From contig JAFAWA010000560.1 of NCBI GenBank assembly GCA_019242155.1, forward strand, positions 1-39,265: a DNA stretch of 39,265 nucleotides. Reading direction: 5' to 3'. A program made the translations under genes and the position numbers. The notes under the pieces are model-generated. The model was given only the letters and a program-made list of their open reading frames with translations, had not been told where the DNA came from and ran no database searches. Shown piece after piece: positions 1 to 39,265 of this stretch; positions within the stretch are counted from its first letter, which is position 1, and each line of letters begins with the position of its first letter. This DNA comes from Terriglobia bacterium (lineage in GTDB: Bacteria > Acidobacteriota > Terriglobia > Bryobacterales > Bryobacteraceae).

Positions 1-1281
1 TCGAGCAAGAACTACCCCAATGAGGCGTTAGTGAGTATCGCCGGCGGAATGCTCAATGGGACCACGTACCTACTGGATGGGGGCACGCACAATGATGTGT
101 TCAATAACCTGAATTTACCTCTGCCGTTCCCTGACGCTATCCAGGAGTTCAAAGTGGAAACTAGCGCGCTGCCGGCGGAGTATGGAGAGCATTCCGCGGG
201 CGCGGTAAACGTGGTCAGCAAATCCGGCAGCAACGAAATCCATGGCGACGCGTTTGAATTTGTTCGCAACGGCTATTTCAATGCCCGCGACTACTTCGCG
301 CCCGTGAGGGACAACCTGAAGCGGAATCAATTCGGCGGCACGATCGGGGGCCCGATCCGCAAGAACAAGTTGTTCTTCTTTGCGGGCTTCCAGGGAACAT
401 TGATCCGGTCCGCTCCGGCCGCCACTCCAGCCGTTGTGCCGACCCCTTCCATGCTTGCGGGAAACTTTCAGGCATATGAGTCGCAGTGCTTCGCTTCGCC
501 GCAAACTCTGAACGCACCTTTTGTGAACAACGTTTTGCCGGCAGGGCTCGTCAGCCCGCAAGCGGTGGCGATGGCACAGAATTTTCCCACAGGCCCCGAG
601 CCGTGCGGCAATGTCACATACACGCAGATCGCGAATCAGAACGAGTACATGGGCCTGGCGAAGATCGATTACCAGATCAGCGCCAAACAGTCGATGTTCG
701 GCCGTTTTTACGCCACGCATAGCCTGACTCCTTCGAGCTTCACGGGGACGGAACTGTCTGTGCAGAACGCCGGTACCGACGATACGGTGAACTCGCTCGT
801 ACTGGGCGACACCTACATCGTGAGTCCAGGCGCGCTGAATACCTTCCACGCTACGCTCGATCGCGTCGGCATCACCAAATTCCAGGTGCCGATCCTGACG
901 CCGCAGCAGATCGGGGTGCAGAACATTTACGAAGCGCTCCCGAATTTCTCGAACATCAATATCACGGGAGACTTTCAGAGCGCGGGCGGATTCGCCACGC
1001 CGGGACTGGTAAACACCACGACCTACCAGTTCAACGATGATTTCAGCCTGATCAAAGGCTCGCACCAGATGCAGTTCGGAGCGAACTACATCCGCCCGAT
1101 GCAGGCTACAACTTTCTGCGTCTACTGCGACGGGCTGTTTACGTTTAGCGGGCAGCTTACGGGGAACGCCATGGCGGACTTCATCTCAGGATCGCTCGAC
1201 TCATTCACTCAGTTGAACATCTCGCATGACAACGAGAAGTGGAATTACATAGGCCTCTACGCACAAGATAGCTGGAAGTGA
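1..1281 (+). CDS. TonB-dependent receptor, 5' part (cut by window edge, frameshifted at 3' end)
   Basis: This is the plug and early barrel of an outer-membrane TonB-dependent receptor of the Oar/carboxypeptidase-regulatory type. The reading frame is open from base 1, so the true start lies outside the window. The plug shows the usual order: a TYLLDGG element, an IQEFKVET segment, the AEYGEHSAGAVNVVSKSG glycine-rich stretch, and then the FGGTIGGPIRKNKLFFFAGFQG strand. The frame ends at a TGA at 1279-1281 straight after YAQDSWK. In this family that motif continues directly into the next barrel strand, and the continuation is found in another frame from 1278. I infer one gene of which this is the first part. 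The broken state may be real decay or a one-base sequencing error. The substrate is unknown. Confidence 0.85.
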   Translation, partial: SSKNYPNEALVSIAGGMLNGTTYLLDGGTHNDVFNNLNLPLPFPDAIQEFKVETSALPAEYGEHSAGAVNVVSKSGSNEIHGDAFEFVRNGYFNARDYFAPVRDNLKRNQFGGTIGGPIRKNKLFFFAGFQGTLIRSAPAATPAVVPTPSMLAGNFQAYESQCFASPQTLNAPFVNNVLPAGLVSPQAVAMAQNFPTGPEPCGNVTYTQIANQNEYMGLAKIDYQISAKQSMFGRFYATHSLTPSSFTGTELSVQNAGTDDTVNSLVLGDTYIVSPGALNTFHATLDRVGITKFQVPILTPQQIGVQNIYEALPNFSNINITGDFQSAGGFATPGLVNTTTYQFNDDFSLIKGSHQMQFGANYIRPMQATTFCVYCDGLFTFSGQLTGNAMADFISGSLDSFTQLNISHDNEKWNYIGLYAQDSWK

Positions 1282-2783
1282 ACTCGCGCCTGACGGTAAA
1301 TTACGGCCTTCGTTGGGAGCCTTATTTGAATGGGCGTCTCCTGAACAATCACGTCACGCACTTTAATATGGCGGATTTCCTGGCCAATGTTCACTCCACG
1401 ATCTACCCAAATGCGCCGGCAGGCACGCTGTTTCCAGGCGACCCGGGTTTCAACACCGGCGGCCGGCCGAATCAGACCGCGTGGCTGAATTTTGCTCCCC
1501 GTTTTAGCGTGGCATGGGACCCGAACGGCAGCGGCAAAACCCTCATTCGCGGTTCGTGGGGAATGTTTTACGATATGCCGCACACGCTGTTCTACTACAA
1601 CTACTCAGCCGAACCGTTATGGGGCGAATCGATTACGCTGACTGCTCCACCGGGCGGCTTTGCGAATCCGTGGCTGGGGTACCCGGGCGGCAATCCGTTC
1701 CCCACTTCGCAGAATCCGAATACCCCTTATCCGACCGCCGGGTATTATGAGACCGTTCCCTTGAACGTGCAGAATACCTACGTCGAGCAGTGGAATTTGA
1801 CGCTGCAGAGGCAGGTGGCATCCGCTTGGCTGTTCAAGGCCAGTTACCTCGGTAACAACACCATCCACTTGTGGACCGACCAGGAAATGAACCCCGCCGT
1901 CTACGTCCCGGGAAATTGTGTCGCGGGACAGTACGGCCTCACCAAACCCGGACCGTGTTCCAGCCTCGCTAATACCCAGGCGCGTCGCCTTCTGACCCAG
2001 TTGAATCCCTCGCAAGGACCGTATTATGCGCAGCTCGAATATCTGGACGATGGCGGCACAGGCAGCTACAACGCGTTAATTCTATCTGCCGAACACCGGT
2101 TATCGAACCACTTCTCGATGCTCGCAAACTACACGTACTCACACTGTATCGGCGACCCGCAAACGACGGAACTCTCCGTCCCAATTTACACGAATCCTGC
2201 CAATCGCCGCTTCGACCGCGGCAACTGCTCGAGCGTCGATGTCCGGCACAACTTCAACCTTTCCGCCGTGATTCAATCGCCGCGATACTCATCCCGTGTC
2301 TTTCAGTGGATCGCGGGAGGCTGGCAGCTCGCACCCATCGTCGGCGTACACACCGGCAGCTACTTTACGATCAGCACGGGCGCGGATAATGCACTGAACG
2401 GGATCACACCCCAACGCCCGAACCAACTGCTCGCCGACCCATACTGCGCGGACCGAACCTATACCTGCTGGCTCAACGGGCACGCTTTCGGTGTCCCTGC
2501 CAACGGAACTCTAGGGACTCTCGGATCGAATAGTCTGGTCGGTCCCGGATACTTTGATGTGGACCTTGCCCTTACTCGACGTTTTCCGGTGAAGGAAAAA
2601 CAATACGTGGAAATACGCGCGGAAGTGTTTAATATCGAGAATCGTGTGAACTTTCTAAACCCTTCCAATCCCGGCTTGGTAGGTAACGCTTCCGGTTCGG
2701 CCCTAAACAGCAGCAATTTCGGCAAGATTCTATCGGACGTTAGTCCGAGGATCATGCAGTTCGCCATTAAATACGCCTTCTGA
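1278..2783 (+). CDS. TonB-dependent receptor, 3' part (barrel domain after frameshift)
   Basis: This is the rest of the outer-membrane beta-barrel of the preceding receptor fragment. It opens with NSRLTVNYGLRWEP, the strand that should follow YAQDSWK without a break, and so begins about one base out of frame. Later barrel features include WNLTLQRQV, YLGNN, LSNHFSMLANYTYSHC and DVRHNFNLS. The chain ends in MQFAIKYAF; a C-terminal Phe is typical of proteins inserted by the BAM machinery. GTG at 1278 is only the first possible start in this frame. There is no convincing ribosome-binding site, so independent translation is unlikely. The metallo-beta-lactamase-fold gene follows 30 bases downstream on the same strand and could share a transcript. 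Confidence 0.85.
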   Translation: MNSRLTVNYGLRWEPYLNGRLLNNHVTHFNMADFLANVHSTIYPNAPAGTLFPGDPGFNTGGRPNQTAWLNFAPRFSVAWDPNGSGKTLIRGSWGMFYDMPHTLFYYNYSAEPLWGESITLTAPPGGFANPWLGYPGGNPFPTSQNPNTPYPTAGYYETVPLNVQNTYVEQWNLTLQRQVASAWLFKASYLGNNTIHLWTDQEMNPAVYVPGNCVAGQYGLTKPGPCSSLANTQARRLLTQLNPSQGPYYAQLEYLDDGGTGSYNALILSAEHRLSNHFSMLANYTYSHCIGDPQTTELSVPIYTNPANRRFDRGNCSSVDVRHNFNLSAVIQSPRYSSRVFQWIAGGWQLAPIVGVHTGSYFTISTGADNALNGITPQRPNQLLADPYCADRTYTCWLNGHAFGVPANGTLGTLGSNSLVGPGYFDVDLALTRRFPVKEKQYVEIRAEVFNIENRVNFLNPSNPGLVGNASGSALNSSNFGKILSDVSPRIMQFAIKYAF

Positions 2784-2813
2784 TCAGACGAGCCAGACTT
2801 GGGAGTTAAGCTA

Positions 2814-3704
2814 ATGATCTCAAAAAGGACCATCAGACAAGTTACTTTGGAAGTGCTGCTTGGGTTCACGCTGGTTTTACTCACGGCGGGTCTAGTAGTA
2901 AGTAAGTCGTATGCAGCGGATAAACACCCCAAGCCGCCGAAGTCTCTGCGGCTGTATATCTTCGACTGCGGCGTAATTCACACCACCAACGCCGATGCTT
3001 ACTCACTAAAAAAGGAAGAGGTCGCCTCTACCGAAATGGCGATTCCTTGTATCATGGTGGCCCATCCTAAAGGAACTTTGATGTGGGACAACGGCGACAT
3101 TGCCGATAATGCGTTCCCTCCAGGAGGAGGGCAGGCCAAGGCCGGTGTGGTCACTCAAGATAAACCGTTGTTACCGCAACTGGCCGCCGTGGGATACAGA
3201 CCAGCGGACATAACCTATCTCGCGATGTCGCACTACCACGGAGATCATGTGGCGAATGCGAACTATTTCGCGGGATCCACATGGCTCGTGCGTAAGGTCG
3301 AACGGGACCGCATGTTTTCCGATGAGCCGATTCCACGTTCGCCCGCAGCTAATTACAATATGCTGAAAAACAGCAAGACCATATTCATTGATAAAGATGA
3401 GTACGATGTCTTCGGGGATGGGACGGTCATTATCAAATCAACGCCGGGCCACACACCTGGTCATCAGTCCCTGTACTTGAAGCTGGCGAAAACGGGCCCG
3501 GTCGTATTGAGCGGCGATCTGTATCATTATCCCGAGGAGCGCGCGCTCAAACGTCTGCCGGTGGCCGACTTCAACAAAGAGCAGACGGCCGCTTCCAGAA
3601 CGGACCTGGAAGTTTTCCTGAAGAAAACGGGCGCGCAGTTATGGATCCAGCACGATTTTCTGGGTAATGCAAAGCTCAAAAAAGCGCCTGCATTTTACGA
3701 ATAA
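2814..3704 (+). CDS. exported metallo-beta-lactamase-fold hydrolase, N-acyl-homoserine-lactonase-like
   Basis: This is a zinc-dependent hydrolase of the metallo-beta-lactamase superfamily, 296 residues. ATG 2814 is chosen over TTG 2799 because GGGAG at 2801-2805 sits eight bases before it. An N-terminal hydrophobic segment (about residues 11-31) ending near SYAADKH looks like a signal peptide, so the enzyme should be periplasmic. Metal ligands are visible: H140, H142, D144 and H145 in HYHGDH, H213 in TPGHTPGH, D235 in SGDLYH, and a late His in IQHDF (about 280). The LYIFDCG start and the PCIMVAHPKGTLMWDNGD segment resemble the AiiA/AttM branch of lactonases. That suggests lactone hydrolysis, possibly of acyl-homoserine lactones, but the substrate is inferred from family likeness only. 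Confidence 0.8.
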   Translation: MISKRTIRQVTLEVLLGFTLVLLTAGLVVSKSYAADKHPKPPKSLRLYIFDCGVIHTTNADAYSLKKEEVASTEMAIPCIMVAHPKGTLMWDNGDIADNAFPPGGGQAKAGVVTQDKPLLPQLAAVGYRPADITYLAMSHYHGDHVANANYFAGSTWLVRKVERDRMFSDEPIPRSPAANYNMLKNSKTIFIDKDEYDVFGDGTVIIKSTPGHTPGHQSLYLKLAKTGPVVLSGDLYHYPEERALKRLPVADFNKEQTAASRTDLEVFLKKTGAQLWIQHDFLGNAKLKKAPAFYE

Positions 3705-3706
3705 CT

Positions 3707-3760
3707 AAGAGTCGGCCTTGCCGCGCGGCGCATCTACGCAACGAGCGCGGCGCTACTCTT
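3707..3760. terminator. imperfect hairpin between convergent genes, possible bidirectional terminator
   Basis: AAGAGT (3707-3712) pairs with ACTCTT (3755-3760), and inside it GCCGCGC (3720-3726) pairs with GCGCGGC (3745-3751) around an 18-base loop. It lies between the stop of the lactonase-like gene and the stop of the convergent ankyrin gene, whose stop codon it overlaps. There is no long T-run on either side, so intrinsic termination is plausible but unproven. Confidence 0.35.
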
Positions 3761-5327
3761 TGGCCATCGCATTGGTTACGACGGGGATGCTGCGTTCCTG
3801 CATCAGGCGCCTCAGTAGCGCAACCGTTTCGGTGTGATAAATCGAAGAGGACATGCCGATCGGAACACCCTCAGCCCAATTGAGAGCGGTCATCTTCACG
3901 GTGCGGGCGCCGAATCCGTAATCAGCTCCGTTATCTTTAGCGGCCAAGTCCGCTCCGTGGTCCACCAGCAGTTGGACCGCCCTGTTTGCACCTTTGTAGG
4001 CGGCGCCGTGCAGCGCGGTGATTCCTTCTTCATTAGCAGCCTTCACATCGTTTCCGGCATCGATCAGCAACTGAATCAGTTCGAGAGTCGCGTCTTCAGA
4101 ATATTCGTGCAGGAACCCTTCGGCCCAGCCCACACCGGAAGCCGCCATCAGCGCGGTGGTGTGATCGTTGGTGGCAATCGAGGGATCGGCGTCATGCGCC
4201 AGCAGCAGCCGGGCCACTGCGAGATCGCCGCATAACGACGCACGAATTAAGGGGGTAGCGCCGGCTTCTTTGAGCCACGTCGCCAGCATTCCCTGATGCA
4301 ACTCCGTATCCGCTTTGATGCGCTGATTCGGGTTCGCGCCCCGGTCCAAAAGAAGCTTGATAAACTCCAGGCTGCCGTCAGTCTTGGGGCCTGGAACGGC
4401 TGAATCCTCGACATTGCGATTTTTCACGGCGAGATAGAGCGGCGTCCAGCCCTTGGCGTTGGCAAGGTTCGGATCAGCGCCGTGATCCAGCAGGAATTTG
4501 GCCACGTCATAGAAGCCATTCTGCACAGCAGCTAAAAGCGGAGCGGTTCCATCCGCGGACACCTGGTTCACGCCCGCACCGGCTGCGACGAGGGTCTTAG
4601 CGGCATCAAGTGCGCCTTGGCGGGCGGCAAAAATCAGCGGCGTGAGGCCGCCTTTGATTCCGGCCCCACTGCCATTGGGTTGTCCTCCTGCCGCGGCGGG
4701 AGCAAAACCCAGGCCGCGCCTTCTGATTGGAGTGAACGCGCTGGACTGTGCGTCTACGCTCGCGCCGTGTCGAATTAGCAGCGCGGCCACCGCGGCGTGG
4801 CCCTGCTCCGCGGCCCACATAAGCGCTGTAGTGCCGCGCAGGTTCTCCTTCGTGTCGACCCGAGCGCCGCGGTCGAGCAGCACCATCACTGCATCGGGAT
4901 TCCCGCTCCGCGCCGCTAGCATGAGCGCCGTTTCGCCGTGGCTGAGAACCGGCGCGTTCACGTCGGCCCCCGCATCAAGCAGTGCACGGATAATTACAGC
5001 GTTGCCGTTTTCGCTTGCCAAAAAGAGAGGTGTGGCGCCATTCCGGTTGGCCGGTGAAGGGTGGGCGCCGGCTTGCATCAGGAGCGCGGCCGTTTCCTCG
5101 TCGTTCCAATGGGCGGCCCAGTGTAACGCTGTCGCGCCGTCCGCCTGAGGAGCGTTCACATCCGCATGTTGCGCGATGAGGGTACGGAGACTGATGCGGT
5201 CCTGGTTCATAGCCGCATCCGCCACAGGGCTGCTTGCGGCCGAGCTGAAAACCGGCAGCGATGACGAAAGCCAAAGCAAAGCGGCGAGTCGTGTTTTCGC
5301 GCTCGATCCACGTGGAACAGAGTTCAT
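3753..5327 (-). CDS. exported ankyrin-repeat protein
   Basis: This protein is about 524 residues long and is built almost wholly of ankyrin repeats, which are protein-binding helical modules. Around ten to eleven repeat cores are visible, for example ALHWAAHWND, PLFLASENGN, ALMLAARSGN, ALMWAAEQGH, PLIFAARQGA, PLYLAVKNRN and ALHGAAYKGA. Repeat ends of the LLDHGADPN type follow them. The N-terminus has a basic start and a hydrophobic stretch ending in SSAASS, consistent with a signal peptide. ATG 5327 is preferred to ATG 5336 because GGAG lies nine bases before it but directly abuts the upstream one. It begins 20 bases after the DUF1552 gene and is surely co-transcribed with it. A glycine/alanine-rich insert interrupts the array mid-protein. 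The partner is unknown; the two upstream exported proteins are the natural candidates. Confidence 0.85.
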   Translation of the reverse strand: MNSVPRGSSAKTRLAALLWLSSSLPVFSSAASSPVADAAMNQDRISLRTLIAQHADVNAPQADGATALHWAAHWNDEETAALLMQAGAHPSPANRNGATPLFLASENGNAVIIRALLDAGADVNAPVLSHGETALMLAARSGNPDAVMVLLDRGARVDTKENLRGTTALMWAAEQGHAAVAALLIRHGASVDAQSSAFTPIRRRGLGFAPAAAGGQPNGSGAGIKGGLTPLIFAARQGALDAAKTLVAAGAGVNQVSADGTAPLLAAVQNGFYDVAKFLLDHGADPNLANAKGWTPLYLAVKNRNVEDSAVPGPKTDGSLEFIKLLLDRGANPNQRIKADTELHQGMLATWLKEAGATPLIRASLCGDLAVARLLLAHDADPSIATNDHTTALMAASGVGWAEGFLHEYSEDATLELIQLLIDAGNDVKAANEEGITALHGAAYKGANRAVQLLVDHGADLAAKDNGADYGFGARTVKMTALNWAEGVPIGMSSSIYHTETVALLRRLMQERSIPVVTNAMAKE

Positions 5328-5347
5328 GACGCCCATCTCCGCGGCAT

Positions 5348-6676
5348 TTAGATCGAAATGCGTCCGGTGCTATCGCCTAGCCGCTCCTTCTCGACGCCAC
5401 ACATCTGAAGCACCGTAAGGAGCATATTCGCCGTCGAACCGGAAGCGTGCACGTGTTTGCCGCCGCGGTGCAGGCCCGACGCGCCGCCGATTACCATGTG
5501 CGGCACATCCTTGTGGCTATGAAGGTTACTGTTTCCCATGTTAGTTGCCCAAAGTATCAGTGTGTGGTCCAGCAAATTGCCGTCGCCATCCGGGGTGGAT
5601 TTCAATCTCTCCAGAAAATGCGTGAGACACTGCACGTGGTAACGGTTGATTTTCGACCAATCCTCCACTCGCTTGGGCGCTTCGCCGTGATGCGAGGCTG
5701 CATGATTCGCAGTATTGACACCCGATTCGGGATAACTGCGCATGCTTACGTCATGGGCATACATCAATGTAGAGACGCGCGTGATGTCGGCCTGGAAAGC
5801 GAGCACCTGTAGGTCCCACATCAAGTTAATGTGTTCGCTGAAAGATTCCGGTATTCCAAACGGAACCTGTGCTTCGGGCGACTCACTAGCAGATTTGGCC
5901 ACGTTTTGAAGGCGTCGCTCGATTTCGCGAACGTCTTCCAGGTAGTCATCGAGCCGGCTGCCGTCCGCCGCCGGGAGTGTACCTCTCAGGCGCGCGATCT
6001 CGCCCGTCAGACTATCGAGCAAGCTGGCCTTGGCCTGTTTTCGCGCAAGCCGCTCCGCGGGCGTACTCCCATCGCCAAAGAGCCGCTCGAAGACTAACTG
6101 CGGGTTGGCCTCGTGGGGCAGCGGCCTGGTGGGACCTGCCCAGGAAACGGAGTTAGTATACGCACAGCTATAACCCCAAGGGCACGTCGCCAAGTAACTC
6201 TGATCCTCTATGCCGAGTTGGATCGAGGGAAGAAAGTTACGCTGGCCGTACTTCTCCGCGATCATTTGATCTATGGTCGTCCCTAAGAAGATATCTTCGT
6301 TCACGGTCTTCTTGGGCGGCACACCGGCAAACGTCGCAGCACCGCGAGAATGATCGCCGCCGGTCTCTCCGGGCGGCGGCATGGACGAGGTTGCGTCCAA
6401 TCCGCTCACCACGGTTATTGAATTCCGAAATGGTTCGAGCGGTTTAAGAATAAAAGGAAATTCGGCAATAGGCCCGGTCTGATCCATCGCCCAGTAACTT
6501 GGCGCCCAGCCGTGCGGATTGAAGATACCGACAAACCGGGGAGCCGTCGCGATAGCCGCGGCTTTAGCTCTAGTCAGCAGAGCGGGAAACATCGAATCGA
6601 GAAGCGGTAAGGCCAAAGTAACACCCGCGCCCCGCAATATGCTCCGCCGCGAAACATACTTTCCAGTTACAAACAT
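5348..6676 (-). CDS. Tat-exported DUF1552 family protein
   Basis: This 442-residue protein matches the DUF1552 family, which in Planctomycetes and Acidobacteria is usually encoded beside a DUF1592-type cytochrome. The N-terminus has a twin-arginine signal, SRRSILRGAGVTLALPLLDS, so the protein is exported folded, perhaps with a cofactor. Family-like segments include FNPHGWAPSYW near the start, FLGTTIDQMIAEKYG, a central IARLRGTLPAADGSRLDDYL helix, and the C-terminal LDHTLILWATNMGNSNLHSHKDVP stretch, quoted here only as the region around residues 375-400. These resemble the alkaline-phosphatase-like fold of the DUF1501 relatives. AAGGGA five bases before ATG 6676 supports the start. It lies 11 bases after the cytochrome gene. 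No enzymatic activity is established for the family. Confidence 0.88.
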   Translation of the reverse strand: MFVTGKYVSRRSILRGAGVTLALPLLDSMFPALLTRAKAAAIATAPRFVGIFNPHGWAPSYWAMDQTGPIAEFPFILKPLEPFRNSITVVSGLDATSSMPPPGETGGDHSRGAATFAGVPPKKTVNEDIFLGTTIDQMIAEKYGQRNFLPSIQLGIEDQSYLATCPWGYSCAYTNSVSWAGPTRPLPHEANPQLVFERLFGDGSTPAERLARKQAKASLLDSLTGEIARLRGTLPAADGSRLDDYLEDVREIERRLQNVAKSASESPEAQVPFGIPESFSEHINLMWDLQVLAFQADITRVSTLMYAHDVSMRSYPESGVNTANHAASHHGEAPKRVEDWSKINRYHVQCLTHFLERLKSTPDGDGNLLDHTLILWATNMGNSNLHSHKDVPHMVIGGASGLHRGGKHVHASGSTANMLLTVLQMCGVEKERLGDSTGRISI

Positions 6677-6687
6677 GACATTCCCTT

Positions 6688-9072
6688 CTACTGAGCCGCA
6701 ACGGCAACAGGATAGTTGTGAATCCCGCCGTTATTCTGGAATACATCACTGGTGACAACTGCCTGCACGATCGAAGAAAACCGGTACTCGTGCACCGCAG
6801 CTTGCCGAACGATCGAACGCACCACCGGCATATCCTGATATTCCACACCGCGTCCTAAGGCGTAAGTGAGTAATTTCTCTGCGAATGTTTGCAAAAACTG
6901 CGGCGAATAGCGATTCAGTGCTTCACGCAGGCTAGTAACTCCGCTGAGCTTGCTTCCATCCGTAAGTTCTCCCGAGACATCCAATGGCTTACCCGACTCG
7001 GTCGTCCGCCACTTACCCACCGCATCGAAATTTTCAAGCGCGAATCCGATCGGGTCCATCATTTTGTGACAACCGGCACAGGCAGCATTCTGCCGGTGCT
7101 CCTCCATGCGTTCACGCATGGTCTGCACCTCGCGTCCCAAGCCGCCGGCGCTGCTCTTTAGAACGGGGACGTTGGGAGGAGGATCCGGAGGAATCACGCC
7201 GAGGATGTTCATCAGAATCCACTTGCCGCGTTGCACGGGCGAAGTGCGGTCGGAAATGGAAGTAGCCAATAGAACCGCACCTTTACCTAGTAGACCCCTG
7301 CGCATGTGGAACTCATCGCCTAAACTAATTTTCCGGAACTCGCTTCCGTAGACATTGGGTATGCCGTAGTGGGATGCGAGGCGCTCGTTAACAAAGGTGT
7401 AGTCGGCGTTAAGTAAGTCCAGGGCGCTTCGATCTTCACGCACGATGCTCTCAAAAAACATCTCGGCTTCGGTACGGAAAGCCTGCCGGAGGTTATCGTC
7501 GAAGTCGGGAAATAGGGTTCCGGCAGGTGTAGATCCTTGCAGTGTCCGCAACTGCAACCACTGGCCGGCGAAGTTCCTCGCGAGCTCATGGGAACGGGGG
7601 TCGGCCAGCATGCGACGGACCTGCCGATGCAACACAGCACGGTCGTGAAGCTTTCCCTGGCTTGCGAATTGCAAAAGCTGCTCATCCGGTCCGCTGCTCC
7701 ATAGAAAAAATGACAGCCGGGAAGCAAGCTCCAAGTCGGGGATCTGGTAAGAGCCACCTGCTGCGGCTTTCTCTGTCGCTGCTTCGGTGCGAAAAACAAA
7801 TTCCGGGTGCGCCAGTATAAATTGAAGCCCGCGTTCAATGCCGTTCTCGAAGTTGCCGTCAGCGCGGCCGGGTTCATAGAAGCTAACGATGCGATCTATG
7901 TCGGCATTCGTAACCGGCCTTCGAAACGCCCGGCGCGCAATCGAAGATAGAATCTTTCTAGCGCATTCAGGTTCCTCATGGGCATCAGCAGGCCGGCAAA
8001 CCAGAATCTTGTTTCGGCTGGGAGTATCTGCCGGCTCAGTCCCATTGTAGGGGCCGGAAATCGTGACGGAACTTAATTGCGGCGTGAAAGTGAATCCGTC
8101 GATCAGGTTATCGTCCAGTATGCTCCGCTGATAGTGACGATTTAGGTCAACGTTCGGCACATATGTGGTAGCGACAAATGCGAAGCCAACGGCGCGCTGA
8201 CCGGCCTTAACATGAACACGCACTTCGTTCTTGTCCCGCATCGTGGTGATGGGAACGTCCGTGCCGATGTGGAACAATCGAATCCGTTCGCCATCGATCG
8301 TGACTTCGAGCTGTTCCTGGGGGCTATCACCACCGTATAAAGCGCCAACCGTTGTGCGCACCGGATCCCAGGAGATCGAGTATTCTCCATCGGCTGGAAA
8401 GAGGTGGCGGATCAACATACCGCCGCGCGTTCCAAACGGCAAACCTTCGATGTGGGCTTCCTGCGAATAGTCCTCGCGCGCGCGGTAGATCTTGCGGGCC
8501 GGCGCCGTCTCATGCCCAAGAGCCAGGCGGCTGATTTTCGCGGCCGCAGAAACATAGCCCTCCGCCAATGCCGGAGAAACACCCAACCCGCTCGCGATGT
8601 TATCGAACCCGTAACTCGAGTCGTCGGCCGGCAAATAGGCTCCGGGGTCAATCTCTAAACCGGTCAGGTCACGAATAGTATTCGCGTACTCGGTTCGATT
8701 GACGCGATGGACCCGCGGCACAGTAGCGTGCGGTCGATTAGCCGCGGCACGGTCGAGTTCATTTTCGAGATAGGAGGCAAGCTGGGCGGCCACGGCCGGT
8801 TCCGGACGCGGGAGCCCAGCCGGCGGCATCATCCCGGCGCGCAGTTTGCGCACGACCTTTTCCCAGGCTTCAGGGTTTTCGCTCACCTTGCCGATGTCGA
8901 GTTGGTCTAGGAGCAAGCCTGCAGTTTTTAAGCGCTGGTTATGACAGGAAACACAATACCTGTCGAGAACCGCGCGTTGCGTTGATGGTTGTCCTTCGGC
9001 CGCAACAGCGCCCATCAATGCGAACGAAATGAAAGCTAAGATGCTCCTCAAGATTGCGCCGGCAGCGAACAT
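6688..9072 (-). CDS. DUF1592/DUF1588/DUF1587/DUF1585/DUF1595 multidomain cytochrome-like protein
   Basis: This exported protein of 794 residues has the full Planctomycete-type domain train. A signal peptide (about 1-26) is followed by a haem motif CVSCH at 40-44. DUF1587 (RVHRVNRTEYANTIRDLTG) comes next, then a beta-rich middle region. DUF1595 (IARRAFRRPVTNADIDRI), DUF1592 (LASRLSFFLWSSGPDEQLL), DUF1588 (RGLLGKGAVLLATSISDRTSP) and DUF1585 at the C-terminus follow. A second haem motif, CAGCH, followed by KMMDPIGFALENFD, lies near residue 690. So two c-type haems are predicted. It probably passes electrons in the envelope; the substrate is not known. It heads a minus-strand cassette with the DUF1552 and ankyrin genes, with 11-20 base gaps. 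Its start ATG 9072 has only a weak ribosome-binding site. Confidence 0.9.
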   Translation of the reverse strand: MFAAGAILRSILAFISFALMGAVAAEGQPSTQRAVLDRYCVSCHNQRLKTAGLLLDQLDIGKVSENPEAWEKVVRKLRAGMMPPAGLPRPEPAVAAQLASYLENELDRAAANRPHATVPRVHRVNRTEYANTIRDLTGLEIDPGAYLPADDSSYGFDNIASGLGVSPALAEGYVSAAAKISRLALGHETAPARKIYRAREDYSQEAHIEGLPFGTRGGMLIRHLFPADGEYSISWDPVRTTVGALYGGDSPQEQLEVTIDGERIRLFHIGTDVPITTMRDKNEVRVHVKAGQRAVGFAFVATTYVPNVDLNRHYQRSILDDNLIDGFTFTPQLSSVTISGPYNGTEPADTPSRNKILVCRPADAHEEPECARKILSSIARRAFRRPVTNADIDRIVSFYEPGRADGNFENGIERGLQFILAHPEFVFRTEAATEKAAAGGSYQIPDLELASRLSFFLWSSGPDEQLLQFASQGKLHDRAVLHRQVRRMLADPRSHELARNFAGQWLQLRTLQGSTPAGTLFPDFDDNLRQAFRTEAEMFFESIVREDRSALDLLNADYTFVNERLASHYGIPNVYGSEFRKISLGDEFHMRRGLLGKGAVLLATSISDRTSPVQRGKWILMNILGVIPPDPPPNVPVLKSSAGGLGREVQTMRERMEEHRQNAACAGCHKMMDPIGFALENFDAVGKWRTTESGKPLDVSGELTDGSKLSGVTSLREALNRYSPQFLQTFAEKLLTYALGRGVEYQDMPVVRSIVRQAAVHEYRFSSIVQAVVTSDVFQNNGGIHNYPVAVAAQ

Positions 9073-9210
9073 TCATATACTCTGGCCGACGACCCTTTAG
9101 GTTCGGCGCGGAGCACTACGATATGGGCAGAATTCCACCACAGCTATTCATCGGTGTCAAGGGTGCAGCTCTTATCGCAGTGACCGTTTCGCCCGCATAG
9201 TTCTGGGGTG

Positions 9211-9216
9211 TATAAT
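9211..9216 (+). promoter_or_regulatory. TATAAT -10 element
   Basis: A perfect TATAAT stands 26 bases before the ATG of the secreted family gene at 9243, in the 170-base gap between divergent genes. The best -35 candidate at 17-base spacing (9188-9193) is poor, so only the -10 is supported. I see no other clear signal in 9073-9242. Confidence 0.4.
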
Positions 9217-9242
9217 CCGGTGATTGCGAGGCTGTAACGCCC

Positions 9243-10022
9243 ATGCCGGCTTGTTGGTTTTCTAAAGTAACTGCGATGGCGGCTTGTGCCGCCTGCTTAG
9301 CCATACCTTCCTCTGCTCAGTGGTTAAACACTCCAAGTAAGGGAATTCCGCGACTGCCGGATGGGAAGCCAGATCTGAATGCGCCGGCGCCGAAACGACC
9401 GGATGGCAAGCCGGATATCTCCGGCCTGTGGCAACCTCCGGCCATGTATGTCGGTAACATAGCTCGCGACTTGAAACCTGGTGAAGTTCCCTTCCGGCCG
9501 TGGGCGGAGGCTCTTTATAAACATCGCCAGGAGACCCAAAGCAAGGAAGACCCGACGGGGTGGTGCGTGCCCGGCGGAGTTCCCCGGAACGACGTTGTAC
9601 CGTATCCTTTCAAGATCCTCTACACGGACGGCATGATCGTAATACTCTACGAAGCTGTCCACAGCTATCGCCAGATCTTCATGGACGGGCGGGAATTACC
9701 GAAGGATCCCAATCCAAATTGGCTCGGCTACTCGGTGGGACATTGGGACGGAGACACACTCGTCGTCGAGACCTCGGGTTTTGTGGAGAATAGTTGGCTG
9801 GATAACGGGGGCCATCCAGGCACCAACTCGATGCATGTTACCGAACGGTTCCATCGCAGGGATTTGGGGCACATGGAAATTCAGATGATCATTGATGACC
9901 CGAAAGCCTACACAAAACCCTGGTCAGTTAAGGTAGCTTATAACTTACTTCCGGACACAGATCTGCTCGAATATATCTGCTCCGAAAATAACAAGGATTT
10001 GGAGCACCTGGTGGGTAAGTAG
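9243..10022 (+). CDS. secreted protein of uncharacterised GDTLVV family (member A)
   Basis: This 259-residue protein has a signal peptide ending near SSAQW. I do not recognise a named domain. It starts with two copies of a PDGKPD motif (RLPDGKPDL, then RPDGKPDISGLW). It ends with QIFMDGREL, GHWDGDTLVVETSGF, SMHVTERFHRR, DDPKAYTKPW and ICSENNKD. The same motifs in the same order occur in the products at 18495-19241 and 32113-33111, so the three are paralogues. The conserved His of HVTER and the conserved Cys followed by (E/D)N near the end are candidate functional residues. The fold looks beta-rich. It is transcribed away from the DUF1592 cassette and converges with the amidohydrolase gene. 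Ribosome-binding site before ATG 9243 is weak. Function unknown. Confidence 0.8.
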   Translation: MPACWFSKVTAMAACAACLAIPSSAQWLNTPSKGIPRLPDGKPDLNAPAPKRPDGKPDISGLWQPPAMYVGNIARDLKPGEVPFRPWAEALYKHRQETQSKEDPTGWCVPGGVPRNDVVPYPFKILYTDGMIVILYEAVHSYRQIFMDGRELPKDPNPNWLGYSVGHWDGDTLVVETSGFVENSWLDNGGHPGTNSMHVTERFHRRDLGHMEIQMIIDDPKAYTKPWSVKVAYNLLPDTDLLEYICSENNKDLEHLVGK

Positions 10023-10054
10023 AGGGCCGCCCCGCTGCCGCGAAGTCGTAGCTA

Positions 10055-11116
10055 CTAAGAGATTTTTAATAGCTTAGCCGCCGTGCCGCCTAGGATCGCG
10101 CGCCGGTCGTCGTCGCTCAGCCCTGGTGTTTTGAGAACATGATCCACAGTGGTTGTGCTCCAGGGATAAGGATAATCCGTACCGATCATGATCTGACTGG
10201 CTCCGCACTCCGCAACCATATGCCGCAGCCCCTCCGGGGTGAAGACCATCGAATCGAAATAGATCTGCCGAAGGTACTCGGAGGGGTGTTTCTTGATGCT
10301 CTTGCAGCTTTCCGCGAAGCGCACGCAGCCGTAATCCGACCGGGCTGCGTAAGACGGCAAATAGCCTCCGCCGTGAGCCGCACAGATCTTGAGACCGGGA
10401 AAACGATCTAAGGTACCGTCAAAGATCAAATGCGAAAGAAAAATTGTGGTTTCGAGCGGGTTGCCGATCACATTAGTCAATCCGCCGTTTCCCGCCAGCC
10501 GTTTGTTGAGTTCCGGTATTCCTTGCGGATGCATGAAGACCAGACATCCTAACTCATCCGCCTTTTTCCAGAAGGGATCGAACTGCGCGGCAGATAACTC
10601 ATCTCCGTTTACGTGGCCGCCGATGGCTGCGCCGCGCAGGTTGTATTTGCGAACGCCCTCCTCGAGTTGCTCAGCCGCCATTTCCGGAAATTGCAAAGCA
10701 ACCGAGGCAAACGCCACGAACCTGTCAGGGTAGGCGGCGCAGATTTCCGCCAGCTTTTGATTTTGAATCTGAATCACTTTTCGGGCGACGTCCTGCTCTA
10801 GGGCGTACCACGTCGGGTTGATACTTAAAGCCTGCATATCGGTGCCCCACTCGTCCATGGTGGCGAAGCGGGCAGGACCCATCACAGTCGCGTCGTTTGG
10901 GGCGGTCCGCTGGCCCATCAACGCCGTCGCTTCCGGTATCACGACGTGTGCATGTATATCGATCGTTCGCACCGGACGCCCGCCGACCGTCACCTTGCGC
11001 CGGTTCTTACTACTGCCGGACTGAGCGTACACCGGGGAGCGACTCAGGCAACAGCCGCCTATGATCACTCCCGCGGATCGAGCTACATCCTTAAAAAACT
11101 GCCGGCGATGAAGCAT
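10055..11116 (-). CDS. Tat-exported amidohydrolase, ACMSD-like (amidohydrolase_2)
   Basis: This metal-dependent hydrolase or decarboxylase of the amidohydrolase_2 family has 353 residues. HAH at 55-57 (TIDIHAHVV) provides the first metal ligands. MHPQG, SHLIFDG and AAHGGGYLP supply later His residues, and the IGTDYPYPW motif near the end carries the usual Asp. This layout fits relatives of aminocarboxymuconate-semialdehyde decarboxylase and resorcylate-type decarboxylases, which act on aromatic or ring-cleavage acids. Unlike those cytosolic enzymes, this one begins with HRRQFFKDVARSAGVIIGG, a Tat-type signal, and so is likely exported. AGGAG seven bases before ATG 11116 supports the start. 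It follows the TonB receptor by 89 bases on the same strand, which suggests it works on what the receptor system handles. Substrate not determined. Confidence 0.85.
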   Translation of the reverse strand: MLHRRQFFKDVARSAGVIIGGCCLSRSPVYAQSGSSKNRRKVTVGGRPVRTIDIHAHVVIPEATALMGQRTAPNDATVMGPARFATMDEWGTDMQALSINPTWYALEQDVARKVIQIQNQKLAEICAAYPDRFVAFASVALQFPEMAAEQLEEGVRKYNLRGAAIGGHVNGDELSAAQFDPFWKKADELGCLVFMHPQGIPELNKRLAGNGGLTNVIGNPLETTIFLSHLIFDGTLDRFPGLKICAAHGGGYLPSYAARSDYGCVRFAESCKSIKKHPSEYLRQIYFDSMVFTPEGLRHMVAECGASQIMIGTDYPYPWSTTTVDHVLKTPGLSDDDRRAILGGTAAKLLKIS

Positions 11117-11205
11117 AGGCGTTCTCCTGGTTGAGGAAGTGTATCAAGCGCGCACCGCATAGGCAAACGGATGATGCCGGGCTGAATTAGGTTCTTGGCG
11201 CCGCG

Positions 11206-14200
11206 TCAAAATAGGAGCTTCAATCCTAATTGCATAGCGCGCGCTCCGCCGGAACCGAGGACCGGATTGGAGCCGGCAACATCGGGCGTAATGCAGCCGC
11301 AGCCCATGCCGAAGCCCGCGGAAGGATCGTTGTTGAGGTACCCGTTCGGACCACCTTCGGGATTGGCGAAGTTTGGATGATTCAAGATATTGAAAAATTC
11401 GGCCCGGAACTGCGCATGGAGTGACTCCCGAATTTTCCACGATTTCGATACCGAGAGATCCCAATTCCGGAAGCCCGAGTCTCGAAAGGTGCCACGGCCC
11501 AAGTTGCCGTAACTCCCAATGGCCGGAGGAATCAAGGCTGAATTGCCCCGGAAATAACAGCCGACATTGTAAAGACTATTCAGAGCACCCGTGCCCATTG
11601 CGGTCGCTGCCGAAATGCAGGCCTGCGGAATGGCCGGTGCAGTGCAGCCGCCTATTGCCGAAGGGCCCGAACCGCTGGCACAAGGGATCGGGTTCTGTCT
11701 CGACTGGAAGTCTGAAGGACTACCCACAAAGTTCCACTGTTCGCCGTGACCAGCGGTAGCGGAAACTACGTTAGTACCGCTGAAGTCATCTGTAAAGTCC
11801 TGCGGATACCAGGGTTGGCCGGTCTGCAGGGTCACAATTGAGTTGATGGACCATCCCTCGAGTATCTGGCCGGGCGACTTCTTGCCCGGAATAGCATAAG
11901 TCAGCGATAGCGTGAAGCGATGGCGAACATCCCAGTCACTACTTCCATAGAGTTGCCGCGGGTTGTTACTGTTTAGAGGAACGCCCTGACCGCAGCCCCA
12001 GTTGTCACAAGCGTAATCCAAAGCATGAGACCATGTGTACCCTCCGGTGAACGACAGACCGCCCGATACGCGCTGCGTCGCGGCGATCTGAAGGCCGTTG
12101 TAGTTGGACGAAGCGAGGTTTGCCAGATTATAGATGTTACTCAAGTATGGGAATTTTGCATTTCTGGTGAATGGGCGAGCCGCTTGCACCAGCCCAGGGT
12201 CTGAGTCACTCGGATCGCAGGCGAACGGAGAACTGGCCGCCGCTAGATGACTGTTACAGTAAGCGATCTCTGCCGGATCATAGCCCGATCCCAGAGGCGC
12301 TTGGTTGAGGTCCACCAACTGCACTAACTTGGTGCCGTGATTGCCCACGTAGGCCACATCCACCGAGAAGTTGTTTGTCACCGCGCGCTGCAGGCTCACT
12401 GTCCAGGTGCTCACATAAGGTGTGCGCAGATTCCGATCCACTCCCACCGTGGCACAGGGCGACGGGTCCGATCCAAGGCCATCACCGCACTGTAGGGATA
12501 ACGTGCTTAGCGAGTAGATCGTCTGCCCACCTACTGACGAACCGTTCCAGTTCAAACTCGAACCCGGCACAGTTATTACGCCAAGGTTGATGCTGCCGGA
12601 TCCGGGCGTTGTTTTCCCGTTCACTACCAGGCTTGCTCCAGTCGGCACGGTGCGGATGCCTAGAAGATTGCCGATGCCCATGAACACGTCGTAGCTGAGC
12701 TGTTCATAAATGAGGCCGGCACCGGCTCGCAGGACTGTCCTGCCATTGCCTCCGACATCCCAGGCGAATCCGAGTCGGGGCGAGAAGTTGTTGTGGTCAC
12801 CGTTAAACGGAGAGCTGATCTGTTTCCCCACCTGTACCAGACCTTGGTTAGCATCGAAGTTGCCGATCAGATCGTGCGCCTCTTTAAATACAGTATTCAA
12901 CTCGTAACGAAGTCCGAGATTTATAGTTACTCGTGGACTGATGCGCCAGTCGTCTTGAATGAAGGCTGCGTATCCCCAGCTAGTCAACGCTCTGGCCGCG
13001 TCGCCAATCAGGATGGTTCCGCGCAAGGGCGAACCGGAGAAAAAGTCTTGCAAGGAACGGAAGCGAATCGGCCCCTTCGCATTTGCGGTTATGTCGCCGT
13101 TAAACGAGTTCTGCATCGCCTCGCCGCCGAACTTAATGGCGTGATTACCGAATTGCACCGAAGTATGGTTTACAATTTGCAGCACACCATCCGGGCCTAC
13201 GATCTTTGGCCAACTTGCGCCTAACTGGAAGGTTCCGGGAGCAAAGCTCGAGAAAGTAATTGCAGGCATCCCGTAGTAGAGCGGGTTAGTCACTCCTGTG
13301 TTCAACCCGTAGGTTGTTGGGTTCACAGACGAGTCTCCAGATAGAAACGTCTGGTAATAGTGAGAGTAGCCTGCCTTGAATAGATTGACCCAACGTGAGT
13401 TTGGTATCCACGTCCAGTTGCCCGAACCAACCTGCGCCCTCATGTACTGATTGGTCTCCCAAGCAGGCCTTACCTCACCGGCCGCATCGTTAAAGACCCC
13501 ATTGCCCTGGCTGATGAAATAGACTCCGTTAATCACGTGCTTGGCGCTGATGTGGTAATCGAGCTTTGTGAGGCCGGTATCGATCTGGTTTGTGTTACTC
13601 AAACCGGGAGAAAACAGAGCGGGGTCCCCGGCAGCCGTTCCGGAATTATTTGGAAACAGGTTGGGGAACGACGATGAAGGAGAGCAATCCGGGTTCAACC
13701 CGGCCAACCTCAAGCTGAGGGCGCTTCGGGAACCGGCGGGCACTGCGTTGCAAGCGTCAATCAGGCTCAGACTTGGGTTAGTTGCGGTCAGACCACAGCC
13801 CGCCGCCCCACCGGCGCATGCCACTGGGGCATTTGCGACAAAGGGACTGCCCACGGTGTAACGCTGGTCTTCAAAGTTCAAAAAATAAAAAAGCTTGTCT
13901 CTGCGAATCGGACCGCCTACTGTGCCGCCGAACTGTTCCAGACCCAGCGGCGGGTTGCAAGCTGCGGGATTGATCCTACAGACCGAATCTGTAGGAGGCG
14001 GGGTAAAGTAATCTTTGGCATCCCACGAATCTGTCCGGCCATAAGCGTAAGCGGTGCCATGAATCGCATTAGTTCCGGATTTGATTCCGACATTGACTAT
14101 ACTGCCGGGCTTCCACCCGAATTCCGCTCGTGGGTTTTGCTCGGTCCGGAACTCCTGAATGGCATCAATGGACAGAATGGTACCAGCGTCGCCCGCCGCT

Positions 14201-14862
14201 GCCGCCGCGTTATATACACTTTGACCGGTCCAAGGCTCGTTATTAACCAAGCCGTCCACCATGTACACGTTGTCATGCGCGCGAAGCCCGTTCGTGCTCT
14301 GCGTCCAACCTCCGCCTCCGGCATAAATGGTGACACCGGGGCGGAGAGTCAGTAGGTTTTGGTAGTTGCGCCCATTCAAAGGCAAGTCATTAATGATCTG
14401 ATTGCTGATCGTGCCCCCGAGTTCCGCACTGGTAGTATCCAACAAGGGAGGTGAATCCATCACACGCACGGTTTCACTTACCTCGCCTGGCTGCAGCGTA
14501 AAATCGAGCCGCGCGTCCTGGCCAACTTCCAGTTGAATGTTGGTCTGCTCGAAGATCTTAAAGCCCTTAAACTCTGCGCGTACGGTTTTTCTGCCGGGAC
14601 TTATTCCCGGGGCCGCGAATTGACCCGCTTCATCGGTAACAACACTGCGCTCGAGCCCCCGGTCAACGTCTATGATTGTTACTACAGCCCCGACCACGAC
14701 CGCGCCGGTAGAGTCCCTTACTGTGCCTAACAGACGGCCCAAGTTAGCTTGTGAGAAAGCTGGAAGAGCGGCAAGCAGAACTAATAAGCATGCTTTGGCT
14801 GATCCAAAGCCTAGATAATCGATACGGCCCGAGGTGCGCGTGCCGAAGGTCACGAAACTCAT
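11206..14862 (-). CDS. TonB-dependent receptor with carboxypeptidase-regulatory-like N-terminal domain
   Basis: A complete outer-membrane receptor of 1218 residues, the Oar-like type abundant in Acidobacteria. Order: signal peptide (to about 38, ending AFSQA), a carboxypeptidase-regulatory-like beta-sandwich (about 42-125, LLGTVRDSTGAVVVGAVV and DEAGQFAAPGISPG), and the plug (about 130-270, NDLPLNGRNYQNLLTL, MVDGLVNNEPW, IDAIQEFRTEQ, GSIVNVGIKSGTNAIHG). A long beta-barrel follows, with FIQDDWRISPRVTINLGLRY, ending in LGLKLLF with the terminal Phe. A GAAGGGGG sequence just before ATG 14862 is a strong ribosome-binding site. It follows the NHL propeller gene by 135 bases and may also have its own promoter. 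It shares plug motifs with the broken receptor at 1-2783. The transported substrate is unknown. Confidence 0.92.
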   Translation of the reverse strand: MSFVTFGTRTSGRIDYLGFGSAKACLLVLLAALPAFSQANLGRLLGTVRDSTGAVVVGAVVTIIDVDRGLERSVVTDEAGQFAAPGISPGRKTVRAEFKGFKIFEQTNIQLEVGQDARLDFTLQPGEVSETVRVMDSPPLLDTTSAELGGTISNQIINDLPLNGRNYQNLLTLRPGVTIYAGGGGWTQSTNGLRAHDNVYMVDGLVNNEPWTGQSVYNAAAAAGDAGTILSIDAIQEFRTEQNPRAEFGWKPGSIVNVGIKSGTNAIHGTAYAYGRTDSWDAKDYFTPPPTDSVCRINPAACNPPLGLEQFGGTVGGPIRRDKLFYFLNFEDQRYTVGSPFVANAPVACAGGAAGCGLTATNPSLSLIDACNAVPAGSRSALSLRLAGLNPDCSPSSSFPNLFPNNSGTAAGDPALFSPGLSNTNQIDTGLTKLDYHISAKHVINGVYFISQGNGVFNDAAGEVRPAWETNQYMRAQVGSGNWTWIPNSRWVNLFKAGYSHYYQTFLSGDSSVNPTTYGLNTGVTNPLYYGMPAITFSSFAPGTFQLGASWPKIVGPDGVLQIVNHTSVQFGNHAIKFGGEAMQNSFNGDITANAKGPIRFRSLQDFFSGSPLRGTILIGDAARALTSWGYAAFIQDDWRISPRVTINLGLRYELNTVFKEAHDLIGNFDANQGLVQVGKQISSPFNGDHNNFSPRLGFAWDVGGNGRTVLRAGAGLIYEQLSYDVFMGIGNLLGIRTVPTGASLVVNGKTTPGSGSINLGVITVPGSSLNWNGSSVGGQTIYSLSTLSLQCGDGLGSDPSPCATVGVDRNLRTPYVSTWTVSLQRAVTNNFSVDVAYVGNHGTKLVQLVDLNQAPLGSGYDPAEIAYCNSHLAAASSPFACDPSDSDPGLVQAARPFTRNAKFPYLSNIYNLANLASSNYNGLQIAATQRVSGGLSFTGGYTWSHALDYACDNWGCGQGVPLNSNNPRQLYGSSDWDVRHRFTLSLTYAIPGKKSPGQILEGWSINSIVTLQTGQPWYPQDFTDDFSGTNVVSATAGHGEQWNFVGSPSDFQSRQNPIPCASGSGPSAIGGCTAPAIPQACISAATAMGTGALNSLYNVGCYFRGNSALIPPAIGSYGNLGRGTFRDSGFRNWDLSVSKSWKIRESLHAQFRAEFFNILNHPNFANPEGGPNGYLNNDPSAGFGMGCGCITPDVAGSNPVLGSGGARAMQLGLKLLF

Positions 14863-14921
14863 GGGGACCCCCTTCTCGCGAAATGCGGCTATATGCCCGT
14901 TATAAAACTAGTGCTGGGTAT

Positions 14922-14950
14922 TAGCTATCATTGCCGATCAAGATTGTCAA
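14922..14950 (-). promoter_or_regulatory. possible promoter for TonB receptor
   Basis: On the minus strand a perfect TTGACA (14950-14945) is followed after 17 bases by TGA-TAGCTA (hexamer 14927-14922), an extended -10 with a weak hexamer. It lies about 60 bases before the receptor start. The -35 is convincing, the -10 is not. Confidence 0.35.
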
Positions 14951-14997
14951 GACCAAAATACAGAGTCTTTTCTGGGAGTAAGTAAACTTTGGTGAAC

Positions 14998-16287
14998 TTA
15001 CTTCCAAGCAGAATAAACCGGCTTGCCGACCAGGAACGCTGAGTTCACTCCCGCCCTGGGCCGGAACTTCTGCACCCGGCCACTATCTACTTCGGCGACA
15101 TAGAAGTTGCCCTCCTGGTCAACACTGAAGCCGTGTACTCCCCAGAAACCTCCCGGAAAGTCGCCCCAAGTTCCCCAGGAATAGAGAAAATGTCCGTCCA
15201 GATCGTACTTGAGCATCTTGGAAGTGCCGCGATCAAAGGCCCAAAAAGACCGGTCTGCACCGATAGTGAACAGATGAATATCCGACGGTTCCGGGCCAAA
15301 GCCCCACTCGTAAAGGTATTTTCCGTTCTCATCGAATACCTGCACGCGGTGATTTGCGCGGTCATTGACAAAGACTCGCCTGGTCTGCGGATCGACTGCG
15401 ATTCCATGTACGTTGTTGAAGTATCCGGGGCGTTTCTCGTTCGGAGGATTGCCCTTCATTCCCCAATCCAGCAGAAATTTGCCGTTCTTATCAAATTTCG
15501 CTACTCGCGTGCCGTTATAGCCGTCTGCGACGAACATGGTGCTGTCGGGAAGCCAGGCAAGGAATGTCGGCCGGTTGAAGTGCGTCCCGTCTGCTCCGGC
15601 GACGTCCGGGGTGCCGATGGTCTGCAGAAGATCCTTTCCATCGTGGGAGAACTTGTAAATGGCCTGCATGTGATCGTCAACTACCCAGACATGCCTCTCC
15701 GCATCGTAGGGATTGATTGCGATAAAATGCGGCCGTTTGAAAATCTTGTCCCACTGAGTCCATTGCTCGATAATGTTTCCGCCGGCATCCACCACGGTCA
15801 GACAGTGTTCCCATTTCGCATCGACGCCGACCGTACCCTTCCACAGCTTTGGCCCATCTTTGGGATCCTGGCCCGAGGCGCCGCCGCCCGGTAGCGCAGC
15901 AACCGTCGCGTCGCGAAATGGGAGCCGGCCTATGGGGAACTGTACACTAGGCCCAAATTCCGGGAGTAACTTAGTCTCGGGGCGGCGTATGTTTGGTAAC
16001 TCGCCTCGGAAGAGCAGGAACACGCGTTTGGGGCTTTCGGCATACACGCTTTGCCCGGCTCCCCAGGTCCACTTATTGTTTCCCGGAAGGGAGCTGATAT
16101 TTTTTGGCCAATCCTTGACCACTTCGTAAGGGCCGAAAGTATCCTGGCCTCCAACTTGTCCCGGAATCGTGGCGAAGCCCGAGCCGGGTTTCTCCACTCC
16201 TCGAACCACTGAGACTTTGTTGCCGATTACAAAGCCGATTACCAATACGAGCGCGAAGAGCGCTAGGCGTGCTACCAGGTTGCGCAT
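14998..16287 (-). CDS. secreted NHL-repeat six-bladed beta-propeller protein
   Basis: A 429-residue exported protein with an N-terminal hydrophobic segment (about 7-24). It has repeated propeller blades of NHL type: HVWVVDDHMQAIYKFSHDG, MFVADGYNGTRVAKFDKNG, VFVNDRANHRVQVFDENG and NFYVAEVDSGRVQKFRP. Such propellers bind ligands or proteins, and related ones form the lyase half of peptidyl-amidating enzymes. I see no basis for calling this one catalytic. GAGGAGG seven bases before ATG 16287 is an excellent ribosome-binding site. It is the fifth gene of the run that starts at 19624, 128 bases after the reaction-centre-type cytochrome. That gap is larger than others in the run but shows no clear promoter or terminator. 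A scaffold or binding role beside the cytochromes is inferred from position only. Confidence 0.85.
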   Translation of the reverse strand: MRNLVARLALFALVLVIGFVIGNKVSVVRGVEKPGSGFATIPGQVGGQDTFGPYEVVKDWPKNISSLPGNNKWTWGAGQSVYAESPKRVFLLFRGELPNIRRPETKLLPEFGPSVQFPIGRLPFRDATVAALPGGGASGQDPKDGPKLWKGTVGVDAKWEHCLTVVDAGGNIIEQWTQWDKIFKRPHFIAINPYDAERHVWVVDDHMQAIYKFSHDGKDLLQTIGTPDVAGADGTHFNRPTFLAWLPDSTMFVADGYNGTRVAKFDKNGKFLLDWGMKGNPPNEKRPGYFNNVHGIAVDPQTRRVFVNDRANHRVQVFDENGKYLYEWGFGPEPSDIHLFTIGADRSFWAFDRGTSKMLKYDLDGHFLYSWGTWGDFPGGFWGVHGFSVDQEGNFYVAEVDSGRVQKFRPRAGVNSAFLVGKPVYSAWK

Positions 16288-16415
16288 TCAATGCCTCCTC
16301 GGAATTGCCGCGGTCTGCGAGAGCTGCCGGTTCATAGCGGCGGCTCGTTAATGTTCGGGTACGATATCACCACTGCGCGCCCGAGGCAAGCACACTTCGG
16401 TGGTACCGGTGGCAG

Positions 16416-17543
16416 TTATTGTTTGGAGCCGGCCGGAGGGATGCGCCTGGCAAACTTCGCGGCATCTATGGGCGCATTCGGTTGGATCTCGCTCAGTTCT
16501 GTAGTGGATCGGCCGTCGAGCCAAGTAACTGTCCACTTAAAAGGCATTTTTACTCCGGCGACATCCCGGTAATCCGAGTAATCAATCTGTGTAGGATTTA
16601 AGCCTACCGCGGAGTCGGCGTACCGCACTAGCCTTACTAACAACCCGGACTTACTGTCGAAATAGAAATTGATGGGATAGCGGCCGTCACTCGTCGCTTG
16701 AACCACTTGAACTTCGCGGCCATCAACGCGTGTGGAATAACCCGCACGCCACTGCTTCAGCGCCTGCTTGATCCGGGAAGGGAAGGCCAATTCTGCATCC
16801 AACCGGGCCCCCTCCAGATCGCCTCCGGTAAGTTCTATCAGCGGCATGGGGCTATCCGTCGCGGGAGCCGAGGACCAGGCCGCGCGGCCATCGTAAGTGG
16901 TCGTGGCATCTCCGTTCAGTGTGTGCACGATTATCGTGCGTTGGCCGGGAGCCTTGGCAAATATCTCCAGCGGCTGTTTGTCAACATCCGAGAAACCCTG
17001 ATACCCACCCTTGGCCGCGAAGCTTGTCAGACTCGCTAGCTTCTGTGGTCCTCCGAGCGCGTCCAGATACTTATCGAGAATCTGCTCCGCGGTAAGCCCT
17101 TTTTCGCGGGGTTCTACAAACTCGTCGGGCTCTTCTGTTTTTGGAGGTCCATATAAGTCAGCGAGGCTTGGTGTCACTATAGGGCGTTCGCCGCCACGGT
17201 GGCAGGAGTAACAGGTCATAACCCGCCGGCCGCCGAAGTAAGTCTTGTTGATGGCTGAGACCATCACCAGCATTTTGCGCGCTGTCTGCTTATGCTCGTT
17301 ATCATCGGCGTAGCGTTCCCAACTTCCTCCGCTTTCGGCCACGTGGCAATATGTGCAGTTTTCGCCGAGCGAAGCGGAAAAGAATCCCATGGTGGTCATA
17401 AACTCATCCACCGGAATACCTTTCAGGATTTGAATATTCTTGAACGCTTTCTCGGCGGTAAGATTCGTGGGTCGGGTTTGGCTATAGAGCAGTGCGCCGG
17501 TTACTACGAGCCCGATTGTGCAGCAGATAGTAACCCGGATCAC
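16416..17543 (-). CDS. two-haem c-type cytochrome, reaction-centre cytochrome subunit-like, with extra C-terminal domain
   Basis: This exported cytochrome has 375 residues. The N-terminal hydrophobic segment (about 3-21) is followed by a domain like the photosynthetic reaction-centre cytochrome c subunit. FFSASLGENCTYCH gives the first haem site (C63-H67) and VMTCYSCHRG the second (C111-H115); the photosynthetic protein has four, so this is a half-size version. Nothing else suggests photosynthesis; such proteins are common in non-phototrophic Acidobacteria. Residues from about 150 on are beta-rich and contain TTYDGRAAWSS and VKMPFKWTVTWLDG, resembling outer-membrane lipoprotein carriers of the LolA fold. 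The GTG start overlaps the stop of the upstream cytochrome gene (GTGA at 17543-17540), so translation is coupled and the two probably exchange electrons. Confidence 0.85.
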   Translation of the reverse strand: MIRVTICCTIGLVVTGALLYSQTRPTNLTAEKAFKNIQILKGIPVDEFMTTMGFFSASLGENCTYCHVAESGGSWERYADDNEHKQTARKMLVMVSAINKTYFGGRRVMTCYSCHRGGERPIVTPSLADLYGPPKTEEPDEFVEPREKGLTAEQILDKYLDALGGPQKLASLTSFAAKGGYQGFSDVDKQPLEIFAKAPGQRTIIVHTLNGDATTTYDGRAAWSSAPATDSPMPLIELTGGDLEGARLDAELAFPSRIKQALKQWRAGYSTRVDGREVQVVQATSDGRYPINFYFDSKSGLLVRLVRYADSAVGLNPTQIDYSDYRDVAGVKMPFKWTVTWLDGRSTTELSEIQPNAPIDAAKFARRIPPAGSKQ

Positions 17544-18484
17544 GGAGCTACCGATGCCGCATAAGCGGCGATGGAGATCATGTCGTCTTCATTGAGACCG
17601 GCCACCACCTTCTTCATGAGTGCCGCGGACGTGCCGGTGTACTCATTCCCCTTGAACCCATAAAGCTGCCGAACGATATAAATGGGATGCAGGCCGGCGA
17701 TCCGGGGAACATCGCCGAGACCTTTTAGATCGTCGCCGTGGCAGATCGTGCAGTTTATAGTCTTTCCGGCGCCGCCTGTCGTGACTAGCCGTTTCCCCTT
17801 TTCGAGGCTCCCGGGAGGTACGTATGCAACGAATCCCGAATGCGGGTCGCGGCTGGTGGCACGGGATGGATCTTGCGGGAGTTCAATAATTCTATCGCCG
17901 AGTGGCTCCGTTCCGCCATCCGGCAACGGTAGGCGCATTCGCCCCTTCGTGCTCACATAACTCTTCGGAACAGTTTGGCTTTCCATCACCCTCACCCATG
18001 CGGCCGGCTTGAGTGCGGCAAACCATTCGGCTGCTCTGCGCACATCCTCTTCCGATGTAACCTTCGCAATGGTGTTCATGCGCGCCGCATCGATGCGCGT
18101 ACCATTTTTAAAATCCATCATCTGGCGCACAAGATATTCCACCGGAAGGCCGGCCAAATCAGCAGACTCCGGATGTCCTTGTCCCGTCATCAGGTGGCAG
18201 GAGCCGCAAGCAAGGCCCGTCGATCCGGGTGCTCCCGCAACCACCTTGGGCACCTGCCCGTGTTCTTCCGGAACCCAATCCGGCGGGTTGGTCAAATCGT
18301 CAATCTGTTTCTCCGTGTAAGCCTTCTTGCTGCCGGGTATGTGGATCTCACCATTTCTTTCGGCTACCGCGGGCTGTTCTTTGTCCGGGGCAAGAAAGGC
18401 CCACGATGGCCGGCCGCCTGTCTGTCCCTGAAAGCCAACCAATGATACGAGCCCCAGCGCCGCCACCTGCAAGAGTGTTCGCAT
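17540..18484 (-). CDS. two-haem cytochrome c
   Basis: A periplasmic cytochrome of 314 residues with a signal peptide (about 1-20). It has two class I-like haem domains. The first has CGSCH at 93-97 followed by PVEYLVRQMMDFKNG and a Met in ARMNTIAKVTSEED. The second has CTICH at 245-249 followed by HPIYIVRQLYGFKGNEYTG and a Met in ALMKKVVAGLNEDDM. The matching layout of the two halves points to internal duplication, as in the c4/c553 group. The Met residues are likely sixth haem ligands. About 80 residues of linker separate the domains. It lies 10 bases after the GDTLVV family gene and overlaps the next cytochrome by four bases. Role: electron transfer for whatever oxidation this run carries out. 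Confidence 0.88.
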   Translation of the reverse strand: MRTLLQVAALGLVSLVGFQGQTGGRPSWAFLAPDKEQPAVAERNGEIHIPGSKKAYTEKQIDDLTNPPDWVPEEHGQVPKVVAGAPGSTGLACGSCHLMTGQGHPESADLAGLPVEYLVRQMMDFKNGTRIDAARMNTIAKVTSEEDVRRAAEWFAALKPAAWVRVMESQTVPKSYVSTKGRMRLPLPDGGTEPLGDRIIELPQDPSRATSRDPHSGFVAYVPPGSLEKGKRLVTTGGAGKTINCTICHGDDLKGLGDVPRIAGLHPIYIVRQLYGFKGNEYTGTSAALMKKVVAGLNEDDMISIAAYAASVAP

Positions 18485-18494
18485 AGCTCCCCGA

Positions 18495-19241
18495 CTACTT
18501 CTTGGCCGCTTCGTTCTTGAGGAAATCGTCGAAATTCACATTGTCTTCGCACACCATCTCGGTAATGTTCCACTTCGGATGGGCACGAAACTGAAGCTGT
18601 GCTCCCCAGGGTTTGGTGTAAGCTTTGGGATCCTCGATCGTAATCTCAATCTGGAGCGTAGTGTCATTAGCGCGGCGCATACGTTCAGTAACGTGTAGCG
18701 CATCGCTGTGCGGATGACCGGCGCGGTCCACCCAAGTTTTGTCATTGAACCCAATCGTATCCACTACCAGTGTGTCGCCTTCCCATTTACCGATAGAGTC
18801 GCCCAACCAGGTTGCGCCTAGCGCTGTGTTGTGCGGCCTGCCGTCCGTGAAGATCTGCCGCACGAAGTGATTGAATTCGAAAAACTCCAGCACTCGACCC
18901 GGTGTCTGGATGATCTCCATCGGAAATGGCTGCAAATAGATGCGAGGCACTCCCGGGGGAAAACAGCCGGCCGAGTTCAGCTTGGTAGGATTGACCGGAT
19001 CGTTAGAATCTTCGAAGGAGCGCGGTCCGAACGAAGGCCGGGTGGCCTTAAACCGCTCCTCAGCCCAGGGAGTCATGGGCGGATCACCGGCCATAAATCC
19101 ATAGCTCAGGTAGCGAGTAGTTGGGGAAGACTCCAGGTTCCAAACGCCCGAGAGATTCGGTGTTTGCTGGCCGTGCACCAGAACAGGCAAACCAGCAACT
19201 ATTCCCAATAGCAGAACCGATTGCGCACGCTGAGTTCTCAT
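18495..19241 (-). CDS. secreted protein of uncharacterised GDTLVV family (member B)
   Basis: A 248-residue exported protein with a signal peptide ending near VHGQQ. It carries the core signature of the family: NLSGVWNLE at the mature N-terminus, QIFTDGRPH, GKWEGDTLVVDTIGF, ALHVTERMRR, EDPKAYTKPW and MVCEDNVNFD. Compared with the protein at 9243-10022 it lacks the doubled PDGKPD motif and has a lysine-rich tail. AGGTGA seven bases before ATG 19241, inside the end of the DUF6152 gene, is the ribosome-binding site. It is separated by 2 bases from the gene upstream and 10 from the gene downstream, so it is firmly part of the cytochrome operon. That is the strongest clue that the family acts in an envelope redox or degradation process. 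No catalytic activity can be assigned. Confidence 0.82.
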   Translation of the reverse strand: MRTQRAQSVLLLGIVAGLPVLVHGQQTPNLSGVWNLESSPTTRYLSYGFMAGDPPMTPWAEERFKATRPSFGPRSFEDSNDPVNPTKLNSAGCFPPGVPRIYLQPFPMEIIQTPGRVLEFFEFNHFVRQIFTDGRPHNTALGATWLGDSIGKWEGDTLVVDTIGFNDKTWVDRAGHPHSDALHVTERMRRANDTTLQIEITIEDPKAYTKPWGAQLQFRAHPKWNITEMVCEDNVNFDDFLKNEAAKK

Positions 19242-19243
19242 TC

Positions 19244-19624
19244 TTAATCACCTGCGGCGGTCTTCAACTCTTCCCCGTTGACGACCGTCTTCGTAATCCA
19301 AAGCGAAGTCGATCCGGATTTCGCACGCCAGCCGGTGAGAGTAATCTTGTCTCCGGGCTTAAGCGACTCGGCAGTCCAACCCGCTCTGAGTAGGTGATTG
19401 GGACTGGTTAGCTCGCCCTGCCATTTCTGCATCTCTCCCTTATCATCTTTCGCGTCGAGATACACAATGCAATGCGGGTTGAGGAATTTGAAATCGGATA
19501 CAGTTCCATTCACGGTAACTTGCTGATGCAGGTCGTAGCCGGCTTGCCCGTGATGTGCCAGACCGGGAGTCCCGGTCGAGAGAAAAGCGGCCGCTACGGC
19601 CCATAGAGTGAACTGGTTACTCAT
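19244..19624 (-). CDS. secreted DUF6152 family protein
   Basis: A small exported protein of 126 residues matching what is known as DUF6152. The signal peptide ends at GLAHHG, leaving a His-His-Gly mature N-terminus. The rest is a beta-rich domain with VTVNGTVSDFKFLNPHC, WQGELTSPNHLLRAGW and LKPGDKITLTGWRAKSG. The pattern resembles an OB-type barrel, and the two N-terminal His residues with the later NPHC and NHLL might bind a metal, but that is inference. It is the first gene of the run; GGGGGA four bases before ATG 19624 is a strong ribosome-binding site, and a good promoter lies about 70 bases upstream. Function unknown. The family often sits near other exported degradative genes in Acidobacteria. 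Confidence 0.82.
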   Translation of the reverse strand: MSNQFTLWAVAAAFLSTGTPGLAHHGQAGYDLHQQVTVNGTVSDFKFLNPHCIVYLDAKDDKGEMQKWQGELTSPNHLLRAGWTAESLKPGDKITLTGWRAKSGSTSLWITKTVVNGEELKTAAGD

Positions 19625-19692
19625 TTAGTCCCCCAGGGGCACACCAGAAGCTCAGTTAGAGTTCGCGCTCACGCTGCCGATGTGTCGCGCAC

Positions 19693-19722
19693 AGAATACC
19701 ATCGGCGTTCCAAAGGTGTCAA
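19693..19722 (-). promoter_or_regulatory. strong sigma70-like promoter of the cytochrome run
   Basis: On the minus strand TTGACA (19722-19717), an 18-base spacer ending in TGG, then TATTCT (19698-19693). This is a perfect -35, an extended -10 and a five-of-six -10. The -35 overlaps the stop codon of the upstream CDP-alcohol phosphatidyltransferase gene. Predicted transcript start is near 19686, giving a leader of about 60 bases before ATG 19624. Confidence 0.65.
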
Positions 19723-20282
19723 TGCCATTCTACCCGCTGCTTCACTACGAGATTCCGTGCCCGCCAGGTGTAATGAAGCCCGCTCCAGATCGTTAAGGCG
19801 GCGCACGGCCAGACGATTGCCTCCGCTAGTCTGTCGAGTATCGGGGTGGGAGCCGCATTGCGCACCATCCAGAGCGCCGCGGCCACAATCTGCACGAAGG
19901 TACTCAGCTTGCCCCACACGCTCGGAGTGAAACTGCGTAGCGCGGCAAACCAGAATAGAAACGCAGACGCACACAATAGGTATAGATCGCGTCCGAAAAT
20001 AATGCCCACCAGCCAACGGGGCGCCAAACGGGAAGCCGCCAGAGCTAGAAACACACCGCTCAGCAGGCATTTATCCGCAATCGGATCGAGGTACGCGCCG
20101 AACCGGGTCGTCAGGCCGAACCTTCGCGCAATCAAGCCGTCCAGCCCATCCGTTAGTGCCGCCCCGGCAAACAGCACCAGCGCCCTCAGGTGATTTCCGT
20201 GAACGATGGCAACAATAACGAAGGGAACCAGCAGCAGCCGCAAAATTGTGAGGACATTGGCAGGGTTCGCCCAGCGCGGCAT
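19719..20282 (-). CDS. CDP-alcohol phosphatidyltransferase (PgsA-like)
   Basis: A membrane enzyme that joins a CDP-activated lipid to an alcohol, most likely glycerol-3-phosphate to make phosphatidylglycerol-phosphate. With ATG 20282 it has 187 residues, the normal PgsA length. A GTG at 20324 would add 14 residues that do not look like the family, while the PRWANPANVLTILRLLLVP start does. The CDP-alcohol signature is complete: the DGLDG element with D45 and D48, then AR, then G, D66 and D70 in YLDPIAD. Several hydrophobic helices follow. It is the last gene of the minus-strand run from 23157, 135 bases after galactokinase. Headgroup specificity cannot be told from sequence alone; cardiolipin or phosphatidylinositol-phosphate synthase are alternatives. 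Confidence 0.82.
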   Translation of the reverse strand: MPRWANPANVLTILRLLLVPFVIVAIVHGNHLRALVLFAGAALTDGLDGLIARRFGLTTRFGAYLDPIADKCLLSGVFLALAASRLAPRWLVGIIFGRDLYLLCASAFLFWFAALRSFTPSVWGKLSTFVQIVAAALWMVRNAAPTPILDRLAEAIVWPCAALTIWSGLHYTWRARNLVVKQRVEWH

Positions 20283-20417
20283 CAGCCTTGAGTGTAACTC
20301 CGTAGATACAAAGGCCGGACGCACGATTCGGTGCGGACCGCGAGCCGGAATAGGTGGGGCTTTCCCTTCCCGCGATCCGCCACGGAGGACATTCTCTCGT
20401 TGCTATTGGCCTATTAG

Positions 20418-21593
20418 TTATGATTTCGGCGGAATCGTCTCAAAATTTCTCACCTCCGCCGCGCCGCCGGATGGCCGGCATAAGTACATCTGCGGGTTCA
20501 GGTGAAATTCCTGATGGTAGGCCTGGGCAATTTGCTTCTCGAAGCACTCCGATGTTCCGGCCTGAATCATGGCCACGATGCAGCCGCCGAATCCCCCGCC
20601 GGTCATTCGGGCGCCGTAAACTCCCTCCGTGCTCAGAGCCGTGTCCACCAGGAAGTCCAGTTCCGCGCAACTTACCTCATAATCGTGTTGCAGGCTGCGA
20701 TGGGACTCAACCAGAGACTTCCCCATCTGCTCCAGGTCACCCACCCCGCACGCCTCCACGAACTCCTCCACCCGGGCGTTCTCCGAAACGACGTGGCGGG
20801 CGCGGCGCGCAATTACCGGCGGCAGCGTGCCCGCTACGATTTCGAACTGCTCTATCGAAATATCGCGCAAACTGGCCACGGATGGATGTTCGCGCTGGAT
20901 GTGCGCGACGGCGGAGGCGCACTCCCGCACGCGGTCGTGGTAGGCCGAGCCGGCGAGAGCGTGTTTTACCATGCTATTGACCGCAACGAACTCGACGCCG
21001 CCCGGTAACTGCACCAACCGGTGGTCAAGGCTGCGGCAATCCAACTGAATCGCCGCGTGCTCCTCCCCGAAAACCGACGCGAACTGGTCCATGATTCCGC
21101 TCGGAATGCCGACGAAGTTGTTCTCCGCCCGTTGGCAAAGCCGCGCAAGTTCCTTTCGGTCGACCGATTGTCCTCGCAGCAGCGCCAGTGCGGAAGAGAC
21201 CTCGAGCGCTGCCGACGAGCTCAATCCTGAACCCTCCGGCACCGTACTGCGAATCAGCAGGTTCGCGGGCGTTACCGCGAACCCGGCGCTGATCAACTCG
21301 CGCGCAACTCCTATCGGATAATCTGTCCAGTCACCGCGTTTTCCCAGGTGCCCTAATTCGTTGAGGGCCCATTCGCGCGTTTCGTTGCGATCTTCCGAAT
21401 GGATGCGCAACCGGCCATCCTGGGAGGCCGAGACAGCCACATAAGTAGCCAAATGGAGCGCCATCGGAAGTACGAAACCCAGGTTGTAGTCCGTGTGCTC
21501 GCCAATCAAATTGACTCGGCCCGGGGCGCGGAAGACGCGAATCTCTCCGGCATTGCCGTACAATTGCTTAAAATCTTGTAGCATCTGTTCCAC
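20418..21593 (-). CDS. galK: galactokinase
   Basis: This GHMP-family kinase phosphorylates galactose to galactose-1-phosphate with ATP, the first step of the Leloir pathway, in the cytosol. It has 391 residues, the usual length. The galactokinase signature GRVNLIGEHTDY is at 25-36, the ATP-binding glycine/serine-rich loop VPEGSGLSSSAALEVSSAL is near residue 130, and the third motif MTGGGFGGC is near 340. GIPSGIMDQFAS, the segment with the catalytic Asp, is also present. The start may be GTG 21593 or ATG 21584; both fit and the difference is three residues. It follows the HpnB-like glycosyltransferase by 17 bases. No other Leloir gene is in the window, so it may feed sugar into envelope glycans instead of catabolism. 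Confidence 0.92.
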   Translation of the reverse strand: MEQMLQDFKQLYGNAGEIRVFRAPGRVNLIGEHTDYNLGFVLPMALHLATYVAVSASQDGRLRIHSEDRNETREWALNELGHLGKRGDWTDYPIGVARELISAGFAVTPANLLIRSTVPEGSGLSSSAALEVSSALALLRGQSVDRKELARLCQRAENNFVGIPSGIMDQFASVFGEEHAAIQLDCRSLDHRLVQLPGGVEFVAVNSMVKHALAGSAYHDRVRECASAVAHIQREHPSVASLRDISIEQFEIVAGTLPPVIARRARHVVSENARVEEFVEACGVGDLEQMGKSLVESHRSLQHDYEVSCAELDFLVDTALSTEGVYGARMTGGGFGGCIVAMIQAGTSECFEKQIAQAYHQEFHLNPQMYLCRPSGGAAEVRNFETIPPKS

Positions 21594-21610
21594 GGTGAGT
21601 CCGTTTCAGC

Positions 21611-22744
21611 TTACGATAAGGCCTGCGTCCGTCCCTTCCATTCTCCCCCTTTGCCGCGCCAATACATCCATGCCGAGTGTATGGTCGCATGCAAATAGAA
21701 GCCGGCGACACCCGGCAGCAGCGGCGCCCAAAGGAGAGAGCGCCGATACACGACCAGAGCCCGCGAGTATGTCGCGGCCATCAGAATCCACGCCGCCGTT
21801 CCGAAAAGGCTTCCTCCCAATGCAGCTACAACGGGACCGAAGAAGACTAGCGACACCGCCAGCACCGTCAACACGAGCAAGCTGCCCGAATATCGAAGCT
21901 GAGTGAACGCCGTGCGGGAGATCATTTCTCCGATTTCACGAAAGCTCTCGTATTCTCTAATGCTCATGGTCTGCGGGCTAATTCCCAAGCACACCCGGCC
22001 CCCCGCATCCTTTACTGCTTGTGCCAGGGCGCAGTCGTCAATCAGCTCACCGCGGATGCGCGCGATTCCCCCAATTCGCTCGAGCATCCTGCGGCGAATC
22101 AGAATCGACCCGCCTGCTGCGGCGGCGGTTCGGTGCCGCGAACTGCCGACCCAAGTGGGCGGGTAGAGCATAAAGAAGAAGAAAACGAAGGCGGGAATGA
22201 GGGCCCGCTCGGCCCACGACTCGCACCGGAGCATTACCATGCCGGAAACCAGGTCGTAGCCAAACGACTCTGCAGCCGCTACCAAGCTCTGCAACCCGTC
22301 CGGCGGATGCACTATATCGGCGTCAGTGAACAGCAGGTAATCGGGAGCGAATCGCCCGGCCTCCTCGATGCCCTGAGCCATCGCCCACATCTTGCCCGTC
22401 CAGCCGGCCGGCAAAGGCGCACCGCGCAGCACAGTAAGTATTTCCGTCTGCGCCGCCGAAGCCGCTAGAAGGGCCGTATCATCGTCGCTTGCGTCGTCAA
22501 CCAGAAAAATGTGCAAGCGCCCGGCGTATCGCTGCGCGGCCAGTGATCCGACCGCGGCGCGTACGCCGGCCGCTTCGTTGCGAGCGGGGACGACCGCGGC
22601 CACACTGGGTGCGGTATTGCGCATTTTGCCGCCGGAGGGGATGCCGGGCATGCGCCAGAATCGGCCGCGTCCCCAGCGTAGAAATACCCAAATGCTGAAC
22701 GACACCAGCCCGAGAGCCTCGTAAACGACGCCGGCCCGCCTCAC
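21611..22744 (-). CDS. hpnB: HpnB-like family 2 glycosyltransferase
   Basis: This membrane-bound glycosyltransferase of 377 residues resembles the hopene-associated HpnB group. A short N-terminal hydrophobic segment (about 10-22) precedes the GT-A domain. AAVVPARNEAAGV opens the fold, LVDDASDDDT is the nucleotide-binding loop, and DAD at 141-143 is the metal-binding DXD. FVFFFFMLYPPTWVG is a motif I associate with HpnB, and a GELIDDCALAQAVKDAG segment carries the acceptor-site Asp. Two or three membrane segments lie in the last 90 residues. The GTG start overlaps the stop of the upstream gene (GTGA at 22744-22741). HpnB genes usually sit with squalene-hopene cyclase genes; none is in view, so the acceptor could be another lipid. 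Confidence 0.8.
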   Translation of the reverse strand: MRRAGVVYEALGLVSFSIWVFLRWGRGRFWRMPGIPSGGKMRNTAPSVAAVVPARNEAAGVRAAVGSLAAQRYAGRLHIFLVDDASDDDTALLAASAAQTEILTVLRGAPLPAGWTGKMWAMAQGIEEAGRFAPDYLLFTDADIVHPPDGLQSLVAAAESFGYDLVSGMVMLRCESWAERALIPAFVFFFFMLYPPTWVGSSRHRTAAAAGGSILIRRRMLERIGGIARIRGELIDDCALAQAVKDAGGRVCLGISPQTMSIREYESFREIGEMISRTAFTQLRYSGSLLVLTVLAVSLVFFGPVVAALGGSLFGTAAWILMAATYSRALVVYRRSLLWAPLLPGVAGFYLHATIHSAWMYWRGKGGEWKGRTQALS

Positions 22745-23157
22745 TCGGGTCTGTTGAGTCCCGCGAAAACGCGCATCATGTCCCTATGCGCCAGCACAGC
22801 GGCCGGGTCTCTCTGCATCGCTTCGTAGTAACTGCGGGCAAATACCTGGCCATTTTCCGATGGCGCTATCAGGTCGCGGGCCCGCCCGATCAAACGGTCG
22901 GCATCGGCCGACGTGGCTGGGTCTTCGAAATCCAGCGTCTCGTCGATCAAAACGATGAACTGTGACAAATCCCTTAGCCATCCAAACCACGGATCGTTCA
23001 GCACCAGGTTTAGATACTGGCCTGTGGTTGTAATGCGCGCCACGTCCCGCTCATAATTGGCCCGCTCGGAATCGAGCAAGGCCTTATGCAGTTTTAGGAG
23101 GCCGTTACGCAGATCCGTTAGGCGCGCTCTTACGGGGTCTTCAGCCATCGCGTTCAT
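22741..23157 (-). CDS. small soluble protein of unknown function
   Basis: About 138 residues, mostly helical and charged, without a signal peptide or membrane segment. I do not recognise it. The likely start is ATG 23157 or ATG 23148; the GTG at 23217 would add a Pro/Gly-rich stretch unlike the rest. Features are a heptad-like start RARLTDLRNGLLKLHKALLDSE, quoted as the region just after the start, a WFGWLRDLSQFIVLIDETLD core, and a C-terminal AHRDMMRVFAGL. It is translationally coupled to the HpnB-like gene by a four-base overlap, so it belongs to the lipid/sugar operon. The stretch of helices could form a four-helix bundle. It is divergent from the potassium-channel gene. Confidence 0.7.
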   Translation of the reverse strand: MNAMAEDPVRARLTDLRNGLLKLHKALLDSERANYERDVARITTTGQYLNLVLNDPWFGWLRDLSQFIVLIDETLDFEDPATSADADRLIGRARDLIAPSENGQVFARSYYEAMQRDPAAVLAHRDMMRVFAGLNRPE

Positions 23158-23245
23158 CGTAGCGCGAACCGGCCGTGCGTGGCCCAGACCGCAACCTGTA
23201 CTTGCCCCGGGGAACACATAAGCGCCTTGCTAGCATCGGAACTAT

Positions 23246-24166
23246 ATGCAGAAACCTGGTTACGACCCCGGGCTCACCCAGAAGTTCACCGGTTCGGTAC
23301 GGCGCATTATCAATCCCGACGGCACTTTCAACGTCCGCCGGCGCGGCACCACGCTCCGCGATCTTCATCCTTACCTCCTTCTCATCAACATGAACTGGCT
23401 GAGCTTTCTGTTAACGGTATTTGCCGCGTATGTAGTCCTCAACACGATTTTTGCGTGGGGCTACTTTTGGCTGCCGCCCTCAGAACTTATAGGCGCCCAG
23501 GCCCCCGATTCGTTCCACCGCTTTCTTAACGACTTCTTCTTCAGTGCCCATACACTAACCACGGTCGGGTACGGCAGCATTGCACCCGCCGGCATTATGG
23601 CGAATTTTCTTGCAGCTTTTGAAGCGTTGATCGGAGTGCTTGGGTTCGCGGTTGCCACCGGCCTGTTATTCGGAAGAGTTTCCCGGCCGTCCGCCCGTAT
23701 TGGGTTTAGTGAACGCATGCTTCTCACGGGCTATCAAGACGGTACCAGCCTCCAATTCCGCGTGGTCAATCGGCGCGCCAATTCGATCGTGGAGCTCGAG
23801 GCCCGTCTGCTCCTGATGACCGTAAAGCCGACCGATGGCGGAGAGCTCAAGCGTTCGTACGAATCACTGTCGCTAGAGCGTGACCGTGTGCTGTTTCTGC
23901 CCCTCACCTGGACGGTAGTGCACGTCATCGACAATAACAGTCCGCTTTGGGGCAAAACGGAGGAGGACTTGGAACGAATGCAGACCGAATTGCTCATTCT
24001 TCTGAAAGGGCACGATGATACGTTCAATCAAACCGTTTTTGCCCGGCGTTCCTACCGGCATAACGAAATTGTTTGGGGCGCTCGTTTCGCACCTGCCTTC
24101 TTCGTAGCCGAGGATGGCGACCTGGTGCTCGAACTGCCCAAAGTAGGCGAACTGGCGGCCGACTGA
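23246..24166 (+). CDS. inward-rectifier-type potassium channel (KirBac family)
   Basis: A 306-residue channel subunit expected to form tetramers in the inner membrane. The N-terminal slide region (about 18-45) is followed by TM1 (about 52-75), a pore helix and the selectivity filter TVGYG at 106-110. TM2 (about 119-143) and a C-terminal beta-rich cytoplasmic domain with FRVVNRRANSIVELEARLLL and LPLTWTVVHVIDNNSPLWG follow; these segments are characteristic of Kir cytoplasmic domains. Length and order match KirBac proteins. ATG 23246 has GGA five bases upstream and a TGC-TAGCAT sequence (23228-23236) that may serve as an extended -10, which would make the leader very short. It stands alone on its strand. 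Confidence 0.9.
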   Translation: MQKPGYDPGLTQKFTGSVRRIINPDGTFNVRRRGTTLRDLHPYLLLINMNWLSFLLTVFAAYVVLNTIFAWGYFWLPPSELIGAQAPDSFHRFLNDFFFSAHTLTTVGYGSIAPAGIMANFLAAFEALIGVLGFAVATGLLFGRVSRPSARIGFSERMLLTGYQDGTSLQFRVVNRRANSIVELEARLLLMTVKPTDGGELKRSYESLSLERDRVLFLPLTWTVVHVIDNNSPLWGKTEEDLERMQTELLILLKGHDDTFNQTVFARRSYRHNEIVWGARFAPAFFVAEDGDLVLELPKVGELAAD

Positions 24167-24204
24167 GAGCGTTTCACCCGGCGCGTCCCGTATTTACGCC
24201 CGCA

Positions 24205-25488
24205 CTAAGAAAACTGCGCGCGCCATTGCTCAAATTTCACCACACGGAAGAACGGCCGCTGCTCCGGGGAGGCTTCAAACTCCGTTCGTCCCGAAGGGTT
24301 CTTCCACATCCGCACGGAGACGCGTGCGTCCAGAATCTTCAGATCGTCGGTTTGCGATGGAGAAGCCCGTTTCAAATAATGAACTAACGGCTGCCGCGCG
24401 GCGTCCGGGTATCGCTCGACGTATGCGCGGCAATCGAACAGCGGGTGCGGGGAGCATAGGCCGCCCCTTTCAAGAAAGTGCAGCAGCGGATTGCCGCAAT
24501 CCCGGGCCTCGGGACACCGCCTTAGATAGTAATCCGGCTCAAATAACGGGTGTGGCTTACGGCCCTCAGCCGCGCCGTGCCGCAGATAGTGCCTGAGCGG
24601 GTCCACGCCTGCACGCTGCACATCGGGATATCGCTCCAAGTAAAACTTGGGATCGAATAACCCGCTGTTCCGAAGCCTACGATCGGCCATCCAGGTAGAC
24701 ACACGATCCGCCGGGCGGACACTCTCCATCGGAATCAGAGCAAAACGCCGCCGCACCTCGGCCCTGGCTCTGCGAAACAGTTCGCAATCGAGCGCGTTGA
24801 GACGGAGCAGTTTCGTATACACGCGGCGGCCGCACGCCGCGCGCAGCTTCCGCCGCCTGAGAGCCACCGTGCCTTCGAGCCCGCCTGAGACATTCGCTGG
24901 AGGCTCCGCACAGTCCAGATTTGGAAATACGGGATCAAGAAACCACCGGCCCGCCGCCGCGCTCTCCCCGAAGCGATGGACCACTCCCAGAAAGGATGTT
25001 TCGAGCATTCGCTCGAGAGCAATCTCGAAATCCCGCTCACCCGGCGGCTGCTCGTCAACGCCCCCGTTGGCCAGCAACGCCACCTGCACATTCGTCACTT
25101 CTTCGGGAAAGTGATCCACCAGGCAGGTTACAAACTCGCCCAGCGTCGAACGGTTGGCGAGTTCACTGAAACGGTCGCCCTCCGAAGGCCGCTGGCGGAA
25201 GTAGTCATACATCGAACGGATTCGGTCAATCGGGTCGCGGAGGAAGCAGATGTCGAAAAACAGATAGCCGCGCGCCGCTGGCAGAGGATGCCGTATCTGG
25301 TGGCTTGAGATGGCAACCACCTCAGGCCTTTGCTCCAGTTGCGACATCAGAGCTTCATTGGTCAGATGGCCGCTTCGGTTGGCTGTATCGATCCTCAGAA
25401 ACCTTTCGCCGAAATTGCGGTCCAGGATGTTTTCGATAGTCGAGCCGGCATTTTTCAGGAAGTGGTAGTGGAGCAGAACGAACCGCAT
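24205..25488 (-). CDS. sulfotransferase with three C-terminal YPD-type repeats
   Basis: This 427-residue protein has a PAPS-dependent sulfotransferase domain in about residues 1-260. LKNAGSTIENIL (K12 to S16) is the phosphosulfate-binding loop, and FLRDPIDRIRSMY (R84, S92) is the 3'-phosphate-binding element. It resembles heparan-sulfate 2-O-type enzymes that modify carbohydrates. From about 277 to 375 there are three tandem repeats of the form LFDPKFYLERYPDV then PLRHYLRHGAAEGRKPHP, LFEPDYYLRRCPEA then PLLHFLERGG, and LFDCRAYVERYPDA then PLVHYLKR. Such repeats occur attached to glycan-modifying enzymes in other bacteria. The tail (about 385-427) is a short beta-rich segment. There is no signal peptide. 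It is transcribed divergently from the transglycosylase-like gene. The acceptor is unknown. Confidence 0.75.
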   Translation of the reverse strand: MRFVLLHYHFLKNAGSTIENILDRNFGERFLRIDTANRSGHLTNEALMSQLEQRPEVVAISSHQIRHPLPAARGYLFFDICFLRDPIDRIRSMYDYFRQRPSEGDRFSELANRSTLGEFVTCLVDHFPEEVTNVQVALLANGGVDEQPPGERDFEIALERMLETSFLGVVHRFGESAAAGRWFLDPVFPNLDCAEPPANVSGGLEGTVALRRRKLRAACGRRVYTKLLRLNALDCELFRRARAEVRRRFALIPMESVRPADRVSTWMADRRLRNSGLFDPKFYLERYPDVQRAGVDPLRHYLRHGAAEGRKPHPLFEPDYYLRRCPEARDCGNPLLHFLERGGLCSPHPLFDCRAYVERYPDAARQPLVHYLKRASPSQTDDLKILDARVSVRMWKNPSGRTEFEASPEQRPFFRVVKFEQWRAQFS

Positions 25489-25571
25489 GCAGCCGTTCCC
25501 CTATAGTAATCTGATCGGAGGATGCAAAACGTTTCGGCGTCATTCTGTTGCAGCCACTCGGGTGCTGCCTG

Positions 25572-26135
25572 ATGCCTGCATCTACGATGGCTGCGAAGCG
25601 GCCCCGCAGCCGCCGCTCACGCCCACAAGGGTATGCCGTGCGATGGGCGGGAATTCTCTTCTTCCTGGCCGCTGTACTTGGCGTAGGTATCGGCGCATTT
25701 CACGCCGAATACGCAATCAGCCTGCAATCACCACTCCTGTTGCGGCTTCGGTGGCCCCTGCTCATAGCTCCGCGTGATTCAGTACAGGAGACAGGGGCAG
25801 CGCAGTCCGATCAGTTTGGCCGCAGACTGACGGCTTACCAGCAGTATGCCTGCAACAAATTCGGCGCGGCCTGCCGCATTGCGCTAGCGGTGCAGCGCGC
25901 CGAGAATCCGCGCGGCGCCTGCGAGATCTATCACTACAACACCGACGGCACGCTCGATTGGGGATACTTTCAGATCAACACTGTTCACTTGAAGCGCGCC
26001 GGAGTAAATCTGCGCGATCTACTCGACTGCAAGGCCAATATAGACTTCGCGTACCAGCTTTACCGCGAGCGGGGCTTCGAGCCCTGGTCGACTTTCAATA
26101 ACGGGGCGTACCGCCGGTTTCTTAGAAGGTTCTAA
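25572..26135 (+). CDS. membrane-anchored lysozyme-like lytic transglycosylase
   Basis: A protein of about 187 residues. A very basic N-terminus (KRPRSRRSRPQGY) precedes one hydrophobic helix (about residues 24-43), so the rest should face the periplasm. The C-terminal domain resembles SLT/lysozyme-like transglycosylases: ALAVQRAENPRGACEIYHYN contains the likely catalytic Glu, and LDWGYFQINTVHLKRAG matches the GxFQIN motif of the fold. LYRERGFEPWSTFNNGAYRRF is a typical end with W and the N-NG motif. The protein is short and probably cleaves peptidoglycan locally. ATG 25572 is chosen because a GGGTG sits seven bases upstream; ATG 25587 is an alternative. It ends two bases from the convergent hydrolase gene. 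Confidence 0.72.
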   Translation: MPASTMAAKRPRSRRSRPQGYAVRWAGILFFLAAVLGVGIGAFHAEYAISLQSPLLLRLRWPLLIAPRDSVQETGAAQSDQFGRRLTAYQQYACNKFGAACRIALAVQRAENPRGACEIYHYNTDGTLDWGYFQINTVHLKRAGVNLRDLLDCKANIDFAYQLYRERGFEPWSTFNNGAYRRFLRRF

Positions 26136-26136
26136 C

Positions 26137-27030
26137 CTACGCGAGCGCTGTGCCGTAGAGCGCCACAAGCTTTCCCCAAGCCCGCTCGGCATCGACCTTG
26201 TTGTACGTCGGCATGCCGTTCGCCTGCTTCGGCATATCGGGTACGCACCAGCCGTGCAATGACTCGGAGTACACTTCGATCTCCGCGGGAACCTTTGCCG
26301 CCGCAAAGGCTTCCTTGAGCTTGTCCTTTGCGTCCGGCTGGTTCTTATCGTCGTTTGAGGCAATACCGAAGTACATGCGGCCCTTGATCTTCGACGCAAG
26401 CAAATGCGGGCTATCCGGTTTATCGGTGACCAAACCGCCACCGTGGAACGACGCACCCGCCCCCAAACGATTCGAGAGGGCGGCGCAGGTCCGCACCACC
26501 AGCGGGCCGCCCATGCAATAACCTTGAGTGCCGATCTTCTTCGACTTGTTGACTTCTTTCTGTGCATCGAGGAAGGCAACATAGGCCGCAGCGTCCTTTT
26601 CGCAGTTTCCGGCCGCCTGGACCGACGACATGAACTGTGTGATCTTCTGCCGGTTGGCCGCGAAATCGACGTTCGAGGCGTCCGGGAATGGATCCTTCAC
26701 CACGCGATAAAAAGGATTGGGGACCAGAACAGCGTATCCTTGCGCGGCGATGCGCTTGCCGATGCCGCGCATTGACGGCCGCAGGCCGAAAGCATCCGTC
26801 CAGATGAGAACACCAGCATAGGAACCAGTAGCGGGATGGATGTACGCGGCATCACAGGTGCCGTCCGGAGTTTTAATCTCGACGTTGTTTTCGACGACCG
26901 GTAACTCGGCGCCGGATGCCGAACCTGCAGCGGCCAGACCGGCCGCCACGGAAAAAGCCACAAAATCGCGCCTTCCCAGGTCGTTCGACAACTCCTGGTT
27001 GTTCTTGGGGTTGTTGCTATCGTCGGCCAT
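26137..27030 (-). CDS. Tat-exported dienelactone hydrolase family protein
   Basis: An alpha/beta hydrolase of 297 residues. The nucleophile is C172 in GYCMGG, the dienelactone hydrolase version of the usual Ser elbow. D227 or D228 in GIASNDD and H259 in SLHGW complete the triad. The N-terminus has a Tat-like signal, LGRRDFVAFSVAAGLAAAG (R20-R21), so it is exported, whereas catabolic dienelactone hydrolases in chlorocatechol pathways are cytosolic. The mature domain starts at VENNVEIKTPDG. GGAGAG before ATG 27030 is the ribosome-binding site, and a good promoter lies upstream. The natural substrate is likely an ester or lactone, and polymer-related esters are possible. It is divergent from the ATP-grasp gene. 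Confidence 0.88.
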   Translation of the reverse strand: MADDSNNPKNNQELSNDLGRRDFVAFSVAAGLAAAGSASGAELPVVENNVEIKTPDGTCDAAYIHPATGSYAGVLIWTDAFGLRPSMRGIGKRIAAQGYAVLVPNPFYRVVKDPFPDASNVDFAANRQKITQFMSSVQAAGNCEKDAAAYVAFLDAQKEVNKSKKIGTQGYCMGGPLVVRTCAALSNRLGAGASFHGGGLVTDKPDSPHLLASKIKGRMYFGIASNDDKNQPDAKDKLKEAFAAAKVPAEIEVYSESLHGWCVPDMPKQANGMPTYNKVDAERAWGKLVALYGTALA

Positions 27031-27050
27031 TTGCTCTCTCCTTCTGAGAC

Positions 27051-27080
27051 AGTGTATCCGTTACAGGGATGGCCTGCCAA
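27051..27080 (-). promoter_or_regulatory. promoter of the dienelactone hydrolase gene
   Basis: On the minus strand TTGGCA (27080-27075), an 18-base spacer, then TACACT (27056-27051). Five of six and four of six matches to consensus. The predicted transcript start is near 27044, giving a leader of about 14 bases that still holds the GGAGAG ribosome-binding site. Confidence 0.45.
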
Positions 27081-27121
27081 TCCGCATACGGGTCCGGATC
27101 CGGCTCAGCCCGAGCGATAAC

Positions 27122-28348
27122 ATGAAGGCAGTGCCGCATAGCCTCCTGCTCTTTGCCGCCACCACGGGCTACCAGATTCGCGTTTTCGAAGCGGCAGCGC
27201 GCAGGCTCGGGATCGCACTTACGCTTGCAACCGATCGCTGCCACGTCCTCGATGATCCATGGGGTGATCGCGCCATCCCGGTGAAGTTCGACCGCATGCA
27301 GGAATCGTTGGAGGCTCTGCGCGGGCTTAGCTGGGACGGCATCGCAGCGGTAGGAGACCGGCCCGCAGTCCTGGCCGCCGCGGCTGCGGAAATGCTAGGC
27401 GTACCCTTTCACCCGCTCGCGGCTGCGCGGGCTTCGAACGACAAATACCTCGCGCGGCAGCTATACCAGGCCGCGGGTCTGCGCGTCCCGGAGTTTTTTC
27501 GAGCTACGTTCGAGGATGACCCAAATGTGCTTGCCGAACGCTCTCGCTATCCATGCGTGCTGAAGCCGCTAGGACTCTCCGCCAGCCGTGGTGTAATTCG
27601 CGCCGACAATGAGGCGGAGTTCCTCCAGGCGTTCCACCGCATTCGTAAAATGGGTGAGCATTCCCTGCAAGTGGAAGCCTACATCCCGGGACGGGAGTTC
27701 GCAATCGAAGCCCTCGTAACCCGCGGCTGCTTACAGCCTCTCGCCATCTTCGATAAACCCGACCCACTCGAAGGCCCGTTCTTCGAGGAGACGATCTATG
27801 TGACGCCGTCCCGGGAACCGGACGCCGTTCAGAGCGAACTTCTGGCGACTACTGCGGCGGCCGTGCGCGCATTGGGCCTGTATCACGGTCCCGTTCACGC
27901 CGAGTTACGGTATAACTCCGAAGGCGCTTGGATCCTCGAAGCGGCAGCGCGCCCGATCGGCGGCCTATGCGCCAAAGCACTGCGGTTCGTGCCGGAGATA
28001 CCGCTTGAGGAACTGATATTGCGCCATGCATTAGGTGAAGACGTTAGCGGAGCGCATCTCTCCGATCCCGCTTCGGGGGTCATGATGATCCCGATACCGA
28101 AGGGCGGCATCTACGAATCGGTCACTGGGATTGAAAAGGCGCGGAGTGTTGCGGGAATTGAGGACGTCATCATCACTGCCAAACAGGGGCAACATCTCGT
28201 GCCTCTGCCGGAGGGAGCGGCTTATCTGGGATTCATCTTTGCGCGAGGCAATCGAGCGGCGGACGTGGAACGAGCGCTGCGGCGGTCTCATGCGGAACTC
28301 GATTTCCGCATAGCCGCGACGCTCGCGACCTTCAAGCCTTCGTCTTAG
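27122..28348 (+). CDS. ATP-grasp domain ligase
   Basis: This 408-residue ligase joins a carboxylate to an amine or thiol at the cost of ATP. Although an open frame extends back to 26840, it overlaps the divergent hydrolase gene, and ATG 27122 starts a normal pre-ATP-grasp fold (HSLLLFAATTGYQIRVFEAA). ATP-grasp features: YPCVLKPLGLSASRGVI (the Lys-containing nucleotide loop), QVEAYIPGREFAIEALV, and VHAELRYN followed by ILEAAARPIGG (metal-binding Glu and Arg). The layout resembles L-amino-acid ligases and PurK/PurT-like enzymes. The C-terminus has a small domain. The gene ends inside the convergent YggX-like gene with a 17-base overlap. The ribosome-binding site is weak. The product, perhaps a dipeptide or a modified metabolite, cannot be told. 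Confidence 0.82.
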   Translation: MKAVPHSLLLFAATTGYQIRVFEAAARRLGIALTLATDRCHVLDDPWGDRAIPVKFDRMQESLEALRGLSWDGIAAVGDRPAVLAAAAAEMLGVPFHPLAAARASNDKYLARQLYQAAGLRVPEFFRATFEDDPNVLAERSRYPCVLKPLGLSASRGVIRADNEAEFLQAFHRIRKMGEHSLQVEAYIPGREFAIEALVTRGCLQPLAIFDKPDPLEGPFFEETIYVTPSREPDAVQSELLATTAAAVRALGLYHGPVHAELRYNSEGAWILEAAARPIGGLCAKALRFVPEIPLEELILRHALGEDVSGAHLSDPASGVMMIPIPKGGIYESVTGIEKARSVAGIEDVIITAKQGQHLVPLPEGAAYLGFIFARGNRAADVERALRRSHAELDFRIAATLATFKPSS

Positions 28349-28667
28349 GAGGCACAAAATCCGGCGGCAGCGCAGCGCCTTCCCCGAAGAAGTACGCGTC
28401 CATCTGTTCAATCAGGAAATCCTGCGCCTCTTTGGTGCCGAGGTTGAGCCGATATTCATTCATGATCATTTTCATGTGCTCAACCCACATCTTCCAAGCT
28501 TCCTTGGAGACGTTCTCATAGATCTTCTGTCCGAGCGGGTGGCCTTCGAACGGCACCTCGTCCAGGCCTTCCAATTCGCGTTGAAGCTTCACGCAAAACA
28601 CCTTACGCGCGCCCGGGCGGATTGCGTTGCTGATGCCGGTCAAACCACCGCTGCCAGAACCCATAAG
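28332..28667 (-). CDS. yggX: Fe(2+)-trafficking protein YggX-like
   Basis: A small cytosolic protein of the YggX family, thought to protect iron-sulfur clusters or handle labile iron. The domain begins KVFCVKLQRELEGL, with the conserved Cys near the start, and continues with HPLGQKIYENVSKEAWKMW, MIMNEYRLNL, then QMDAYFFGEG and a PPDFVPPK tail; all are hallmarks of the family. The start is unsure: YggX normally begins only a few residues before the Cys, but the nearest ATG (28667) gives a 20-residue Gly-rich extension, and ATG 28688 a longer one. A GTG at the V of KVF is another option. It overlaps the ATP-grasp gene tail to tail by 17 bases and is divergent from the penicillin-binding protein gene. 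Confidence 0.82.
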   Translation of the reverse strand, partial: LMGSGSGGLTGISNAIRPGARKVFCVKLQRELEGLDEVPFEGHPLGQKIYENVSKEAWKMWVEHMKMIMNEYRLNLGTKEAQDFLIEQMDAYFFGEGAALPPDFVPPKTKA

Positions 28668-28759
28668 TCCAGGATACCCCACTGCCATACGATGCCGAAA
28701 AGCCGTCTCGCGCCGCAGCGGCAGCGTGCGCTTGGCAGTGTACGTGCTTCGGCAGACCC

Positions 28760-31198
28760 GTGGAGCAACCAACGGATCCAGGCTCGCGCGAACACGATCC
28801 AGCCCCGCGCGAACAAGAAGCTATCGCGGCCAATGCCAAGCTGCCCGGCTTTTTTTATAGGAAGGAGGGGCGGATCACTGTCGCGACTGCACTCGGCGCA
28901 GCAACGTTGGCGCTCTTTATCTTCGGCTTTTATTACCTCAAGTACGCCCGATTAATCGATCGCCGGCTCACGACCGGCCCCTTTTCCGACAGCATAAATG
29001 TGTACGCGGCCCCCCGAACGATCGCTGTTGGCGAGCCTTTGACCCAACAGGCGATTGTGGCTCGCCTTCGACAGAGCGGGTATTCCACCGTCCGCGAAAA
29101 TCCGGTTGGCTGGTATAACGTACGCGCAGACGCAGTAGAGATTTTTCCCGGGCGGAATTCATACACGGGCGGCGGGCCTGCTGTGATCCACTTCACTGGT
29201 GGCAGGATTGCGCGAATCGTCTCGCTCGAAGATAACACCACTCGCAATGAGTTTCTTCTGGAGCCGGCGCTTCTAACGAATCTCTCGGACAATAACGAGA
29301 AGAGGCGCCTCGTCCACTTTGCCGATCTGCCGCCCGTACTGGTCAATGCGGTGACTTCGGTTGAAGACAAACGTTTCTTCCATCACACCGGCTTCGATCT
29401 GTTTCGCATAGCGAAAGCGGCGTATGTAGACCTCAAGACCGGGCGCAAAGAACAAGGTGCCTCGACCCTAAGCATGCAGCTCGCGCGCGGGCTATGGCTC
29501 GAGCCGGACAAGCGATGGAAGCGAAAACTCGAAGAGTTCGCGATTACCATGCACCTGGAGGAAAAGCTCAGCAAGCAGCAGATCTTCGAGGATTATGCCA
29601 ACCAGGTGTATTTGGGACGGCGCGGGCCTTTCAGTATCAACGGATTCGGTGAAGCTGCCCGTTCCTATTTCGGTAAAGACCTGAGCCAATTGACGGCCGC
29701 GGAAGCAGCCCTTCTAGCCGGAATGATTCAGCGGCCGAGTTACTACAATCCTTACCGGTATCCGGATCGCGCCATGGAGCGCCGGAATGTGACGCTGGCC
29801 TTAATGCGCCAAAATCGGCACCTCAGCGAATCGGAGTACCGCGCGGCGTGCGCGGCGCCGATTAAGCTCGCTCCCGAGCATTCGGAATCACTCGACACCT
29901 CGTACTTCCTGGACGTTGTCAATGAAGAGCTTCAGGCGAAATTCGAAGACCGGGAGCATGCCACTCGCTCCGTCTTCACTACGCTCGACTCCGACCTGCA
30001 GGCCGCCGCGGAAGAGGCGGTACAAGTCGGCATGGAAGGCGTGGATCAGTTATTGAAGAAACGCAAGGCTCGTGAAGGATTTCCCCAGGGGGAGCCGCAG
30101 GTCGCGTTGATTGCACTCGACCCTCATACCGGCGAAATCCGCGCTTTAGTTGGAGGGCGGAATTATGCGGCGAGCCAGTTGAATCACGTCCTCGCGATGC
30201 GCCAGCCAGGGTCCGTATTCAAGCCGTTCGTATATGCAGCCGCGCTGAATACCGCGGTGGCTGGCGGAAACCGGGTTTTCACCCCGGCATCAGTTGTAGA
30301 TGATAGTCCGACCACCTTTTCGTTTGGACGGGAAACGTATTCTCCGAGCAATTTCAACCAGGAGTTCATGGGCGACGTGACGCTGCGCACCGCGCTGGCG
30401 CACTCGCTCAATGTGGCGACGGTCAAACTGGCGGAAGAGATCGGCTATGACAAAGTGGTTTCGCTCGCAACCCGGGCCGGCCTGAACAGTGCGATCCAAC
30501 CGACGCCCGCTGTGGCGCTGGGCTCTTACGATACCACCCCGCTCGAGATCGCCCGAGCCTATACGGTGTTTGCCAACCAGGGAAGTCGCGTGGATCCCTC
30601 GGCCGTTGCGATGGTCCGGACGCGCGCCGGCCGTGTTCTTTACGAGCATCAAGCGGCGCCCCAACGGACTCTTGATCCGCGAGTCAATTACCTGCTGGTA
30701 AACATGATGCAAGAGGTGTTGCGCACCGGGACTGGCGCGGCGGTGCGATCTCGCGGCTTCACGCTGCCTGCCGCAGGCAAAACCGGCACCTCGCGCGATG
30801 GCTGGTTCGCCGGCTTTACGAGCCAATTGTTATGCCTGGTTTGGGTAGGTTTCGATGATGGGCGTAATTTGGATCTGGAGGGGGCGAAGTCGGCGCTTCC
30901 GATCTGGGCAGAGTTCATGAAACGGGCCGCTAAATTTCGCCAGTACAAAGACGCCAAACCTTTCACGCAGCCCGCGGGAATTGTACAAGCCAGAATCTGT
31001 ACCGACAGCGGCGAATTAGCCGGGCCCACCTGCCCGCGAACGCGCAGCGATGTCTTTATCGAAGGCACACAGCCGACCATTGAGTGTCAGCTCCATTCGC
31101 TGGACGCACAATCGCTCGAGGACCGGTTGGTAGCGCCGCTCGATAGCACCGTGACTACTCCCTCGACGTTCTCCGCAGACCGCTCCAGCATTCAATAG
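28760..31198 (+). CDS. class A penicillin-binding protein, PBP1B-like
   Basis: A bifunctional peptidoglycan synthase of 812 residues, anchored in the inner membrane by one helix (about 43-62). A UB2H-like region follows (about 73-150), as in PBP1B. The glycosyltransferase domain (about 165-360) has SVEDKRFFHHTGFD with catalytic E202, GASTLSMQLAR and ALLAGMIQRPSYYNP. The transpeptidase domain has the active-site Ser in RQPGSVFKPF (S485, K488), the SxN motif in AHSLNVATVK and KTGTS at 674-678. A short tail with CxxxxGELAGPTCP, a possible disulphide, precedes the end. The start is GTG 28760 with a weak ribosome-binding site. It extends a wall-building theme with the nearby transglycosylase-like protein. 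Which strand-specific role it plays is not visible. Confidence 0.92.
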   Translation: MEQPTDPGSREHDPAPREQEAIAANAKLPGFFYRKEGRITVATALGAATLALFIFGFYYLKYARLIDRRLTTGPFSDSINVYAAPRTIAVGEPLTQQAIVARLRQSGYSTVRENPVGWYNVRADAVEIFPGRNSYTGGGPAVIHFTGGRIARIVSLEDNTTRNEFLLEPALLTNLSDNNEKRRLVHFADLPPVLVNAVTSVEDKRFFHHTGFDLFRIAKAAYVDLKTGRKEQGASTLSMQLARGLWLEPDKRWKRKLEEFAITMHLEEKLSKQQIFEDYANQVYLGRRGPFSINGFGEAARSYFGKDLSQLTAAEAALLAGMIQRPSYYNPYRYPDRAMERRNVTLALMRQNRHLSESEYRAACAAPIKLAPEHSESLDTSYFLDVVNEELQAKFEDREHATRSVFTTLDSDLQAAAEEAVQVGMEGVDQLLKKRKAREGFPQGEPQVALIALDPHTGEIRALVGGRNYAASQLNHVLAMRQPGSVFKPFVYAAALNTAVAGGNRVFTPASVVDDSPTTFSFGRETYSPSNFNQEFMGDVTLRTALAHSLNVATVKLAEEIGYDKVVSLATRAGLNSAIQPTPAVALGSYDTTPLEIARAYTVFANQGSRVDPSAVAMVRTRAGRVLYEHQAAPQRTLDPRVNYLLVNMMQEVLRTGTGAAVRSRGFTLPAAGKTGTSRDGWFAGFTSQLLCLVWVGFDDGRNLDLEGAKSALPIWAEFMKRAAKFRQYKDAKPFTQPAGIVQARICTDSGELAGPTCPRTRSDVFIEGTQPTIECQLHSLDAQSLEDRLVAPLDSTVTTPSTFSADRSSIQ

Positions 31199-31228
31199 AT
31201 CCAAGCCCGCTGGGGCCTCAGGCAGTTC

Positions 31229-31237
31229 TGGTATACT
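31229..31237 (+). promoter_or_regulatory. extended -10 promoter, probably leaderless transcript
   Basis: TGG-TATACT (31229-31237) is an extended -10 element. The ATG of the next gene begins at 31245, eight bases after the last base of the -10, exactly where transcription should start. No ribosome-binding site lies between. A leaderless mRNA is inferred. Confidence 0.5.
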
Positions 31238-31244
31238 TTCGCCG

Positions 31245-32102
31245 ATGCGAAAAAGCGTGCTGATCCGGCTATGTGCGGGGGTTCTGCTCGGCGGAGCCTT
31301 GTGGGTTGCCTACACACAAAACTTCGGGCAACAGCCGGCGAAGTTGAACACCACCAGAATAAGAGAGGACCTGTATCTAATTCATAACGATCTCGTCCCT
31401 GGTAACACCACAGCCTTGATCACAAGCGCCGGCGTCATTCTGGTGGATGACAAGTTCGAAATCGATCACAACAACATCATGAGTGAGTTGAAGAAGATCA
31501 CGAACCAGCCGGTGAAGTACGTCATCAACACGCACCATCACGCCGATCACAGCGGCGGCAACGCCAAAATGCAGCAAATGAACGCGCAGATCGTGGCCTC
31601 CGATGAGGCCTGGCAGAACATGATAGAGGGCCAGCAACCTGGCCCGCCTAATGTTACGTTTGCGCATGAGGCGCGCATCCATCTTGGCGGAAAGACCGTG
31701 GAACTTTATCACTTCGGCCGGTCGCATACCAACGGGGATGTCGTCGTGTATTTCCCCGCTGACCGCGTGCTGGCCGCGGGCGACATGTTCACTTTCGGCG
31801 ATGATGTCCCGGAATTGATCGATTACTCGGGCGGTGGCAGCGCCAAGGAATGGCCGAGAACGCTCGACAGCGCCTTGATGCTGGACTTCGAGTTGGTTGT
31901 GCCTGGCCACGGATTGCTGACTTCGAAACAGGAGATGCGCAAGTTTCGTAACAGCACGGCTATGCTCGTGACGCGTGTGCATCAGTTGGTGACGCAGAAG
32001 AAGTCTAAAGACGATGTCGCCAAGATGCTGAGAAAAGAATTCCACTGGGCGGATCTACACCTCGCGCGCGGGCTGGATGGCGCGATGGCCGAGATGCAGT
32101 AA
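31245..32102 (+). CDS. exported metallo-beta-lactamase-fold hydrolase
   Basis: A 285-residue zinc hydrolase. The N-terminal hydrophobic segment (about 6-23) is a signal peptide or anchor, so it acts in the periplasm. The metal motif is HHHADH at 97-102 in VINTHHHADHSGGN (H97, H99, D101, H102). Later ligands are the His of GRSHTNGD, the Asp of AAGDMFTFGDD and the His of VVPGHG. The layout fits subclass B-like periplasmic hydrolases of unknown substrate, including proteins wrongly called lactamases; antibiotic hydrolysis is not implied. It differs clearly from the lactonase-like protein at 2814-3704. The start at ATG 31245 has no ribosome-binding site but sits at a predicted transcription start. 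It converges with the next gene, with 10 bases between stops. Confidence 0.85.
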   Translation: MRKSVLIRLCAGVLLGGALWVAYTQNFGQQPAKLNTTRIREDLYLIHNDLVPGNTTALITSAGVILVDDKFEIDHNNIMSELKKITNQPVKYVINTHHHADHSGGNAKMQQMNAQIVASDEAWQNMIEGQQPGPPNVTFAHEARIHLGGKTVELYHFGRSHTNGDVVVYFPADRVLAAGDMFTFGDDVPELIDYSGGGSAKEWPRTLDSALMLDFELVVPGHGLLTSKQEMRKFRNSTAMLVTRVHQLVTQKKSKDDVAKMLRKEFHWADLHLARGLDGAMAEMQ

Positions 32103-32112
32103 CTTCGCCGGC

Positions 32113-33111
32113 TTATTTCCCAAGCAGGTGCGTGCTGTCGCGCTCGTTTTCGTTACAGATGAATTCGTGGATCTCTTCGGTGGGAGCAAGTTCGGAATTC
32201 CGCACCTGAGTCCACGGCTTTGCTAGAATCCCTGGATCTTCGACGGTGATCACCGTTTCGAGGTGGCCCCGGTCGGGACGGCGGTAGCGTTCCACCACGT
32301 GCAGTTTCGAGGAGTGGGGCCGGCCCTCCTGATCGAGCCAGACCCGGTCATCAAAAGCTACGCGGTCCACCACCAGAGTGTCACCCTCCCATCGGCCGAT
32401 GGAATGGCCGTACCAGCCGGGATTGGGCTCTTTGGGATGACTGCGGCCATCCAGATAGATCTGGTGAAAGCCGGGATAATCATCGTCCGAAATCTCAACC
32501 ATAAAGTCGCGGCTCTGGACCAGTTCATAGATGGGGCCAAGACGCAAAACGGCGCCAGGTAAGCAGTGCGATTGCGGACTGTCTATACGGTTGTTTTGCA
32601 TGCGCCGCGCAGCAACGGCCAATGCGTCCGGCAGCCATTCGGGCTTTCCGGGATCGACCGTCGCGGGCTGCCACCAGATGCCCGAAAAATCAGGCTTGCC
32701 ATCCGCGGTGCGAGGAGTCGGTCCGCTAGGGGGTGCATGTTTTCGGGAAAACGTCGCAATCGCCACGGGGTCTTCCCCCAGCGTGCTCAATTGCGAACTC
32801 AACTCCAGGCGAATTTCCAGAGGGATCTGCTTCGATGCCGGTACCGCGACTCCCTTGCGTTCGTAGCCTTTCAATCCAGCAACATTGACCGAGATATCGT
32901 AAGCGCCGGGAGGCAAATCGGCCAGGGTGAATGCTCCGGACGCTTGACTCATGGTTTTATACACGCGTCCCGAATCGACGCTCTTGGCTTGAACCGGCGC
33001 ATCGCCCAATTTCGCGCCGAAAGGATCCAAGACGGTGCCGGTGAGCGTGCCGTTGCCGGTCTGCCCCCAAGCGGCGGCCGCGAGAATACACGTAAAAAAC
33101 AGAAATCGCAT
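32113..33111 (-). CDS. secreted GDTLVV family protein fused to a carboxypeptidase-regulatory-like domain (member C)
   Basis: A 332-residue exported protein with a signal peptide (about 1-17, ending AAAWGQ). Residues about 20-100 form a carboxypeptidase-regulatory-like beta-sandwich, GTLTGTVLDPFGAKLGDAPV and ASGAFTLADLPPGAYDISV, the same module found at the start of TonB receptors such as the one at 11206-14862. The rest is the uncharacterised family: ADGKPDFSGIWWQPA, QIYLDGRSHPKEPNPGW, GRWEGDTLVVDRVAF, KLHVVERYRR, EDPGILAKPW and FICNENERD. It is thus a third paralogue of the proteins at 9243 and 18495, and the only one with the extra domain. A TATACT -10 lies 13 bases before ATG 33111, giving a near-leaderless start without a ribosome-binding site. 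Function unknown. Confidence 0.82.
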   Translation of the reverse strand: MRFLFFTCILAAAAWGQTGNGTLTGTVLDPFGAKLGDAPVQAKSVDSGRVYKTMSQASGAFTLADLPPGAYDISVNVAGLKGYERKGVAVPASKQIPLEIRLELSSQLSTLGEDPVAIATFSRKHAPPSGPTPRTADGKPDFSGIWWQPATVDPGKPEWLPDALAVAARRMQNNRIDSPQSHCLPGAVLRLGPIYELVQSRDFMVEISDDDYPGFHQIYLDGRSHPKEPNPGWYGHSIGRWEGDTLVVDRVAFDDRVWLDQEGRPHSSKLHVVERYRRPDRGHLETVITVEDPGILAKPWTQVRNSELAPTEEIHEFICNENERDSTHLLGK

Positions 33112-33124
33112 ACGGATGGAAGCC

Positions 33125-33130
33125 AGTATA
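33125..33130 (-). promoter_or_regulatory. TATACT -10 element for the fused family protein
   Basis: On the minus strand TATACT (33130-33125) stands 13 bases before ATG 33111. The predicted transcript start leaves a leader of only about six bases, and no ribosome-binding site is seen. I find no good -35. Confidence 0.35.
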
Positions 33131-33154
33131 CAACGTGCTTAGAGCAGTTGCGGC

Positions 33155-34111
33155 TCAGCTTCGCAGCCGAAGGAAGAACCAGACCATTCCGAACGCGAGC
33201 AAGGCCGAAGCCGAAACCTGAACGGGGCGAAGCACGTGTGCGACGCGTTTGATTTGCGAGAGCAGCGCCCATATGCCCGCAATCGCTATCAGTTCCGCCA
33301 GATCAGCGCCACCGAGGACGTAGAGGGCGTTGTAATTCGTCTCGCGGAGTAAGAGATCGAAATAGAGTCCGTGAAACGCGCCCAGGATTGCCGCAATCAT
33401 CCAGCGTGCCCCGGCCTGGGGAAGCAGAAGAATCTCCATGGCTAAATAGGCAATGGTGAGTGCCGCGGCAGCCTCCGCGAACCGCGCCGCCGGTTGCCAA
33501 GCGCTATGCGACAGGACGAGCACGGAAACCGCCTGACCGGCAAGAAACATGCCTGAGAGAGCCGCCATTTCTTTAAGGCTGCGGCCGGCCAGAACCAGCG
33601 CGGCGAGGAACAGAATTTGCACCATTCCTCCCCAAGCGCGAATAAAACCTGCGCCCGTTTCCGTGACGACGGTTTCGAGCGGAGTGGGCGGGCGGAAACG
33701 CAGCGTGGCTTTTGGAAAGGAAAGGTCCAGCACGGCCTGGTCTCGTTTGCCACCCATTGCGGCGCGCAGCAGGTGCACGTGATTGGGCACGGTGATGGAG
33801 GCGAAACGGCAGTTCACATCGATCGCGTCGGGCGGGTTGGCGAATTCGTAATCCGCCGCGCAGACATAGGTGTTCGAAGCGTTATCGGTCCGGCATTGTT
33901 CCGTGAGGGGCCGCGCCTGCCGGAGCCCGCTTGCAAAATGAATGTTGTCGAATATCGAGTGATCTGGATTGGTGATATGGGCCACTTCGTAGAGCGGCAT
34001 GCGCAATTCATAGTGCGCATGTGTGCCGTCGACGGTTAGATCGCCGGAACTCATGCTCATGACATGCGCAGCAGCGGGCCAGACAGCCAGGAAGAACCAG
34101 CCCAGCTTCAT
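33155..34111 (-). CDS. HupE/UreJ-like integral membrane protein
   Basis: A 318-residue protein with a signal peptide ending in PAAAHV and a soluble, beta-rich domain (about 17-165), followed by six or so membrane helices from about 170. The order fits the HupE_UreJ_2 group: an exported domain first, then FIRAWGGMVQILFLAALVLAG, MFLAGQAVSVLVLSHSAW, MAAILGAFHGLYF and ADLAELIAIAGIWALL. HupE/UreJ proteins are linked to nickel uptake, yet there is no urease or hydrogenase gene here, and the GxxHIxxGxDH motif of classical HupE is not present. So the substrate is open. The start codon overlaps the stop of the PerM-type gene (ATGA at 34111-34108), so it is translated with it. Confidence 0.72.
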   Translation of the reverse strand: MKLGWFFLAVWPAAAHVMSMSSGDLTVDGTHAHYELRMPLYEVAHITNPDHSIFDNIHFASGLRQARPLTEQCRTDNASNTYVCAADYEFANPPDAIDVNCRFASITVPNHVHLLRAAMGGKRDQAVLDLSFPKATLRFRPPTPLETVVTETGAGFIRAWGGMVQILFLAALVLAGRSLKEMAALSGMFLAGQAVSVLVLSHSAWQPAARFAEAAAALTIAYLAMEILLLPQAGARWMIAAILGAFHGLYFDLLLRETNYNALYVLGGADLAELIAIAGIWALLSQIKRVAHVLRPVQVSASALLAFGMVWFFLRLRS

Positions 34112-35169
34112 ATCCGGACGTGCTCCGGCGAGAGCCGGGTTGCCAGACGCGCCTTGCGAAACCGGATGTAAAGGACTCGCACCAGCGCCAGCACGGGTAC
34201 TGAGAGGAATGTCCCTGCAATGCCTGCCAATTCCGCTCCCGCGAATACCCCAAACATGATCAGGACAGGGTGTAGCTGGATGCCCCGTCCCATCAAATGG
34301 GGTGAAACAACATAGTCCTGAAGCATGCGGTACGCCAATAGGAACACTAAAGTCGACAGCACCGGAGCTCCTGATACGCCGGCCACGATGAGTATGACGG
34401 CGCCCGCGACCATCGGACCAATCATGGGAATGAACTCCAACAGGCCGCCGACAGTACCCAAGAGCACCGGAAAGGGCACGCCTATAATTGCGAAGACAAT
34501 GCTATACATCCCAAAAACAGCCAAACATAGGAATACGAGCGCGCGGACATAATGCGCCAGCAGAAGGTGAATGTCGGCCATGACATCGTCAACGAGCGCG
34601 CGTCTTGGGCCGTCGTTTACGATCTCGCGAAGGTGCTGGGTGATCACGGCGCCGTCCTTGAGGAAAAAGAAAGCGAGAATCGGGATGATCACCACATAGA
34701 TCAAGTCGCTAGCGACGCCGATCACTTTCAGGCCCGCTTGAGAAGCCATTGCGAAGATGTCGCCTGACCGGCTGGCGATTTCGTTTCGCACGCTCGAAAC
34801 GGCCTGCTCTTTGAGGGAATCGATGGTCCCATGCGGGCCCGGGCTGGGATTCTGCCAGTTCTTAAGCATCGCGGGAAACGCCTTGACCAGCGTGTTTGCC
34901 TGTTCCACCACGCGGGACCCGATCTGTGCCCCAATAAAAGCTACCGCCCCAACGAAGATGATGTAGGCCAGCGCCAATGCAGCCGCCCGGGCACGAATCG
35001 GCAGCACGCGGTCCAACAGATTGACCAGGGGCGAGAGGAGATATGCGAATAGAAGCGCAACTATGAAAACGAAGATCGTTTTCCGAAGCAGATAAACGAG
35101 GTACAACAGGAGAACCGTCAGAGCTACGGTCCAGGCATAACGGGCTGCACGGCGGTCGATTCCCAACAT
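34108..35169 (-). CDS. AI-2E/PerM family membrane protein
   Basis: A 353-residue inner-membrane protein of the AI-2E family transporter group, once named for export of the quorum signal but also including Na+/H+ exchangers and PerM permeases. Two tight N-terminal helices (about 13-47) carry the typical VALLFAYLLSPLVNLLDRV element. A large cytoplasmic or periplasmic region follows (about 75-150), then a helical block with IIPILAFFFLKDG, FAIIGVPFPVLLGTVGGLLEFIPMIGP, quoted as the region around 222-248, and the C-terminal YVVSPHLMGRGIQLHPV and AELAGIAGTFLSVPVLALVR. No ribosome-binding site is obvious before ATG 35169. It is followed by a coupled HupE-like gene. Signal export cannot be inferred from sequence alone. 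Confidence 0.88.
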   Translation of the reverse strand: MLGIDRRAARYAWTVALTVLLLYLVYLLRKTIFVFIVALLFAYLLSPLVNLLDRVLPIRARAAALALAYIIFVGAVAFIGAQIGSRVVEQANTLVKAFPAMLKNWQNPSPGPHGTIDSLKEQAVSSVRNEIASRSGDIFAMASQAGLKVIGVASDLIYVVIIPILAFFFLKDGAVITQHLREIVNDGPRRALVDDVMADIHLLLAHYVRALVFLCLAVFGMYSIVFAIIGVPFPVLLGTVGGLLEFIPMIGPMVAGAVILIVAGVSGAPVLSTLVFLLAYRMLQDYVVSPHLMGRGIQLHPVLIMFGVFAGAELAGIAGTFLSVPVLALVRVLYIRFRKARLATRLSPEHVRI

Positions 35170-35205
35170 GTCAATGGGAGGGGCGGGTGCTACCTTCCTG
35201 AGCCA

Positions 35206-35214
35206 ATTCTAGCA
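35206..35214 (-). promoter_or_regulatory. extended -10 upstream of the PerM-type gene
   Basis: On the minus strand TGC-TAGAAT (35214-35206), an extended -10 with five of six matches, lies in the 65-base gap between the CorC-type gene and ATG 35169. No good -35 is seen. Suggests the PerM-HupE pair can be transcribed apart from the genes before it. Confidence 0.35.
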
Positions 35215-35234
35215 AGCGAAAAAGATTGGAACCG

Positions 35235-36599
35235 CTACTGCTGCGAACCGGCTCGAGGTTCGGCGAGTTCCCGCGGCAGCTTTTCAATGCGAACGCGTGC
35301 AATCCGGTTGCGGTCCATAGCTACGACCGTGAACCGGCGGCCTTGAAAATCCAGCCATTCGCCGACCTTCGGGATCTCGCCCCATTCATACAGTAGAAAG
35401 CCGGCCAGTGTCTCGAAACCCGCGTCGGTCGGAAGTCCCAGGCCAAACTCGGAGTCGAGATCGAGTACACGTGTGGCTCCATCCAATTCAATCTCGTCGG
35501 CTTCTATAAGCCGCGGTACGGTCTTGCCTACATGTTCGTCTTCGAAACGGCCGGTTACCTGTTGCAGCACGTCTTTAACAGTGATCAGACCCACAATGGT
35601 GCCGAACTCATCCACTACCATGGCCATGTGCAGGCGCGCCTTCCGGAACTCATCGAGCATTTGCGAGAGCGGCTTGGTCTCCGGCACCACGATGTGCTTC
35701 CGCAGAAGGCGGGCGAGATTGAATGCGCGGCTAGACCGGCCAGAGCGGATCGCCTGCCGCCGCTCTTCCCACAAAGGCAGCAGGTCTTTGTAATGCAGAA
35801 TGCCGATAATCTTTTCCGGTGTCTTCTGATAAACAGGCAGCCGTGAGTGCCTGCGGTCCACCATGGTTTCGAGGACCTGATCGAGCGACGCATCGGCGGG
35901 AAGGGACACCATGTCGTTGCGAGCTACCATCACCTCCCGAACCAGAATGGCACTGAGGTCCAGCACACGATGGATTATTTCCTCTTCGGATTCCGGAACA
36001 ATACCCAGGCCGCGGCTGGAACTGACAATCAACTTTAGCTCTTCGGCCGAATGTCCACCGGCGTGCGAACCGGATTGGAGCTTCAGCATTCGAGTCATAA
36101 AGGTGGCGGAACGCTCGATGGTAACGACAAACGCGATGGTCGCGCGGTAGAAGAGCAGCAGAGCAGGCGCCATGAGCGCCGCGAGCCGGTCCGCTCTGGC
36201 AATGGCTATATTCTTAGGCACGACTTCGCCCAGAACCACATGAAAATAGCTGATGACCAGAAAGGCGCCCACGAAGCTCAACGCATGCAGCAGGCTCGCG
36301 CTGCCGGGGAACAACGGTAAGCGGCGCGTCCATGACGAGAGAATCTGATATACGGCATCTTCGCCGACCCAACCCAGTCCGAGACTGGCCAAGGTCACTC
36401 CGACTTGCGTGACAGACAGGAGCCGGCCGGGGTTCGCGAGCAAGCTGAGTGCGACCTGGGCGCCCGCCTGCCCTTGCTCCACCATTTGCCGCAAACGAGA
36501 CTGCCTGACCGAAACCAGCGAAACCTCAGCCGCCGCAAAGAATCCGTTAACCGCGATCAAAAGCACGACCAGAACAAGGCGAAACGGGGAATTGGTCAC
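35235..36599 (-). CDS. CNNM/CorC (HlyC) family transporter-associated protein
   Basis: A 454-residue membrane protein with the classic three-part order. An N-terminal CNNM/DUF21 domain (about 1-190) has helices and the FFAAAEVSLVSVRQSRLRQM and GEVVPKNIAIA motifs. Two CBS domains follow (about 210-335; REVMVARNDMVSLPADASL and AMVVDEFGTIVGLITVKDVL). A C-terminal CorC_HlyC domain lies at about 350-440 (DLDSEFGLGLPTDAGFETLAGFLL). The group is linked to Mg2+ or Co2+ homeostasis; the old haemolysin name does not imply toxicity. The start is GTG 36599, nine bases after the S1/P1 nuclease gene. CBS domains often bind adenosyl nucleotides, so ATP-linked control is likely but not shown. Confidence 0.92.
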   Translation of the reverse strand: MTNSPFRLVLVVLLIAVNGFFAAAEVSLVSVRQSRLRQMVEQGQAGAQVALSLLANPGRLLSVTQVGVTLASLGLGWVGEDAVYQILSSWTRRLPLFPGSASLLHALSFVGAFLVISYFHVVLGEVVPKNIAIARADRLAALMAPALLLFYRATIAFVVTIERSATFMTRMLKLQSGSHAGGHSAEELKLIVSSSRGLGIVPESEEEIIHRVLDLSAILVREVMVARNDMVSLPADASLDQVLETMVDRRHSRLPVYQKTPEKIIGILHYKDLLPLWEERRQAIRSGRSSRAFNLARLLRKHIVVPETKPLSQMLDEFRKARLHMAMVVDEFGTIVGLITVKDVLQQVTGRFEDEHVGKTVPRLIEADEIELDGATRVLDLDSEFGLGLPTDAGFETLAGFLLYEWGEIPKVGEWLDFQGRRFTVVAMDRNRIARVRIEKLPRELAEPRAGSQQ

Positions 36600-36608
36600 G
36601 GCCCGGTA

Positions 36609-37418
36609 CTATTGAGCGCTCGCGTTAAGGATGGCTGCCAGGCGAACTCCGGCCTTTTCGATCTGCTGTTCCACCACGGGCTGAGCCATCTTTGCGTAAC
36701 CCTCGCCGAGTTGGACCGGCTGATCGGGTGTGTGCGCCGGCAGTGGGCCATAGACACTCGTCTGAGCGGTTCGCCAGGACTCCATCGCCCACTGCTCGAC
36801 CGTCCCGCGCGACCATTCAGTCACCACTTGTGGTGTGATCGCCTGTTGAAGCTGCCCTAAAAGTTCGTCTTCCGCGCGCATAGTCCGAAGGAGACCGAAG
36901 TCCCACAAAGCGTGCAGATTGGTTGCCGAACCCTGAAACACGACCGGCACCTGGTTCCCGCCTTGATCGCTGTTATCGACGCAGTGCAACGGCTGATGCA
37001 TATCGCCGACGAAGTGCACCAGAAACAGCAGCGCTTCGCGGCGGCCTTCCGCGCTCACTGATGGATTCCGCCAGCGGTCCCGAAACTCCTCGATTTTTGC
37101 GATCACGCAATTGCCTTTGGGGCAGTCGCGCATCATATCGAGGCCGGTGCTATTGAGCGGGATGTCTACGTAATGCCAAGGTCCCGTTTCCGGCCGAACC
37201 TTGCGGATATCGTCCGCCCAACTGGCGAGTCCGGCGAGAGCCTCCCCCGGAGCCAACGCAGCTTGGACCTGAGCCTGCGCTTGCGGCGTCAGCAGCCCTT
37301 GGGCAATCCGCACCACTATTCGGTGCCCTTCGTCTCCCCATCCGAAACACAGATGACAGGCGCACACCGCCGCAGTAAGTATGACGGACAGTCTCCGCAC
37401 TAGTAATGAGCGTATCAT
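36609..37418 (-). CDS. secreted S1/P1-type nuclease
   Basis: A 269-residue zinc-dependent nuclease that cuts single-stranded nucleic acids and removes 3'-phosphates. A signal peptide ends at CFG, which leaves W27 as the mature N-terminus, as required: in this family the N-terminal Trp itself binds zinc. Metal ligands are seen in WGDEGH (H32), ASWADDIR, WHYVDIP, HFVGDMHQPLH and NLHALWDFG. Length and motif order fit the bacterial branch. It probably salvages phosphate and nucleosides from environmental nucleic acids. It is the first gene of a tight pair with the CorC-type gene. The start has no clear ribosome-binding site. It lies 80 bases after the MFS gene. Confidence 0.92.
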   Translation of the reverse strand: MIRSLLVRRLSVILTAAVCACHLCFGWGDEGHRIVVRIAQGLLTPQAQAQVQAALAPGEALAGLASWADDIRKVRPETGPWHYVDIPLNSTGLDMMRDCPKGNCVIAKIEEFRDRWRNPSVSAEGRREALLFLVHFVGDMHQPLHCVDNSDQGGNQVPVVFQGSATNLHALWDFGLLRTMRAEDELLGQLQQAITPQVVTEWSRGTVEQWAMESWRTAQTSVYGPLPAHTPDQPVQLGEGYAKMAQPVVEQQIEKAGVRLAAILNASAQ

Positions 37419-37498
37419 GCGCTGCCGCGGGCGCCTTCCGTCCGGCGCCGATGCTTGTTGCAGAACCCTCGCGGGTACGGGCTTCGCAGTTCGGTTCC

Positions 37499-38686
37499 TC
37501 AGACACTAGAGACGACTTCCGGCAGCTCGCGTTCCGCCGGCCGCCAGAACAGTGCTGCGAGAAGGATCGTCAAGCCCTGCACCGCCGCAATCAGCGTCAC
37601 ACATGCGGTCCATCCGCCGCGCTGCCAGAACTGGCCCGGCACGGCGGCTCCGAAGCTTCCGCCGATGTAGTAGAACATGACATATAAACCCACCGCGGCG
37701 GCGCGGGCCTCGTGCGTTACTGTGCCTATGTAACTCGTCGATGCAGACTGAGCGATGAACACACCGCTGCAGCACAGTGCCAGACCCAGCAGAATGATCG
37801 GAATCGAAGAGACTAGGGTACACAGAATTCCGACCACTCCGCCGCCGAACGCTACCGTAATTGTCAGCCGATGGCCCGCGCGATCAATCCACCGGCCCGC
37901 AATGGGGGTCGCTACCGCGCCCGCCAGGTACACCACGAATAAGAAGCCCAGTGCTGCCGCGCTTAGCCGGAAAGGCGGCGCAGCCAGATAAAAATTCACG
38001 TAGGTGAACGTGGCCAGCATGGAAAAGAGCACGCAGAAACCTACCGCATAAGTTGCCACCAGGCGCGGATTGCGTAAGTGCCGCCGCATCGCCAAAATCG
38101 TTGAAGACCCGGCCTGAGCCTTCACGAAACGCTTGCCCGGCGGCAACCATCGCCAGACGAACAACGAGCTTATCAACGAGACGATGCCCAGAATGACAAA
38201 CGCCCACCGCCACGCAAAATGGGCCGCAATCCATCCCGTAAGAACTCTTCCGGTGAACCCGCCCAGCACCGTGCCCGAAACATAGGCCCCCATGGCGCGG
38301 CCCACGCCGTTTTGCCATTCTTCGTTGATGTAAGCGGAAACCACGACTGCGATTCCTGGTGTGAACAGGCCTTGGCAAAAGCGCCAAAATTCAAGTTGAT
38401 GGAGACTGGTCGCAGTTGCTGCGAGCATCGAGACGAGACCTAATAGCAGCGCGGACGGAACCATAATGGTTTTTCGCCCAAGCCGATCCGCCAGAATACC
38501 GGCGAGCGGCGCCGCTCCAGCGACCGCAACGGTTGAGGCTGTGATCAGTAAACTGATTCCCGCCGCGGTTGTGCCGAACACCTTGGCCAACATAGGCAAT
38601 AGCGGCTGCGGTGCGTACAGGTTTACAAACGCACAGAAGCCGGCGAGCGCTACAGCCGCGGTGCGGCGGTCAGGGGTTGAGGCCAA
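37499..38686 (-). CDS. MFS transporter, YnfM-like
   Basis: A 395-residue, twelve-helix major facilitator transporter like YnfM/AraJ drug or sugar exporters. The start region NLYAPQPLLPMLAKVFGTTAAG and the loop 2-3 motif GILADRLGRKTIM are diagnostic, given here as residues about 22-80. The EFWRFCQGLFTPGI segment and the second-half loop GRWIDRAGHRLTI are also present. It is an inner-membrane exporter using the proton gradient; the substrate is unknown. The start must be TTG 38686, since a stop lies just upstream and no ATG follows until well into the protein. There is only a weak purine-rich sequence before it, so expression may be low. No regulator gene lies nearby. Confidence 0.88.
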   Translation of the reverse strand: MASTPDRRTAAVALAGFCAFVNLYAPQPLLPMLAKVFGTTAAGISLLITASTVAVAGAAPLAGILADRLGRKTIMVPSALLLGLVSMLAATATSLHQLEFWRFCQGLFTPGIAVVVSAYINEEWQNGVGRAMGAYVSGTVLGGFTGRVLTGWIAAHFAWRWAFVILGIVSLISSLFVWRWLPPGKRFVKAQAGSSTILAMRRHLRNPRLVATYAVGFCVLFSMLATFTYVNFYLAAPPFRLSAAALGFLFVVYLAGAVATPIAGRWIDRAGHRLTITVAFGGGVVGILCTLVSSIPIILLGLALCCSGVFIAQSASTSYIGTVTHEARAAAVGLYVMFYYIGGSFGAAVPGQFWQRGGWTACVTLIAAVQGLTILLAALFWRPAERELPEVVSSV

Positions 38687-38724
38687 ATTTCGTTATCTTT
38701 GATGACTTGAATTTAGATCCTAAT

Positions 38725-39204
38725 CTACTTGATACGGTCGAATACCATGGTGTAATTCACTGGATTGCCGTCCGGATCGAGACCGTTGTAAGTGATTGTC
38801 ATCGTCTGGCCCTGCTCGTCAATCACTCTCTTTGTCTTCGCGATCTCCTTACCAGCATGCATCAAAGAGGATTCGGCTGTGAAATTATTGATCCGCTTGA
38901 GCGCGACCGAATCCGCCGGACCTCCCGAGCCGCTCACCTTGTGCTGTTCCCCATTCGGTGTAGTGACGTAAATGCTCGTGGCATCTCTGCCTCTTCCATC
39001 CACGGTTCGAATGGTGACTTTGATGCCGTCCTTCTCTTGTTCGTAGGTGCGCGTTTCACTCTTAAATCCGGGGCCGGGTAAGAATCGCGATTTTTGCACG
39101 TTCAGTCTCCATGTCCCTATTTCGGTATCCGCAGACCAAAGTGCAGTTGTTAGAACTGGTACCAGCGCAACAAATCTCGTTAGACGAATAGCAGCGCTTT
39201 TCAT
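38725..39204 (-). CDS. small secreted protein of unknown function
   Basis: A 159-residue exported protein: a signal peptide (about 1-24) ending in ALWSAD, then a beta-rich domain. Features are GTWRLNVQKSRFLPGPGFKS at the mature N-terminus, KDGIKVTIRTVDGRG, TTPNGEQHKVSGSGG, ALKRINNFTAESSLMHAGKE and MTITYNGLDPDGN. I have seen the same WRLNxxKS start in many Acidobacteria exported proteins, but no function is known. The rhythm suggests an up-down beta sheet, perhaps lipocalin-like. GGGGG four bases before ATG 39204 is the ribosome-binding site, and a promoter with CTGACG and TATACT lies upstream. It is last on the strand before the MFS gene, 38 bases away. Confidence 0.78.
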   Translation of the reverse strand: MKSAAIRLTRFVALVPVLTTALWSADTEIGTWRLNVQKSRFLPGPGFKSETRTYEQEKDGIKVTIRTVDGRGRDATSIYVTTPNGEQHKVSGSGGPADSVALKRINNFTAESSLMHAGKEIAKTKRVIDEQGQTMTITYNGLDPDGNPVNYTMVFDRIK

Positions 39205-39221
39205 ACTACCCCCGCGCCCGA

Positions 39222-39251
39222 AGTATACACCAGGGCCACCGAGCGCGTCAG
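39222..39251 (-). promoter_or_regulatory. promoter of the small secreted protein gene
   Basis: On the minus strand CTGACG (39251-39246), an 18-base spacer, then TATACT (39227-39222). Four of six and five of six matches. The -10 is 17 bases before ATG 39204 and the GGGGG ribosome-binding site follows it. Confidence 0.45.
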
Positions 39252-39265
39252 CCCTTTAAATGCGG

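Follow-up and report, generated by a model that had tools for sequence, protein, structure and literature searches.

A DUF6152–GDTLVV gene pair, one of many putative copies in a Terriglobia genome, at the head of a seven-gene run

A run of seven genes in a Terriglobia bacterium (Bryobacteraceae) raises the question of whether its predicted exported and outer-membrane proteins act as one unit, or whether a smaller part of the run is what has been conserved. The window, meaning the whole stretch of DNA analysed (39,265 nucleotides of contig JAFAWA010000560.1, assembly GCA_019242155.1), belongs to a draft assembly of 560 contigs with an estimated contamination of 4.99%. A first-pass annotation had described seven minus-strand genes, tight spacing of the first four, four predicted haems and no dehydrogenase of a known class, and all of these were confirmed: the ORF list of the window holds seven ORFs at 10055-19624, ORF coordinates give gaps of 2, 10 and -4 bases among genes 1 to 4 (with 128, 135 and 89 bases after the fourth), the CxxCH motifs number 2 + 2, and no Pfam domain of such a dehydrogenase was found. 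Export signals in the proteins of the run were assessed by eye. The features concerned are as follows.

19244..19624, minus strand: DUF6152 protein, 126 aa (PF19649, E 9.1e-28)
19550..19555, minus strand: His24-His25 codons, predicted start of the mature protein (115/117 unique domains)
19472..19480, minus strand: codons of Asn49-Pro50-His51, with the third conserved histidine (His51 in 115/117)
18495..19241, minus strand: GDTLVV protein, 248 aa, predicted secreted calycin-type barrel (AF2 model)
18762..18779, minus strand: GDTLVV motif, residues 155-160
17540..18484, minus strand: dihaem c-type cytochrome with cytochrome c4-like halves (Pfam Cytochrom_C)
16416..17543, minus strand: dihaem CytoC_RC-like (non-photosynthetic) cytochrome (PF02276, E 1.3e-12; NF033196)
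14998..16287, minus strand: NHL-repeat propeller, a looser neighbour (Pfam; TRIM/thin NHL and PAM lyase relatives)
11206..14862, minus strand: outer-membrane barrel, TonB-receptor-like, a looser neighbour (PF25183, E 1.8e-163)
10055..11116, minus strand: ACMSD-like amidohydrolase with an export-type start, a looser neighbour (PF04909; ACMSD, E 1.3e-40)
9243..10022, plus strand: second GDTLVV-family gene, 38% identical to the first GDTLVV protein

Scanning for promoter-like and terminator-like sites gave numbers at chance level (6 where 6.4 were expected, and 15 where 12.0 were), so that transcription of the run as a single unit is neither backed nor excluded. A site matching at 10 of 12 positions lies at 19722-19693, ahead of the DUF6152 gene.

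Conserved synteny of the whole run, as expected in the first-pass annotation, was largely not borne out. The order DUF6152-GDTLVV-cytochrome was kept in 2 of 26 regions holding a homologue of the cytochrome, both from the same genus, where the 26 (one of them in the source genome) represent 27 of 28 cytochrome matches outside the window, a fragment in G003:C416 being left out, and where annotation by tblastn with the proteins of the window may miss diverged copies. One of the two regions carries the CytoC_RC cytochrome, while the other (G003) carries the NHL propeller and the barrel. Among public loci (the best 80 of at least 570 matches, chosen by GDTLVV), only single cases were found, L130 bringing together amidohydrolase, DUF6152, GDTLVV and CytoC_RC, and L129 an NHL protein with the DUF6152-GDTLVV pair. 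On this synteny, with no case outside the genus among the 26 regions, the whole run was rejected as a conserved operon; as a unit it is conserved only locally, and it reveals no pathway.

The conserved part of the run is its first gene pair, DUF6152 with GDTLVV. Among 396 genomes of the phylum, both families were found in 49, neither in 342 and one only in 5 (DUF6152 without GDTLVV in 4), and among near relatives the two were present in the same 11 of 21; these surveys scored 6 or up to 12 candidates per genome, so that misses are possible and the results are not copy numbers. The source genome was found to hold at least 116 GDTLVV and 45 DUF6152 matches, and four genus mates are alike (at least 126, 99, 126 and 126 GDTLVV matches, from scoring up to 126 candidates in each genome), family matches per genome not being equal to intact genes. 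Of the 45 DUF6152 matches, 31 have a GDTLVV match no more than 1 kb away, 29 of them on the same strand (4.0% expected), and 10 have none within 3 kb; seen from the other family, 32 of 106 GDTLVV matches have a DUF6152 match within 1 kb and 74 have none that near. In the public loci (best 80 of at least 570), 57 of 63 DUF6152 domains are fused to GDTLVV or lie within 500 bases of it on the same strand. Six natural fusions were identified, all with DUF6152 first, and four of these keep the AHH sequence. Plasmids of Paracoccus and Azospirillum carry DUF6152 without GDTLVV; in Paracoccus, the gene for a DUF6644 membrane protein comes 3 bases after DUF6152, with a TRAP transporter next, in a stretch without GDTLVV. 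DUF6644 also adjoins DUF6152 in Sphingobium and at two contigs of the source genome, in which 3 of 16 DUF6644 matches lie near DUF6152.

The AF2 model of the DUF6152 protein (pLDDT 89.2) predicts an OB-type barrel, with similarity to PriB (Z 9.6, rmsd 2.5, 81 residues aligned) and to the OB region of LysRS (Foldseek E 2.0e-4). A search of the PDB with the DUF6152 profile gave three matches, all at chance level. The predicted fold is like that of PriB/SSB and the LysRS anticodon domain, from which DUF6152 differs in being secreted, in giving no reason for nucleic-acid binding and in having its His-His start outside the match. CusF is a copper chaperone with an OB fold; CusF-type chaperones are absent among the fold matches listed, which excludes nothing. 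His24, His25 and His51 were found to be all present in 115 of 117 DUF6152 domains and all absent in the remaining two, these domains being unique sequences rather than independent lineages and the profile, built from HH-bearing sequences, being biased towards HH-bearing matches. The residue before His-His is Ala in 109 of the 117, and Glu71 is likewise kept in 109. In 25 of 42 DUF6152 ORFs of the source genome, the first HH falls at position 20-29 from the first in-frame start codon. Removal of the signal peptide is thus predicted to expose His-His as the new N-terminus, although the pair lies within a less confident start of the model (average pLDDT 70 for residues 21-30). With a histidine at the expected cut and further conserved ligand residues, DUF6152 is a candidate N-terminal-histidine metalloprotein. 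The only Pfam family matched by 19244-19624 is DUF6152 itself, with no NCBIfam match and hence no LPMO family.

According to PMC12537917, DUF4198 and DUF6702 bind metal and have N-terminal histidines (conserved at 79% and 65%), both when tested behaved as nickel/metal carriers without notable enzyme activity, and the folds of the group are beta-sandwiches. As in these proteins and in the histidine brace of LPMO and CopC, a histidine is predicted to be exposed in DUF6152 by signal-peptide removal, in a small secreted beta protein with a further conserved histidine. DUF6152 differs from these precedents in its predicted OB fold, its two starting histidines, its higher histidine conservation (115/117), a dedicated partner family and dozens of copies per genome. 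The site modelled there for DUF6702 consists of His1, His28 and His32, while the candidate site of DUF6152 would be His1, His2 and His28.

For the GDTLVV protein, no Pfam, NCBIfam or PHROGs family was found at E 0.01, nor a sequence match in the PDB or to a described calycin family. Its AF2 model (pLDDT 75.9) resembles CRBP1 (Foldseek E 3.0e-4; VIA Z 9.5, rmsd 3.2, 120 aligned), and the top fold matches are uniformly FABP, CRBP and NanoLuc, with a modest Foldseek TM of 0.33-0.39 on the query. A calycin-like (FABP-type) barrel is therefore predicted from the model, rather than a redox enzyme. The predicted barrel (Z of about 9 across 105-126 residues) and a Gly-x-Trp near its start (G32 in 204/204 sequences, W34 in 189/204) are shared with the calycin superfamily (FABP/retinol-binding, NanoLuc-type). 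The protein differs from that superfamily in its identity of about 12%, in matching no calycin family of Pfam, in an additional N-terminal segment, in its conserved Cys pair and set of charged residues, and in being bacterial, secreted and present in over 100 copies. The Cys pair is kept in 199 of 200 sequences, predicting a probable disulphide; E186 and D204 are conserved at 99%, and charged residues are near-invariant among members 29-51% identical to the copy in the window. One alignment, which includes the second GDTLVV gene, holds 17 of 30 copies from the source genome, partial or extended frames being left out; the other holds 33 of 63 ORFs chosen by length, together with the copy in the window and one relative. 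The earlier suggestion that the GDTLVV protein is an unrecognised oxidising enzyme was not upheld, given a calycin-type model and no cofactor family, and with no family match it was rejected as a known redox enzyme. If one uncharacterised protein of the run performs redox chemistry, the more likely one is DUF6152, given its third histidine and its predicted exposed His-His.

Neighbours of the pair were found to vary. The c4-related dihaem cytochrome (CxxCH at residues 93 and 245) adjoins the pair only in the genus of the window and at one public locus (best 80 of at least 570). The CytoC_RC-like cytochrome (CxxCH at residues 63 and 111) scores above the NCBIfam cut-off for the non-photosynthetic cytochromes of NF033196 (74.5 against 70 bits), and differs from these in a C-terminal domain that is weakly DUF6544-like, below cut-off; its type lies near the pair in 4 of the same 80 loci. 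In the source genome, 3 of the 6 CytoC_RC matches have a DUF6152 no further than 2 kb away (p 0.0005), and a GDTLVV match is found within 3 kb for 13 of the 65 PF25183 barrels scored (p 0.006), values that assume uniform placement with radii chosen after the data had been seen. Scoring covered 65 of the 147 PF25183 candidates, the 65 being 71 rows merged (six genes in two pieces). The barrel of the window consists of OMP_b-brl_4 and CarboxypepD_reg domains, with the TonB-receptor barrel model just below cut-off, and is matched by tblastn in 16 of the best 80 public loci. A looser association of CytoC_RC with DUF6152, and of barrels with GDTLVV, appears to survive. A PQQ-dehydrogenase cluster stands beside the pair in 8 of the 80 loci (one representative scanned). 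Clustering of neighbours from these loci (best 80 of at least 570) and from 38 regions of the source genome gave recurrent minorities only, by which a fixed enzyme partner was rejected, and no metal-transporter family recurred. The amidohydrolase (Amidohydro_2) is closest by sequence to ACMSD-type enzymes, which are its best four solved relatives (E about 1.3e-40), and differs in its export-type N-terminus; it is ACMSD-like, as labelled earlier, and in this closer to decarboxylases than to hydrolases. Relatives occur in 1 of the 80 public loci, and near GDTLVV in 1 of 9 copies of the source genome (11 rows, with 2 below cut-off dropped), this being the window's own. Nothing but this ACMSD-like relative points to the aromatic substrate proposed earlier, and overall the first-pass interpretation was partly supported.

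Our best explanation, held tentatively at a little less than an even chance, is that the head of the run is one copy of a secreted two-family module, of which the genome would hold dozens of diverged copies, and that with the two dihaem cytochromes directly behind this copy it forms a periplasmic redox unit of four genes; the NHL propeller, the barrel and the ACMSD-like enzyme would be attached more loosely. The new N-terminus of DUF6152 would bind a transition metal, for which copper is a possibility. The GDTLVV barrel may hold a small and probably hydrophobic molecule, a different one from copy to copy, and several barrels may share one DUF6152. Electrons would move between the four haems and the metal site, in either direction. 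In favour of this reading are the co-occurrence, adjacency and fusions of the pair, the three histidines, the modelled folds, the conserved cysteines and charged residues of the barrel family, the CytoC_RC matches near DUF6152 and the precedent of metal-binding N-terminal histidines. Against it count the many GDTLVV and fewer DUF6152 matches that stand apart from the other family, the genomes and plasmids with DUF6152 only, a dihaem cytochrome beside the pair only in this genus and at one public locus, the carrier behaviour of both tested precedents, and the modest barrel matches. A more specific version, an exported two-part copper oxygenase or peroxygenase, is unlikely. Here copper would be held by the N-terminal His-His and the third histidine on the OB fold, the swappable calycin barrel would pick the substrate (with specificities numbering about a hundred in a single genome of some Acidobacteriota), the class would be scattered through Pseudomonadota, and the cytochromes would supply electrons at this locus.

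The main rival of the redox-unit reading is metal handling, in which DUF6152 captures or buffers a metal and hands it on, DUF6644 or outer-membrane barrels serve as transport partners, and the GDTLVV barrel is a metal-chelate carrier or accessory. This is possible, though clearly short of probable: the Paracoccus arrangement (DUF6152, 3 bases, DUF6644, TRAP transporter, no GDTLVV in the stretch), the adjacency of DUF6644 in Sphingobium and at two contigs here, the metal carriers DUF4198 and DUF6702 as far as described in PMC12537917, and the somewhat enriched barrels near GDTLVV all suit it, whereas for metal uptake the 45 DUF6152 and more than 100 GDTLVV matches seem too many, just 3 of 16 DUF6644 matches lie near DUF6152, metal transporters do not recur among the clustered neighbours, and the four haems are left without a role.

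The first proposal, a single catabolic unit of all seven genes that takes up and oxidises an organic substrate, is consistent with the close spacing of four genes, the presence of the NHL propeller and barrel beside the triad in G003, and L130 and L129 (best 80 of at least 570), but is improbable given an order found in 2 of 26 regions, the rarity of the amidohydrolase (1/80 public loci; 1/9 copies near GDTLVV) and the 89-135 bases that separate the genes from the fourth onwards. Least probable is an unspecific expansion, in which abundant secreted proteins with no specific metal or ligand were duplicated and grouped incidentally; neighbours that differ widely from copy to copy and the many GDTLVV copies apart from DUF6152 would fit this, while the near-perfect phyletic co-occurrence, the fusions, the all-or-none loss of three histidines and the near-invariant charged residues of GDTLVV at 29-51% identity argue against it.

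No relevant paper was identified in an open-access library for DUF6152, DUF6644, GDTLVV, PF19649 or PF20349, some hits being letter matches in papers on heat-shock factors and the like. DUF6152 and GDTLVV, two secreted families without assigned function, account for about 160 matches in one soil genome. Should DUF6152 be an N-terminal-histidine metalloprotein, it would bring a predicted OB-fold scaffold into a group of beta-sandwiches, as that group is described in PMC12537917, and its tie to a ligand-type barrel would, if true, offer a testable handle on extracellular activities of many Acidobacteriota. In addition to the run, the second GDTLVV gene (9243-10022, plus strand) directly downstream of it and a third GDTLVV match within 32113-33111 were identified in the window, neither being part of the run as first described.

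The seven minus-strand genes that the first-pass annotation had read as a catabolic unit were all found in the window with the families it had named, the amidohydrolase being ACMSD-like and the CxxCH motifs of the run numbering four, as many as the haems claimed:

19244-19624 (-), DUF6152 protein
18495-19241 (-), GDTLVV protein, named after its motif
17540-18484 (-), dihaem cytochrome
16416-17543 (-), CytoC_RC cytochrome
14998-16287 (-), NHL propeller
11206-14862 (-), outer-membrane barrel
10055-11116 (-), amidohydrolase

As had been described, the first four genes are closely spaced (gaps of 2, 10 and -4 bases); gaps of 128, 135 and 89 bases then precede the NHL propeller, the barrel and the amidohydrolase, making the spacing two-part. 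Peptidylglycine alpha-amidating monooxygenase is, through its lyase propeller, among the solved relatives of the NHL propeller by sequence similarity (E 5e-20); the other half of that enzyme is a copper monooxygenase.

Conservation of the run as a unit was not borne out. A homologue of the dihaem cytochrome was present in 17 of the 101 genomes searched, the genome carrying the window included, and the order DUF6152-GDTLVV-cytochrome occurred in two of the 26 regions fetched around such matches, both from the same genus. In one of these genomes (G004) CytoC_RC precedes the triad (identities of 59, 73, 78 and 75% for the four), while in the other (G003; 65, 75 and 73% for the triad) an opposite-strand ORF lies beyond it, then NHL (81%) and, at the contig end, the beginning of a barrel (68%). 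A DUF6152-GDTLVV pair was found divergent from the dihaem cytochrome, approximately 0.7 kb away, in region L073, and a GDTLVV-family match elsewhere in the cytochrome stretch in L081, L082, L083 and L085; no such match was found in the remaining fetched regions. Among the best 80 of at least 570 public GDTLVV loci, a CytoC_RC-type protein was identified in four, NHL in two (the copy of L129, at 51%, adjoins the pair), the dihaem cytochrome in one and the amidohydrolase in one (L130, with DUF6152, GDTLVV and CytoC_RC). As the other genes of the run recur singly in public loci and ordered regions are few, its families form a loose association of shuffled order, the seven-gene order being local. 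Elsewhere in the window (5348-9072, minus strand), a DUF1552 gene adjoins a DUF1587/1592/1588/1585/1595 and cytochrome-like gene, relatives of both being found in two of the same best 80 of at least 570 loci (L141, L147).

The first two genes were found to be linked more widely. Of the 45 DUF6152 matches in the genome carrying the window, 31 have a GDTLVV match no more than 1 kb away (29 on the same strand); such zones make up 4.0% of the genome. The converse was weaker, with DUF6152 within 1 kb of 32 and within 3 kb of 44 of the 106 GDTLVV matches, and thus many GDTLVV barrels there stand alone. Across 38 regions of this genome (36 picked by DUF6152, two by CytoC_RC), 43 DUF6152 domains comprised 28 on the same strand within 500 bases of GDTLVV, three on the same strand at 501-3000 bases, one fused, three on the opposite strand within 3 kb and eight with no GDTLVV in the stretch. 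The public loci (best 80 of at least 570), picked by GDTLVV match so that the count starts from GDTLVV-bearing loci, held 63 DUF6152 domains: 52 on the same strand within 500 bases, five in-frame fusions, five at 501-3000 bases and one farther away on the other strand. DUF6152 comes first in all six fusions, four of which keep the AHH start. A GDTLVV-family match at 32113-33111 (minus strand) of the window lies in a protein with an N-terminal CarboxypepD_reg domain, a combination unlike the other aligned copies.

The two families were also found to share their distribution. The 5.77 Mb draft genome carrying the window yielded the 106 GDTLVV matches when searched with the GDTLVV protein, and at least 116 with a profile. 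In each of the five genomes of its genus, GDTLVV matches number from 99 to at least 126 and DUF6152 matches 40-49; the ranges in eight further genera of the family, each represented by a single genome, are 0-3 and 0-1. Counts that reach the scoring caps, and are therefore lower bounds, were not limited to this genus: they also occur in g25, another genus of that family (G028, G386), and in several other families of the phylum. Both families were present in the same 11 of 21 near relatives and absent from the same ten; among 396 genomes of the phylum, 49 held both, four DUF6152 only, 342 neither and one, 75% complete (G178), GDTLVV only. DUF6152 was not found in 14 control genomes. Public GDTLVV loci, among the matches listed and judged by record title, also came from Gammaproteobacteria, Caulobacteraceae, Hyphomicrobiales, Rhodospirillaceae and Methylobacillus glycogenes. 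Plasmids of Novosphingobium, Sphingobium and Croceibacterium matched both queries, and those of Paracoccus, Azospirillum, Sinorhizobium and Cupriavidus DUF6152 only, the E limits not being uniform.

Alignment of 35 DUF6152 proteins showed H24, H25, N49-P50-H51 and E71 to be invariant. Of 117 unique domains, 115 have all three histidines and two, both fusions (L196, L124), have none of them, with no intermediates; alanine precedes H24 in 109. The first HH lies 20-29 residues past the first in-frame start codon in 25 of 42 ORFs of the genome carrying the window, behind a typical signal-peptide-like stretch; from this position and the preceding alanine, the mature protein is predicted to start with His-His. 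The predicted structure (pLDDT 89.2) resembles OB folds (PriB, Z 9.6, rmsd 2.5, 81 aligned; best Foldseek match LysRS, 2.0e-4), the match beginning past His-His.

The GDTLVV protein is covered by no curated family of Pfam, NCBIfam or PHROGs and has no PDB sequence relative at E 1. Structure searches with its model (pLDDT 75.9) point to the FABP/retinol-binding/NanoLuc barrel (Foldseek 3.0e-4; VIA Z 9.5, rmsd 3.2, 120 aligned, 12% identity), in matches that are modest but uniform. In 212 unique near-full domains G32, C93, R128, G147, W153, E186, D204 and C231 are conserved at 95-100%, and C93 and C231 are both present in 199 of the 200 with letters at both places, a pairing that would suit a secreted barrel pinned by a disulphide.

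The data force the conclusion that the DUF6152 and GDTLVV proteins share one process outside the cytoplasm. DUF6152 as a candidate metal-binding protein is supported by its sequence logic and by precedent. A 2025 paper puts forward the idea that N-terminal histidines of this kind bind metals and tests it in DUF4198 and DUF6702 among others; these two come across as metal carriers whose enzyme activity is weak or absent, and DUF6152 does not appear by name in the main text (PMC12537917). These published carriers favour metal handling over redox chemistry (PMC12537917), and such a role is possible, if less likely. For the copy in the window, redox chemistry on a molecule held by the barrel is preferred, though not strongly, on account of the four haems and of how many diverged barrels there are. 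The more specific reading of the pair as a two-part exported copper oxygenase or peroxygenase, supplied with electrons by the cytochromes, is improbable, its odds being slightly lowered because most GDTLVV copies are not beside DUF6152. N-terminal-histidine metalloproteins and calycins are already known kinds; no mention of the predicted co-occurring, heavily multiplied secreted pair of both was found in the open-access subset of the literature that was searched.

Other neighbours were examined in the genome carrying the window. Three of six CytoC_RC matches lie within 2 kb of DUF6152 (2.9% of the genome; p 0.0005) and two within 1 kb, while 13 of 65 scored PF25183 barrels lie within 3 kb of a GDTLVV match (9.2%; p 0.006) and six within 1 kb (4.0%; p 0.04), the p values assuming uniform placement, the radii having been picked after the data were seen and the scored barrels being 65 of 147 candidates. 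One of nine Amidohydro_2 matches is near GDTLVV, namely the window's own copy. DUF6644 is predicted to be a small membrane protein. It comes immediately after DUF6152 in Paracoccus, adjoins it in Sphingobium and lies 2.6 kb from it in Novosphingobium; 3 of its 16 matches in the genome carrying the window are beside DUF6152, on two contigs, and six consecutive matches occupy a single strand of contig C444 (15730-18717). On a plasmid of Sphingobium sp. TomTYG65 (L167, 5835-8363), a row of GDTLVV-like, DUF6152, GDTLVV-like and DUF6152 genes, the GDTLVV-like ones identified by eye and by the GDTLVV plasmid search, adjoins two DUF6644 genes and a TonB receptor, flanked by monooxygenase and TauD-type genes.

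Also in the window, an OMP_b-brl_4 barrel at 1-2783 (plus strand) is split over two overlapping ORFs, which match successive parts of the profile (1-377 and 379-838), through a frame break that lies either in the gene itself or in its assembly. A 527-aa ankyrin-repeat protein was identified at 3753-5336 (minus strand), and a gene encoding an inward-rectifier potassium channel C-terminal domain at 23246-24166 (plus strand).
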